Shown in pieces: positions 1 through 64,000 of a DNA stretch of 64,000 nt (position 1 is the first letter of the stretch; each line of letters opens with the position of its first letter). The notes under the pieces are model-generated. The model saw only the letters and a list, made by a program, of their open reading frames with translations. It had not been told where the DNA came from and searched no databases. Position numbers and translations under genes: made by a program. Source of the stretch: Sabellastarte sp. h YS-2021 (Eukaryota; Annelida; Polychaeta; Sabellida; Sabellidae). The stretch is from positions 122,895,530-122,959,529 of the forward strand of contig OZ024931.1 in assembly GCA_964017235.1 (NCBI GenBank), read 5' to 3'.

Positions 1-2004
1 TATGAGGTTCCATAAATTTTATATTTTCTGACACAATTTACCTGTATAATTACGTAATGTTTTAGAGGGCTAGCTGTTCAATTGTGTACTTTAATAGCTC
101 TGGACTGGAAAAGGCCATGAATTGGGCTTGTAGCTCTGGATCCAGGGGTGAAGAGGGGGTAACTTTTATGAACCCTGGTCCACTATGCCAATCGATCCAT
201 CCCAATAACTCTGCGATCCTGAAAATAATTAGCTGCTTGGAAAGTCAGTCTTTTTATTTGGGCTTGTATTCCCAAATGCATCACACTTTGAAAGAATGTT
301 TACGTGGTTGACAACTTGTGAGATTTAAGTACAGTGCCAAACTATCCTATAGCTGTGGTGCTGAAGACAGAATTTGCACCACAGATTCTTTGAGTCTGAT
401 CACATAAATAGCAGATTGAAACTTATGGGTTCAAAATGACTGATGTATAGCCAGGTGGTAGCAATTTCATGGCCTTGAAACAGACAAGAGTGTTGTCATC
501 AATATACTGGTTAAGTGAAGGTCAATAGAGGGCTGTGTAAGTATATGTGTCACATCATCACATCTACTACTAAATGACACGTGTTAAGTGTATACAGCAG
601 CCTTCTGATCATGTTACACTTTCTGGGTTAGAGTATGTGGTTGTCAAAGTATGGAAGAAAACCTCATCAAATGTGACCTTGGGGCCATTCTGTTAATGGA
701 ATTGTGCCAATTTTTAACAATACAACCAGAGGGATTTAAACATACTTTGGCATATAATATGTAATAGACATTCCAAGTGATCAGTTCACTGATAAGAGAA
801 TCAGTTTGAATCAAAATCTTTAAAACAACCTTCTTTTCAGACGTTGTGTTGTATACGGAGAGTTTGTCTGTCTACCTTTTGATAAAGTTATGCATCAGTA
901 GTATTGAATAAGGAAGCAAATTTTAAAAATTGGTGTTTACAGCAAGTGCAGGTATATGCTATCAGTGGTAAGAAAGTGCTAATTACAGTAAAAAAACAAA
1001 AACCACACTTCTAGATTCTCATTCAGATAGTCAAAAAAATACTTTTGTTTTTCCACCCTTGTATGATACTGCTGTTCTAATAAATTCATCTAAATGTGTC
1101 CATTACTGTGGAAATAATTCTGTTAACAAGTAAAAAAATTGTTGAGTAAGACATATCTCTGAGACGTATTGATGTATGGAGTAGTAAATACAGTTAAGAA
1201 AATCGGGTCAAAGTCTGAACCGTGAGTAATAATCTGTAAATTGCTCTAATTGGGTAGTATGGCACTCATTTAAATACCAAACTCAATGATACAGCAAAAA
1301 ATATAAACACTTCAATTAAGTGTCTAAAATGCATTCTGGAATGGCAACCATTCTAGCAAGATGAAGTGATAAAAGGTGTTAAGACACTGAAGGCATAAAA
1401 CAGTGAGAATAATGCACTCAGTTTACTTTGTATGTATTTTTTCATTGATTGAGGGCCATCTGAGTTCAGAAATCAAGTTTTCAGATTGACTGGTTATAGT
1501 TGCAGTCTCACTGGTAATGATGTGCATCAGAAAGAACGGTATGTGTAGAATTATAATTAAAACTTATGGTTGTTTAAAATTTGGCAAATTTGTATTTTAA
1601 ATAGTGGGTGGCATTTTGCAAAAGTATTACTATACACAGGCTGCCACTCGCATCCCCTCCCCCCTCACCCCCCAAAAATATTGAAAACTGTTACGTCTGG
1701 TATAGTCAGGGTGACTGTTTTTATCATTAAGTGTGGAATCCTAAAATACAGGTCCAGTGACCAATAGTTGGAAATTCTACCATAATAGTGTACAATAATC
1801 ACAATATTATACAAATCTTAATACCGAATAATTAGTTTTCAAAAACTGTTGCACTACAAACTATAAATCCTGTTATACACAGTCTTGAGGGTTCAGAAAA
1901 ATACATTGACGTAACAAAACATTCCTGGATTACAGGATAAGTTTCAATGGAAAAAGCATTCTATTTCAATATATACTTTACTTTTCAACCTTACTTTTTC
2001 ACAG
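1..2004. other. Left host flank, no gene recognised
   Basis: AT-rich host DNA. Short open frames here carry no domain or codon signal I can support. It may be intron or upstream sequence of the candidate terminal exon at 2005-2107, but no earlier exon could be matched to it. Confidence 0.5.
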
Positions 2005-2107
2005 ATTGGCACCAAAGTTCAAGGATTCCTTCATTGCATTGAACCCCGACAAGCTCAACCAAAATGAACACATAACCTTTCCCACTGGTGAAAGTTCACA
2101 AAAATAG
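2005..2107 (+). CDS. Candidate terminal exon of an unidentified host gene
   Basis: A pyrimidine-rich tract ending in TTTTTCACAG (AG at 2003-2004) is followed by an open frame (codons from 2006) that reads hydrophilic residues, including KFKDSFIALNPDKLNQNE, to a TAG at 2105-2107. An AATAAA lies at 2313-2318, about 210 bp downstream, and the Polinton is inserted some 160 bp beyond that. Acceptor, protein-like composition, stop and polyadenylation signal together suggest a 3' terminal exon. I do not recognise the family and found no matching upstream donor, so this is an inference. Confidence 0.35.
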
Positions 2108-2470
2108 CTGCAAAGAATGCATTTGTAGTGCAGGAGTTTGTAAAACCATTGTGTTATATCAGGTACAATTGAAATTGTTACATACCGATTAACCCAGTTG
2201 AGTAAAAACTCTGAGACATGAGAATACATAGGGAATTCTAGATATAGGAGTTCTACTAAATGAGTTCAACAGTACGTACGCTAATACATAATAATAATAA
2301 TATTAAATACACAATAAAAATATATATTCTTTGGGATTTTCTTTTGTCTTGGTGAATATGAGGTACAGTAATGGTAAATATTTGCAAAGGAAACAGGGTG
2401 GTTAGGAACTGTGAACCTGTATAAATATATGCTTAACAGACAAAAACAGGCCAAGTGTGTAGTGCAAATA

Positions 2471-2476
2471 GCTGGA
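2471..2476. repeat. Polinton target-site duplication, left copy
   Basis: GCTGGA directly abuts the element's first base and recurs at 25799-25804 directly after its last base. A 6-bp duplication is the length known for Maverick/Polinton integration. Confidence 0.95.
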
Positions 2477-3695
2477 AGTAGTATATACCGAGTGTATATC
2501 GAGTCGAGTTTCCCATCAATCATGTCACTTTTTTGACAGCTGTGCAGCTGTTGCTGCAGATGGTAGATGGATGGCTAGGTAGGGTAGGGTCGATACTAGC
2601 TCTATACAGGTGATTGGGCTCTATACAGGTTCTTGAGACTGGCTCAATGGGGACTTTTGTTTTACTTTGATAGTTTATAGCTATTACTCAGCTGAATCAT
2701 CACACAGCTGTGCTTTTTTAATGGGTGCAGCTCTTTGTCTGATTTTTTTTTTTTAATGGGTTAGCACAGCTGTGTTTAATGGGGCTTTGTCTGCTAGCTC
2801 CAAGCTTTGTTTTAATGTGGCTTTGTCTGCTAGATCTCGTGGCATTGTCAAATCAGCTGTGTTTTAATGGGGGTTATGTCTGCTTAATGGCAGTGTGTGC
2901 TTTTTAATGGGCAAGCTCTTTGTCTGATTTTAATGGGGGAATAGCACAGCTGTGTTTAATGGGGCTTTGTCTGCTAGCCCCAGCTTTGTTTTAATGGGGG
3001 CTTTGTCTGCTAGATCTCGTGGCAGGGTTAGAACTGTTTTAATGGAACCTTTATCTGCTACAAATGTTTAATGGGGCTTTGTCTGCTAGCCAAATTTTTA
3101 ATGGGGCTTTGTCTGCTGGCCATGCTTTGTTTAATGGCTAGCACAGCTGTGTTTAATGGGGCTTTGTCTGCTAGCCAATCTTTGTAAATGGGGCTTTGTC
3201 TGCTACCCATACTAGTTCACAGCTGTGGTTTTTTGAATGGAACTTTAATGGGGCTTTGTCTGCTGGCCATGCTTTGTTGTTTAATGGCTAGCACAGCTGT
3301 TTTTAATGGGGCTTTGTCTGCTAGGCCAAGCTTTGTTTTAATGGGGATTTGCTAGCCAAATTTTTTAATGGGGCTTTATCTTCTAGCCTACTGCATGATA
3401 TTACTACTGAAAACTGAATCATCTAATAGCCCTTTTTTCTGCTGATGGGGGCTTTGTCTGCTAGCCCATACTAGTTCACAGCTGTGGTTTTTTTTTTAAA
3501 TGGAACATTAATGGGGCTTTGTCTGCTGGCCATGCTTTGTTGTTTAATGGCTAGCACAGCTGTTTTTAATGGGGCTTTGTCTGCTAGGCCAAGCTTTGTT
3601 TTAATGGGGCTTTGCTAGCCAAATTTTTTAATGGGGCTTTATCTTCTAGCCTACTGCATCATATTACTACTGAAAACTGCTCTCCCAACCATCAT
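2477..3695. repeat. Left terminal inverted repeat of the Polinton
   Basis: It is the inverted counterpart of the right end. After a unique terminal segment of about 250 bp it becomes an irregular array of short units combining TTTAATGGGG, CTTTGTCTGCTAGCC and CACAGCTGTG. The inner edge is set where the shared 'CTACTGCATCATATTACTAC' segment ends. No gene is seen in it. Confidence 0.88.
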
Positions 3696-3723
3696 GCTAA
3701 ACACAGCTAGCCACATTGGAGGT

Positions 3724-3945
3724 CTATTGAAAATCTCCATTCCCAATTAAAATTAACTTGAAATTTCGAACCCCAGGGTAAGCACTCGAACGCAATTCCT
3801 CATATACATTCTCAGTATCACTTGTTTAGTGATATGGCTTTATGAAAACAAAACAATTGCTCTCTATCGTATCTCTCACTTATTATACTGAATCTTTAAT
3901 GTTATGGCTATTAGGGTTAGGGCTTTGGGTTTAGAGATGAAAAAT
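3724..3945 (+). repeat. Dispersed Polinton repeat, long form, copy next to left TIR
   Basis: It begins with the family core (TGAAAATCTCCATTCCCAA, then ATTTCGAAC and GGTAAGCAC) and ends with TTAGGGTTAGGGCTTTGGG. The same long form lies inverted beside the right TIR (24119-24265) and in the intron at 17429-17612, so this copy effectively lengthens the inverted repeats. Confidence 0.8.
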
Positions 3946-4600
3946 CTTAATTGAACAAACTCCTAGATAAAGTAAATCTCATTTGCATGCAAATCCTAAT
4001 TTTCTTTACATCACAAAGACCATTAAATCAGATAATGCACTAGATAAAAAAAATTTAATATCAAATCTGAATCTACTCTCCTTTGTTACTTTATTTCCTT
4101 TGTATGGTTTCCAGCCAATCTGTTACCCTCTCACCTGTTCCCTTTTATATTTCCCACATCTGCATCTTTGACAGAAGGCCCATTGTTCTATTATTAAAAA
4201 TGTGTCACTTATTTTTATCATAATTTTTACATAAATATTATAGCCCTCACAAAGACCTCCCCAACCCCCCCTCAAACCCACCCTTTCGTATTTCTCACCT
4301 CTATCTCATTATGTGACTGTCATTGGGAGCTCATACGTTAACTGACAAATACCTGTCTAGCACAAAGACTGCCTTAACTTTATTTTCCTATATTTAAACT
4401 TTCTCCTTTCACTCACATCTGTCTAATAACTCTTGTTTTATGTAACACGGGCTATTTATACTGGTAATGAAATGCTGAGCTTGCTTTTTTTTATAAAATT
4501 TTTTCTCTGACATAAGGATCCTGACACTCTTTTCAACACATTTACTAAAATTGCTGATAAGACTAAATCTTTTCTATAGTAATTATAAACTCCCCAGTCG
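3946..4600. other. Polinton leader region, non-coding
   Basis: AT-rich, with pyrimidine-rich stretches. No gene is supportable. It precedes the TATA-led unknown ORF at 4704. Confidence 0.5.
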
Positions 4601-4601
4601 C

Positions 4602-4609
4602 TATATAAA
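4602..4609 (+). promoter_or_regulatory. TATA box for the 4704 ORF
   Basis: TATATAAA lies about 100 bp before the ATG at 4704. Comparable TATA motifs precede most gene groups in this element. Confidence 0.6.
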
Positions 4610-4703
4610 CCCCTGGGAAATCTGTTTTTGTGAAATATTAAATGCTTATCACTCTTGCGGAATTCTGCAAAAATTATTTTGATATAAAAAAGAATTGTTA
4701 GAA

Positions 4704-5111
4704 ATGTCTCAATCAGGATTAACTCTTAGGGATCTATTTCTACAGGTGGGAGATATGAACCTTCAGCACCCAGATTATTTTTTAGAGATGGCACTCAATA
4801 CCTTTCATATTAAAAATTGTACATGCCTAGGGGTGTCATTGTTTTATGTCTCATGCTTCATCTGGCATTATCCATCCTATACTCACAGGATTCTTCTTAC
4901 AGCCTTTAGAGCCTACAAGAACAAACTTATTAAATCCTATTTAGGATGGAGAAAGAGGATGAAAACATATTCGACTCAGGCTCAGCAAATGCGAAGAATT
5001 ATGCTTAATAGAATGGTTTCAGGTCAGAGAATGCGTAGACAGGTTATGAGACAGATGGGTATGGAAATCAATGATTCAGACTCTGAAGACGAAGGCATTC
5101 ACTCTGTCTAG
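4704..5111 (+). CDS. Small unknown Polinton protein, 135 aa
   Basis: The first ATG in the open frame is at 4704, giving 135 residues. The middle part is hydrophobic and aromatic (including VSLFYVSCFIWHYPSY). The C-terminal half is strongly basic (arginine and lysine clusters around RRIMLNRMVSGQRMRRQ) and ends in a short acidic stretch with DSDSEDEG. It sits directly upstream of the polymerase gene on the same strand, each with its own TATA motif, so it is probably an early-type gene. I do not recognise the family. A DNA-binding or membrane-associated accessory of replication is possible but is only inferred from charge and position. Confidence 0.6.
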   Translation: MSQSGLTLRDLFLQVGDMNLQHPDYFLEMALNTFHIKNCTCLGVSLFYVSCFIWHYPSYTHRILLTAFRAYKNKLIKSYLGWRKRMKTYSTQAQQMRRIMLNRMVSGQRMRRQVMRQMGMEINDSDSEDEGIHSV

Positions 5112-5169
5112 AACTCATTAATCATCTGAAATCTTCAACAAAATCAATAATAATTGCAAGACACTCCCC

Positions 5170-5177
5170 TATATAAA
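5170..5177 (+). promoter_or_regulatory. TATA box for the polymerase gene
   Basis: TATATAAA lies about 62 bp before the polymerase ATG at 5239, the same spacing seen for the ATPase and penton genes on the other strand. Confidence 0.65.
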
Positions 5178-5238
5178 CTGGAAAATCTTCAACATATTAT
5201 AATATCTCCTTATTTTTCATATCTGAATACCCTGTACC

Positions 5239-8200
5239 ATGGAGTGTAGATGTTATTTATGTGGTTCTAACCTACTGAATCAGAAAAATCTACTTCATCA
5301 CCAGAAGTATTGTCACCAAGTAACAGATAAGATACAAGAGAAATGCAGGATATGTGATCGACAATTCCATGATAACCAGGCCTTGTGTTTACATCTTCAA
5401 AAATGTGGAAAATATATCTGTAGGAGCTGTGATCTTCCATTTCTTACAACAGAGGCCCTCAACTTTCATGTGGAGACATTTCATAAGAAATCTACAGCTG
5501 CTAAATCTTACAGATGTGGCATTTGTAAATGCAATTTTGAGGGTAGGAGGGCCCTGTACACGCATAGAATGAGACAACATGGAGGCAACAATGATGACCC
5601 TGTCCTACCAGCCTTTATTGTAGATAATGATGACGAAAATTTACGTGAGATTTACGTTACAAACATAGATCACATACAGGCTAACCATCAAGAGACTGAA
5701 CTAAAGAATATCTACAATTTTCCAACCAATAATCTGCATGGGGGTTACAGGGAGATTCGATCCCAGGTGAGGGAAATCTATCAGAACCTACACAATGCCT
5801 TCAGGATTAATCTCGCCTTTGGAACCATTTTATTTAACAATGAAACAAGGGAATACAGATATTTTGTTCCACATTACAACAGTAAGATTCTTCAATATCC
5901 TTTTCGAATTTCGAATATGAATAGTATTCGTTTTTTGATGAATAAGTTAGCTGGAATCGATATAATTACACAAGCAAGATCAGATAGACCCTCTACTGCC
6001 TGGAGCCTCGCCTTCATAACTAATGTGCAGTATGTAGTTTTTAAAACAGAGTTTCCATTGGGAAATGCTGAAGACCTGCCAGATTACATCAAACAGAATA
6101 GGAATCTGAAGACAATGTATATAGACAAATGGACGGGCAAACCATATACAGACAATTTATGTTTCTTCAGATGTCTTCGACAACATTTTAATGGTAACAA
6201 AGATTTCCTCGAATATTTTCGTGTATGGATGAATTTTAAAAAATCAGAAAAATTAGGAAATTCTACTGGACAATTTACTGGTGTGACTATGGATGAGATG
6301 ATGGATCTAGAAAGATGTTTTAATGTAAAAATTTTGATATATTCTCTGTCACCAGATGGAGTTGTCTGTAATCTGTATAAATCTGTAAATAATTATGATA
6401 GTAAGATGTATCTTAATGTACATGAAAACCACCTTAGTTATATTGTAGATATAAATAAATTCGCTAAAAAATTTCAATGCGAGAAGTGTCTTAAGTTGTT
6501 CACAAGAGAGTGGAACATGCAAAGACACTACAAAGTATGCTATGATAGAACTATCTACCATTTTCCAGGTGGCTTCCATAAGTCACCCTTAACCATATTC
6601 GAAAAACTCGAATCTCTAGGAATACATACCTCTGAGCAATCTAGATATTATAAACTCTTTGCAGTGTGGGATATGGAGGCCATGCTTCAAAAAACGAACC
6701 ACAGCACCACGAGTAAATTGAACTGGATATCCAAACATGTTCCCATTAGTGTGAGTGTAGCTTCTAACATAACCAATTTTGAAACACCGAGATGTTTTAT
6801 CAATCCGGATCCGACAATTTTGATTCAAAATATGATGGAATATCTCAGACTGATTAGTATAGCCGCTCGTAAACAAATCTCCTGCAAATATTTTCATGTT
6901 TTATATGAACTGGATGAGCTCATTCAGAAATATAAAGAGGATGGGGAGCAGGCGGATTCGGATTTCGAATCAGAGGACTGGGAAGAGGAACTCGAGTCGG
7001 ACGAATCTGATTCAGAATCCAATATTGTCTTTACTCCAAGTAAAAAGATTCTGTCACATTTCATATCCAATATTCAACAAGTTAAGAAAGAGTTTCTTAC
7101 TTACATTACCCAACTACCTGTTATTGGATTTAATTCAGGTAGATACGATCTGAATTTAATTAAGACTGATATTCTCAAGTATATAAGTTTAAATTACACA
7201 GAAAATGAAATCTTCACCATCAAAAAAGAAAACAGCTATCTCACCATAGGTACTCCACATATGAAATTTTTAGATATTTCTAATTATTTAGCAGCTGGAT
7301 GTTCCTATGAGAAGTTTCTTAAAGCCTATGGTTGTGACATTCCAAAAGGTGTATTTCCTTATGAATGGTTTGATTCTCTTGAAAAATTAGACTGCACCTG
7401 CTTACCGGAAATGAAAGATTTCTATTCTAAAATGAAGATGTCTAACCCATTAGAATCTGAGTCTGAGTATGAAGAGCTTAGAAATCTTTGGAATAAGAAT
7501 GGTATGAGGACTTTTAGGGATTATTTAATACATTACAATAATCTAGATACTGGACCCTTCTGTGAAGCCCTCACTACTTTCATAGATCTTTATGTATCGG
7601 AAGGGATAGATATTTTTAAAGATTACATCACCTTGCCTGGTGTAGCCAGAAAAATGATCTACACCTCCTCAGAGAGTAATTTTGCACTCTTCAATTCAGA
7701 TAACGCAGACCTATACTATACATTTAAACAAAATATTGTGGGAGGTCCTAGCATAATTTTTAGCAGATATCAAGAAAAAGGGGTAACAAAAATTAAAAAT
7801 GTAGAAAATAACTTATGTGAGAGCGTGGTGGGTTATGACTGTAATGGCCTCTATTCCTATGCTATCAAGCAACTAATGCCAGCCGGTGTGTATGTAAGAA
7901 GATTCCCTGAAAACCATTTTAGACCAGAGGTTAGCGAAAGGTACATAGATTCATACGTTTGGTTAGATTATCTCAGCTGTAAAGAGGGAATAAAAATTCG
8001 ACATAAATTAAATAATCAAAAAGAGGTGAGAATAGGGAACTTTAGGGTAGATGGTTTTTGTTATCAAAATAAAACAGTTTATGAATTTAACGGATGTTAT
8101 TACCACGGTTGTAAATTTAACTGCTTTATAGTTAAAAATTTAAAAAACAAAACCTGGTCAGAAAGACTGAAAAAAGTGCAACAGAGGGATAAAGCTAGAA

Positions 8201-10056
8201 AGAACTACATAATTTCACAGGGTTATAAATTTGTGGCTATTCAGCAATGTCAATTTATCTCCAAAATAAAACCCAAATGCCTCCGATTTTATGAACATTA
8301 CCTCCCTTCTTACTACAGGAAAAATAAGGGGGATTTAACACACTCAAAGATCTTAACAGATGTTAAAAATGGAAGATTGTTTGGTGCATTAGAGGTAGAT
8401 ATCCAGGTGGAGGAGGGGCATGAAGATTTCTTTCAAGAATATCCCCCCTTTTTTGCTACTTGTGAGGTACCAATGGAGGTAATAGGTTCACATATGCTCT
8501 CCTATTGTAACGCCAATGACATTCAATTTAAAAGTAAAAGACTTCTGATTAGTGGGCTTAAGGCTCGCAAAATTTTACTTGCCACCCCCCTTTTGCAGTG
8601 GTATCTGAAAAATAAATGTCAAGTCTCAAAAATCTATCAGATAATCAAATTTCAACCCAAACCCTCATTCACTTCATTCATAGATAAGGTGACCCATCAC
8701 AGGATTCAGGGTGAATTAGAGGCGGATAAAGCAATTATAGGGGACACCTTCAAATTGATAAGTAATTCCAGTTATGGTTCCTTTCTCATGAATAAAACTA
8801 AACATTCTAATGTGAGATATCTAGTGGATAAGAATAAAGTCCGAAAAATAATAAACTCTTGCATTTTTAAAGATATGCAGGATATTAATGGAGTTTTTGA
8901 GGTAGAGACCTATAAGTCTAGAATTGTGATGGATAACCCTATACAAATTGGTTTTTTTATTTTACAATATGCAAAGTTAAGAATGTTGGAATTTTATTAT
9001 GACTGCTTACTGAAATACCTTAGACCCCAGTCATTTGAATTAACGGAAACTGACACCGATAGTCTGTATATGGCTATAAATCAATCTGATCTAGATCTTT
9101 GTGTTAGGGGAAGATACCGACAGAAATATCATAAGGAAATTTTTGGGTCCTGTTCTGATGAGTTGAATGCACTCTGGTTTCCAAGACGCTGCTGCTCCCA
9201 CCATATCACCATAGATAAGAAAATCCCAGGGATTTTTAAGAAAGAATTCTCTGGATTTCGAATGTTATCACTCTGTTCAAAATCCTATATCATAGAGGAT
9301 CAGGATGGTAAACAGAAAATATCTTCTAAAGGTATTTCTAAAAAAAATTTAACTGATGCTATGGCTAAATTTACTCACACTCTAAGCACTGGAGAGACAA
9401 GTTTCTCCACCAATTTAGGATTTAGAATGAGGGATGCTAATATGTTTACCTATTCACAAACTAAAATAGGATTCAATTATTTTTATTGTAAGAGAGAGGT
9501 GCAAGATGATGGGATCACAACCAGACCTTTAAATATAACCCTCTCACCATGGGAAAGAGAATCCCTGGTTGTATCAGAGGTACAGGATCCCCTATCTAAT
9601 CTGTACTATTCTCAGATGAGAGTAGACGCCTTATCTTATCATTCAATTGAACAAATGTTTTATCACCTTTTAGCCAAACATTACAAAAATATTACACTTT
9701 GTCATAAGATTTTGCTGGAAACAGATCCCCTTAATGTATACAATCATCTTGACAAAACATTTATCTCAAAAAGTAGAAATGAAGAAATTAAGAAGGATAT
9801 TATGCACCTATGTGTCTCTGAAAAATTTAGGCAGTGTCAAAATTTTCGAGATAGACTAGTATCTGTTAATGATAAGGCTATTTATTATAAGCAGCCTAAT
9901 TATAGTAGAGAGGATGAGGCCTATTGGGGTGTCAGTAACCCCACTAAACTCATTTCTGTGCTTCCCCCTAATTCTCTAGCCGGAAATAACATCATGGGTG
10001 AGCTAATTATGGATTGCTGTCGAAAATTTTCTACTGAAATCTCCATTCCCAATTAG
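5239..10056 (+). CDS. POLB: Protein-primed family B DNA polymerase with zinc-finger and OTU-like N-terminus
   Basis: 1605 aa, uninterrupted, and expected to replicate the element's linear DNA from its ends. Four C2H2-type fingers occupy about residues 4-115. An OTU-like block follows: D305-N-L-C308-F-F-R with a histidine motif HENHLSYI at 395-402. A fifth C2H2 finger lies at about 414-434. The 3'-5' exonuclease motifs are D478-M-E480, GFNSGRYD ending at D637, and YNNLD ending at D770. Polymerase motifs are YDCNGLYSY (D867), K1172-LISNSSYG (N1176, Y1179) and DTDS (D1272, D1274). A cysteine/histidine motif FNGCYYHGC typical of Polinton enzymes lies between A and B. The last codons and the TAG are supplied by a copy of the dispersed repeat (see 10034-10091). 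Protein-primed synthesis is known for the family; OTU activity is inferred from motif order only. Confidence 0.96.
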   Translation: MECRCYLCGSNLLNQKNLLHHQKYCHQVTDKIQEKCRICDRQFHDNQALCLHLQKCGKYICRSCDLPFLTTEALNFHVETFHKKSTAAKSYRCGICKCNFEGRRALYTHRMRQHGGNNDDPVLPAFIVDNDDENLREIYVTNIDHIQANHQETELKNIYNFPTNNLHGGYREIRSQVREIYQNLHNAFRINLAFGTILFNNETREYRYFVPHYNSKILQYPFRISNMNSIRFLMNKLAGIDIITQARSDRPSTAWSLAFITNVQYVVFKTEFPLGNAEDLPDYIKQNRNLKTMYIDKWTGKPYTDNLCFFRCLRQHFNGNKDFLEYFRVWMNFKKSEKLGNSTGQFTGVTMDEMMDLERCFNVKILIYSLSPDGVVCNLYKSVNNYDSKMYLNVHENHLSYIVDINKFAKKFQCEKCLKLFTREWNMQRHYKVCYDRTIYHFPGGFHKSPLTIFEKLESLGIHTSEQSRYYKLFAVWDMEAMLQKTNHSTTSKLNWISKHVPISVSVASNITNFETPRCFINPDPTILIQNMMEYLRLISIAARKQISCKYFHVLYELDELIQKYKEDGEQADSDFESEDWEEELESDESDSESNIVFTPSKKILSHFISNIQQVKKEFLTYITQLPVIGFNSGRYDLNLIKTDILKYISLNYTENEIFTIKKENSYLTIGTPHMKFLDISNYLAAGCSYEKFLKAYGCDIPKGVFPYEWFDSLEKLDCTCLPEMKDFYSKMKMSNPLESESEYEELRNLWNKNGMRTFRDYLIHYNNLDTGPFCEALTTFIDLYVSEGIDIFKDYITLPGVARKMIYTSSESNFALFNSDNADLYYTFKQNIVGGPSIIFSRYQEKGVTKIKNVENNLCESVVGYDCNGLYSYAIKQLMPAGVYVRRFPENHFRPEVSERYIDSYVWLDYLSCKEGIKIRHKLNNQKEVRIGNFRVDGFCYQNKTVYEFNGCYYHGCKFNCFIVKNLKNKTWSERLKKVQQRDKARKNYIISQGYKFVAIQQCQFISKIKPKCLRFYEHYLPSYYRKNKGDLTHSKILTDVKNGRLFGALEVDIQVEEGHEDFFQEYPPFFATCEVPMEVIGSHMLSYCNANDIQFKSKRLLISGLKARKILLATPLLQWYLKNKCQVSKIYQIIKFQPKPSFTSFIDKVTHHRIQGELEADKAIIGDTFKLISNSSYGSFLMNKTKHSNVRYLVDKNKVRKIINSCIFKDMQDINGVFEVETYKSRIVMDNPIQIGFFILQYAKLRMLEFYYDCLLKYLRPQSFELTETDTDSLYMAINQSDLDLCVRGRYRQKYHKEIFGSCSDELNALWFPRRCCSHHITIDKKIPGIFKKEFSGFRMLSLCSKSYIIEDQDGKQKISSKGISKKNLTDAMAKFTHTLSTGETSFSTNLGFRMRDANMFTYSQTKIGFNYFYCKREVQDDGITTRPLNITLSPWERESLVVSEVQDPLSNLYYSQMRVDALSYHSIEQMFYHLLAKHYKNITLCHKILLETDPLNVYNHLDKTFISKSRNEEIKKDIMHLCVSEKFRQCQNFRDRLVSVNDKAIYYKQPNYSREDEAYWGVSNPTKLISVLPPNSLAGNNIMGELIMDCCRKFSTEISIPN

Positions 10057-10091
10057 AATTAACAGGAAATTTTGAACCAGAAGGTAAGCAC
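10034..10091 (+). repeat. Dispersed Polinton repeat overlapping the polymerase stop
   Basis: Core of the family (TGAAATCTCCATTCCCAAT, then AATTAACAGGAAAT and AAGGTAAGCACC). The polymerase's last residues and its TAG lie inside this copy. Confidence 0.8.
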
Positions 10092-10235
10092 CCCAACGCA
10101 TTGCCTCTGAATTCCTGTCAGCGTTTTGTGATAGTACTGACTGAGGAACTCTGTTGAGCAGGACACAGATGATTCAAGTATGCAAATGTTTTTTTTGAAG
10201 AAATAACAGAGAAAATATATTTTAATGTAATACCA

Positions 10236-10241
10236 TTTATT
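10236..10241 (-). terminator. Polyadenylation signal for the minus-strand capsid group
   Basis: TTTATT on the plus strand is AATAAA on the minus strand, about 16 bp beyond the protease stop. It could serve a shared 3' end for the penton-to-protease group. Confidence 0.6.
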
Positions 10242-10256
10242 TCTTATAGTGAATCG

Positions 10257-10706
10257 TTACTTTACAAAGTTATTATTAAAAAATCTAATGATCATCTCCT
10301 CGTTACTTTTTAGGTTTACTGAAAAATCTGATAAAATACTTTGCATGGTTCTTCCTCTGCTACTGTGATAGCTATAATACAAACAAAATAATCCACATGT
10401 ATCTGTCTGATAATTTTGCACTCTCTTATTATTGTATTTGTATGATAATGCATTACTGAATAAATTATTAACTATGTCTCTCTTTGGTTGTTTTCCTGCT
10501 GAATCGAATTGTTCCACAACCTCATTATTCACCCGATGCAATACCACCCAATGGCTTCCCTTGTCAGTGGAGTAATCCAGATTAACAATAACTAGGGAGG
10601 GAATGGGTAGTTTTTTAGGGATAAGGTCTAGGGAATATACGCCATAGAATTGATCTCGAATTTTTTCATCCAACCTCATATACTTTGCAATTTCGTAGCT
10701 ATCCAT
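10257..10706 (-). CDS. PRO: Adenovirus-type cysteine protease (capsid maturation)
   Basis: 149 aa from the ATG at 10706. The catalytic set of the C5/C48 (adenain/Ulp1-like) family is visible in order: H52 in GSHWVVLH, D68 in EQFDSAG, Q100 in NYQTDTCG and the nucleophile C104. The family processes virion precursor proteins. The stop of the major capsid gene and this ATG share one base (TGATG), so the two are translationally close. The length fits minimal Polinton proteases. Confidence 0.92.
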   Translation of the reverse strand: MDSYEIAKYMRLDEKIRDQFYGVYSLDLIPKKLPIPSLVIVNLDYSTDKGSHWVVLHRVNNEVVEQFDSAGKQPKRDIVNNLFSNALSYKYNNKRVQNYQTDTCGLFCLYYSYHSSRGRTMQSILSDFSVNLKSNEEMIIRFFNNNFVK

Positions 10707-12013
10707 CACCCAACATTTACCATTCTAGCTTGATCTATCTTTAATATTTCAGGGAATTTTGCGTAGACAATAATATTTATAGTTTCTGGAAGGGCAGTCC
10801 CAAATCTTAGACTTAATCTCACATGTCCACTTCCGGAAGTTGTCATCACCTGACCAGATAGGAAACTCTGTATGTCGAATTGGTACAATGCATATCCCTT
10901 GGGATAATCTGAAAGTTGAATAATCAAACCATTTTTCCGATCAGAATCGTTTGGTACCAGACTTAGATAAGAGGCTACATAATCTTTTTCATTGAAATTG
11001 GGTTTAAAGGGTCTATTTGGTACAGGCTGTCCATCCACACTCAATTCCATATAATTGAGATCCATATTTTGAAAGTTAAACGGATTTTTAGTGTAATCTC
11101 CAGAATAGGCAGCATTTGAAACTAAACCAACCACAATCTTGCTGGGAACCTTACCATGGAAGATATTATCAGTCATAAATGTGTGAGATCCTTTAGCAAT
11201 ACTGAAGCTTTTAATATCACTTCTCCAGAAGGGGTAGAGTGCTGGACTTGTTTTCAAAGCCTCATTATGAGCGACTAACATATCTGGATTCAAAGAGATA
11301 TAACAAACTTTTAAAATAGCCTCTGTGATTTTTAACCTCAACTTTTCTTTCCCATCTCTCATTAATCTGAACTCATTGAAGGATTGAAAAAACTTCAAGG
11401 TAACCGCCACCCCATTTATTATAGCCCTGGGTTGATCTATTCCAAAGTCTGTATAAAGTAAACCCTCCACACTAGCCGTTCCTCCACTTCTAGTTGGTCT
11501 GCCTCTCTCTGTAAAGCCTGGATTACCCCCTGTGTAGGTGATAGCCTCCATGGCCCCTGGTTGATCTTTATGAAACAATGCTGCCTCACCCTCTGATTGA
11601 ACCATGTTGTTGTTGGTTGATAGAAGAAAATCAATCATTGCCTTATACGGATAATTAGCACCCACATCTGAGGATACTACTTTTTGATTTAATGCAATAT
11701 CAACCTGTCTAAAAATTGAATGGAGGGTCAAGTTTATAGGCGCCACCTGGTGACTAGGGGTTGCAGGTTGACCAGCTGATGGTGGCTTATTATGAATAGG
11801 AACCCCCTTCTCATCTGTAATGATGTATTTTACATGTAACCTGGTTTTAGCTAAATTGATATAATCTACTGAGGTCCCTGGGATATTAAATTCTATTACA
11901 CTGCTATCTGTGATAGCGGCAATTGGATTGAACTCCACCCAATATTCTTTCTGAATCGTCTTATCTATGGGTGGTGGCTGGAAGATGGTTAAAGGTGTTT
12001 GAATTATATCCAT
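10706..12013 (-). CDS. MCP: Major capsid protein, double jelly-roll type
   Basis: 435 aa starting at the ATG at 12013. It has the N-terminal entry strand region, the long beta-rich body and the C-terminal LSLRFGTALPETINIIVYAKFP-like strand region that I associate with Polinton hexon-like capsid proteins, including a conserved-looking NRPFKPNF segment followed by SLVPND and QLSDYPKGYALYQFD. The start overlaps the upstream basic-protein gene by 10 bp and the stop overlaps the protease start by one base. It is intact. The assignment rests on family recognition and on its place between penton and protease genes; a structure prediction would settle it. Confidence 0.88.
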   Translation of the reverse strand: MDIIQTPLTIFQPPPIDKTIQKEYWVEFNPIAAITDSSVIEFNIPGTSVDYINLAKTRLHVKYIITDEKGVPIHNKPPSAGQPATPSHQVAPINLTLHSIFRQVDIALNQKVVSSDVGANYPYKAMIDFLLSTNNNMVQSEGEAALFHKDQPGAMEAITYTGGNPGFTERGRPTRSGGTASVEGLLYTDFGIDQPRAIINGVAVTLKFFQSFNEFRLMRDGKEKLRLKITEAILKVCYISLNPDMLVAHNEALKTSPALYPFWRSDIKSFSIAKGSHTFMTDNIFHGKVPSKIVVGLVSNAAYSGDYTKNPFNFQNMDLNYMELSVDGQPVPNRPFKPNFNEKDYVASYLSLVPNDSDRKNGLIIQLSDYPKGYALYQFDIQSFLSGQVMTTSGSGHVRLSLRFGTALPETINIIVYAKFPEILKIDQARMVNVG

Positions 12014-12408
12014 AATGAGTGAGAATTGAATTTTTTCTTCTTACTCTTTACTTTCAACCCCTTCTGGACAGATGTTGATGATCTCTTAGTGCTGCTACCT
12101 TTCCTAGTTTTATTTTTATTCTTGGAAGAAATTTTTCTTGAGGATTTCTTTGTAATCTTACTCTTTCTAGTCTTCCCACCAGTTTGACCTTTGTGGGTTC
12201 CAACCATGCTATTTATACCCTTTTTCAATTTTATCTCACTCTTGGCCTGCTCCACTGCTGCCTCTGTAGGTGTAACTAATGTAACCTCCACCGGTTTGTC
12301 ATTAACCCTATCTGTTTCTGAATTTTTAGGATTTAATTCATAAAAATTTGGGTTATATGCGACTCTTCCCTCAATACATTTCTTGCAAAAGTTTAAATAT
12401 TTATCCAT
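12004..12408 (-). CDS. Lysine/serine-rich basic protein, candidate virion core protein
   Basis: 134 aa. The first half is ordinary (with CKKC near residues 8-11). From about residue 65 it becomes highly basic: a GTHKGQTGGKTRKSK segment followed by repeated KKSSRK/KNKNKTRK stretches to the end. Between penton and major capsid genes, a DNA-condensing role like small adenoviral core proteins is plausible, but that is inferred from composition and location. It overlaps the penton gene by 8 bp and the capsid gene by 10 bp. Confidence 0.7.
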   Translation of the reverse strand: MDKYLNFCKKCIEGRVAYNPNFYELNPKNSETDRVNDKPVEVTLVTPTEAAVEQAKSEIKLKKGINSMVGTHKGQTGGKTRKSKITKKSSRKISSKNKNKTRKGSSTKRSSTSVQKGLKVKSKKKKFNSHSLWI

Positions 12409-12814
12409 TTTCTTTTTTAAGGTGTAATGTGAGCTGTATCTCCCCCTTTAATGCTAGAGCATTGTTAAAGGAGCTATCTTTTATATAGATTTTGATTCGA
12501 CCTAAATTCGACTGCCTCACCCCCAAATAAAACCTGTCTGGAAATAATTGGCTTCTTTTATTGTTTGGCATTACCATTCTTAAAATTGGTTCTAAGGAAT
12601 CTCTAACAAAACTATAATCGCAGATATCTGAAAAAACCATGAGGGTCTCTGATATTTTTTCATTTAAAAAAATATCGCAGAGCGCCACTTTCCAATTTCC
12701 CCTCAATTCCACTCTCTCAGGAAGTTCCACAGTGAAGTTATAACCCTTGTTACCAGGATGAAACCTTAAGGAATCCTTCGAACTTAAGAAAATGTAAAAG
12801 TCTCCCTCTGTCAT
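12401..12814 (-). CDS. mCP: Minor capsid (penton-like) protein, single jelly-roll
   Basis: 137 aa from ATG 12814. It reads as a compact beta protein: an N-terminal DFYIFLSSKDS segment, F-T-V-E-L-P-E-R with V-E-L-R-G-N-W-K-V-A-L, then strands ending in IQLTLHLKKENG. This pattern (LP...L.G.W.VAL) is what I recognise in Polinton penton-type proteins. It leads the overlapping group penton-basic protein-major capsid-protease and has a TATA motif about 60 bp upstream (12873-12880). Confidence 0.85.
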   Translation of the reverse strand: MTEGDFYIFLSSKDSLRFHPGNKGYNFTVELPERVELRGNWKVALCDIFLNEKISETLMVFSDICDYSFVRDSLEPILRMVMPNNKRSQLFPDRFYLGVRQSNLGRIKIYIKDSSFNNALALKGEIQLTLHLKKENG

Positions 12815-12872
12815 TCTCCCTCTTTTTCATTCAATTATGAAAGCTTTAACACAAACACAGGGCAGCATTGGC

Positions 12873-12880
12873 TATTTATA
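12873..12880 (-). promoter_or_regulatory. TATA box for the capsid gene group
   Basis: Minus-strand CTATAAATAGCC, about 60 bp upstream of the penton ATG and overlapping the integrase stop region. It is the only TATA motif seen for the four capsid-block genes. Confidence 0.6.
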
Positions 12881-14147
12881 GTTCTTCCATAGCTGTCTCT
12901 GGTATCCAGGAATTAAATTTGCTTGGCCATCCTTTCCATTTTACCAGCATCTCTGATATCCCCTTTCTTTTCCTTTTTTTAAGAATTTTTTCTATTTTGT
13001 AGACCATATTTTCATCCAAAAATGCTAGTTGTAATTCAGGCTCATAAAAATATGACGTTATGACCTCATTTTGATAATCTTTTAGTTGATACATTGGGAT
13101 ATCTTGATTTAGTTTTCTATCAATGATTGTAAAAATCTCACCAGACCATTTTTCAGCATATTCTCGATCGAAACTGTTCTTTAGATAACTTATTTTAACC
13201 CTATCACCAACCTTATACATAAATTTCACCCTTTTAGGGTTAGGTCTGGTCTTCTTCATGCTTTTGTCTTTCTTAATACCCTTAGTTTTGAGGCCGTATT
13301 GATAAGACCATATATCATACTGGTTTGAACTCTGAGCCTTTGTGGGGGTCATCTTAATAGATCTATGGCTGGCATTGTTGTAACTAGCCGTAAAGTTTTG
13401 TAAATTATCTACCCATCTGAAGGATTCTCTAGCTGTTAAATATTTGAATATCTTGAGTTTAATTGTTTTTATTACTCTCTCTGCGTAATTAGCTTTAGTT
13501 TCATAATAAGTAAATATCTGATCCACCTTTGAGGTTCTCAAAAATTTGGTCACCTCTGAATTTTTATATTCACTACCTTGATCACTTCTTATTTTCTGTG
13601 GTTTCACCCCTGATTCCTCAAAAATATTAGACATGACTTGCTTCATTTCCTTTCCTGTGAGAGTATACATTGGTTTGGTATAGAGATAACGAGTAAATAT
13701 ATCGATAAAAACCACAAAATAGCCATAATTATCATTCGATTTTCTGTATTTCACCATATTAGCAGTATCTGTATCCCATTGATAATTTTTGGAGAAGGAA
13801 AGGACCTTGGGTCTCTTGAAACGTCTCCTGACAGGATGATGTGAAGTATAGGTCTCCTGTTTAGCTAGCCACTGTTTAATAGATCTCCTTGAAATCTTAT
13901 ATTGATCATTTTTTTTCACGAAATTGTACAATTTTTCAACCCCGCTGAAGGAGGCAGGACTACTGGGGTTATAATATGCATCTTTAAGGAGTACCTCCAC
14001 ATCAGGAGAGATTTTTATTCCAGAATTTAATCCATTTTGGTTTGCGCTCTCTGATAGACTCCCTGCTGCCTCCCCTCTGTTTTGTAGCCGTTCCTCCTTG
14101 CTGTTTAACCCTTCCTCCAGTTGAATTAGTTGGGGATTTTTCATCAT
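12876..14147 (-). CDS. INT: Retroviral-type integrase with C-terminal chromodomain
   Basis: About 423 aa from the ATG at 14147. The core domain shows the catalytic triad: D125 (YQWDTDTANM), D189 (IRSDQGSEY) and E223 (KANYAERVIK). Before it lies the Polinton-typical YYNPSSPASFSGVEKLYNF region. After it comes an SH3-like basic region (KVGDRVKISY) and a C-terminal chromodomain (YKIEKILKKR...MLVKWKGWPSKFNSWIPE). It integrates the linear element and makes the 6-bp duplication. The first about 48 codons overlap the 3' end of the 14002-14370 ORF in another frame, so the true start is uncertain. Confidence 0.94.
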   Translation of the reverse strand: MMKNPQLIQLEEGLNSKEERLQNRGEAAGSLSESANQNGLNSGIKISPDVEVLLKDAYYNPSSPASFSGVEKLYNFVKKNDQYKISRRSIKQWLAKQETYTSHHPVRRRFKRPKVLSFSKNYQWDTDTANMVKYRKSNDNYGYFVVFIDIFTRYLYTKPMYTLTGKEMKQVMSNIFEESGVKPQKIRSDQGSEYKNSEVTKFLRTSKVDQIFTYYETKANYAERVIKTIKLKIFKYLTARESFRWVDNLQNFTASYNNASHRSIKMTPTKAQSSNQYDIWSYQYGLKTKGIKKDKSMKKTRPNPKRVKFMYKVGDRVKISYLKNSFDREYAEKWSGEIFTIIDRKLNQDIPMYQLKDYQNEVITSYFYEPELQLAFLDENMVYKIEKILKKRKRKGISEMLVKWKGWPSKFNSWIPETAMEEL

Positions 14148-14370
14148 CACTGAATCGTTTGTCTACACTGATCTCAGGTATTCCTGGTGGTGGTGACATA
14201 TATAGGCTCTCATTGCTTCCAGTCTCAGCCTTGGATGATGTTACAGCATTTTCAGATTGCTCTGATTCCTGCTCAGTAGTTTTGTCTTTATATGCGTTCT
14301 GCTTTTCACTCTCGAGATATTTTTTAAATTTTAAAAATTGTTCATGAGGTATCATTACAAATTTATTCAT
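14002..14370 (-). CDS. Unknown Polinton protein, 122 aa, overlapping the integrase
   Basis: ATG at 14370 gives 122 aa. The N-terminus reads FVMIPHEQFLKFKKYLE, a helix-like segment. The rest is polar and low-complexity with S/E/Q-rich and PPPG parts, then a basic C-terminus with GGSRESIRERKPKWIKF. The start overlaps the upstream 102-aa gene's stop (ATGA). The last about 146 bp are shared with the integrase N-terminus in another frame. I do not recognise a function; an adaptor or amphipathic virion protein is possible. Confidence 0.6.
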   Translation of the reverse strand: MNKFVMIPHEQFLKFKKYLESEKQNAYKDKTTEQESEQSENAVTSSKAETGSNESLYMSPPPGIPEISVDKRFSDDEKSPTNSTGGRVKQQGGTATKQRGGSRESIRERKPKWIKFWNKNLS

Positions 14371-14675
14371 TGTAAAATTTGTTTGATATAATTCCTTATG
14401 GTATATAATAAATCTGTAAAAATTCTGTGATGTCTCTTCAGTAATTGAAGCCGCCCTCTAACCCTTCTTAGAAATCGTTTAATCAAGGCTGAATACTTGT
14501 CAAATTTTGCCTTGGTCTTTTTACTTAGTGGCAGACGAACAATATTGAAGAAAATCTCTGCAATGGCTTTTATTTGTGACTGATTAGCCTCTGAGAACAT
14601 ATACTTATTTAAATTTTTATTGTTATCCAATATAACCTTTAGAAAATGCTTTGATCTAAGGAGATTAGAAGACAT
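14367..14675 (-). CDS. Small conserved-type Polinton protein, 102 aa
   Basis: From the ATG at 14675 the protein starts with SSNLLRSKHFLKVILDN and continues with QSQIKAIAEIFFNIVR, then a lysine/arginine-rich helical C-terminal half (RFLRRVRGRLQLLKRHH). This layout (leucine-rich start, 'Q..AI.EI..N' segment, basic K-rich part) is one I associate with a small ORF repeatedly found beside integrase and ATPase genes in Polintons, function unknown. It leads a group with the 122-aa ORF and integrase, and two TATA motifs lie 30-50 bp upstream. Confidence 0.72.
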   Translation of the reverse strand: MSSNLLRSKHFLKVILDNNKNLNKYMFSEANQSQIKAIAEIFFNIVRLPLSKKTKAKFDKYSALIKRFLRRVRGRLQLLKRHHRIFTDLLYTIRNYIKQILQ

Positions 14676-14702
14676 ACTGATCAGTAGTCTTTGATCTAGC
14701 AA

Positions 14703-14723
14703 GTATTTATAGCTATTTATATA
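14703..14723 (-). promoter_or_regulatory. Double TATA motif for the integrase gene group
   Basis: On the minus strand TATATAAATAGC and CTATAAATACTT lie in tandem, 30-50 bp upstream of the ATG at 14675 and overlapping the end of the ATPase gene. Confidence 0.6.
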
Positions 14724-15333
14724 TAGTTAGGTATTCATCAGGAAATATATGGGTGCGTAACCATGAGCTCTTATCCCTGGTAGGAGACAGATCTATCAGC
14801 AAGTAACTGTAAGATTCTGTAGTGGCGTCCTCATAGGCCAGACAGACCTTATCACACATTCCTAACTGATTTCCTAAAATTTTTATTTGATTTATATCCC
14901 TAGGATTTTTAAACAAAATAAAATAATGAGTATTCAGGGTAATGTCTCTACTGTACTTTCCAGAATGATACAGATTTTGTAGTATTAAAAAGACGCTGAG
15001 TTTTCTATGATGTGAATCCCTACTAAATAGATTGGTAATGGAGGGACTATTCACTGCTGACATTTGTAAATCATCAATAATAATCAGATTATGCTTAGAG
15101 TCAGCAATTTGCTTAATTCGAGTCTCGTCAGGAAGTCCCTGAATAAATTCCAAATTTTCAATTACTTTGTTATCAAAAGAATCCTGCCATACCCCATAAA
15201 AATAGTACACCTTATCCACTGGAACATCAAACATAGTATTTAAATTCTCCAATAGCTTAAACACAAACTTTGTCTTTCCAGAGCCCGTAGGACCTGTAAT
15301 CATTGCAGTAGTGGGTGAAAAAAATTTGAACAT
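14713..15333 (-). CDS. ATP: FtsK/HerA-type genome packaging ATPase
   Basis: 206 aa from the ATG at 15333. Walker A GPTGSGKT lies at residues 14-21 and Walker B LIIIDD at 83-88, followed by the ILQN-containing sensor region. This is the A32/FtsK-HerA ATPase expected to pump DNA into capsids in this element class. It has its own TATA motif at 15399-15406, 66-73 bp upstream. The ORF is intact and of usual Polinton length. Confidence 0.93.
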   Translation of the reverse strand: MFKFFSPTTAMITGPTGSGKTKFVFKLLENLNTMFDVPVDKVYYFYGVWQDSFDNKVIENLEFIQGLPDETRIKQIADSKHNLIIIDDLQMSAVNSPSITNLFSRDSHHRKLSVFLILQNLYHSGKYSRDITLNTHYFILFKNPRDINQIKILGNQLGMCDKVCLAYEDATTESYSYLLIDLSPTRDKSSWLRTHIFPDEYLTIYK

Positions 15334-15398
15334 TGTTATCACTATCTTATCTCCTTAGTCACACGGTAAACAATCAGAAAGCTGTTTAGTCTCCTCTC

Positions 15399-15406
15399 TA
15401 TTTATA
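15399..15406 (-). promoter_or_regulatory. TATA box for the packaging ATPase
   Basis: Minus-strand TATAAATA, 66-73 bp before the ATG at 15333. Confidence 0.6.
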
Positions 15407-15538
15407 TTATTTCACCTGCCAAGATTACATTCGCCTGCTTGCCAGTTACCCCAATACCTGCCAGATATCCTACACAAAGAGTTTTGCCTGTATTGTTCTC
15501 ATGTACTGTTGTCGCATAGAGTACATACAAATGTCAAA

Positions 15539-16747
15539 ATGCAGACACAAATGTTTATCCTCTTAGCCCTTTTACCCGGATTATTGAAATCTAAAGCTTG
15601 TTTCCAGGGAATGTGTAACTGTGAGGAAGATATGGCTGTATGTATAGATGTTGTATGGGTGAAATTTACCTATAATCCAAAAATCCGTATTTTATATTTA
15701 AAAAAGTTGGAATTTCTAGATATCTATCTAGTCTTGGAAAATTTTCCCTCTTTAAAATATTGGACAATATTGGATATAATGTACCTCAACTGCACTAGGA
15801 TTAAAGAAATTCCGGTGGAAATTATAGTAGTCACTAATATGTGCACAGAAAATGTCCAGAAAGGTGAGTATATTATCCTATGTAGTTAAAATTATAATGT
15901 AATATTCAGAGAAAAAATGGCTTTGGGATGCTTACCCTCGGGTTCGAAATTTCCTGTTATTTTTAATTGGGAATGGAGAATTTCAACAGACCTCCACAGT
16001 CTGTACATTCACAGCTTACTCTCATTGCGTCCAAACAGGCGCAGTAACAGCAATACCTCATTAATATGTGTATGAGGTGCTTACCTTCGGGTTCGAAATT
16101 TCCTGTTAATTTTAATTGGGAATGGAGAATTTCAACAGACCTCCACATTCTGTACATCCAGAGCTTACTGTCATTGCGTCCAAAGCGACGCACTAGCAGC
16201 AATACCTCATTAATATGTTTTATCAAGCTTACCTTCGGGTTCGAAATTTCCTGTTATTTTTAATTGGGACTGGAGATTTTCAACAGTCCTCGTAGGTCTG
16301 TAATGACAGAGCTAACCTTCATTGGTTCAGCTTTTAGCTATTTCCTGTTAGTATTTAATGTCAATGGTGAATTATAACAAAGTGTAATTTTTGACTATTT
16401 TTTCTTAATTAGCTACAACAGCGAGAGAGATATGGAATCTTAACCATTCCTCAGTCTCATCAACAGATCTCTGGAATTCCACTAGCACTGCCCAGTATTC
16501 ATCCAAAGGATCTGTCTATAATATGACAAAAATTACAGCAAACAATAGCTCACACATCCTAAGATGCTACTGGCTTATGGTCTCAACCGGCATCTCATGC
16601 ATTTTGTCTGCATTTCTAATCGCATGGATCCTAAAGAAAAAATTACTCTGCTCTAGGTTTAACAGAGATTTGGAAAACGAGGGCAATGGGATAGAAATGA
16701 GAGATGTAGGACTTAGGACTGATGAGGACACTGAAATCAACCCATAA
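15539..16747 (+). CDS. Spliced type I membrane glycoprotein 1 (exons 15539-15863 and 16413-16747)
   Basis: The first exon runs from the ATG at 15539 to AAG|GTGAGTA (exon end 15863). The second begins after TTTTTTCTTAATTAG (from 16413) and runs to TAA at 16747. The intron is phase 1 and the frame is kept, giving 219 aa. A signal peptide covers about residues 1-19, then a cysteine-containing ectodomain (CFQGMCNC and, later, YLNC). A serine/threonine-rich stalk with four N-glycosylation sequons (NHS, NST, NMT, NSS) leads to one transmembrane helix at about 162-182 and a charged cytoplasmic tail. The layout matches the next gene, so the two are probably paralogues. A role as envelope or cell-surface protein is inferred. 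The 549-bp intron holds three tandem dispersed-repeat units. Confidence 0.78.
15927..16286 (-). repeat. Dispersed Polinton repeat, three tandem units in an intron
   Basis: GGTTCGAAATTTCCTGTTA recurs at 15941, 16090 and 16238, a period of 148-149 bp, with AATACCTCATTAATATG between copies. The orientation is opposite to the host gene. Confidence 0.9.
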
Positions 16748-16807
16748 AGGTAAGAAATATAAATTAATATTCTTCAATTAATAGTTTTCCTGCGAGAAAA
16801 CGAATTG

Positions 16808-16882
16808 TGACGTCACATTACACGGAAACATGCCTCCATAGCTTGTGACGTAATTTAGAAACCCTATGACGTATTTTGACGC
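16808..16882. promoter_or_regulatory. CRE/ATF-like cluster upstream of glycoprotein 2
   Basis: A perfect palindromic TGACGTCA is followed by TGACGTAA, TGACGTAT and TTTGACGCC-type half sites within about 75 bp. The cluster ends some 40 bp before the ATG at 16921. CREB/ATF binding is inferred from the motif only. Confidence 0.55.
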
Positions 16883-16920
16883 CTTGAAATCATATATTTC
16901 TGTTTATATTTTACGGAAGG

Positions 16921-18352
16921 ATGGCGTATTTCAGTTTTATTTTGATTTTTATTTGTTTTCTTACAACAACTACAAACTGTTATCATGTGGAGTGTAATTT
17001 CCACGAGGAGACAGGCACATTGCATATTGTGGGCTTGAGGTCGATGCAGGACTTTGAAAATTACGGTGAAAAATGTGGTGATTATGACCTAGACGTTTTG
17101 ATATACGAGAAATGTTACATTGGAAAGATCATCTTACCCCTTAGAACTATTCTTAAGAATTATGCTAAGCTCAGAATCCTATACTGGAACTGTGAGGGGG
17201 AATGTGAATACTCAGATAGCATAGTCACTGTCATTGGATGTAACTCGGGTAAGTGATACGATATATTTGGTCTTATTTTTGGGACGTTTTGGGAGGTTTA
17301 ATGTCTCCAGGTATATGTAAATATGGATATATAATTATATATCACCTTAGGCCTTTGATATTATGCACTAGTTATTTTGGAGAGGAATTACATTTATCAG
17401 CCAGTTATTTTATTAGCAATGCGCAGCCCTGTTGAAAATCTCCATTCCCAATTAAAATTAACGGGAAATTTCGAACGTCAGAGTAAGCACACGAAAGCAA
17501 TATCTCTGAAGATTTTCAGTCACATTTTATGAAAGCAATTCGAGTGACCAATGCTCTCTATGGTATCTCTCTAGTGATATGCATATTAGGGTTAGGGCTT
17601 TGGGGTTAGAGATGAAAATTCATCAAATATAATCATAATATTTGAAGCACAGGGTGTAATAGCCAGTTCATATAATATTTTCCTGGTTTTGTGTTTTAGA
17701 TCAGACATCAGATCATAAAGAAACTGACCAGGACTATGACAATTACGATGATGCTGATGATTTAGATATTGATGATGATGATGATGACGATGATTTGTAT
17801 GGACTTCTAGTCATTCCTATTCTAGGATTTCTGGGTGGGGTCGCAGTTTTCATCATTCGTCGCTTCAAAGACAGGTTGTTGTTCATACTATTGGATAGAA
17901 TATTTGACTGTCTAGGGAGTGATGAGGGAAATGAATCTCACATGGCTGAGACTGATAGCACAGCTGTTGAATCTACCTGTCCTAAGGAAAGATTTGTTAA
18001 TCTGAAATTTTCATCAGATGAATTAAGTTCCACCTATCCTGAGTCCTCAGTATCCGGTGATACCTGGAATGATCGGATACAGACTGATGCTAGGAAAATA
18101 TTTGAAAATATAGGGGAGGAGAGGATAATTACTACAGATCTATCTTCAAGTATCGTTGAGGTTCTTGATAAGGCCACTCAGGTATCTGACACTAAGTCTA
18201 CAGATTTTGAGATAGAAATGGATGATCTCTCAGTCCTGAGATCTGTAGATGTATCAAATGAATCTGACCAGGTTTCTGATCTGCAAGAAACCAGTTTCAT
18301 CGAGACCAGATCTGGTCGAAGATACAAGAAAGTCTTTATATTAAAAAAGTAA
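16921..18352 (+). CDS. Spliced type I membrane glycoprotein 2 (exons 16921-17248 and 17700-18352)
   Basis: Exon 1 runs from the ATG at 16921 to TCGG|GTAAGTG (end 17248). Exon 2 follows TTTTGTGTTTTAG and runs from 17700 to TAA at 18352. The junction is phase 1 and in frame, giving 326 aa. It has a signal peptide (residues about 1-19), a cysteine-rich ectodomain of about 90 residues (CYHVEC... LRILYWNCEGEC... VIGCNS), an aspartate/tyrosine-rich juxtamembrane stretch with eight consecutive Asp, one transmembrane helix at about 143-163, then an acidic 160-residue cytoplasmic tail rich in S/T/D/E. Exon layout, intron phase and the ILYWNC-like motif link it to glycoprotein 1. The intron carries a long-form dispersed repeat. 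An AATAAA near 18928 could end the transcript. Function is unknown. Confidence 0.8.
17429..17612 (+). repeat. Dispersed Polinton repeat, long form, in the glycoprotein 2 intron
   Basis: Starts CTGTTGAAAATCTCCATTCC and ends TTAGGGTTAGGGCTTTGGGG, the same borders as the copies beside the two TIRs. Confidence 0.85.
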
Positions 18353-20158
18353 AATTATAGACAGACATTTTGTATTGTATTGTATTTTATAGTTAAGGAC
18401 TTGTCCAGATACTTTAATTTGACGTGATTTCTTGATCTGTAATTCAGAGAGATCTTTGCAGAAAAAATATTATATATTATTATGTAATTTTATATCTTTT
18501 GAAGTCAGATATTTTTACTTGAACATTTCTTTTAGAGTGGTTTTATAATATTTAAATGACATGTGAATGGTTACAGATTAGTTACACTGTAAATTGATAT
18601 GACTTAGTAAATGAAAGAGGTATAGATAGAGAGAGAGGTGTTTCTTTAAATTTTATTCTAATTTATCTTTTTTAATTTCATATCATCTCTGACAATTTAG
18701 TCAGACATATCTCTTCAGAGAATTTTTTTGGAAGAATATTATATATTTAATTCTTTTTAATTGTACCAATTATCATCCTTTGATTATTATTATGTCTCTC
18801 TGATATATACATATATGTAATTTTCTTGTGAGAATAGTTCATAAAGAATAATATATGTGATAATTTTCCATCTTTTATTGTCAAATAACCATATAACCCT
18901 TTCAAACAATATATACATAAGAATTTCAATAAAAAATCCTATACAGGTATCATGGCGTAGAGCATATTAATGATATCTTTAACAGAGGATTCTACATAGA
19001 ATGACTTTAAAAAAATTTAAAAATTCAGCGTCACACAGTGAAAAGTAAAAAACCAGTCACATTGAATGGAATTGAAGGTGTAACAGAAAAATATTTTTTT
19101 AAAAATCTTTTGAGAAAAATAGACTGGTCATACATCCAATTTATTATGTTAACATTTACAAAAAAGCAGAGCAGACTTCTCCATTGCAATGACTGGTGTC
19201 GCTGATTGATTGCAAAGAAAAAGCTAAATAAATACCAGTACTTTGTAAATGGAGACATATGATGAGCTCATATTGTCGAAATTCTTTTGAAATGGTTTAT
19301 TTTATTAAAATAAAAATAGGTTAAGACACCTCCTTTAACAAGATAAATTATGACCTTGCACGCTGAACAATTCTTTTGAGAGATGACTGTACAGAGCGTT
19401 CTTCTGATTACACAGAAGATCTCATACAGAGTAAAAACCATAAATCAGCTTGATTGTACAGTCACCACACAAAAGGCGTGTCATGCAGACTTGTTTAAAT
19501 ATTGACTTAAGGATGCATATAAATTATGAGGAAGTGCTACCTTAGTCAAAAAAGCATCTGAAACCTTCATGTATTCAGTTATTATAATAAAATCATTTCT
19601 TAACAAGATCATTGTTTTTTAGTAGATTAAAGACATATGACAAAATAATATAAATTACTAAGGATCTACAGGAATAATCATATACTAAGTGAAAAATATT
19701 TACATTAGCTTCCAAATATTAAATGATTTAAAAAAACTTCAGATTATTCAAACTCTTGCAAATTATAATTACAGAGATTTTTTTTTGACATTTACCTTTT
19801 TTCAAAGTTTTTTATTCCCTCTATTACACATTCAGCTGGTTTTATAAAAATTCTATAAGATTGTCTAAGTGATATCTCAGTCCCTCTATCATTTTGATAT
19901 ATGCCGAGCTCCTTGTCTTATTAATTATCCCAATGGTTTCATGCTGTTGATGATGACAGTTGCTCAGATTTATTCTGGGTATCCTTCTGTTATTGATGAC
20001 ATATGGCTTGATTGGCTCTGTGCAGAATGTAACCTAGTCAATTTTTAGGGATATGACAGGAGAAAAAGGATGAAGACTGAGGAGGCACCCCATTCATTCA
20101 GACCAAATTTAGAAATAAAAAAATTTTTTTTAAAAAAAAATTTTGAGATTGTAGACCA
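18353..20158. other. AT-rich non-coding stretch between glycoprotein 2 and RING genes
   Basis: No supportable coding region. It probably contains the 3' UTRs of both convergent genes. A pair of inverted 10-mers, TGACTGTACA and TGTACAGTCA (near 19384 and 19455), could pair around an inner segment with TTCTTCTG/CAGAAGA. Confidence 0.5.
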
Positions 20159-21932
20159 CTAGGTGTTTGTAGGACGCAACATGCTGCAACCACTAGGGTC
20201 AACATGCCATTGGGTGTTACACTCTAAACACCTACTCGGATGATGTGCTAAATTACCGGATATTAGTGCTGAGCATGTTGTACAATAAAAGTGATAACAA
20301 GAGCTCATAAAAGCCCTTGTTAATGGTAGGTCTATTTTGCAGCAGGCGCATGTTAAGTTGTTGGCTCGTTGCTGGTAATATGTAGCCCACTGAGGAGCTA
20401 TCATAGTTTCCACATCTTCTGGGCTTTTGCCTAGAAAAAAGGCGCACCCAAAAGCCATCTCGAGGTCTCTATTAGTTAGAGCCTCGATCAGCAATTGGTC
20501 ATAACTGGTATTCATGTACATGGAAGTGGGGACCCATGTAAATAGTGAGGTAGTGCTCATTTTTGAACTGCGGATAGAGTAGGCCTTTGTAAATTTGTGT
20601 TCTAAAAGTATGGTCCTACATATGGGACACCTCAGTTCAGCCTCAGCCCCATCCTGCCACATCCTTGATAACTGACAAGAACACTCCACACAGAGCAAGT
20701 GTCCACATGGGTTGGTCAGTATGATGTCTGCCTGATCTAAGGCGTCTTTACAGATAGCACATTCAGCTTTTTCTAGGAATTGGCTCACAAATTGAACGAA
20801 ATCTGGATATTTCCGGCTGAAAAATATAAAAATTAGAGAAATTTTAGTTATTTGACTAAATAGCAGAGATTAGTCAATACAAAATTGGGTTGAGAAAAAG
20901 AAATTGTGTTCCTGTGCATACCTGGGAGTTCGAATTTCACGTTATTGCTTATTGTGATTGGAGATTATCAACAGTCCTCACCCTAGGGAAATGCCTCCGA
21001 TTGTTTGTCAGAATACTGCAGTATTGCAGAGCTATGATTCTCTGTTGAAAATGTCCATTCCCAATTAGAATTAACAGGAAATTTCGAACCCGAAGGTAAG
21101 CACCCTGACATACATATTAATGAGCTTAATTCTTCTCAACCTCTCTGGATGTTGTGAGCAAGTATACTCAAGTATGAGGAATACTGTTGAAAATCTCCAT
21201 TCCCAATTAAAATTAACGGGAAATTTCGAACCCGAAGGTAAGCAGCTTGACATACATATTAATGAGCTTATGCCTTCTCAATCTCTGTGGATGCTGTGAG
21301 AGCAAGTATATCAGAGGAATAATGTTGAAAATCTCCATTCTCAATTAAAATTAACATTGACAATTTGCATATTGAGGGTAGAGAAACCCTTTTCGTATAT
21401 TATCTCTCAATGAAAAATTACAGATGTTTTAACCAAAAAGCTTCATTAATATAAAAAATAAAAATTAATTGAGATAGTTTAAAGAATAAGGAAATACATC
21501 AAATTTAGGAGATTTATCTAACTAGACCCTAAATTTCACCCAGTTGGTTTTTTTATTATAGCTGTCATGAGAGAAGATAATTTATTGACATTTATTAACA
21601 TTTCATTAAAATTCTTACTTGAATGAATGGTGTTACGCTCAGGAGGGGGTCTATACAAAGCTAGTTCTACAATAGCCTCACAGCTCCACCTCGTTACATT
21701 GGAATAAGTCCTCTCTAAAATTTTATGTAAAAAATTAAAACAAATAAATATTTGGTACTTACACAATAAAGGCCGGTAGAATGTCGTTGAGCAGGATGTA
21801 ACAAACCATCGCCTGCTGGTAGTGTCCATTGTCAATCAGCATCAGTAGTTCACAAATGGTTATCATATTGGAAATCAGATGATTGGGTCGAAAGAGATCA
21901 ATTCTTCTGCCAATTTGTACAAAGTTATCCAT
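20159..21932 (-). CDS. Spliced tandem-RING protein (exons 21932-21763 and 20816-20159)
   Basis: Exon 1 starts at the ATG at 21932 and ends at ATTGT|GTAAGTAC. Exon 2 begins after TATTTTTCAG at 20816. The phase-2 junction keeps the frame, giving 275 aa. The N-terminal about 70 residues are helical. RING 1 spans C76-C123 (CAIC ... NPCGH ... CVEC ... CPIC) and a second RING-like finger C213-C256 (CACC ... CYH ... CTTC ... CLEC). A ubiquitin E3 ligase role is inferred from the fingers. A TATA motif lies at 22003-22009. The 946-bp intron is filled with dispersed-repeat copies. Exon 1 is short, so its assignment is less certain than exon 2. Confidence 0.75.
20913..20975 (-). repeat. Dispersed Polinton repeat, diverged copy in the RING intron
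   Basis: Plus strand reads CTGGGAGTTCGAATTTCAC, then GATTGGAGATTATCAACAG. It is a degenerate inverted copy of the family core. Confidence 0.65.
21042..21358 (+). repeat. Dispersed Polinton repeat, three tandem units of about 141 bp in the RING intron
   Basis: The core GTTGAAAATSTCCATTC recurs at about 21043, 21185 and 21324. Between copies GACATACATATTAATGAGCT is repeated. The third unit is partial. Confidence 0.85.
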
Positions 21933-22002
21933 TTTGAGATTAATTGAACAGCCTATTTTGATTCAGTAAAATTCTGGGGCCCAGAATGGGTTTGATGCGG
22001 GG

Positions 22003-22009
22003 TTTTATA
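22003..22009 (-). promoter_or_regulatory. TATA box for the RING gene
   Basis: Minus-strand CTATAAAACCCC, about 71-77 bp before the ATG at 21932. It supports that start. Confidence 0.55.
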
Positions 22010-22093
22010 GTGAAATTTTGGGTTGAAAGCTGTTGCCATTATCTGATAATTAAAAATAAAAAAGTGATTTAATGTCAATTTGTCCCTGAATAA

Positions 22094-22783
22094 TTAAAGG
22101 GGTATTTCCACGTCTACCTCCCCTTTGGCTGATTCATCTAAATGCGAACATTCCTCACATGTCAATTTTGCATGGTTAGGTTGATCAGGTTGAATTAAAC
22201 ATGGAACATATGTATATATTTCCATACGTTCGCTATACATCTGGTTACATACTTTCAAAAATTCTTCCCATTCTTTGGGTTTGCAGGATAGCCCTTCAGT
22301 GGTGGGAAACAAGTCTCCCTTGGCATTGGTCTTCCATTTCCTGATACCTACAGATTTATAGGGACTATTACAGGCTACATAGTAGGAGCCACCTATATGT
22401 ACTTTCTTCTCTATTCCTTTGTCTCCTTTAAGAATAGCCTGCAGTGCATGGTTAATTAGTTCAGAAAAATGAACTAATACAACCAATTTCGAGATATTGA
22501 TCTTGATCCCTGGGTTGGTGACATTCTGACCATCCCATTCCTTTAAATGAATAGTCTGCACTTGACCAGTTTCACCATGAAACACCACATACTTCTTGGA
22601 GCCTAGATGAAAGGTTCTTCTATAGGTGACAGATAGAGATGCCTCTGAATAGTTCATTGCGGACATCGCCCCATGGCTTTGAGGTTCTATAAGATGATCT
22701 TTCTTCTTATTTTTAATCTGTAGAGATAGATCTTTCTTATTCTTCTTCAGAGCAGGTTTCCCTAAAACTTGAGCCTCTGCCAT
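22094..22783 (-). CDS. Tandem PC4/SUB1-like (p15) putative ssDNA-binding protein
   Basis: 229 aa from ATG 22783. After a lysine-rich N-terminus (about 1-30) come two similar blocks. Block 1 at about 50-115 (HLGSKKYVVFHGETGQVQTIHL ... PGIKINISKLVVLVHF). Block 2 at about 125-185 (YYVACNSPYKSVGIRKW ... GDLFPTTEGLSCKPKEWEEF). Block 2 follows the PC4 consensus well: a strand with a K/G turn, an 'IR' strand, then D-G-x-L-x-P-T-x-x-G-I-S-L and a W-containing helix. PC4-fold proteins bind single-stranded DNA and assist transcription or replication; that role here is inferred. The TATA motif is at 22867-22874. Related signatures recur in the 48950-60266 element. Confidence 0.65.
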   Translation of the reverse strand: MAEAQVLGKPALKKNKKDLSLQIKNKKKDHLIEPQSHGAMSAMNYSEASLSVTYRRTFHLGSKKYVVFHGETGQVQTIHLKEWDGQNVTNPGIKINISKLVVLVHFSELINHALQAILKGDKGIEKKVHIGGSYYVACNSPYKSVGIRKWKTNAKGDLFPTTEGLSCKPKEWEEFLKVCNQMYSERMEIYTYVPCLIQPDQPNHAKLTCEECSHLDESAKGEVDVEIPL

Positions 22784-22789
22784 ATTCAG

Positions 22790-23230
22790 TGAATGATTTT
22801 GTCCTATTTTTTAATTCCTAGATTACAGCTTCAGATGATGTGTAAGGGTTAGAGCGAGAGGGTGGCTTTTTATAGACTTTGAGGTGAGGGGGAGAATATA
22901 TCAAGATTCAGCATGTAGGATCACTTACTCAGCAAAAGCATTGTGTAGGAAAAATTACTTACTCAGCAAAGGTTTTGTGTGAGGAGACTTAAAACAGACT
23001 AGTATAACTGATCATTAAAGGGAACACAGAAACTACAATAGTAATTAAAAACAGATTTTATTGATAATTAAATGCAGATAAAACAGACAAGTTTATTACT
23101 TAATAATTGTAAAGTTAAAGTGACAAAAAGGTTAGTATATCAGACAGACATCTGCCCATCCTTTACATCTGTGTCTAACTAGAATTTATAAATAAGTTTT
23201 CATCTACTTGGATTTTAGAACATAATGAAG
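22790..23230. other. Promoter and spacer between PC4-like and BIR genes
   Basis: Non-coding. TATA motif CTATAAAAAGCC lies on the minus strand at 22867-22874. Around 22925-22985 ACTTACTCAGCAAA occurs twice about 45 bp apart, a possible regulatory repeat. Confidence 0.5.
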
Positions 23231-23240
23231 ATTTATCATT

Positions 23241-23396
23241 GGTAGAGTACTGTTCTAAAGTCACAGGTGTCTGTCTTCCATCTGTCTTAGGTAGAGTATT
23301 TTTGTAAAATTCACAGCTGACTGCCTTCCATCTGTCTTAGGTAGAGTATTCTTCTAAAATTCACAGGTGTCTTTCTTCCATCTGTGTAAGGTAGCA
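23241..23396. repeat. Tandem repeat, period about 50 bp
   Basis: GGTAGAGTA followed by TCACAG and CTTCCATCTGTCTTA starts at 23241, 23290, 23340 and (partial) 23390. It lies just beyond the BIR gene's stop. Confidence 0.85.
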
Positions 23397-23443
23397 TCTC
23401 GTAACTATTCAATTCATTCAATAATTTTAATGTCTCTTTATCT

Positions 23444-23977
23444 TCAGGAGGTAGGAGAGAAAAAACTATTTTTGGGCATTATCATTTTCACAAATTCACA
23501 GGTGGGTGCATGCCTCTTATGTTCGTCCATTGGTACATCATATGTCTCCCATTCAATAAGAGATATTTTACACCAGGGGCAGGTAACCTTATCCCCCTCC
23601 CCTGTATAGAGGAAACCAGCACGAGTTAGGGCATCTGGGCGAATGGGGTGAGACTTCGGCCATGTTCTAAATGTAGCATATCTCTCATCATATCCAGAAT
23701 AATCAGGAACCTTAAATATCCATCTTCCCACATAGGGTGTGGGTTTATGACATAAATGTAACCCAGCAGAGTTACCACAGGGTGGTTGAATTCTTGGATT
23801 GGAGTTATATCTAGCTGAAGAATTCAATGAAAAGCCTCCAACCAAGGCTGCAGATTGAGTAGAGGCAGACTGTAGATAAGATGACCTAGCATCAGTCTGA
23901 TCTTCCACTGGTTTACTTGCTGGATGAACTATCTCACTATCCCTATCAGTTATGTTGGATGCAGTATTAGAAAACAT
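23444..23977 (-). CDS. BIR-domain (IAP-like) protein
   Basis: 177 aa from the first ATG in frame (23977). The frame stays open further upstream to about 24106 without an ATG, so an upstream exon is possible. Residues 1-80 are Ser/Thr/Asn-rich and look disordered. A single complete BIR follows at about 99-163 with R-x-x-T-F-x-x-W-P, a conserved Gly in RAGFLYTG, and the zinc set C133-x2-C136-x16-H153-x6-C160. The BIR is immediately followed by a short tail; no RING is attached, unlike most IAPs. A caspase-binding, anti-apoptotic role is inferred. It is in the same orientation as the PC4-like and RING genes. Confidence 0.85.
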   Translation of the reverse strand: MFSNTASNITDRDSEIVHPASKPVEDQTDARSSYLQSASTQSAALVGGFSLNSSARYNSNPRIQPPCGNSAGLHLCHKPTPYVGRWIFKVPDYSGYDERYATFRTWPKSHPIRPDALTRAGFLYTGEGDKVTCPWCKISLIEWETYDVPMDEHKRHAPTCEFVKMIMPKNSFFSPTS

Positions 23978-24118
23978 GTTGCTAGAAGATGCTGTTTGCT
24001 TGATAGTTGGAAAACCAATTAAGTTTATAAGTTGAATTTTTGCGTTTATATAGACTGTTAAAATTCTAGTATTCAGCAGTTTTCCAAAGAAAAAGACAGG
24101 ATTCACTGATTATTAGTT

Positions 24119-24265
24119 AACCCCAAAGCCCTAACCCTAATCAAAAGTGTATATGAAAGTATGAGATTAAACTGCGACTGTATATGAGGCGAGATATTGC
24201 GTTCGTGTGCTTACTCTGAGGTTCGAAATTTCCCGTTAATTTTAATTGGGAATGGGATTTTCAAC
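24119..24265 (-). repeat. Dispersed Polinton repeat, long form, copy next to right TIR
   Basis: Reverse of CCCCAAAGCCCTAACCCTAA at one border and ATTTTCAACAG at the other. It mirrors the copy at 3724-3945. Confidence 0.85.
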
Positions 24266-24439
24266 AGAGCTCTAATGTAACTAGCATACATTGTGTGATA
24301 AATCAAATATAGCTTCGATAATTCATTTTTTCACAAGTGATATTGTTCCAGTAGGGTAGCATACAAAACCCCCATTAAATGGTTAGCAGACAGAGCCCCA
24401 TTACAAGAGTTCTAGCAGAAAAAGACCCATTAAACAACA

Positions 24440-25798
24440 CAGCTGTGCGATGATTCAGTTTTCAGTAGAAATATGATGCAGTAGGCTAGAAGACAAAGCC
24501 CCATTAAAAAATGGGTAGCAGACAAAGCCCCATTAACCATTTGCAGCAGACAAAGGTCTCATTAAAACAGTTCAACAGTTCTAGCCCATTAAAACAAGTC
24601 CCATTAAGCAGACAAAGCCCCATTAATGTTCCATTTAAAAAAAAAACCACAGCTGTGAACTAGTATGGGCTAGCAGACAAAGCCCCCATCAGCAGAAAAA
24701 AGGGCTATTAGATGATTCAGTTTTCAGTAGTAATATCATGCAGTAGGCTAGAAGATAAAGCCCCATTAAAAAATTTGGCTAGCAAATCCCCATTAAAACA
24801 AAGCTTGGCCTAGCAGACAAAGCCCCATTAAAAACAGCTGTGCTAGCCATTAAACAACAAAGCATGGCCAGCAGACAAAGCCCCATTAAAGTTCCATTCA
24901 AAAAACCACAGCTGTGAACTAGTATGGGTAGCAGACAAAGCCCCATTTACAAAGATTGGCTAGCAGACAAAGCCCCATTAAACACAGCTGTGCTAGCCAT
25001 TAAACAAAGCATGGCCAGCAGACAAAGCCCCATTAAAAATTTGGCTAGCAGACAAAGCCCCATTAAACATTTGTAGCAGATAAAGGTTCCATTAAAACAG
25101 TTCTAACCCTGCCACGAGATCTAGCAGACAAAGCCCCCATTAAAACAAAGCTGGGGCTAGCAGACAAAGCCCCATTAAACACAGCTGTGCTATTCCCCCA
25201 TTAAAATCAGACAAAGAGCTTGCCCATTAAAAAGCACACACTGCCATTAAGCAGACATAACCCCCATTAAAACACAGCTGATTTGACAATGCCACGAGAT
25301 CTAGCAGACAAAGCCACATTAAAACAAAGCTTGGAGCTAGCAGACAAAGCCCCATTAAACACAGCTGTGCTAACCCATTAAAAAAAAAAATCAGACAAAG
25401 AGCTGCACCCATTAAAAAAGCACAGCTGTGTGATGATTCAGCTGAGTAATAGCTATAAACTATCAAAGTAAAACAAAAGTCCCCATTGAGCCAGTCTCAA
25501 GAACCTGTATAGAGCCCAATCACCTGTATAGAGCTAGTATCGACCCTACCCTACCTAGCCATCCATCTACCATCTGCAGCAACAGCTGCACAGCTGTCAA
25601 AAAAGTGACATGATTGATGGGAAACTCGACTCGAGTCTCAAGAACCTGTATAGAGCCCAATCACCTGTATAGAGCTAGTATCGACCCTACCCTACCTAGC
25701 CATCCATCTACCATCTGCAGCAACAGCTGCACAGCTGTCAAAAAAGTGACATGATTGATGGGAAACTCGACTCGATATACACTCGGTATATACTACTG
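24440..25798. repeat. Right terminal inverted repeat of the Polinton
   Basis: Inverted match to 2477-3695, with the same GGCTAGCAGACAAAGCCCCA sub-repeats. It ends CTCGGTATATACTACT. The array of units is rearranged and longer than on the left, and the terminal 141 bp is duplicated. Confidence 0.88.
25494..25775. repeat. Tandem duplication of the near-terminal 141 bp of the right TIR
   Basis: The segment starting GTCTCAAGAACCTGTATAG and ending GGGAAACTCGACTCGA occurs at 25494 and again at 25635. The left TIR has one copy. Confidence 0.9.
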
Positions 25799-25804
25799 CT
25801 GGAT
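25799..25804. repeat. Polinton target-site duplication, right copy
   Basis: GCTGGA, identical to 2471-2476. Confidence 0.95.
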
Positions 25805-26271
25805 CAATGTGTAGACTGTGGCATTATATGAACCTTAAAAAGGATAAATCAATTAGAAATACTCTGCCAAACCATTTTATTAAAAGAAGATTAAAGGTGA
25901 TGGTATAGAAAATATTGATTCAGTACTAGATGAATAATGTTCAATACTATTTGTATAAGGATTAAAAAAATATGAAATAATTAAATGTGACTCTAAAAGT
26001 GGATAATAACAATTTTAAATTTTTCAGCAACTGACAATTCCACAGACAAAAAAGGAAAAATACTACCAGCGGTAGTATTTTTCTATAACTAATAACGGAA
26101 TCAGTATTAAGTCCACCAGACCTTGGAGTTAGCATATGTTGTATATTTAAGTATTAATAAGTAGAACCTGTATTATCTGATTTCCTATTACCCAAATATT
26201 TAATTTTATGAAGTCATCTCCAATACCAACTTTGTTTCCTTGTTTTGTTGAAATGCCTCTTCTTTGTTATA
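25805..26271. other. Host flank, nothing recognised
   Basis: AT-rich, no supportable gene. A short inverted pair TACTACCAGCGG/TAGTATTTTT lies near 26062-26085. Confidence 0.45.
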
Positions 26272-26512
26272 ATTTATTTTATTTATTTATTTGTTTTTTT
26301 CATCTCAAATGACAGCCAGGGTCATATTATGACGGGTAGTTTACGGGTGGAGGAACAAGTGCATACTAGTTGGTCAAGATTCTGCACTGTAAACCACCAG
26401 GCATTGGCAAGTAACTACCAATTTTCCAACATAAAGAGTTGGGGTGAGATTCGAACCAGCAACGTCAGAGGTTGAAGGTAAGCACTCTAACCGCTACACC
26501 ACCAAGCCCCCT
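26272..26512 (-). mobile_element. tRNA-derived SINE
   Basis: Read on the minus strand: a tRNA-like head with box A (GGTGTAGCGGTTAGAGTG) and box B (GGTTCGAATCTCACC), a unique body, and an AAATAAATAAAT-type tail. The copy at 31176-31404 belongs to the same family. Confidence 0.8.
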
Positions 26513-26756
26513 CTCTTTTTTGTTATGAGCCTTGTATTTAGGAATCTTCTAATGTTTCAAACTAAATTTTAGTGTCTAAGCATATTCATATCATAGCAGT
26601 TGTGCAAAGTATGTCTCTTGTTCCACGAGTATGTGAGGTGGTGAGAATGAGGAAATGTTTCTTTTGAGATGCTGAGATGGGATTAAAAGAAACTGATTTT
26701 TAAGCTCTTCTAGTGATCACTTTTTTTGTTTTTGTTTGTCTCCAGACTTTCATGAA

Positions 26757-26905
26757 TTGTGGCATAGCGTGATGAGTACCTGTCTCATCACTGAAGTTAA
26801 GCAGCAATGGGCTACGTTAGTACTTGGATGGGTGACCGCCTCAGTGCACTACTCGTGTCTCTGATAGCCTTGTGGCTCACGCTAGTAGACCGAAACCCCT
26901 TTCGG
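26757..26905 (+). mobile_element. 5S rRNA-related copy (SINE3-like), first
   Basis: Contains GTTAAGCAGCAATGGGCTAC and TTAGTACTTGGATGGGTGAC, the internal control region of 5S rRNA. It is followed by a non-5S tail with CTCACGCTAGTAGACC. It is too diverged to be a functional 5S gene. Confidence 0.7.
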
Positions 26906-26924
26906 CCTTTTTTTTTCTGTCAGC

Positions 26925-27118
26925 AGACTTTTATGAGAATTGGTGGTGTGATAAGTACCCGTCTGTTTACTAAAGCAGCACTGGGCTATGTTAGTATTTG
27001 TATGGGTGATCATCTGAGTTCTAGACCAGCTGTGCTAAGTTCTAGTGCACTACTTATGTCTCTGATAGCTTTGCAGCTCACGCATGTAGACCAAAACACT
27101 TTTCAGTCTTGTTTTTAA
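26925..27118 (+). mobile_element. 5S rRNA-related copy (SINE3-like), second
   Basis: AAAGCAGCACTGGGCTATG and TTAGTATTTGTATGGGTGA repeat the first copy in more diverged form, with the same tail (CTCACGCATGTAGACC). Confidence 0.6.
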
Positions 27119-27880
27119 TACACATGAATGTAGTGTTACATGCCTATTGTTTCACACAGGAAATATTTACAGTTGCAATAGAGATTAAGTACACAATGGC
27201 TTTTAATATCTAGTCCACTGACCTAGTCATTCAGATTAGACTGCTCAAAGATGTTGACTTTGAAACTTATACGATGGATACGTTTATTGTAGCCATGGAT
27301 CTTTGCAACTCCCTTGTTATCAGGGCCTCACGTATGACATGTGAAAACAAATTTGGGCTTCATTTTTTGCATGTTCATCTTTGTAGGACAATGTCATATA
27401 TTTACTTATGCCATAAATAAAATTTTTGTCTGGGAGTGGACTTCTGCAATTCAGCCAAACTGCATATAAATACCTTCTTGCACTTCATGTATTTTCATGT
27501 ACTTTACTATAATCATATCAACCATCTGTACAAAGTCCAACTGAAGTGTTTTTATAGACATGGGACGTCCTCTTGCACATCACACAGATATCAAAGTTAA
27601 ATCAATAGGCCATCATTGAGGAAGTTCTCAACACTCCCAGTATCATGGTACCAATACAAAAGAACCATTTCTACACTTTTTCCCACTCATAAAAATCCTG
27701 ATTTTGCTTAGAAACCTCCTTCAGTGCCAGTACTCATGAAAGCTGTGCAAATAAAATGCCAACTCAAAAGATTCGCAGTGTGGGGTAAACTGTCACTCAT
27801 TTTGATAAGACTGACAAAAATCTAGAGTTCCAAAAACAATTTTACAACTTATATTTCAACATTCTTTCTACTCTTAACAC

Positions 27881-28385
27881 CAGGGTTCCCATGGACTTTT
27901 GATAACTGGATTCAAGGTCTTTTCAAGGATTTTCAAGTCAACAACAATTCTCAAGGATATCTTTTAAGGCATGACCTCCTTTACCTCCTCTTTTTTTTTT
28001 TTTTTTTTAGTTTATTTGAACACGGTCACACAAACAAGAAGGACGTGTATCGGCTGCCTTCTCAACTTGTAGCCTCGTATAAATATTTTTCCTTTACCTC
28101 CCCTTCTAGCCATCCATTCCTTCCACAAAATTCCTTATTGTCACATGATTTTAACATTTTATAAACTTATTACAACAATGCTACTTAACACATATCTTAG
28201 ATGATACTTGTTTTGTTACGGCTGCCATAGCCATAAAACTAGATGATGCAGATGCAGAAGTTGGACAATAACAAATTCAAGGACTTTACAAGGGCTTTAT
28301 TCAATTTTGGCCAAATTCAAGGACTTTCAAGGCCTTGAAAATGAAGCAATTTTTTTCAAGGATTTTCAAGGATGTGGGAACCCTG
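27881..28385. mobile_element. Non-autonomous DNA transposon (MITE) with CAGGGTTCCCA ends
   Basis: The termini CAGGGTTCCCA and TGGGAACCCTG are exact inverted repeats, flanked on both sides by AACAC. The body has several CAAGGACTTTCAAGG-type motifs and an internal T-run with a foreign-looking piece at about 27995-28090. No ORF. Confidence 0.75.
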
Positions 28386-29047
28386 AACACTTATCACTTG
28401 TACACTGAAATCAATAAGCCAGGTTTGTCATAATTGTCCATCAAAGAAACAGCACAAACCTGTGCACACATAAAGGATTTGCATTTTATTAAAATAGCCA
28501 GCCTCTACAGGCAGCAATACCAGCATACAGGTACAACTGGGCACAACATTGAGATCTGGGAAAATCTAAGGAACAACTTCAAATGTAAGAAGTATACAGA
28601 TTCTACGAGATATTGTCAGATACATGAACTGTCATGTAGGATGACAGATGAAAGCCTATTTAGATGACAGCCTATTATGAAGCAACAGTTTCTCTGGCAT
28701 TGATACATCTACAACAAGACCACTGCCGTGGCATTTATCTCCCGCCGGGTATTAAGCAAAAATAGGGGTAGTCTGAGCCCACAAATTGGTTCAAGGTGCA
28801 AGAAGCAATAATATGGAAGATAAAACACCTTTTTCAATACAATGACCCAACTGAACCATGAAGCACTGTTAAAAGATCAAATTTGACACTTACAAAACAT
28901 TCACAGGACATGACTTCCGATAGGTCGTTCTCACATTTGACGTTTTTGAATGAAAAAAAATTGCATCAATTTGATCTAGTGCATCCCCCGATGGGATAGA
29001 GTGTAATCTAACATAAAGAGACTTCATCCATTCAAAAGAGACATTTT
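28386..29047. other. Intergenic, no gene recognised
   Basis: Only short open frames. Diverged repeats of the next satellite begin near 28910. Confidence 0.4.
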
Positions 29048-29500
29048 CGATTTCTTTCAAAATTTAAGATGGCGGCCAGAGTTGGGAAAATAAAAAAATT
29101 CTCAGGGAATATATCCAGGATCACGGTATCCAAAGGGTCCAAAATGCCGTCAAAATCGCTCTTAACAGTTTTTAAAATAATCAACATTGCTGATTTCCGC
29201 CAAAATTCCAAATGGTTGCCGGAATCCGGAATAGGTAAATTTTTTTCAGAGGCATTATATGCCGGAACTTACTCAAAAGAGAGTTTTTGAGATAATCAAT
29301 ATTTTCGATTTCCGGCAAAATTCAAGATGGCGGCCGGAATTTGGAAAATTAAAAAAAATTTTAGAGGCATTATGACAAGAGGCTATAAAACCCAATGAGT
29401 CCAAACTTTTCACGAAATCACTCTACCAGTTTTCAAGATAATCAACATTTTCAATTTCCGGCAAAACTCTAGATGGCAGCCAGAATTTGGACATTTTAAA
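29048..29500. repeat. Tandem repeat with AAATTCAAGATGGCGGCC motif
   Basis: About three diverged units of roughly 140 bp, each with GATTTCCGGCAAAATTC, AAGATGGCGGCC and AATAATCAACATT. Confidence 0.75.
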
Positions 29501-29539
29501 AAATTTTTTAGAGACTTTATATCCAAGGTCTATAGTACC

Positions 29540-30005
29540 AAAAGAGCAGGTGAATAACATATTTAAACAAATACTGCAAATGCCATAGTTTTCAAGTTAC
29601 AAGTGATTTACTAAACAGTGAAAATCTAAAAGTAGTTCTTGCTCAGTAATGCAAAGAGCTACAGGTCTGCAATCTTACTAATAGTATATTATAGCTGACC
29701 CAAAAGGAGATGAATAACATATTACAACAAACACTCTAAAGTGTAAATGCAATACTTTTCAAGTTACCTGTGATTTACCCAACAGTGGGTACCTCAAAAT
29801 AGTTATTATTCAGCTATGCAATGAGCTACAAGTCTGCAATTGTACTATGTTATAGCTGACCCAAAAGTAAGTGAATAACATGTTTCAACAAAATACTCTA
29901 AATGCAACAGTTTTCAAGTTACAAATGATTTACTCAACAGTGAGAACCTACAACTAGCTATTGTTCAGCTGTGTAATGAGCTACATGTCTGAAATTTTAC
30001 TATGT
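29540..30005. repeat. Tandem repeat, period about 160 bp
   Basis: TGAATAACAT at 29551, 29711 and 29872, each followed by TTTTCAAGTTAC and GAGCTACA. Confidence 0.85.
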
Positions 30006-30696
30006 CCACAGCTATTGTCAGATACTCCTTAAAACCTAATCAGCTCTAGATCTTCTTTGGCTTAACATATGATGAAAATTTGGTGAAAACTCATCCATGC
30101 GTTAAGGCGGTGGAACACCAACAAACTTTATGCCCAATGCCCGGATAGTGCAGGGAAGAACTATGAATGATTCAGTTTTGAAGGATTTACACATACATCA
30201 TTAGTCATTTGACTCCAATAACATAAACAAAACAAGGAAAACAAATCATTGGTACATCATATGAACTTTATTTTCCTAACAATAACATTCTATTTAACAG
30301 GAGTTTGGGATAGCGGAACTATATTTCTGCTGTTTGTACTTATTGAGTTGGCAGATCAAACATTTGAACTCTAATAGTCAAATCTTGAAGGACCAGAGAA
30401 ATAAGTCTCCTCAACCAAAACTTGCAGTTATTTGCCACTACTCCATAGATCCACATGAAGAGGGTTTTTCACTGTACTTGTACAATAACTGCTACAATGC
30501 TAACAATTTACACCAGGATCGAATTCTAATAGAACACTTACTGCCAAGAAAGTAGACAAGTTGTTATGTTACAACACACCCAACAGTTACAGATAGAGAT
30601 GTATATACTTATAACTTTGTTATCACCACAATTCCACAGTGTTCAGAAAATTGTTTATATCAGTATTTAATGATGAATCCACAGAAGTGATCTGCT

Positions 30697-30773
30697 TCAT
30701 GCCTTCATGTCCTTATTTGGTGAGCTGTAATAATCCTCAGAATACCACTCCCTCCGATCTTCTGGTCTGATGA
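30697..30773 (-). CDS. Terminal exon of a host membrane-protein gene
   Basis: Acceptor TCTGTGTTTCAG is followed by 77 bp of coding sequence (IRPEDRREWYSEDYYSSP) to TGA at 30697-30699. The acceptor phase (two bases completing a codon) exactly fits the donor of the exon at 35458-35659. A minus-strand AATAAA lies near 30267-30272. The tail is acidic and tyrosine-rich, probably cytoplasmic. Confidence 0.7.
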
Positions 30774-31175
30774 CTGAAACACAGAGAATATACACTGTCA
30801 TCCTGTGTGACAGAAACATAACAAGACACAGTACTACACTTGATACAATAATAGAGTTAATACACACACTGGCTTTCATTGTTTTAAACAGCCTTTAACT
30901 TTTGGCATATGGTCCAAGTATACACACACAATTTCAGGTAACAAGTTAACAGGAAAAATGTGTTTTTTTTTCCTAATGCAAAAAAAAACAAAGCATTGCA
31001 CAGCAAATAAAACAGCAAATAAAAGATAATAAAACATACAATAAACATTGGTAACAATCTTATAAACAGGTGTTTTATATCTTCCTATAGGTTGTTTTCA
31101 CATTGTAAACCTCTAGGACCAAGAATAAGTGAATTATAAGTCTTTTTAAGTTTGACTATCCTCATTTGACCTTTC

Positions 31176-31404
31176 TTTATTTATTTGGGCATTTATGTCA
31201 CTTTCAATACTGTACAGGTCATCTCATGATGGGTAGTTTTGTGAGCAGAGGAAACCAGTACATACAGTTTGTCCAGGTTCTGTACTGTAAACTGCCGACC
31301 ATTGATAAACACCTACCAACTTTCCCACATAAAGTCTGGAGTTTGAACCGTCAACCTCAGAGGTGGGAGGCGAGTGTGTTACCACTGTACCACTGTGGCC
31401 CCTC
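31176..31404 (-). mobile_element. tRNA-derived SINE, same family as 26272-26512
   Basis: Minus strand: GGCCACAGTGGTACAGTGG head, GAGGTTGACGGTTCAAACTC box B, the shared body and an AAATAAATAAAG tail. It lies inside the 30774-35457 intron. Confidence 0.75.
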
Positions 31405-33060
31405 ATTTGACCTTACGGAAGGGCCCAAGGTCAAATTTGAACACCTCAGAAGATTCCTAGCCCATGATTTCCTATACGTTGGTTTCAGATTGCAGAATTC
31501 TAGGACCAATAATAAACTAGACCTACGCATCAGAGAACCGATGCAAATTTGTATCCACCGGAAAGACAACTCACCAAAGCCAGTGAACCATCTTTTGACC
31601 TTGAAGGAGGGGGCCAAAGGTCAAGTTTAACATCAGAAGGTTCCCAGCCCAAGATTTCGTATGAGTTGGTTTTGCATTGTAAACCTCTAGGATCAGTAAT
31701 AAGCGAGTTATAAGCACTTTTAAGTTTGGCTATCCTCGTTTGACCTTGAAGGGGGGGCAAAGTCAAATCCGACCACACCAAAAGATTCCCAGCCCATGAT
31801 TTCCTAATGGTTGGTTTACATCCCAAACCTCTACGACCAATAATAAGCGAATTATAAGCACTTTAAACTTTGGCTATCCTCGTTTGACCTTGAAGGAGGG
31901 CCCAAGGTTAAATCCGACCACACCAAAAGATTTCCAGCCCATGATTTCCTATAGGTTTGTTTACCATCCCAAACCTCTAGGACCAATAATAAGCGAGTTA
32001 TAAGCACTTTTAAGTTTGGCTATCCTCATATGACCTTGAAGGAGGGGCCCAAGGTCAAATCCAACCACACCAAAAGATTCAAAGCCCATGATTTCCTAAT
32101 GGTTGGCTTACCATCCCAAACCTCTACGACCAATAATAAGCGAGTTATAAGCACTTTTAACTTTGGCTATCCTCGTTTGACCTTGAAGGAGGGGCCCAAG
32201 GTCAAATCCAACCACACCAGAAGATTCCCAGCCAATGATTTCCTACAGGTTGGTTTACCATCCCAAACCTCTAGGACCAATAATAAGCGAGTTATAAGCA
32301 ATTTTAAGTTTGGCTATCCTCGTTTGACCTTCAACGAGGGGCCCAAGGTCAAATCTGACAACATCAGAAGATTTGCAGCACATGATTTCCTATAGGTTGG
32401 TTTCACATTGCAAACCTCTAGGACTAATAATAAGGGATATAAAGGCACTTTTAAAGTCCACTATGTGGGTTTCTTTGGCACTCCGTGGATGACCTTGAAT
32501 TAAGAGGTTCAAGGTCAAATGTGTGCAAGGTTGTAGAGGACATGTATATCTGTTATACATATCACCTATGAAGAGATTCAACCTTCTACCTATGAGAAAC
32601 AGCCTGTAGAAAAATGTAGCTTAGTTTCAAAGAAATGCCCGCGGCGGCCATCTTGTTTTTCAGAATGAGGCTTTTTCAGTCCCAGAGAAGCTTACCCCCC
32701 AATGAAGATATCCTGCAAATTTGGTGAACCTAGCTGGTGTAGTTTTCCTCCTACAGCGTTAATGCCAAAAATTCCCTACACGCGGGAGGCAGCGGCGTAG
32801 CTAACGCTAAACCAAAGTATCCACCGGAGGCATCCGGTGGATACAACAAGCTATAAGCACTTTTAAGGTTAGCTATCCTTGATTTACATTGAAGGAGGGT
32901 CCCAAGGTCAAATCTCACCAAACCAGAAGATTGCGAGCCCATGATTTCTATAAGTTGGCTTCACATGAAAAACCTCTAGGACCAATAATAAGGGAGAGAC
33001 GGGTACTTTTAAAGTCTGCTACATGGGGTACTTTGGCACTCCATGGATGACCTTGAAGAG
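31405..33060. repeat. Tandem satellite, period about 145 bp
   Basis: Units with TGACCTTGAAGGAGGGGCCC, AGCCCATGATTTCCTA and AATAATAAGCGAGTTATAAG start at about 31741, 31885, 32031, 32178 and 32325, with more diverged units on both sides. Open frames through it are by-products of the period. Confidence 0.88.
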
Positions 33061-33129
33061 CTTCAAGGTCAAATGTCTGCATGCTTGTAGAGGACATATA
33101 TATCTGTTATACACATGACCTATGAAGAG

Positions 33130-33670
33130 ATTTCAAGTCTTGAAAGAAAGCCAGTGCACTGAACATAACTCGCAGGCCAAAAATGTTGTCAAAGTCGCTC
33201 TATCTCAGACTTTTTCCGAGATAAATGCGTTTTTGCACTTTAAGCAGACATTCAAGATAGCCGCAAAAAATGGCGGGAAAACGATTTTTGGCAAAAAGTG
33301 CCAGATGACTCTGAGTATGCCCTGTGGGCCAAAACTTTCGTAAAAATTACTCTATCTCACACCGTTTCTGAGATAAATACATTTCACGCAAAATTTTGAG
33401 ATGGCAACCAAATTTGGCAGGAACAACGAGTTTTGGCAAAAAGGGCCACATGACACTGCGTATAACATGCAGATCATAAAGTTTGTCAAAATCGCTCCAT
33501 CTCACACTGTTTCCGAGATACATGAATTTTCACATTTTACACAGAAATTCAAGATGACCCCCAAAAAGTGCCACATGACTGTGTATAACCTGAAGGTCAA
33601 AAATTTTGTCAAAATTGCTCCTTCTCGCCCCGTTTCTGAGATATTAAAGACTTTCATTTTCATCAGTTAA
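33130..33670. repeat. Tandem repeat with TCTCACACYGTTTCYGAGAT motif
   Basis: Four diverged units of about 130-150 bp with GTCAAAATTGCTC, TTCAAGATG and GCCACATGACT. Confidence 0.75.
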
Positions 33671-34029
33671 TTGTTGGTAAGTCTTTAAAGTCGGCCATTT
33701 TGTATCGGATCACTTCCAATAAGTTAATGATTTCCAGACATCTATATAGCAAACCTACTTGCCAAATTTCATCTGAAAAGGTGAAGTGCTTTGTAAGTTA
33801 TCATCCAGACAAGCACAACCTTTAAAAATCATGATTTTGATCATGTGACTTCTCTGATTGGTTGAAATGTCAGACACCCTATTCCGAAAATTTTCCCAGG
33901 GCTACATGTGCCACATTTGAAGAGAATCCACCCAGTGGTTGCCAAGCTATAAGCAATTGAAAAGGTGGGAGCCGACGGCACCTTCTGCATGAATTTCTCC
34001 AATATACAAACAAGCGTCCCACAAGGGAC

Positions 34030-34560
34030 GCTTAATGACATTTAATAGGATTACCCACCTTGACCTTGAAGGCCTTTTTAATATGATTATCACACTTGAC
34101 CTTGAAGCAGGGCTCAAAGGTCAAATTCAATACTTGTAAAAATTCGCAGGCCATGATTCTTGGAAGCTTTTTTCACATTGTGAAGCCCAAGAACCAACAG
34201 CTAAGGAGATATAAGGCCTTTTTTGTATGATGGGAAATATAAGGTCTTATTAGCATGATGACCCTGCTTGATCATAAAGCTGAGGTTAAAGGTCAAATTG
34301 GACACTTGCAAAAGATTCATAGGCACGATTTCCTATAAGTTGTTTTCACATTTCAAAGTCATAGGACCAATAATAAGTGAGATATAATGACTTTTAATCT
34401 GATAACCTAACTTGACCTTGAAGGAGGGGTCAAAGATAGAATTCAACACTCGGAAAAGATTCGCAGGCCATGAATTCTTGCAAGTTTTCACATTCCAAAC
34501 CTTAGGGTAAATGATAAGGGAGGTTTAAAGCCTTTTTAATAAGATGACCCCATCAGATGA
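34030..34560. repeat. Diverged tandem repeat related to the 31405 satellite
   Basis: GACCTTGAAG, GGTCAAATT, AAAGATTCGCAGGCCATGA and GATATAAGGCCTTTT recur three to four times. Confidence 0.65.
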
Positions 34561-35457
34561 TCAGACCATAAAGATATGACATGGTGGCAATTTTCTTTTT
34601 TCAAAATGAGGCCAAAATTATCCAGTGTGTTACATGTCAGGTTGTGAAAGATTATGTGCAATCTCAAAACTTGCATATACTTGTTTAAACAAGCAAACAG
34701 CTGTGGTTACACCCACAACATATCTAGGGATAACAGAAGTTATGGGTAAAACAAGGGACCAGTGAATAAACAGCAAAAAAAAAAAGAGAGAAATATCGAG
34801 GAAATCATCCATCTTCAGGCAGGGGCTTAAGGTCTGATCAATTACAAAACTTTCCCACTAATATTGCTGTGACTAGAGCTGGTGTTTAAAATGCCGATCA
34901 TAATGAGCGATAATATGTGACTTTAACCAAGTAAAATCAGCCACAAAAAGCGTTGAAATTCTCTTGTACTTTATCTGCTCTATCTAACATTTTGTGACAT
35001 GGGAAATATAGCCGATAAAATATACTGTTTATTTCAGTTATTGGGAGGCATTATTGGGGTTTTGATGTTTTAACATTTTTTTGTATATAGAGTGTATCTT
35101 CAATATTTCTACAATCAATACCATTAAAAAAGTAAGTAGTTACAAAACTTAAGTTTACTCAAATATTTCAGAATTTCTTTCTTATTTGTAGATGGATTTT
35201 AATGCAACAAAAATGAGCAAAAGAAATGTTCATATAAACCCCTAATCTGTTAAGGACCACATTTACACTGACAGTGTCCAGGGTAATAGAGATGTGGACC
35301 CTGAATAAAAAACTTAGCTGCTATTTTCAATTTCCACAGTACTGGTCACTCATGTAATAAGGGCCTATACTAAGTAAAGAGTTGGCACTTCCTCTTTCAA
35401 AATGACACCTTCTTTCAGGGAACAAAACCGAATGAACTGTAACAGCAGTGACCTCAC
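34561..35457. other. Intron sequence, nothing recognised
   Basis: Part of the 30774-35457 intron of the minus-strand host gene. No further feature. Confidence 0.45.
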
Positions 35458-35659
35458 CTGCATAAAACCGCTTATTTGCATAATTGGTTTCCTTGTAATG
35501 AAATATCTTGTAAGCAGCTCCTCCTATAAGTCCAACAACAGCTAAAAATAAAAGATAAACCATGTATATGACACACCAAATAAATAAGTGGAAAATTGCT
35601 TTCAGAGTAATGTAAACATAGACTTGCTCCAAGTCTTTGTATTTGTATCCATCAGTAAC
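35458..35659 (-). CDS. Internal exon of a host membrane-protein gene
   Basis: 202 bp between acceptor AACTCTTTAG (exon from 35659) and donor TATGCAG|GTGAGG (exon end 35458). It encodes a short polar lead, a long hydrophobic region with one or two transmembrane segments (WCVIYMVYLLFLAVVGLIGG) and a basic polar end. It starts in phase 0 and ends in phase 1, fitting the terminal exon at 30697-30773. The family is not recognised. Confidence 0.75.
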
Positions 35660-36773
35660 CTAAAGAGTTAAATTTAACTTGGAAACTTACAGGAGTTCAT
35701 TATACCACAAGTATTCAGGAGTACGGGGGATAGCCTCTGAAAAAAAAGGTCAGGGCTGGCTGTTTCTTCAAAAGTCATACAATACCCATATATTTCACAA
35801 AAGACAAAAGGATGTAATGTAAACAATGCACCAGCAAACTCTTGGATTTGACCTTGGTAAAACAGGTTAGGCTAGTGTGTACCCAACTTGATATGATCAA
35901 TAAAAAGCAAGATGTAACTACCATTAGGTGTAACAACACTGTTTAATCTTGAAGTAGTGGTTAAAGGTCAAACTTGACCCTGTCCAAATATTGGCAGTCA
36001 AAGGTTTCTTACAACTTGTTTGTGTCCTGACCTTCTAGGACCCTAATTAGGAAAACAGACTTCTCATTTTTCATGAATCAATAAAAAACAATAAGAATCA
36101 ATAAAAGAGCCCATGTTAATTTGAACAAATTTAGTTGTTTATTGGTCATAATGTTAAATAACATGCAGTGTAAATCAAATATGAGACACCAACATTTTTC
36201 TTAGGCAATAAAACCAAATTAAAAATTTTGTACATATTGACATTAGTTTGAAAGCAAATTATTATAGTTTGTGACAATTCTGATTGTGTATTCACCAAAT
36301 ATACAATAATCAAACAGACTTTTTTCCTGTTACAAAGAAAACTTTTCAACTGAACCTTTACTTTTTTAAGACACAGAATACATCGATTCAAATCAATAGA
36401 TACAAATGGTTAGCAGCAAGTGTTCAGGACACTTACAAATCGAAATTGAAATCTGATAGAGCAGATCTGAAAATCTTATCTTGTGGGAGTGAAAAGTCCT
36501 GAACAGTTTACAGGACTGCTTCACAATCATTAATCAGATGCCATCTAAAAGGACAATAAGCAATTAATTATCTGGATGATATTCCAAAAATGTAAAATAA
36601 AAGAATCGTCTGAACCCCAGTCTCAAATTGGTATATGTACTTAATACACACTGGATTATTTTAGTCATTTTTACTGAGGCATAAATAGTAAAGAAAATTA
36701 AACAAAAATCCTTTTAAGTGCCACTTCTAAATACAAGAACATTTCGAGAAACAGCTCCTGTGAAACTACTTAC
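35660..36773. other. Intron sequence between host exons
   Basis: An acceptor/donor pair around a 30-bp segment near 36440-36470 (minus strand) is possible but its phase does not reconcile the flanking exons, so it is not called. Confidence 0.35.
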
Positions 36774-36854
36774 CCAAGGCAGCCATAACTCCTTGGACAA
36801 CATAAAAATTATGATGATGACAGAATTCTCTCAATGTAGTTGCCACTGGTATAA
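36774..36854 (-). CDS. Candidate upstream exon of the same host gene
   Basis: 81 bp between acceptor TCTTTAACAG and donor CCTTGG|GTAAGT. The open frame includes REFCHHHNFYVVQGVMAA. It enters and leaves in phase 1, while the next exon at 35458-35659 starts in phase 0. An unseen exon must lie between them, or this exon belongs to another transcript. Confidence 0.5.
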
Positions 36855-37779
36855 CTGTTAAAGATATACAAGACAAAAATATAAGAATTAAGTTTGTTAC
36901 ATATAAAGCACATTCCAAAACAAGAATATAAACAAGCAATCAGCAGTTGATCTGACCTCAAAACATAAATGACTTTCAGTAACAGGAAAATGATTTTTAT
37001 TATTTATTATATTAATGGAGTTCAATTTGCACCCAAAAAATCAAAGGAAGTTTATAATTCATCCAATCATACACATTACTGCAAATATGAAGCCATGACA
37101 ATTTTTCAACATCATGCAATCTCATGACTTTTATATATCTATAAACTGCTGGCTATAAAATCTCTGAAATATGTTCTCTGACAGCCATATTAACATTTAC
37201 CAATTAGGCCTGTTTGTGTGAACTAATTCCATTTATTTAATATAAATACACAATTTTTGATTATTTTTTTTTCAACCTCCACAACAACCCATTAAATTGT
37301 TCCTTACAAATTGTGATGGGCAGACACTATTTTGGACATCCATGTAGTTTTCTTTTCTTTTTTTTTTCAAAGAAAGAAGATGAAACTGCAATTTTAAGAG
37401 TTAAATATGTAAACATCCAATTACTAGGTAGGCTTTATTCAACTATATAAAAAGAATACCACAGAGATATAGGCAGAAAATTACTATGAACTAAAATATT
37501 TTATGTAAAAATTAAAAAATAATACATATGGATACATAATGGCTTTTCTTGGTTTACTTAAAAAGTATCCACACATGTATTCGAATCCTATTGAAAGTGT
37601 TTATATTTGACCACTTCTGAAATTCTCACATTCGTATCCATATTCATAAAAATAGCATCAGAGATGACTATACCCCACAGCCTGGGGAAATAGATTACAA
37701 CACCATGAGATATAGACGTGACAGAGTACAAAGATCAGGAGACTTTTAGAGCAAACAGTGTGACATGATCTTGCATGTC
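36855..37779. other. Intron or intergenic, nothing recognised
   Basis: AT-rich; no feature supportable. Confidence 0.4.
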
Positions 37780-38830
37780 TACACCCTCCAACCAATGTCC
37801 CTACCAAGTACTTCCGTTAACTTACAGTTTCTCGTCTGGACAAGATTTTAAAGGTAAATGTCACTACAGCAAGGTCAAACATCAAATCAAAGCCACACCA
37901 TGACCATGTCCCTACAAAGTATCAACTTCCTATACCTCACATTTTCTTAGAAATAGTCCGGACAAGATTTTAAAGTTCAAGGACACTACAGCAAAGTCTA
38001 ACGTCAAATCAAGGCCATACCATGACGCTGCATATCTACACCCCCGAACCAATCTCTCTACCAATATCAACTTTCTACACATTACAGTTATTGAGATATA
38101 GCCTGGACAAGATTTTTAAGGTCAAGGTAGCTACAGCAAGGTTTAAACGATCTGATCAAGGTCACACTATGATTTTGCATACCTACAACCCCTAATCAAT
38201 GTATCAAGTTTCATATTTTAATATTGGTACTAACATGTTCCAATTTGTTTCAAATAAAAGCATAAAATACTTTTTGTCCCTGTGTGCAATACTTTTTGTC
38301 CAGCTACTTTTTGTCCTAGTCATTTTTGGACCAATACTTTTTGTCCAGTTACTTTTTGTCCATACCCCCAACTTCCTACACCTTATGTTTTCCGAGAAAT
38401 AGCCTGGACAAGATTTTATCGGTCAAGGTCACTACAGCAAGGTTAAAGGTCAAATCAAGGTCTCACCATTATGTTGCAAACCTACACCCCTTAACCAATG
38501 ACACTAACAAGTATCAACTTCCTACACCACATGGTTTCCGAGATACAGCCAGGACAAGATTTTAAAGGTAAAGTCAAATCAAGGTCACACCATGACGTTG
38601 CCCACCAACACCCCCTAACCGATGTCCCTACCAAGTATCAACTTCCTACACCTTACGGTTTCCGAGATATAGCCTGGACAAGATTTTTAAACTCAAGGTC
38701 ACTGCGGCAAGGTCAAAGGTCAAATCAAGGTCACACCATGACGTTGCACACCTACACCCCCTAACCAATGTCCCTACCAAGTATCAACTTCCTACACCTT
38801 ACAGTTTTTGAGATACAGCCCGGACAAACT
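37780..38830. repeat. Tandem satellite, period about 146 bp
   Basis: CAACTTCCTACACC anchors occur near 37923, 38068, 38368, 38515, 38639 and 38785, with GATTTTAAAGGTCAAGGTCA and CACACCATGACGTTGC between them. One interval is interrupted by a TACTTTTTGTCC-rich insert. Confidence 0.85.
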
Positions 38831-41800
38831 TTTTCCACCCGCCCCTCCGGACACCATGGGTGAAAACAATACCCTGACAGCTGTAAGGGCTGTGGGGTAA
38901 AAGCCTTAACAAACGTGTTTTAAGCTGTTATCACTTTCATCACCTTTAGTAGTAATAATTCACCAAGGTGGGTTAAGGTTAAGGTGTTTACCACAAATCC
39001 TGTTACAATGTGGATAAATAATAAGACACACTGTGCAATGACCTGTATCTCATAAACACCGAAGATACGGTTTCAATATTGTTTCCAAGAAATACATATG
39101 TATTTTAATCTCTAGTTGATGATTGATTTAATAGATATTTAGTTTATTAGATTTCTTACCTAATTTGTGAAACATTTATTGCGTTATTACAGATCTGCCA
39201 CAATGATCATCAATTTTTGCAGTAAAATATGTTGTTTTACATAAAAGTCTTGAAATTACATGTGAACTGGTGTTTGACCAACTCGATGCCAACATATCGG
39301 ATCATAGCCCCAGACAGGACATCACTCACGCCACAGGCTTTGATTGGGTATTTTTAAAAAGATCCATTTTCTGTGCACCACATTTATTATGAATCATTTT
39401 TGGTACATGTATTTTATTTTCAATCTTCCTGCAATGCTAAAACTTATCATTTCTCATTACGAGTATTTAAATGGTTGTCTCTACATTCTACAATAGTTTG
39501 CCGAAAAAAGTAATATTTGTTCTGTAGGGATCTCTTTTGTATGTCTTTAACATATTTAGTGGAGACTGGAGAGGTGAAAGTGCTGTGATTACAATTTAGC
39601 AGATTTACTTTTATCTCAAGAATTTTTTTATTTTTCTAAATAAAGTTACATTTGTGTTCTTATTCATAAAAAAAAATGAAAAGAAACCATTATGAAAATA
39701 CTTTAAAATTTATAATTAGATTAATTTCTGATGAGAACAAATCACTTTATACACAGGACATCAATGTACAATGGTTTTTAAAGTAATGGTTTAAATACCC
39801 TAATACTCAATAAACATTACAGCTATAGAACTTAGATTTGCATATGATTTACACAAAAAAGTAGATGAACAACTTATTTAGCAAAACGCCTCAGTTTCTG
39901 TTTGTTTGGAAATGAAGGAAAGATTAAAAGTGGGAAACATTTTTTGTTCACTCTTCATTCAATCAATGATCATCTGAGTGATCTGAAAATTGACCAGGCT
40001 GAGGATATATAAATGCAGTTTATATGTAAAATTTGGCAGAGCTATGTTACATGGTTTCTGAGAAAAAAAAAAGTGGTCCACAAGGTATAAAATGGGTCTC
40101 TATGGTCCTTTTACAGATTTTAAGGTGACTTGCCATGTCTATCTCTGCATTCAGACCAGTAAATTTACTCGGGTTCACTCAGATTAAAGCAGAATGAGAT
40201 TAGTTGTGAATGCTCACAATATGGGTTGACAAGGGTAAATCTTGCTGGATGAGCCCAGAGGACAATAATTGGCCAAAGGTCAATTTCTGACTTTAAGGTG
40301 GCCATAAGTTTTTATTGTTAGTTCAAGGTCACCTTAAAATAAAAGTTCTTCTCTATCCCAAATGTATGTGTGCGTCAAACTTGAATGACATTTGTGAAAG
40401 CATTTTTGAGTTATTGCACACACAAGTGAAAATGTACAGCTGCTGTAGGGGATGGGTCGGTACTAAAAATGTGTACATCTGGAGGCTGCCAATGCAAAAC
40501 CGTACCGATTCCAGGACTCAGCGTTTTAGTACACCGCAACCAAACATGGGCATTTCCTCTTAATGACATCGCAAATAAGAAATAACAGTGCCCAAACCAA
40601 CAAAGTATTAGATAAAAGCTTATAATTTCTTCAGCTTTCTGGTTTGTTCCCAATATGTAATGTTTTAATTCAGTTGTGCTAGTTAACAAGTGAGATTGAG
40701 GTTGTGAAGTGTCATACCCAAAACATGGCAGTTCTGCTCACGGAAATGTGATAAAAGCTTATAATTTCTTCAGATTTTGGGTATACTTCTAATATTTTAA
40801 CTCTTCCTTCCATCATATGTGTTGACCAGCAAAGTGACGGCTGTAAAATCTCATCATGGCATTTCCATAAAAAATGCTCTGTTTACCGACACCAGGCTTA
40901 CTGACACATCCGTAAGTTGCCGTGGTGATGTGACATGGTTGAATCCAGTATATACATGACTTCACATGGGGTTATAAATATTACCAAATATCAAAGCTTT
41001 TTTTTCACACAAGGCTTTGTGTTTTCCATTCTCTCTCAAAAAGGCAAGGGATTTTTACAACAAGGCCTTTTTTCCACACACCAATAGGGGACACAGACAT
41101 TTTCTACCGACACAATTTGTACCCAAATATTTCAAGCTGGCATGTAGTTTATACCTCAAAATTTTATGCTGGCACAATTCGTACCTGGACAGAACTATTC
41201 TGTATTAGCATATACAAAATGAATATCAGTTTTTAGTTTTGACAGAAGTCTGTAAATAGAATTTAAATTCAAAATATTAACCACAGCATGAGTGTTTACT
41301 GGTAGACTGTTAGTAGAGTGATACACTACAATGTTAAAAATACTTGTTCCATTTGTTTATATAGTGGCTTCCTACCTGTAGACTCCTGCCTACCAGTGGG
41401 TAGACGACTAGAAACGCTCAACTCATTGTCAGTGTCATGGTTCAATTGCAGTCGGTCACTGACAATTTCTAAAAATTGATTAAATCTTACCCTTCTTTAT
41501 GAATTTCAATATCCACGTTTGTTTATATTTCAGGAAGTTTTCTTTAATAAATCGATGGATTTGTCATGAATTTTGGGTTTGTTTATAACTGCCGCCATAT
41601 TCTAAATGTCGGAAACACTGTTATTCTTACCAGATTGAAATATACGTCATCCGGTAAATCATGATATATTGACCAATAGTGAAGTAAAAAAGTCGATTAT
41701 GAGTTGATATCGGTCCGAAAAACAGACAAATAATTGACCAAGAAAATCGAGACAATTCAACTCACTACCATCTACCAGTGAACACCTGCCTCATATTTTT

Positions 41801-42956
41801 TTGTTAGAGGTCAAGGATAAATGCTTCTATGTGTCTACGAAATGGGAGTTGACTACTACTTCCGCTTTGATGTAAAAACAGCTGAAAATAGGGATATTTT
41901 GTCAAAATATATGATTTGAAAAAATATAAGACCACAAACTCCAATCTTTAATTGTATGATTGTAGTATCTATTTCAAGTCTATTACAAAAAGTACAAAGT
42001 CCTTTTTAGGTGTAATATTTGAAACATTTTAGGCCACTTGTCTTGTCCCACAAAATACTTTTATTTTAAGAATATATAGCTTCTGTAAATATATTTGCAC
42101 AAAAACATGCAGAAATCTGATATTAAAACCATTTTAGGCAGGAATGTGGAATATTCCGGAATGTGGTTTGTGAAGGATACTGTATGTCACTTGATAATTT
42201 GGTTGAAGGAGAATATACAAGCTTAACATTTAAATTATCTTAAATATATACATTAACTGGTAGAAAGTCACTATCAATATTGTTTGCCCTCAATAGTTTT
42301 CAATCCAGGTGACGAACTAAGGCGAGTGAAAAGAACTTGGTGTTTCGATCAGCCCTAGTGGCATTCTTCCAGTGAACGATAGCCTACCAGTGAACGCCTG
42401 CTTTATTTTTCTTTATCAAGAGGATATTGCATTGAACCTTTTGGGGACGCTTAGTTTTTGTTAGCAAAAACATTTTTCTAGTTGTTTGCCCTGAAATTGG
42501 ACTTTAAGGTTGACATAAATTAATATGAGAAAAAAATATTCATGTGCACGGTAATAGGAAGTGCCTTCTCTAGTTAAAACAGACATGATCAATAGTGCCA
42601 ACTCATGTTTCATATCGTTTTTGTTCAACTTGTGAATGTGAGTTTGTCTTATAACAAACTCGAGTTCCTTTAAAATACTGCAAAAAATATAAATAAACCA
42701 CTTGCCTGTGTACAAAGATGCAATAAAAGTACAATTAGACTTGTTTACTTAATATTTTCCTTCATTATTACCTATTACGACGCAAAGCCAATGATATCTC
42801 TCCGTACACCCTACCTGGTAAAACAACCAATCAAAACGTCTGTTTTATTTCTCAACATGGTGAGGATGCTGATCCTTATTTTGCAGGTAAAATATGACAA
42901 ATTTTGTTGGAATGTGGTTGAAAATAGATTTCATTATGAAAGGAATCATATTAGTG
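38831..42956. other. Host intergenic DNA, no gene supported
   Basis: About 4 kb of AT-rich sequence. Open frames near 40315-40689 overlap on both strands and look random. A CAACATGGTGAGGATGCTG...TTTGCAG|GTAAAA stretch at about 42858-42893 resembles a short first exon but has no partner. Confidence 0.4.
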
Positions 42957-43195
42957 CATATATATTAGGGGTGCGACCAAGCAGTTGACACTCGCCGAGA
43001 GAGGTAAATTTCATGAAAATTCAATCCCAATTCTCAGGGTCGAGTGCTTGTGTATATAACTGGTTACATTTTTTAGTTTATAAAACATAAATAACACACC
43101 TTACTTACATTAAATCATATAATCCACCTTTTTCAACATAATATTATGGATATTATGTGCAGACAAAAACTAATTCAAGCAATTCAAAGCTTTTA

Positions 43196-43321
43196 CAAAA
43201 CACAGGAATAAATATGTGTCAGTCACTACTACTAGTTCACTTAATAAAATGTGGTGGGCCCACCACATTTTATTAAGTGAACTAGTAGTAGTGACTGACA
43301 CATATTTATTCCTGTGTTTTG
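43196..43321. repeat. Perfect 126-bp palindrome
   Basis: 63-bp arms meet at GTGGTGGGCCCACCAC (centre 43258/43259) with no spacer and no mismatch found. It ends 11 bp before the ORF1 ATG. Confidence 0.93.
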
Positions 43322-43332
43322 CATTTCCTACA

Positions 43333-44139
43333 ATGAGTGTGATCTCAACTGATGCCAGTCACACCACTCTGACTAGTGCTGTGTCCAGGCTAGACATACA
43401 GTCAAGTGACCTGGATTTCAGAAGACCAGACACTCCATTTCCCCAGGAGAAATTCTCTGATGAAACCCTTGATTTGCTGATTAAAGCCAGGGATAAGTTG
43501 AGCCATGACCCTCCTAAGGAGCAGCGCCCAAAAGGCAACAAGCGACCCAGGAGAGACATTAGCCCCAGTGCAGGCCCGTCCAACAAACCAAGTGATGCAC
43601 CTGAGCGTAGTGACTACCCACCAGAGTCCAAAAGCATTTACCTGAGGTTGAAGAACAATTACAGAAAGAAGATCACATTGGCAAGCCAAATCAGCCAAAT
43701 GCACTCTGAGCTCCTCAAGAAAAGGTATCCACAGACTGTTGAATTCAAGTTCAATGTCAACAGAAACAGGGATCCAAAAGTTAGAAGCACCTGGATTAAG
43801 ATCATTGATGAGTGCAAGCACAAACTCACCAAGGCAATCCTTGATGACATGTTTGATAAGTATTCTAATGTTAAAGGATCGATCAACCAAGACCTCACTG
43901 AGCTGGAAAAACTCCTGAACAGCACACAACTGCACGAGATCAAGGAATCACTGCACAAAAGAAGCACTGGAATGGCACCAGTAATTGCCAAGAAAGCCAG
44001 ACGCCAGTATGAGGTTACACAAAAACCCAAGGGCAATTTTAGTAAAGGACCAAAGAGAAAGTTTGTCCCAACAAATAGGCGCAACAAGCCAGACAACATG
44101 CAGCAGTTTGTCCAGCAATTGAAAAAATTGTTAAAATAA
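43333..44139 (+). CDS. Penelope-like element ORF1, 268 aa
   Basis: ATG at 43333, just after the palindrome. The N-terminal 90 residues are polar (S/T/D/P-rich with a KGNKRPRRD basic patch). The middle is helical, including LRLKNNYRKKITLASQ and a coiled-coil-like DLTELEKLLNSTQLHEIKE, and the C-terminus is strongly basic (KGPKRKFVPTNRRNKPD). No zinc knuckle. A nucleic-acid-binding, Gag-like role is inferred from charge and position; I do not recognise a named family. Confidence 0.7.
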   Translation: MSVISTDASHTTLTSAVSRLDIQSSDLDFRRPDTPFPQEKFSDETLDLLIKARDKLSHDPPKEQRPKGNKRPRRDISPSAGPSNKPSDAPERSDYPPESKSIYLRLKNNYRKKITLASQISQMHSELLKKRYPQTVEFKFNVNRNRDPKVRSTWIKIIDECKHKLTKAILDDMFDKYSNVKGSINQDLTELEKLLNSTQLHEIKESLHKRSTGMAPVIAKKARRQYEVTQKPKGNFSKGPKRKFVPTNRRNKPDNMQQFVQQLKKLLK

Positions 44140-44296
44140 TTGACTCTAAACTTATATTAGTTAAGCAATTTAACATTCTGCCTGATCAGTGATTTATATT
44201 ATTTGCACATGTTTAACACATCTAATTACACAGGTGCAATTGCACTCAATAAAAACTACCTTATACAATTCATAATAATAGTTTTTATCTTTCAAA

Positions 44297-46699
44297 ATGG
44301 CTAACCTTAAAGAACAAATTGAACTGGTTTCAATAAATGCCCCACCAGGCATTTTACCAACAGGAACCAAATTTGATAGTTACATTGGCCAAAATGTCAT
44401 CAATCTTTCAAAGGTGACACTCACTGAACACCAAGTCACTGCCCTGTAAAAAGGCCTTACCTTCTGCCCAACACCAGGTGCACCAGACAAATCCCAAATA
44501 TGGGACGACTTTAAGGAATTCCATAGAAGGCTTGAGTTGATGCAATTCTTCAACCCAACAGATGACACTATTGAATCTAACATTAATCAAAGTGTCATTG
44601 ACTTCATGAATGAGAATGCTAAAGAAGATATGAATGATTCTCCAGCAGATAATGTTGACCCTTATAAAGAGATACACAGACCATTCAAGAACAAATCAAC
44701 TTGGAAACCTAATCCCCCAAACAGAACACTTGACACTTACAAAAGAGCGTTTAAAATGAACTTGCTTAACAGTAAAGTTAAGCAATGCCACCAACATAAC
44801 CTTACAAAGGAACAGTGGAAGGGCTTGATGGAACTAAGAAAGAATCCTGAGATTGTGATTAAAAAGGCAGATAAAGGATCAGCAGTTGTAATAATGAACA
44901 CAACTGACTACCTGCGAGAAGGCTATAGACAACTCAGTGACCGTAATTTCTATGTTAAAATTAGGGAAAACCCCACTGAACAAATCAGTGAGAAAATTTG
45001 CAAAGTCCTTACTGAGATGAAAAATTTTAAACTCATTACAGAAAAAAACTTTGAGTACCTTAACATCAAGGACCCCAAAGCTGGAAGATTCTACCTATTA
45101 CCAAAAATACATAAAAAACAAGTACCAGGTAGACCAATATGCAGTTCAATAGGGCACCCTACATGTAATATTAGTAAGTTTGTAGATGCACACATCAAAG
45201 GATATGTGCCACAAACTAAGTCCTACGTCAGGGACACACAACACTTTATCAGTAGATTACTAGAAATGGGCAAAATACCAGATGGGGCTCTATTAGTCAC
45301 GTTAGATGTCTCATCACTATACACCAATATCCCCAATCATGAAGGGCTTATTGCAGTGGCGAGCCACCTTAGAAAAGATAGGACTAAAGACCCAATTACC
45401 CCATACATAATAGAACCACTTAAATTAGTATTACAGAGTATGAACTTCACATTTAATGATGATCATTACTTACAAGTAGGTGGGACTGCCATGGGAACAG
45501 GTGTGGCACCCAATTATGCAAATTTATTTATGAATAGATTCGAAACCAAGGCCTTAGAAGGGTGGGACAACAAACCACTATTATGGCTGAGGTTTATTGA
45601 TGACATATTTATGATATCGACTCATGGTTTGGATGAATTACATAAATTCATCTCATACTTAAATATTATCCATCCAAAAATCAAATTCACACATGAACAC
45701 AGTCTGAATTCGATTGATTTTCTAGACACTACTGTCAAGATAGATAGTGATAGAATGCTCTATACAACACTGTTTGAGAAACCTACAGATACACATCTGT
45801 ATCTGCACCACACTTCTGCCCATAACAGACCTTGCCACACCAAAGGACCATTTGGTCAATTCCTGAGAATCCGCAGGATTTGTACCAAAAATGATGATTT
45901 CATTAGTCATGGGTTAGAAATGATTCAACATTATGTCAAAAGAGGTTACCCACTCAAAAACTTGAAAAGACACATGCTAAGAGCAGCTAGGTATTCACAA
46001 AAGGACCTACTTACAGTCAAAAATAAACAAGAAATTAAAACACCTGTAATGGTAACCAAATATAACCCCATGAACCCAAACATTCGTGGTTTCATACACA
46101 ATAATTGGAATATTATTGAACACAGTAATGACTGTGTCCACACATTCAGTGACAAACCAATAGTGGGTTTTCGAAGATTACCAAATCTCAGGGACCTCCT
46201 TACCAATGCATCCATTACATACCCAGTCAAGGATGCACCAACAAAGCAAATCATTCCCAAACACTGCACCAGACTCAGCAGATGTACTTACTGTCCAATG
46301 ATCCAGAAAGACACATCAGTAAAATGCAATGTGTCCAACAAGATCCATAAGCTCACTAAATTACCAAAACATGTTTGTTGTGAATTGAGTGACATAGTAT
46401 ATCTAATCACTTGCAAAAAGTGTAAGAAATACTATGTGGGTGAAACAGGGCGTGCATTCAGATCAAGAATGCATGCACACATTCTCTCAGTGAAAAAACC
46501 AAAGGAAAACAGAATAACCCCAGTGTCTAAACATTTCACAGACAAGGGGCATTCTGTAAAAGATTTGAGATTCTCAATTCTGGAATGGTGTTCTCTAAAA
46601 TATAACACACCTAATCTTGAGAACAGAAAAAAGTGTGAAAAGTGGTGGATGTGGAATATTGGAGCAATACATCCAGTCGGCATTAACCAATTTATTTAG
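44297..46699 (+). pseudogene. Penelope-like reverse transcriptase with GIY-YIG endonuclease, one in-frame stop
   Basis: The frame starts at ATG 44297 and runs to TAG 46699 with a single TAA at 44447-44449, after which it is open for 750 codons. RT motifs visible: KADKGSAVVIM, RFYLLPKIHK, TLDVSSLYTNIP (motif A), GGTAMGTGVAPNYANL (motif B) and RFIDDIFMI (motif C, IDD form). A cysteine cluster CTRLSRCTYC precedes the GIY-YIG domain (IVYLITC, YYVGETGRAFRSRMHAH, E and N residues near the end). All other catalytic motifs look intact, so inactivation is recent or the copy is an allele. Confidence 0.9.
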
Positions 46700-46929
46700 C
46701 TGTATATCATTTTTAGCATTTATTCACACTCAGAATGCTGGTTTTTCTTGCTTTAATTCAAAGCTTTTATCTTTATATATTTTTTTTCATTTACTGGAGC
46801 TGTCATATTGGATGTTGTTTCCTGTTAAAGTGGACACTAAACTACGCGAGGGCTCATCGTCGAGTCGAGCTTTTATCTCCGAGCGATCGACCCGAATTAT
46901 TTGTGCTCGTCACACCCCTGGTATATATG

Positions 46930-47415
46930 TAAGGTTTGGCTGTTTTGAAATATTATTATTGACTTGAGTTCAACTGAAGTTCACTCATTGGTGATGCATG
47001 AAACTTGAGTCGGTACTTTGACAGCTCGCGGAAGCACTAATGACCAATACTGAAGATGCTAAAACGCAAATGAAATAGTTTCTTTCTGCACAAACTTCAC
47101 AAGGTCTTTACAGAGATGCATTGACGGTTTGTGAAACATAAACAAACTGAAGTATGTGGGGCCAATTCTTTGCTCAATATTGCATTTTATTTTAGGTGCA
47201 TGGTAACCGGTGGTTTGAAGATACCTAAAGCACGGGCGTTTACTGGTAGAAAGGCACTTATTACTTTTAAAAGTTTTAATTTGTTCATTTTCGGTACAAA
47301 ATGTTCTAGGCGGAATAGAAGTCTGTGGGCACGAACTGCCCTGGTACAAAATGTCCGAACTCCTGCTGGTACGTACATATGGGGGAGGCGGTACACAGTG
47401 GTCGATAATAGGGAA
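46930..47415. other. Intergenic, nothing recognised
   Basis: Open frames on both strands overlap without domain signal. Confidence 0.4.
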
Positions 47416-47418
47416 GTA

Positions 47419-47652
47419 CACGGGTGGACACAAAGATAAACGGTGGACACGAAGATAAACGTTTTTTGGAATGAAAAATAAAGCTGTGTAAACAACAAAG
47501 TCATATACATTATATATTAAAACAGACTGAAACAAATCTTTTTATGAGATTTCTTGGTTATTTGGTGAATTCTTGTTGTTTATTCAACTAAAATACGCAA
47601 ATTTCCAAAAATCGTTTATCTTCGTGTCCGTTTATCTTTGTGTCCACCCGTG
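47419..47652. mobile_element. Short MITE with TA target duplication
   Basis: The ends CACGGGTGGACACAAAGATA and its inverse are about 45 bp long, flanked by TA on both sides. Each arm itself holds two GTGGACAC-AAGATAAACG-type units. No ORF, 234 bp. Confidence 0.75.
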
Positions 47653-47956
47653 TACTGCATTCGACTATTTTAGCAAACATTAATACCTCTAGATCCCATT
47701 CCAGGAAAATAGCGACCGAGACTGGTCCACATCTCTGGAGTTTTCTTTTCCACCATGTTGATAATGTTTTTATAAAGTATTTTCACACAAACATAAACTT
47801 CAATGTCAAAAAAATCACTTCGTGGATTCTCAAACAAATACACCGCAAATAAGGTTGCATAGTGAATAGACCAGGTATGGTAAATGGTTCACCCCAATGC
47901 ATATTCCTTAACCATGGTCCTTGAAAAGGCTATTTATTTTCAAGAAAGCAATTCAT

Positions 47957-48804
47957 GGAGCGACTGTAGAATCCCCCTGACGGAAGTATAAATATGCTAA
48001 TTAGCAATATCTAATGTTTTTGAATATTCAGAATTTGAATAATGTAAATGTAGAAAAAACTTGTAAAATATGTAGACAAGTCGACAAGGTCGACAAGTGG
48101 AAAGTTTTACTTGACAGGTAGAGAGGTTGAAAGGTCAACAAAGTCGATAAATTATAAAATTATTATTTGCAAATAAGATCAAATAAATAAGTATATGCCT
48201 TATATTACTAGGTAGTTGGTCGACAGGTTGACAAAGTCGACAAAAACAAAGAAATATACATAGATAAGGTATTGGTGGAGAGGTAGACAAAGTCGACAAT
48301 CTGATGAAAGTAATGTAGAGAAGAATGCAAGGTCGACAGGTTGACAAAGTCGACAAATTGCACACATACATATTATATATAATGTTGAGTTTTTGACATT
48401 TCAGTACAGGTCCTCAGTGGCCTAGTGGTTAGCAAGTTTGGCATCTAATCATAGGCTGTCACCTCTGTGGGTTCGAGTCCCACAAGTGGCAATTCTGAGG
48501 ACCTGTCCCAATATGACCCTGGCTGTTGAACGGGACGTAAAACCCCAACTTTGACCTTTGACATTTCAGTATTAGGTCGACAAAGTCAACAAAACAATGC
48601 TGAGTACCTTGTACACTTAAATTCTGTCAACTTTGTCGACCTCTGTAAATTTTTTTTTTTGCTTTGTCGACTTTGTCGACCCTTTGCAAATTCAGCAAGA
48701 TAGATTTTAATGTATTCATGATTCCCCAAGTATTAATATATTTATAAGTTTGAAGCATAATTAGCATATTACTACTTCCGTCAGGGGGATTCTACAGTTC
48801 AGGC
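47957..48804. mobile_element. Non-autonomous DNA transposon, 848 bp, with 8-bp duplication
   Basis: Near-terminal inverted repeats CTGTAGAATCCCCCTGACGG and its inverse, extended by TATGCTAATTA. CAATTCAT occurs on both sides (47949-47956 and 48805-48812), as expected of hAT-like insertions. The interior is full of GTCGAC-based repeats (GGTCGACAGGTTGACAAAG). A SINE is nested at 48407-48556. Confidence 0.72.
48407..48556 (+). mobile_element. tRNA-derived SINE nested in the 47957-48804 transposon
   Basis: Box A TGGCCTAGTGGTTAGC and box B GGTTCGAGTCCCAC, then a GACCCTGGCTGTTGAACGG body. A perfect 15-bp duplication TTTGACATTTCAGTA flanks it (48392-48406 and 48557-48571). Confidence 0.85.
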
Positions 48805-48943
48805 CAATTCATATGTATATATGTGATGATGCGTATACAGCTGTGTCATCACACAGCCAACTAACACACACTCTTTCTGCCTGGATCCCTTTCTGTTACA
48901 AGCAATAAATGTGCTCTAAATTTCAATCTGTGCTTTGCTCAAA

Positions 48944-48949
48944 CACGGT
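48944..48949. repeat. Target-site duplication of the 11.3-kb element, left
   Basis: CACGGT, matched at 60267-60272. Confidence 0.9.
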
Positions 48950-50245
48950 AGTAGTATAAGGACAACGACAAACTTATATTCCACCACATTTTTGAGCAAT
49001 CTGATTGGTCTAGAGGGGTCACGTGACATAGGTGACATCATCATGGTGACCATGGCAACGGAAGTGACATCATCATGTTTACCATGGCACCGGAAGTGAC
49101 GTCATCGGGATTACCATGGTAACGGAAGTGACATCATCTTGATTACCATGGCGACAGAAGTGACATCATCATGCAGCGATCTGATTGGTCGAGACATAGG
49201 TGATGTCACCATGGTGATTGGCTAGCTAGTAATATATATCTCTATATATATCCCTAGTTAGCTATTAGCTAGCTAGTAATATATATCCCTATATATATCC
49301 CTAGCTAGCTATTAGTTAGCTAGTAATATATATCCCTATATATATCCCTAGCTAGCTATTAGCTAAGGTGCACATGCGTGTGATAAAATTTAGAGTGTAC
49401 ATGCGCATGCTAGATTTTTTCCCCTAAATATTTATTCGCGCATGCACAGTGGTGTGTAGCAATCTGATTGGTAGATGACGTCACGTGACCAAATGCTGCC
49501 ATTTGATTGGTTGATGATGTCACATGACCCCACTGACGTCAGAGTGATTGACACGTGGTAAACAATAACAATGGGGGTTAGATATGGTATCCAGGAATAA
49601 TAATAATTATTATTATTATAATGATGCCAGATAGCAAGTTACATCAGGGTGAATTTATAGTAAGAATAGTGTTTTTATGTCAAAAATTGCAAAATAGTGG
49701 GTTAAAATTTGAGGGACCACTTAATTCTGACTATTGGCTAACCAGTCTCAAGATATTTTTTGACAAAGTTCCATAAAATCCCCTATTATTGCTCACCGCC
49801 ATCTTGTATGACATCATGCACGATGTCATGTGGTGTGTAGCAATCTGATTAGTTGATGATGTCACGTGACTAAATGGAGCAATCTGATTGGTTGAATCTG
49901 GTTGATGACATCATATCACGTGACTATACATACTGCAATGTGATTGGTTGATGACTAAATGCTGCAATCTAATTGGTTGCTGACATCACATCAACCAGGA
50001 TGCAGTCATCTGATTGGTTAATGGAGTGATGGTGATTGTTTATTAGGTCGCGCATGCGCATATTGTTGATTATAGTTTGGTACAGTATGTATGTGTAATT
50101 TTTATATTTTTAGTCATAACTTCCTTATTTATGGATGGATTTTAATGAAATCAAGACCAAAAGAAGCGTTGTAAAGTACACTTTCCAGCAATATATAGTT
50201 TTCCATGTGTATCTGTCATAATGAAAAAAATACCAAATTAAAAAC
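48950..50245. repeat. Left TIR of the 11.3-kb element
   Basis: Inverted match to 59167-60266. It contains repeated GTCACGTGAC, TGACGTCA, ATCTGATTGG, CCATGGTAACGGAAGTGA and AGCTAGTAATATATATCC units. A segment of about 200 bp near 49675-49870 is absent on the right. Confidence 0.9.
49030..49175. promoter_or_regulatory. RFX/CRE-like tandem array in left TIR
   Basis: Four units of about 33 bp: a quasi-palindrome such as GTGACCATGGCAAC or GATTACCATGGTAAC (RFX X-box-like), then GGAAGTGACATCATC (CRE-like). CTGATTGG (inverted CCAAT) lies on both sides. The right TIR holds the mirror array around 60030-60180. Confidence 0.5.
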
Positions 50246-50366
50246 AGAAAGTAAGCATTGTGTAATATTCAGACCTTCGAAACCATATTTAGACTCTGCA
50301 AGATGCGAATAAAGCCTGTGGTTAATAACAGGTAAAAAACGGGTATTTCCAATATTACCCCTGACC

Positions 50367-50480
50367 CTCCTCCTCCTCCTCCTCCTCTTTCCTCCTCCTC
50401 CACCTCTTTCCTCCTCCTCCTCTTTCTTCCTCCTCCTCCACCTCTTTCTTCCTCTTTTCTCCTCCTCCTCCTAATATTAC
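50367..50480. repeat. (TCC)n microsatellite
   Basis: TCCTCCTCCTCC runs broken by CACCTCTTTCC, mirrored as GGA-rich sequence at 58978-59060 with CTAATATTACCCTTGA/TCAAGGGTAATATTAG beside both, so it belongs to the inverted ends. Confidence 0.9.
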
Positions 50481-50529
50481 CCTTGACTCTCATTTTCACT
50501 CCTCCTAATATTAGTGCAGTGTATTGAAG

Positions 50530-50895
50530 ATGGATACAAAAGTAGAAATAGATATTGGTTACAAAGGTTTTGGAGAGCACGTATTAAGTATAAGAAGATA
50601 TTTTTACAAAGACGGGAAAATAAGTTTGACTATGATATGTCGCCATAAACTTTATGATAGATTATATGAGAGTGTAGGTAAAATTAATCATTTGATAGAA
50701 AAGGGTTCTTTTGAGAAAATTTGGTTAGATGAGAATGACTGCATAGAAGTATTCAAATATAAAGGAGAGAGTCAAATTCACATTCGACATACAGATGAGG
50801 GCGTAATGTTGAATAAAACACATTGGGAGAATTTAGTATGGTTAATGCAAAAATATGCAAAAACGATAGGTTTCGATAGGTATTTTGGTGTATAA
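50530..50895 (+). CDS. Small PC4-like protein A of the 11.3-kb element
   Basis: 121 aa from the first ATG (50530). The N-terminal part is a beta/helix unit (KGFGEHVLSIRRYF... DRLYESVGKINHLIEKG). The C-terminal part CIEVFKYKGESQIHIR followed by GVMLNKTHWENLVWLM has the order of the PC4/SUB1 signature: aromatic strand, K-G turn, 'IR' strand, G-x-x-L, then a W helix. The N-terminal unit is repeated in the 52925 ORF (GFGNYVKLLREKNGKSWW). A nucleic-acid-binding role is inferred. The intact frame and good start make this the best-preserved member of the array. TATAAAA motifs and GCGCATGCGC-like modules separate it from the next gene. Confidence 0.65.
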   Translation: MDTKVEIDIGYKGFGEHVLSIRRYFYKDGKISLTMICRHKLYDRLYESVGKINHLIEKGSFEKIWLDENDCIEVFKYKGESQIHIRHTDEGVMLNKTHWENLVWLMQKYAKTIGFDRYFGV

Positions 50896-50904
50896 AAGAA
50901 AACA

Positions 50905-51091
50905 ATGGGAGTGTGCATGCGCAAGGTAAACAGTATAAAAAGACGTAGAATGAAGTGCATGTAAATTTTAGAATGCGCATTTGCAAAATAAAATTTAGAG
51001 TGGCACAGAGTGCGCATGCGCGCGTTAAAAAGTAGAGTTGAGAAGTTGCTTAGATTATTGCGTGGGCATGTGAACTTAGAAGGTGTATAAA
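50905..51091 (+). promoter_or_regulatory. Intergenic promoter module: GCGCATGCGC-like sites plus TATA
   Basis: GTGCATGCGCAAG, AATGCGCATTTGC and GTGCGCATGCGCGCG (NRF-1-like palindromes) with AAAATTTAGAGTG. TATAAAA lies at 50934-50940 and 51085-51091, the latter 34-40 bp before the ATG at 51125. The AAAATTTAGAGTG/GCATGCGC pairing also occurs in both TIRs and at 52741-52830. Confidence 0.55.
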
Positions 51092-51124
51092 AGCAGGTGA
51101 AAGAGTGCAAAATAAAAATAAAAA

Positions 51125-51493
51125 ATGAATGTGGAGGTTGAATTTTTTAAGAGCAGAGAACGAAAATTGGTGGTATTGAGAAAAATAAGTGTAGAAGAGC
51201 AAGTGACGGATTTTGATGCAACAATAATTTTTGAAGATGAATATGAAATAATATTTCGCGAATCAAAGAGAATAAGTAAATTAATAGAGAAAAGCTATCG
51301 GGAGTATATGGGTGACAAGCATCGTTTAAAGGTGGAATTAGACAGTTTGGTGTATATAGGGGATTTTTATTTAACATTTTCTCAGTGGTCAGAATTTTGT
51401 ACGGTTTGGAATCAATTTGAAGCAGGTGGATTACTATATGAAAAGTATCAGTTATCAATACCAAAATCTCGAAGAGAATTAAGAAATGATTAG
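51125..51493 (+). CDS. Small PC4-like protein B of the 11.3-kb element
   Basis: 122 aa from ATG 51125. Layout as in protein A: a charged beta start, a helix EIIFRESKRISKLIEKS at about 41-57, then LKVELDSLVYIGDFYLTFSQWSEF, where the G-x-x-L-x-x-x-x-W order of the PC4 signature can be traced, and a basic tail. Similarity to A is by layout and a few positions only. The start of the next ORF overlaps its stop (ATGATTAG). Confidence 0.55.
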   Translation: MNVEVEFFKSRERKLVVLRKISVEEQVTDFDATIIFEDEYEIIFRESKRISKLIEKSYREYMGDKHRLKVELDSLVYIGDFYLTFSQWSEFCTVWNQFEAGGLLYEKYQLSIPKSRRELRND

Positions 51494-51769
51494 TTTTGAG
51501 GTGCAGAAAAACAAGTTGATATTTTCTAAAGGACATCAAAAGGTTATTGTTGCAGGTGAAGATTATAAAAAGTTTAAAAAAATTTTAGGCAGAATAAGTC
51601 GTGGATTAAAAAGTCTAGTCGTGAATTTTTTGGAGAGACTTGGGGTGGGTGGACAATAGAATTGGTGAAGGTGATAAAAATAGGAGGAATATCATTAAGT
51701 CATGAACATTGGTTAAAGGTGGTAGCAATTTGTTGTAAATCAGAGAAAGGAGTATATTACCTTGGATGA
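51486..51769 (+). pseudogene. Third array member, frameshifted
   Basis: ATG at 51486 opens a 57-aa frame (KGHQKVIVAGEDYKKFKKIL) that stops at 51657-51659. From about 51600 a second frame continues the same kind of protein (WGGWTIELVKVIKIGGISLS, then HEHWLKVV) to TGA at 51769. The second half has the strand, G-I-S-L and W-helix order of the PC4 signature. One frameshift separates the halves. It could be decay or programmed frameshifting. Confidence 0.5.
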
Positions 51770-52297
51770 GTTTAAAGGAAATTCAAGTATTAGCAAGGAG
51801 ACAGGTGGATGCAGTGGAGGTAGTGAGATTGGTGAATTTAAAGAATATTGGAAGAGTGATAGTGTTATTGGTGTATTGTTTTTACCGATTGAAAATTAGT
51901 TTTTCTTGGAAGACCTTATTAAAGCTTGGTTATCATTTCCTGGGTCGATTTTTGAAAAAACAGAATTAATTATTTTTCTGATTATTTACAGACTCTTGGT
52001 AATGATTTTGAGATAGCAGCCACAGAATTTGATTTAATAATTGTAAAGGAAAACTCTGAATTAATATTAATGGGGACGATGGAAAAATTAAAAGCGTTAG
52101 AAAAACCTTTAAAAGAAGGTATATCAAAAGGGGAATTTTCAGACTATATGATGACAGATGGATGGAGTTGTTATATTTCAAAAACAGGTTCATTTCATTT
52201 ATTTTGTTATTCTCAACCTATTTTGAATTTGAGTTTTAAATCATTTTCATATTTATTGGGTTTAGTAACAAATCATTACAAGGGTTATATGATTTGA
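51766..52297 (+). pseudogene. Fourth array member, broken into two frames
   Basis: An ATG at 51766 overlaps the preceding TGA (GGATGAG) and reads 67 aa to 51969. A second open stretch reaches 52297 with DFEIAATEFDLIIVKENSE, WSCYISKTGSFHLFCY and ILNLSFKSFSYLLG. These resemble the beta/helix layout of the neighbours but lack the key Trp. Neither half alone looks like a complete protein. Confidence 0.45.
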
Positions 52298-52553
52298 AGA
52301 TCAGCTATGTGAGTGTCACTCTTGCTATAGTGACGAGTATACTTGGGACCATTTGGATCTATTTGAAAAGCGAGGTTTAAAGATAGAATTGGGTGATGTG
52401 GTGACAGGAGAAATGTTGTTAAAAATGTTAAAGATTCAAGAGGATCTTTTTTGTTGTTTGCATCATTTTAGACCAAAAAGGTTAGAAGAATTATCTTTGG
52501 CTAGATTAAATGAACAGGAAAAGAAAAAAAATACCAGAAACTGTGTACTATAG
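52277..52553 (+). pseudogene. Open stretch with CECHSC motif, no ATG start
   Basis: The frame opens directly after the preceding stop region without an ATG and includes EDQLCECHSCYSDEYTWDHL, then FEKRGLKIELGDVVTG and FCCLHHFRP. It stops at 52551-52553. The cysteine motif recalls the zinc-knuckle ends of the 54577 ORF. It may be the 3' half of a damaged gene. Confidence 0.4.
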
Positions 52554-52740
52554 TTGTTTCAGAGGATCAATGTATCGAGATGTACCATATTTATGGTTTA
52601 ATTCTACTGCTTTTTCAGTACACTGTTTAAGGCGTCCGAAAGAACATCATTGGGAAATTGATAATGAGCATGAATTATGGAACATATTTTCCGTTTTTCT
52701 AAAGCATAAAGGTTTTGTAATATCCAAATGGTGGATTTAA
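52510..52740 (+). CDS. Small ORF of the PC4-like array, 76 aa
   Basis: ATG 52510 overlaps the previous frame's end. The protein starts with a basic NRKRKK stretch and then YYSCFRGSMYRDVPYLWF and NEHELWNIFSVFLKHKG. A strand and W-helix order like the C-terminal half of the neighbours can be seen. It could be a half-gene left by decay. Confidence 0.4.
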   Translation: MNRKRKKIPETVYYSCFRGSMYRDVPYLWFNSTAFSVHCLRRPKEHHWEIDNEHELWNIFSVFLKHKGFVISKWWI

Positions 52741-52875
52741 TGTGCATACGCAAATAAATTTTTACCATGTGTTGCTAAAATTTAGAATGCGCATGTGCAA
52801 TGAAAAAATAATAGCATGCGCATGTGCGACTTAAATATTAGGAAAAAAGTGTTTAAAAGAGAAAGACAAGAACAA
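52741..52875 (+). promoter_or_regulatory. Second intergenic promoter module
   Basis: GTGCATACGCAAATAAATTT, AAAATTTAGAATGCGCATGT and AGCATGCGCATGTGCGAC repeat TIR-derived modules. A TTTAAAAGAG TATA-like box is near 52851. The next ATG is at 52925. Confidence 0.5.
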
Positions 52876-52924
52876 TATGAATTATTCGAGATAAAGGATT
52901 TGTAGAGAAAGGAATAAAAAAAAT

Positions 52925-53741
52925 ATGGAATTGAGTTCAACTCTTTCAATATCAGTAGGGCAGGGATTTGGCAATTATGTGAAACTACTTCGAGAAAAGA
53001 ATGGGAAATCTTGGTGGATTAATTTGAGCAGTAGTTTATTTGAGAAAATGTTTTTGATGAAGGGGGAAATTCATAAATGGATGCAAACAGGGGAAGAAAA
53101 GGAATGTTTGAAAATGGGAGCAGTAGTTGTTAAACTGAAAGAGTATGAAGGGGAATAGTGTGAACAGAATTAATTTTAATGGAAAAGAATGGGTTCAATT
53201 ACACCAAATGATGGACAAAATTATGGGTCAATTAGATCCTAAAAAAGAAATTTTTGAGAAACCATTTTTAGTGCGGTATTATCCCAAACATGGGGAAGTG
53301 TTTTATTTTCATGAAGCATCAGCAGCTGCTGATTATCCAGGTGTTAAAATTTTGAAGAAAAAATTGACTCTTCCAACAAAGTATGAGTTTATGTTAATGA
53401 GGATAAGTTATGTTGTAAGAGAAATGTTAAAAACATATTCAAGAAAAAATGGTGAGGGTTGTTTTATGGGGTATTTGAGTCAATTAGATCATAATCTTTA
53501 TCTTGTGGAGTGGAGTGAACAAGTAGATAATTATTATCATAGGGTAAAATCTACATTAAAATAGGAAAAAGTGGTAGAATTTTTTGAAGGGGCTTTAAAA
53601 AATGTAGGGATAAATGAAAGTATTTCATTTGATAGAATAATGTCCATGGAAGATAAGGAAATAATGGATGTTGTAAAACCTGTAAATTATCCTCGTGAAT
53701 ATGAGATGTTGTTTAAACCTTTTGTAAAAGAAGAAATGTAA
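52925..53741 (+). pseudogene. Long array member split by a frame change and an in-frame TAG
   Basis: ATG 52925 gives 77 aa (GFGNYVKLLREKNGKSWW, homologous in layout to protein A; ends VVVKLKEYEGE) to 53158. ATG 53145 in the next frame continues with INFNGKEWVQLHQMMDKI, the expected W-helix, and a second domain (FLVRYYPKHGEVFYFHEASA) to TAG 53562-53564. The same frame then stays open for 58 more codons to TAA 53739-53741. It therefore appears to be a two-domain gene with a one-base frame change and a TAG, or two overlapping genes. Confidence 0.55.
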
Positions 53742-53774
53742 AAATATATCAAAAGTGGTTGTTATGTTTTTTGT

Positions 53775-53990
53775 GCTTTTCAATGCAAGTCAAAGTTGCT
53801 TGATGATGTAAAATGTATATAGATATGGTTGTTAATGCAAGTTCAAAGTTGCTAGGTGATGTAAAGTGTATATAGATACGGTTGTCGACGCAAGTTCAAA
53901 GTTGCTAGGTGATGTAAAATGTATATAGATACGGACATCAATGCAAGTCAAAGTTGCTTGGCAACCAAAGTGATGTAAAAGGTGTTAAAT
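53775..53990. repeat. Tandem repeat, period about 53 bp
   Basis: GCAAGTTCAAAGTTGCTAGG, then GATGTAAAATGTATATAGAT, at about 53785, 53837, 53890 and 53943. Confidence 0.88.
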
Positions 53991-53993
53991 GAA

Positions 53994-54494
53994 ATGTCAG
54001 TCACTTGTACTTTAGTCAAGATAGTGTACACAGTGTTTTTTAGACTCTGTCGTAAAGAAGATGTTTTTAACATTTTTCAAAATTTAAAAGTGCATTTGAC
54101 AGGGGACTATGTAGCTTTAAAGTTAACTAAAGGAAAATTGAGTCAGTTAAAAGTATTTGTCAAAGATATGTCTATTGAGGAGTCTTTTGGGTTTAAGAGT
54201 TTTCAAGTGTCTTCATCAGACTTATTAGACCAAGGATACAGAGGGTACTTAGAAGTAGAACGTCGAGGGATTTTTCTCACTTCACAGTATCTGGACATTG
54301 AAAGTAGTTTAAAAGAATTGCAATAGTTCTTAAATGAAAACAAAGTAGATTTGATGGAATTTCAAGACACGATTCATGTGTGTGGTTATCCTGGTCAAGC
54401 TAAAGCCATAGAGATCAAGGGATGTTCAACAGCTATGAAGAAATATTATTTTGCTCCAATGAAGAAAAGTATGGTGACACAAGTGATTAAATAA
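53994..54494 (+). pseudogene. Array member interrupted by an in-frame TAG
   Basis: From ATG 53994 the frame reads 110 aa (EDVFNIFQNLKVHLTGDYVA, GYRGYLEVERRGIFLTSQYL with a PC4-like 'strand, G-I-F-L-T' order) to TAG 54324-54326. It then continues open for 55 codons (FQDTIHVCGYPGQAKAIEIK) to TAA 54492-54494. This is either decay by CAG-to-TAG change or readthrough. Confidence 0.5.
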
Positions 54495-54576
54495 GACAAT
54501 CTTCCTACAAGTAAAAGTTTAGGATTTGGAGCACAATGTCTGGGTAAATGGAGCAGAAGAAAGAAGTGAAATACTA

Positions 54577-55122
54577 ATGCCCTTTTATTTAGGTGCTCAT
54601 TGTGAAGATCTTGTCAAATCCAGTCGTCAATTGATAAAAGCCAAACAAGTGATTTTTATTTTTGTGCAGCAACTTTCAGGTTATTTTCCTATGACATTGT
54701 GTGACATTGGAAAAAGAAACACCTGTGGGGAAAAACCATTACACCCATTAGCCTGGCAGAAAGTCTTTCATTCTGAAGATGTGGCTAGTTTTTTAAATAA
54801 AATAGTGGATTCTCTTCCCGAAAGAAGTTTGAGAATGATGGTGATGAATTCAGCATCTCCAAAGACTTTGTTTGAAGAACTGGATGAAATCTTAACAGAT
54901 GTACAAATGCAAGACAATGAAGCAGAGAATCTATTAGAGTCATTATTAGCCATGACTGAGGGATCAGAAGGACTTGACAAAGAATTCTCTGCACTCCCTG
55001 GAGTTGAGAATGTTTTAGCAGCTATGAGCAGTTTCCAAATGATGTGCACTGTGTGTTACCAATTATCAAATGAAGGATGTCATTGCCATGAAATGAGGTG
55101 TGAACGATGTTTTGGTTTGTAA
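54577..55122 (+). CDS. PC4-like and zinc-knuckle protein, 181 aa
   Basis: First ATG in the frame at 54577. Residues about 1-65 hold strand-like segments (AKQVIFIFVQQLSGYFPMTL) and HPLAWQKVF, a faint PC4-like order. The middle is acidic and helical (ELDEILTDVQMQDNEAENLL). The end is a cysteine cluster C157-x2-C160-x7-C168-x-C170-x4-C175-x2-C178, probably zinc-binding. The stop is followed at once by AAAAG|GTAAGA, a good 5' splice site, with an acceptor TGATTTCCAG at 55591-55600, so it may share a spliced transcript with the 55632 ORF. Function unknown. Confidence 0.55.
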   Translation: MPFYLGAHCEDLVKSSRQLIKAKQVIFIFVQQLSGYFPMTLCDIGKRNTCGEKPLHPLAWQKVFHSEDVASFLNKIVDSLPERSLRMMVMNSASPKTLFEELDEILTDVQMQDNEAENLLESLLAMTEGSEGLDKEFSALPGVENVLAAMSSFQMMCTVCYQLSNEGCHCHEMRCERCFGL

Positions 55123-55125
55123 AAG

Positions 55126-55600
55126 GTAAGAAAATGATTTTTAAAAACCCGCTAAAATACATATGAAAAATATTTTCTACACATTGTAAAATTATAAATC
55201 ATGAAAAAATGATAAGCAAAACAACGTTTATTTAAAAAGTGTTGTGACGTCATAAACCACAAAAATAAAAATTGTAACGTTGCAAATGGTATGACGTTTA
55301 TTGTAACATTGTCTTTAGAGATGCATTATTTTATTATTATTATTATTAATTATTTTATTTTATTTATATGTTTTAAATTTTAACGCATAAATGTTTTTTA
55401 GGAAAGTTTCAGTCAGGCAATGTTTAAAACAAACTAAACGTATAAGTTATAGTTTAAATATGTTTTTTATAAAAGATAAAAGGTTTTTTTAATTTTTTGT
55501 TTCTTGTTTGAAACTAAGGTTTTGTTTATATAGATATATCGTCTTGACGATGTAATTTACGTCAAGTTAAAATATTCTTTGTATGTCATTTGATTTCCAG
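55126..55600 (+). other. Candidate intron between the 54577 and 55632 ORFs
   Basis: GTAAGA after the stop of the first ORF and TTTGATTTCCAG before the second ORF. The stretch between is AT-rich with (TTATTA) runs and no ORF. Confidence 0.4.
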
Positions 55601-55631
55601 CAGTCAAAGTGGGGGGACGTGTTCAATCATC

Positions 55632-56117
55632 ATGTCAAGCCTCAAATGTGAAAAATGTCTTCATCCAGTGAAAAAAAATCTCAGAACTGTTACTGGTGTT
55701 TCTGTGCCCTTCTGTTACTGGTGTTTGAAGTTTTTAAATAAAGAAGATCCCGAAGGACTTGTAATGCATGTATTTCACTGTAGAAATCACCCATTGAAAC
55801 GCAGTCAAAACAAAATGAGTGCTTTAGAATGGGGACAAATGAGGTGCTACTGCTCCGTTTATCAGAAGCTGCAAGATTATCTGGATGGGAAGATTCCTTA
55901 TCCATTTTTTGGGTGTGATGCCGCAGTTCAAACAGAGGAAGAATCTTTTGCGGAGAATGTCAAAGCTCCCGAACCTATACTGATTCATCCAATTGTCGGT
56001 GAAGAAGAACTTTCCACTTTAAAAATGAAATTTGAAGACGGGGAATTTAAAGTCAAAGTAGGGAAGAACAGCAAATGCACCACATGTTTCAATGGTTTTG
56101 AATGTGAACTGTATTAG
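55632..56117 (+). CDS. Cysteine-rich protein, 161 aa, unknown
   Basis: ATG 55632 is the first in-frame start. A C6-x2-C9-x18-C28-x2-C31 set is followed by VFHCRNH and RCYC, suggesting one or two zinc sites in the first 80 residues. The C-terminal half is acidic with beta-like segments (LKMKFEDGEFKVKVGK) and a final CTTC...CELY. No family recognised. It follows a candidate intron and is followed directly by the kappaB-like array. Confidence 0.55.
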   Translation: MSSLKCEKCLHPVKKNLRTVTGVSVPFCYWCLKFLNKEDPEGLVMHVFHCRNHPLKRSQNKMSALEWGQMRCYCSVYQKLQDYLDGKIPYPFFGCDAAVQTEEESFAENVKAPEPILIHPIVGEEELSTLKMKFEDGEFKVKVGKNSKCTTCFNGFECELY

Positions 56118-56134
56118 TCAAAGAAGCTTTCCAA

Positions 56135-56181
56135 GGGACTTTCCAAGGGGACTTTCCAAGGGACTTTTCAAGGGACTTTCC
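56135..56181. promoter_or_regulatory. Tandem kappaB-like array (GGGACTTTCC)
   Basis: GGGACTTTCC at 56135-56144, 56148-56157 and 56172-56181, with GGGACTTTTC at 56160-56169, spaced 12-13 bp. The first three match the NF-kB/Rel consensus GGGRNNYYCC perfectly. It could also be a simple tandem repeat without function. Confidence 0.5.
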
Positions 56182-58001
56182 GATGAACTTTTATCTATGC
56201 GTCTGAAAACAATATCGAGGATTCAGAGTGTTGTGTTTCTTATAAAAAGACTTTTCCTACTTTGGAAAATACAAGGGTATGAGAATTATCTATTTTCCCT
56301 TCTTGTCTTTTAAAGATGTTGAGATATTTGTTCAAACTTGCGTCGTTTGCTTTTAAAAGGCACTTTGTACAGTCTCAGCAGGCAAAAAAAAAGTTAACAT
56401 TAAAACCGTCCAAAAAATAATAATATATATAAATAATGCATAATTTTTACACCATAATGTAAATTATGGGTACAAAAGTTTGAATATTTAGAAGTAATTA
56501 AATCGTTTTCTTTATTCAAGCTTTATTTCGCTGTAACTTTTGGAATGTTAATGACGTTCTGATCTCAAAGCGCGTGATTCATTTTAAATGTCTTATGACA
56601 AGACTTTTTTTTGCCTGTGGGGAATTATTTGTAGTTTACTAAAGGTTTTAAAATGTCTTTTCAAATCTATGTTCTGTGGTGGGAATAAGGTAATATTTTC
56701 AAGCTTGAAAAAATTACCTTATCCGTTTATACCTTTCTAAAAGGGGAATAATTCTTGTACAACGTTTTTACGTCTCTATGACGTTTTAAACTTTTCTAAT
56801 ATGTAAATGCACATAAAGTGTCACTGGTGTTGCACGTCTCCAAAAAAAAAGACGTGACTTTTAAAAAGAGTTTTTTTTCAAGGGTGAAATATGTAATGAT
56901 TTTCGCGTCTCCAAAAGACGTGTCTTTTAAAAAAAGTTTTTCAAGGTTGAAATCTGTAGTAAAACTCCAGTGATGGTTGTATAAATTTAACTTTAACTTC
57001 ATTAGCTAAAAAAACTCTGATAGAAGGTTACCACAGTTCCATTTTCTTGCAACTTTAGTGATAAATATTCTTCTTAAAGCACTGTTCCCAGTCGGTCATT
57101 ATTTGTAAATTGTCTTTTCCCATAAATTCTTTTGAGTTAATTTATCCAACTTAAAATGACTTTTGCTCTGTGTTTTGCAACTTTAGCGATAAATATTCTT
57201 CTTAAAGCATTGTTCCAAGTCGGATATTATTTGTGAATTGTCTTTTCCCATATTTGAGTTAATTTATCCGTCTTAAAGTGACTTTTGCTCTGTGTTTTGC
57301 ATTTCACGTGTAAAATCCGTAAAGGTGATCATTGTTGATGCATTTTTTAAAAAAAAGTTTTTCAACGCTTTTCAAATGTAAAATTTATTTTAAGACTTTC
57401 TTAAGTGTGAAAACTGTAAAAGAACGTCACATCCCCCCTCTTTGAAAACTTTTTAACGGAATATTCATAAGATAACCTATTTTTAAATCTAAAATAATAT
57501 AAAAAATATTTACTCTAAAAAGTGGGGTTAGATTTTATTTCAAATTTTATCTTTATGCGTTTTAAAATTTTTTTAAAGATTTATTGATAAAAAAGTTTCA
57601 AATATATCATTTCATTTTTAATGCGTGAAGATGTGATTATAACCACGTCATTTTTCTGTGATTATCAAATTTTAATGCGTGAAGATGTAAATATAACCAC
57701 ATCATTTTTCTGTGATTATCAAATTTTAATGGAAGATGTAAATATAACTACGTCATTTTTCTGTGATTATCAAATTAATTAAGACTGTTTTTTGTTAGTA
57801 TTTTAAAGTTTAAAAATTTCTGTTAACATTTTTAAAAAGGGTTGTTAAAAAATTTTATGAAATATTTATTGTAAATTTTCTGTGATGACTTAATTTGTTT
57901 AAAAAAAATTTATCGTTAAAATGTATTTGAATAAAACAAGTGGATTTAATCTTGATTTTTTTTATGGTAAGGAATGAAAATTCCTTTTGATGGTTTATAT
58001 T
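56182..58001. other. AT-rich non-coding region with short tandem repeats
   Basis: No ORF supportable. It holds two copies of a GTCTCCAAAA/GACGTG-T-CTTTTAAAAA unit (56830-56960), two copies of an about 127-bp unit with GATAAATATTCTTCTTAAAG (57058-57300) and three copies of GAAGATGTAAATATAACCAC with CATTTTTCTGTGATTATCAA (57625-57775). Confidence 0.6.
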
Positions 58002-58448
58002 TTAAAAGTACTTTGATGAAGAGCCGTCCTGCAAATGTTGATAAGGGATCAGCATTCGATTTCTTTTCAAAACCACCCTTGCAAGGTATTCCAAGGAAAG
58101 GACACGATTGTACACTGCCCTTTTCAATTTCAACCTTGTCACTGTGCTGCCTGCCCAGTCGTATAAATAATTTTCGTGGTAAAAATCCAGCAGTTCTTCC
58201 TTGGAATTAAAGCAGGTCAGATTCAACTCTAATCTGTACTGCCCCAGGGTTTCTCTCACTATTTTCCTGGTAAACAATTTATCGGGGCCCATTTTTACCA
58301 CCAAACTTATTTCCTGGTTGACCGAATCAAACAGCACAATAAACGAAAGTGGCTCCGACAAGAAATCAAAGCAATCTTTCAAATCTTTGACATGAACTAT
58401 GCAGCTCGACATCTTGAAAAGATTTGAATAAACGCCTAACATCATCAT
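58002..58448 (-). CDS. Opposite-strand unknown protein, 148 aa
   Basis: Three consecutive ATGs begin at 58448. The protein has beta/helix character (SCIVHVKDLKDCFDFLSEP, SFIVLFDSVNQEISLVVKM) and a basic end with LARVVLKRNRML. It is the only minus-strand ORF in this element and lies next to the right TIR, so it points inward from that end. No family recognised; no intron seen. Confidence 0.55.
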   Translation of the reverse strand: MMMLGVYSNLFKMSSCIVHVKDLKDCFDFLSEPLSFIVLFDSVNQEISLVVKMGPDKLFTRKIVRETLGQYRLELNLTCFNSKEELLDFYHENYLYDWAGSTVTRLKLKRAVYNRVLSLEYLARVVLKRNRMLIPYQHLQDGSSSKYF

Positions 58449-58775
58449 GACGCAAAAAATTTCAGTGACGTTGAGATGTAAACTTCGTCACAATGAGCTT
58501 AAAATTTGAATGAGGTCATAAAAAATCAAGTTTCTTTTAACGATTTTATTTTTTACAAATAATAAACTTATATACCTTATAACTACTTATACAAAAATAA
58601 AAACAGATCTATATACCATTATGAAAATAGACATTTTACTGAAAAAGCTTTGCTTTGACTATAATAAGTTTATCTTAAATACAATTACGAAAAACATTTT
58701 ACTATGAAAACTTTTACCATTTATACAATTTTGAAAACAGCACCACTACCTCATTTTCATAAATGGTGTTGAAAT

Positions 58776-58945
58776 TTAGTGGTGGTGGTGGTGATGGTAG
58801 TGATGGTGGTGGAATATGGTGGTGGTGGTGGAATATGGTGGTGGTGGTGGTGGTGGTGGTGGTGGAGGAGGTGGTGGTGGTGGTGGTGGAATGTGGTGGT
58901 GGAATGTGGTGGAGGTGGTGGTGGTGGTGGTGGTAGTGGAGGGGG
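58776..58945. repeat. (TGG)n microsatellite
   Basis: Long GTGGTGGTGG runs broken by GGAATATGG. Poly-His/poly-Pro open frames through it are artefacts. Confidence 0.92.
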
Positions 58946-59166
58946 AGGATAGAAAATGAGGGTCAAGGGTAATATTAGGAGGAGGAGGAAAGAGGTGGAA
59001 GAGGAGGAAAGAGGAGGAGGAGAAGGGGGAGGAGGAGGAAGAAAGAGGAGGAGGAGGAGAACAAAATAAAGATATCAACAAAATGTATTTTATTTACAAT
59101 AATATTCAACAACATATGAATAATAAAAGAAATTACAAGTTTATGTACAACCATATACATTTTATT

Positions 59167-60266
59167 TTTAAAAAAATAATTTTTTCATTATGACAGATAC
59201 ATATGGAAAACTATATATTGCTGGAAAGTGTACTTTACAACGCTTCTTTTGGTCTTGATTTCATTAAAATCCATCCATAAATAAGGAAGTTATGACTAAA
59301 AATATAAAAATTACACATATATATACTGTACCAAACTATAATCAAAAATATGCGCATGCGCGACCTAATAAACAATCACCATCACTCCATTAACCAATCA
59401 GATGACTGCATCCTGGTTGATGTGATGTCAGCAACCAATCAGATTGCAGCATTTAGTCATCAACCAATCACATTGCAGTATGTAGTCACGTGATATGATG
59501 TCATCAACCAGATTTTAGACATAAAAACACTATTCTTACTATAAGTTCACCCTGATGTAACTTGCTATCTGGCATCATTATAATAATAATAATTATTATT
59601 ATTCCTGGATACCATATCTAACCCCCATTGTTATTGTTTACCACGTGTCAATCACTCTGACATCAGTGGGGTCATGTGACATCATCAACCAATCAAATTG
59701 CAGCATTTGGTCACGTGACGTCATCTACCAATCAGATTGCTACACACCACTGTGCATACGCAAATAAATATTTAGGGGAAAAAATCTAGCATGCGCATGT
59801 ACACTCTAAATTTTATCACACGCATGTGCACCTTAGCTAATAGCTAGCTAGGGATATATATAGGGATATATATTACTAGCTAACTAATAGCTAGCTAGGG
59901 ATATATATAGGGATATATATTACTAGCTAGCTAATAGCTAACTAGGGATATATATAGAGATATATATTACTAGCTAGCCAATCACCATGATGACGTCACC
60001 TATGTCTCGACCAATCAGATCGCTGCATGATGATGTCACTTCCGTCACCATGGTGATCATAATGACGTCACTTCACTAATCACGATGATGTCACTTCCAT
60101 TACCATGGTAATCCTGATGACGTCAGTTCCGGTGCCATGGTAAACATGATGATGTCACTTCCGTTGCCATGGTCACCATGATGATGTCACCTATGTCTCG
60201 TGACCCCTCTCGACCAATCAGATCGCTCAAAAATGTGGTGGAATATAAGTTTGTCGTCCTACTACT
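59167..60266. repeat. Right TIR of the 11.3-kb element
   Basis: Inverse of 48950-50245 with scattered substitutions and one long deletion. It ends GTCGTCCTACTACT. Confidence 0.9.
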
Positions 60267-60272
60267 CACGGT
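60267..60272. repeat. Target-site duplication of the 11.3-kb element, right
   Basis: CACGGT, identical to 48944-48949. Confidence 0.9.
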
Positions 60273-60950
60273 CTGTTTCTCAAAAGGTCTCAGACTCTGC
60301 CCAGTCTCATGACTGACCTACTGGCTCAAATCTGAGTTTTTGCTCTCAGTCAACTGAGACTGGTTTGTGCCAAAAGCATCAATTAATTATACATAATTTA
60401 AATTTCCTCACATAAGCTTGTTTTAACACATTTAATTTTGAAAATAGCATAGTTTATAAATATAAAATTAATCATGAATAAGTGATACAAATATTATTTC
60501 AATAGACTGTATTGTGAAAAAAAAGCTCAGGAGTTGAGGCTGAGAAAAGATTTAAGCCTTATTTGAGATTTGTCACATGAGAATGCCTGAAAAGTATATC
60601 AACTTTGCTCAGTTTCAATGTGATAACAGTATACTATGTGGTTTATTCAGGTTACAAATTAAAAGATTGAGATTCTGTATGGTTCTTACTAATTTAAATG
60701 CCATCAACAAGAATTGAGCCTCCTGGCTCAAAACTTATTTAGCCACATGCCTTGGTACACTTGAAATTGAGCCCATCACTCAGCCAAGAATGAAACTGAG
60801 TCTATTTATGAAATTCCTTGAGTCTGAATCTGTGGACTCAAAGAGTAGTGACAAATATTTGAGCCTAAAGGTTCACACAGCCCTTCATGAATTTGCCTCT
60901 AAGAAGCGAGATACCACATTTTATCTTGTACATATGCAATTTAGAGAGAT
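60273..60950. other. Host flank, nothing recognised
   Basis: No gene supported. Several GAGCC/ACTCAAA words suggest a diverged repeat. Confidence 0.4.
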
Positions 60951-62815
60951 TTAATATTCTAATTCTAACTGGACTTTTATAGCGCTTAATTTTCCCATAG
61001 AAGAGGCATCTAAGGAGCAACAAAACCAAAAAAGCAGTAGACCAAATTTCAATATCCAGAGACAGAAGAGGGGTCAAGCACCACAGAGAACACCAGGGGA
61101 TTATCTAGGCTAAGGCGGATATGCTTTGGTGTACAGGTAGGTTTTAAGCTGCTTTATGAAAGAGGTCAAGGATGGGGAGGCATGAATCTCATCTGGAAGA
61201 GCATTCCAAGCAGCTGGAGCATCAAAAGCAAAACTATTACCAAACTGCTTGACAGATTTATGAATAGAAGGGTAGAACTTTGGAATGACAAGGAAATTGC
61301 CACCACTTTGACTGAGCCTGATGCTATAAGATCTGCTGTAGGAAGAAAGATATGGAGCAAAATACCTAGGAAAACCTGTGTGAAAAAACATGTAAGCAAG
61401 TGTGGCTGTGTTAAACACCATGTGCTGCTCAACAGGAAGTCAATGTAATTACTTAAGCACAGGCGTTATACTGGTGTATCGACTGGTGTTAGATAAAATT
61501 CTAATTCTTGCTGCACTATTTTGGATGCACTGTAATTTACATAGATTGAACTTGGAGAGGCTCCTGAAAAGTGAGTTGCAGTAATCCAACTGACTACTAA
61601 CAAGAGCATTAGTGACAAGTACAGAGGCATCAAGAGTAAGAAACCGCCTGACATGTCTGAAATCATGGAGTTTCACAAAACAACTTTTGCAGACATACTG
61701 AACATGTTTGGACAAGGAAAAATCTGAATCGAACCACACACCCAAATTCCTGACTGAGTGAACAGGGCTGAGTGGACTGCCCAAGATATCAATTGGAAAA
61801 CAAGCTTTCAACTTGTCCTTTTGTCTCTTCGAACCAAAGATGATTAACTCAGGCTTGTCAGGATTCAATTTGAGCTTGCTAGTAGACATCTACTCTTTAA
61901 CATAATTTAGACACCTGTTCAATTGTTTAAAGGCAACAGATGCATTCTGCTGGGATAAATGCACATAAACTTGGATGTTATCTGCATAAAAATAAAACTT
62001 CATTCCTTTATATTTACTGATAATCAGACTGAGAGGAGTGGTGTACAAATAAGAACAACAAAGGGCCTAGTACAGAACCTTGGGGAAAGCCAAATAGGAG
62101 TTTACAAACATCTGACAAAGTAGAACTAATTGTCATTGACTGATAACGGTCTGTTAGGTAGGAAGTAAACCATTCCACAATGGAGCCACTGATGCTAAAC
62201 CAAATATGGAGGCAACTGAGAAGAGTGGAATGATCTATGGTGTTGAAGGCAGCAGACAAGTCAAGCAATACTAAGGCAGTGGGTTCACCTCTTGACAAAG
62301 ATAAGTGAACTTCATTTTTTATGGAAAGAAGAGCCGTCTCTGTTGAGTGACCTGCTTTGTATGCCGACTGGTACGGGTTGCCTAAGTTACAGACATGGCT
62401 ATGTTCTAAGAGCTGCTTAGCAAACCACACATTCTACTAATTTTGACATGAAACTGAGGGCAGATACAGGGTGATAATTCTTGAGGTCCTCTGAAGGAAG
62501 ATTTGCCTTTTTAATAAGAGTGACTACAGCAGTTTTGAAAGCATTTGGGACACATCCCTCCATGAGTGAGCAATTGACCAGCTTAGTAAGAGATAGTAGC
62601 AATATATCAATGCATTCCTTGATCAGAAATGTCTGCCATGCAAGGGTCTCACAGGCAGGATTTTGTTGGTGAGGTTTTAATTATTTTACCAACTGCATCT
62701 TCAGAAACTTGGCTAAAGACAGTAATTTTTGGAGGATCTGATGGAGGGTGAACCTCATTTTCAGTGCTAGAGGGAATTAAAGTATCTCTCATTTTGGATG
62801 CTCCATATGTAGGAC
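60950..62815 (-). mobile_element. Decayed non-LTR retrotransposon (CR1/L2/Jockey-type RT)
   Basis: Minus-strand RT broken into several frames. LKNYHPVSALSFMSKLVE lies at about 62480-62420. LVLLDLSAAFNTIDHSTLL (motif A) and FGFPQGSVLGPLLF (motif B) are within 62430-62014. FYFYADN (motif C, changed from YADD) is near 62000. The thumb and C-terminal region (LDYCNSLFRSL; WNALPDEIHAS) runs through 61889-61110. Frameshifts and stops show it is dead; the endonuclease part is missing. Confidence 0.85.
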
Positions 62816-63732
62816 TTTGTCATTTGTCAATCTAAATTTGCTCCCTGGTATAGAATTTAAGGCAACTATATTTTAGAAACGAAATCATGCCTGTGTAATG
62901 TTATAAATTTACACTGACAATGACCTGGGCATTTTAATTATAACATGAGAGACTTTACAAAATGCTAACCTGATGAGAAAACATCCTCTAAAGCAATGCC
63001 CAATAATCAAACTAACATCGGAGCAGGAAAGAGAGAATCAGATTGTCTCATGCAAGGGATATATTTTCATTTTTCTGAAATCATATACTATGTCTTGTCA
63101 TCTGAAGATTTGGGTGAGAATATTTTATTTATTAGATACTGTGATGCCAGAGTAGCATCAGCCAGTTTTCTCTGATCCAATTAAGGGAATGCATAGGTTA
63201 TATCCCATACAGTAAGTTTTCTATGCATTATATTTGAAGATAAATGTAAAGGTTGCCTCATTTGATGGTCCATATAATAGGACACATTATCTACATAAGT
63301 GCTCTGCTTTGTTTATGCATGAGGTATAGATAAAATGTGCATGATCCTATAACAGTTTCTATTATATTGCTATTCAATTCATTTTTCCTAGCAGATGTTT
63401 TCATAAAATAAATTTAAACTATTCAGAATTAAAATTAACTATATCTGTATAAATTTGCACTTATATAAACTCAATAAACTAATTTGCAGGTCCATAAAAT
63501 ATTTATTTTTCTCACTAAAACAGGTAAAAAGTTATATTTTGTCTTCTAGATAAATGAACATTGGAAACCCCATTTCCCCCTTTTTAACAATGACACGAGA
63601 AATAAAGACACTTTAACATGACATAGACAAGCACAATGTCATACATAAAACAGAAAGTAAAAAATAGATATGAATGGATAAACAGAAAGTCCTGGGCAAA
63701 GGATTTCTGAGAATGACTTACACTAATAGCCT
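62816..63732. other. AT-rich intergenic, nothing recognised
   Basis: No supportable feature between the two LINE fragments. Confidence 0.4.
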
Positions 63733-63794
63733 TTGGTAAGAGTAAAGCTTATTCCTAATTCTATATGCTATGACATTGTATGCAAAAAATATTT

Positions 63795-64000
63795 CATATT
63801 CCTGTTCATGTCGCAAATTTTCAACCTTGGTCAATGGAAGAGAGCTTATATTTTGCTCCTACTGGGCAGAAATGTGTCCCTCAACCCTGGTCCTCCCACA
63901 TTTAGCGTTCTGAATGCCAGATCTGTAAGGAATAAGGGTCCACTATTTGCCAATATTGTAACTGATTTAGATTTATTTTAGATTTATTTTTGTTCAACGT
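63795..64000 (+). pseudogene. 5' fragment of a LINE ORF2 with 2A-like motif and endonuclease start
   Basis: The frame reads LLLLGRNVSLNPGPP followed by FSVLNARSVRNKGPLFANI and stops at TAG near 63979-63981. LNARSVRNK is the usual beginning of the APE-type endonuclease of CR1/L2-type LINEs, and the NPGP just before it is a 2A-like motif reported for such elements. The frame ends early and the window ends, so it is partial and probably decayed. Confidence 0.65.

What the first reader, a model, noticed from the sequence alone, without database searches (positions are those of the whole stretch)
48950..60266. 11.3-kb element with Polinton ends but none of the Polinton core genes
The sequence shows AGTAGTATA-type ends, 1.1-1.3-kb TIRs and a perfect 6-bp duplication, all as in the Polinton 23 kb away. 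Yet no frame shows polymerase, integrase, ATPase, protease or capsid motifs. Instead there is a run of small, mostly unrecognised genes with shared promoter modules. This could be a non-autonomous satellite mobilised by Polinton integrase, comparable in principle to a virus and its satellite, or a new element family.
Basis: partly seen in the sequence, partly recalled or inferred. Interest (0 to 1): 0.87.

Follow-up and report, generated by a model that had tools for sequence, protein, structure and literature searches.

The report
One half of a split Polinton
This 11.3-kb stretch is an old insertion of an integrase-less relative of Polinton virus-transposons that carries only their accessory genes, while sister elements with the same kind of ends carry the capsid genes, so a virus-like genome seems to have been divided between separate jumping elements in an animal genome.

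Summary
In detail: 48950-60266 has AGTAGT ends, 1.1-1.3-kb TIRs and a perfect CACGGT duplication; 48 protein queries find no integrase, ATPase, capsid or penton gene and only decayed polymerase scraps. Its genes (E1-E5, P8, P9, P10) match the accessory half of 'B' Polintons in the same genome (integrase within 20 kb of 41 of 46 B places).

The window copy belongs to a separate 'A' lineage that multiplied without a detected integrase: 5 of 11 A loci read have exact, different 6-bp duplications. Longer A relatives carry POLB; two nested deletions explain the window copy.

Unexpectedly, other elements with A-type ends and the same POLB arm carry capsid genes and no accessory genes. In the search lists the sets never meet: 0 of 37 accessory places lie within 20 kb of 39 capsid places. 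Integrase lists were capped.

A-lineage genes (accessory plus POLB, pooled) show purifying selection (dN/dS 0.36; frame-shifted control 0.83). E1 has a predicted PUR-alpha-like fold, and (GGN)n runs mark the joint.

Best reading: a trans-mobilised Polinton satellite, one half of a split gene set. Co-operation of the halves is untested.

The parts
48944..48949 (.). left copy of the 6-bp target-site duplication, CACGGT
60267..60272 (.). right copy of the 6-bp target-site duplication, CACGGT
48950..50253 (+). left terminal inverted repeat, AGTAGTATAAGG end; related TIRs at other accessory-class and capsid-class elements
59156..60266 (-). right terminal inverted repeat; lacks a stretch of about 210 bp of the left arm
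50530..50895 (+). E1, 121 aa, intact; predicted PUR-alpha / PC4 / Whirly-type fold
   Evidence: 75% identical to E1 of one of two B Polintons read, no E1 match in the piece of the other
51125..51493 (+). E2, 122 aa, intact; aligns with E1 and E3 as one family
51486..51769 (+). E3, broken by a frameshift here (open, 93-95 aa, in relatives)
51956..52740 (+). E4, broken here (263 aa in a B Polinton)
52895..53738 (+). E5, broken here (open frame of 282-291 aa in relatives)
53994..55122 (+). P8, broken here into 53994-54326 and 54577-55122; one open frame of about 370 aa in many relatives; Cys-rich C terminus
55632..56117 (+). P9, 161 aa, intact; Cys/His-rich
56943..57132 (-). decayed scraps of A-type POLB (residues 302-369 of the N-terminal query)
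   Evidence: E 7.6e-9 in three short pieces
58005..58412 (-). P10, 136 aa from the conserved ATG (148 aa from an upstream ATG at 58448); the accessory gene most alike between the window copy and B (88%)
58837..58934 (+). (GGN)n runs at the joint between P10 and the POLB arm
   Evidence: runs of 8 or more in the P10-side piece of 10 of 10 other accessory-class loci read
59060..59155 (-). remnant of the POLB arm (sequence that lies between the (GGN)n stretch and POLB in longer relatives)
50912..50923 (+). TGCGCATGCGCA-like palindrome, one of 12 matches, all in the element (starts 49396, 49437, 50049, 50912, 50974, 51011, 52741, 52788, 52817, 59351, 59751, 59792)

Best explanation
The element is a decayed copy of the accessory-gene class of a Polinton lineage ('A') in which I found no integrase. 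Read from copies: one A form consists of the accessory arm (E1-E5, P8, P9, P10), a (GGN)n joint and a POLB arm between AGTAGT-type TIRs; a second form, the window's, has lost POLB. Both forms are dispersed, each insertion that passed the test having its own 6-bp duplication, and the genes show purifying selection among copies that mostly share the joint. A sister class has related ends and the same POLB arm but capsid genes (penton, MCP, protease, ATPase) in place of the accessory arm. Inferred: a rve integrase from co-resident autonomous Polintons acts on the shared AGTAGTATAA ends and inserts both classes in trans; POLB comes from the longer members or a helper; the capsid class or another Polinton packages them. 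The PUR/PC4-like E proteins would bind exposed (GGN)n or other single-stranded replication intermediates and mark A DNA for replication or recombination at the joint, where arms are exchanged.
Against: No transposition, helper or particle was observed. The exact-duplication test failed at 6 of 11 accessory loci. The integrase lists are capped (133 of 3115 and 100 of 4021 candidates scored), so an A-type integrase on a third element is not excluded; POLB, MCP and TIR lists are capped too (54 of 2167, 95 of 1963, 40 of 540). Only about 10 terminal bases are shared between A ends and candidate B ends, and the far B ends were not read. Four of the 11 copies used have in-frame stops in P8 and the window copy is broken in four genes, so much of the family is dead. 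The dN/dS control is crude: for E1, E2 and E5 singly, 4-6% of bootstrap draws do not put the real frame below the control. E1 is closer between A and B (dS 0.41) than the other accessory genes, and some copies have divergent E2, P9 or P10 alleles, so the history is mosaic and part of the selection may predate the deletions or have acted elsewhere. In one POLB-bearing copy (L016) the P10 side of the joint differs.
Confidence: 0.8

Rival explanations
1. A true two-part (bipartite) Polinton: accessory-class and capsid-class elements are obligate partners that share TIRs and POLB, are packaged together or apart, and borrow or share an integrase.
For: Mutual exclusion in the lists with related ends and the same POLB arm; similar numbers of places (37 and 39, fragments included); similar sizes (10.4-13.4 kb for five accessory elements, 11.35 kb for the C3 capsid element); selection on the accessory half; GCGCATGCGC palindromes in pieces of both classes.
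Against: No integrase found in either class; no evidence of co-packaging or co-transmission. The capsid MCP is closest to another Polinton type in this genome (62%) and the accessory genes to B, so the two arms may have joined POLB separately rather than split from one parent.
Confidence: 0.35
2. Two unrelated sets of deletion or recombination by-products of autonomous Polintons, carried along passively; the gene content is leftover and has no role.
For: The accessory class contains broken genes, and the POLB frames of the C3 capsid element are interrupted; C1:112.9 shows a further deletion; (GGN)n at the joint is a plausible recombination hot spot; TIR arms of one element can differ (82% over 294 columns in the C3 element).
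Against: dN/dS well below the frame-shifted control in the pooled set; many full-length open P8, P10 and MCP frames among copies of about 80-99% identity; junctions are shared, not independent, in most copies read.
Confidence: 0.25
3. The window copy is a simple one-off internal deletion of a normal Polinton.
For: Accessory genes match those of B Polintons with core genes.
Against: The A P8 is only about 40% identical to B, and synonymous divergence between A and B is high (mean dS 1.4-1.9) for E2-E5, P8 and POLB; the same junctions occur at several loci, some with different duplications.
Confidence: 0.04
4. The A lineage has its own integrase on a third element class that my capped integrase lists missed.
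For: Ten TIR-A matches of 38, at about seven loci, lay next to neither P8 nor MCP of A type in the lists.
Against: One of those loci, sampled with 700 bases, holds the A-type ATPase, i.e. the capsid class, and another (C7:14562757) has P10 about 1 kb away, i.e. the accessory class. Five remain unread.
Confidence: 0.25

Closest known systems
Polinton/Maverick, including vertebrate Mavericks and adintoviruses (PMC8097293 and PMC11071296, passages read; PMC4028283, passages and one section read)
   Same: AG-starting TIRs, 6-bp duplication, POLB and capsid genes in relatives, accessory genes homologous to those of B Polintons
   Different: No integrase found in this lineage, and accessory and capsid genes sit on separate elements
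Polintons without capsid genes (PMC4028283: nine of the elements without MCP in a set of 72 also lacked PRO and ATPase; section 4 read)
   Same: Concerted absence of the morphogenesis genes
   Different: [quoted passage not shown] here no integrase was found either and a complementary capsid class exists
Non-autonomous DNA transposons / MITE-like derivatives (general knowledge)
   Same: Terminal sequences and duplications kept, transposing enzyme lost, copies dispersed
   Different: Keeps eight accessory genes, several intact and under selection, and in part a POLB
Polinton-like element with a disrupted recombinase, proposed to be immobilised or dependent on integrase in trans (PMC4642659, one passage read)
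   Same: Possible dependence on an integrase supplied in trans
   Different: There a single element disrupted by a retrotransposon; here a multiplied lineage
Virophages and satellite viruses (search listings; passages of PMC10120064)
   Same: Dependence on a helper is the working hypothesis
   Different: No helper shown; no capsid gene on the accessory class
PUR-alpha / PC4 / Whirly single-strand binders (PMC4764581 and PMC7990775, passages read)
   Same: Predicted fold of E1; PUR-alpha repeats I-II bind CGG-repeat single strands and separate a double strand with a GGN motif
   Different: Sequence identity only 5-11% over the top PUR-alpha rows; binding by E1 untested

Membership tests
Polinton/Maverick | TIRs with AG start and 6-bp target-site duplication | tested here: met
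[quoted passage not shown]
   window copy has only decayed scraps at 56943-57132; POLB present beside 9 of 37 A-type P8 places
Polinton/Maverick | rve-type integrase | tested here: not met
   none in the window element, none in 20 pieces of 10 accessory loci, none in the C3 capsid element, whose POLB C-terminal 2.5 kb was not read; genome-wide lists capped
Polinton/Maverick | MCP, penton, protease, ATPase | tested here: not met
   absent from the window element and the pieces of 10 other accessory loci; present in the sister class
Non-autonomous Polinton derivative | several dispersed copies with individual duplications and no recombinase gene | tested here: met
   five exact, different duplications among 11 accessory loci tested; no integrase in the pieces read
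Non-autonomous Polinton derivative | mobilised by the enzyme of an autonomous relative | not testable with these tools
   only the shared AGTAGTATAA terminal bases with candidate B ends speak for it
Multipartite (segmented) virus | complementary gene sets on separate units with common ends | tested here: met
   from capped lists and from 10 accessory and 3 capsid loci read in whole or part; complete apart from the integrase
Multipartite (segmented) virus | all essential genes present across the segments | tested here: inconclusive
   no integrase found; lists capped
Multipartite (segmented) virus | segments packaged and transmitted together | not testable with these tools
   needs particles, cell data or several genomes
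PUR-alpha/PC4-like single-strand binders (protein E1) | fold | tested here: met
   [not shown]
PUR-alpha/PC4-like single-strand binders (protein E1) | sequence profile | tested here: inconclusive
   Pfam PC4 E 0.0028, 17.5 bits below the cut-off of 25; no PC4 match at E 1 for the B copy of E1; no convincing PDB match by profile

The most novel reading that the evidence does not exclude
A bipartite animal Polinton: an integrating double-stranded DNA virus whose early/accessory genes and whose capsid genes live on two separately inserting, co-regulated elements with common ends and a common polymerase arm, using an integrase borrowed from other Polintons, and with PUR-like proteins acting on (GGN)n joints at which arms are exchanged.
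Probability: 0.33. Interest if true: 0.92.

Novelty: new variant of a known kind. Interest (0 to 1): 0.77.

Why it matters
If the halves co-operate, it would be a case of genome division in an integrating double-stranded DNA virus, with both halves and several Polinton types present in one genome, so the origin of segmentation and of satellites could be followed by sequence alone. Even without co-operation, a Polinton lineage that multiplied without a detectable integrase and kept its accessory genes under selection suggests that those genes act for the DNA that carries them and not only for the complete virus.

Tried and rejected
Viral-contig scans with P8 and with an MCP alignment found no relatives. 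Pfam and PHROGs gave nothing above cut-off for the accessory proteins. Profile searches of the PDB with P10, E1-E3 and P9 gave no convincing match; the RecA rows for E1-E3 came from summed weak repeats. A single-sequence model of P10 failed (pLDDT 38.6), so an SH2/SOCS-like reading that I had from memory is not claimed. The idea that the Polinton 23 kb away is the parent or direct helper was dropped because the B type fits better. Host identity was not pursued. Empty sites were not searched; different duplications at other copies served instead. Of nine paper searches, eight concerned Polintons or Mavericks and one Pur-alpha. No listing or passage that I saw describes an integrase-less Polinton lineage with a split gene set; that is no proof of absence.

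Dropped rows: 105 P8 matches were merged to 84 places; one A place with a 41-aa match was dropped. Integrase rows used: 47 of 133 and 107 of 133; the 100 rows were not put into the positional test. MCP rows under 79% and POLB rows under 83% were left out of the A counts, and fragment rows were merged. The rows after C8:110816524 were left out. In one search copies with divergent alleles were dropped gene by gene: 3 of 9 for E2, 2 of 9 for E3, 1 of 11 for P8, 4 of 11 for P9, 4 of 11 for P10.
Full report
What is there. The window lies at C5:122895530-122959529 of an unnamed 1.79-Gb genome, by its gene and repeat content an animal's (the last point is my reading). The element 48950-60266 has AGTAGT ends, TIRs of about 1.3 kb (left) and 1.1 kb (right), and CACGGT on both sides. 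A second, ordinary Polinton at 2477-25797 has TIRs that are 100% complementary in the longest blocks and the duplication GCTGGA; 17 of the 100 listed matches to its integrase, its own included, are at 100% (rounded).

Gene content. The forward genes E1-E5, P8 and P9 and the reverse gene P10 match, in order and orientation, the accessory half of 'B' Polintons that I read at two loci (L031-L034). There they stand next to PRO, MCP, mCP, INT, ATPase and POLB. Neither B locus is perfect: at C5:138.5 a deletion joins the start of POLB to the ATPase, and at C1:175.4 the integrase frame is broken and no E1 match was seen; the far ends were not read. Other B places have integrase frames of 374 aa without stops. 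In the window copy E3, E4, E5 and P8 are broken; E1, E2, P9 and P10 are open. Scraps of POLB persist at 56943-57132.

A separate lineage. A genome search with P8 gave 105 matches, which I merged to 84 places. They fall into an A group (60-100% identity, 38 places) and a B group (35-49%, 46 places). B-type integrase (47 of 133 rows used) lies within 20 kb of 41 of 46 B places and of 1 of 38 A places; the one is a 41-aa match. Between A and B, mean dS is 1.4-1.9 for E2-E5, P8 and POLB, 1.2 for P9, 0.85 for P10 and only 0.41 for E1, while among A copies dS is about 0.1 for E4, E5 and P8. So A as a whole is not a recent deletion of B, though some genes were exchanged later.

Mobility. Around ten A loci I read 10 kb on each side of P8. 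Exact 6-bp duplications with AGTAGT ends were found at four of these and at the window: CACGGT, ACTATC, CAGGCC, TCCTTG, TGTAGG; the strict test failed at the other six. Four of the ten carry POLB inside the pieces, and one more has it beyond an insertion that I read as DIRS-like. No other core gene was found in the 20 pieces with window-type, B-type or A-type capsid queries.

Two nested deletions. POLB-bearing A copies run from P10 through a GGT/GGA stretch into the POLB 3' end; in one of four (L016) the P10 side differs. POLB-less copies (window, C1:48.6, C5:0.7, C4:11.6, C6:20.4) share that joint and then a second junction into the TIR; C1:112.9 has a larger loss (whose output was cut in the middle). 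The gap between P10 and POLB is 372-1044 bp in 7 of 8 A places (the eighth, 6.6 kb, has the insertion) and 5.5-5.8 kb in 13 of the 16 places, out of 23 in the 57% POLB group, that have P10 nearby.

The other half. POLB of A type occurs at 31 places in the capped list, 22 of them away from P8. Reading beside one of them showed ATPase, protease, MCP, a 109-aa protein, penton and small proteins, then an A-type end (L035). The other end and the duplication CTCGAG are in L036, giving 11,351 bp. I did not read the 2.5 kb of POLB C terminus between the two pieces; it was seen only as a search match. Its left end matches an end of the accessory element at C5:0.7 (95.8% over 310 columns), and the sequence between POLB and the joint is closely alike in both classes. 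Two more TIR-A pairs hold capsid-class genes where I sampled them: C1:6451394-6462039 (3.5 kb read) and C8:78141097-78149558 (0.7 kb read).

Mutual exclusion. MCP of A type (79% or more) has 39 places in a capped list; 0 of 39 have A-type P8 within 20 kb, 0 of 37 P8 places have it the other way, and the closest pair is 235 kb apart. POLB-A stands next to P8 only at 9 places, next to MCP only at 21, next to both at none, next to neither at 1; POLB identities to one reference overlap (86-100% and 83-97%). Of 38 TIR-A matches (some of them two ends of one element), 20 are near P8, 8 near MCP, 10 near neither, none near both. No MCP-A place has P10 within 20 kb. Integrase rows were not near any of these, but only 107 of 133 rows were used and the tool had scored only 133 of 3115 candidates.

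Where the halves come from. The capsid-class MCP is 62% identical to another Polinton type in this genome and about 30% to B and window MCPs. Of 665 related proteins 120 are listed; leaving out three at 85% or more they are 43-60% identical, most on short contigs of sources without names; named ones are F54H12.2-like proteins of two scallops and a sea urchin and a snail protein. The accessory arm is B-like. So the halves may have joined the POLB-A arm from different sources; this weakens the idea of one parent that split, though not the present complementarity.

Selection. Nei-Gojobori counts over up to 11 A copies give dN/dS 0.20-0.52 per gene and 0.36 [0.31-0.42] pooled over eight accessory genes and the POLB C terminus; the +1 frame gives 0.83 [0.71-0.99]. 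Singly, E1, E2 and E5 are not clear (real frame below control in 0.94-0.96 of draws), E3, E4 and P8 are at 0.98-0.99, P9, P10 and POLB at 1.00. Divergent alleles were dropped gene by gene; with all copies the values are 0.28-0.54, controls 0.69-1.45. P9, P10 and E2 are mosaic among copies, which points to exchange between elements.

Shared control sites. TGCGCATGCGCA-like palindromes number 12 in the window, all in the element, against 0.43 expected; similar ones occur in B and in capsid-class pieces. From memory this resembles the NRF1 consensus.

Mechanism and doubt. Most likely: ends recognised in trans by a Polinton integrase; POLB from longer A members or a helper; accessory proteins favour the DNA that encodes them. 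Shown are anatomy, shared junctions, exclusion in the lists and the selection signal; inferred are helper, packaging and co-operation.

Noticed in passing
window 2477-25797: Polinton with near-identical TIRs, duplication GCTGGA, a NADAR match at the C terminus of the POLB frame, a BIR protein and a RING protein; 17 of 100 listed integrase matches in the genome are at 100% (rounded), so this type looks recently active.
   Followed up: partly
window 22097-22810: A 238-aa reverse-strand frame of that Polinton with a weak PC4 match (E 0.0032), perhaps a distant counterpart of the E proteins.
   Followed up: no
window 58005-58412: P10 has a C-terminal stretch that resembles a SOCS/BC box from memory; the structure model failed (pLDDT 38.6), so this is only a lead.
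   Followed up: partly
G000 C3:122810769, C5:137880126, C11:23878245 and others: Another Polinton type with a 467-aa MCP frame (62% to the A capsid class) and, at several of these places, a POLB at 57% to POLB-A a few kb away.
   Followed up: no
L017: A retroelement that I read as DIRS-like lies in the POLB arm of the accessory element at C2:180.9 Mb.
   Followed up: partly
L032:8145-9554: In the B Polinton at C5:138.5 one 470-aa frame joins the start of POLB to the ATPase, a deletion in this copy.
   Followed up: no
window 43174-46696: A long frame that from memory looks like a Penelope-like retroelement (not searched), with a 63-bp perfect inverted repeat at 43196-43321.
   Followed up: no
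window 31133-32392: Frames made of degenerate repeats (GPKVKSNHTRRF...SQTSRTNNK type) of unknown nature.
   Followed up: no
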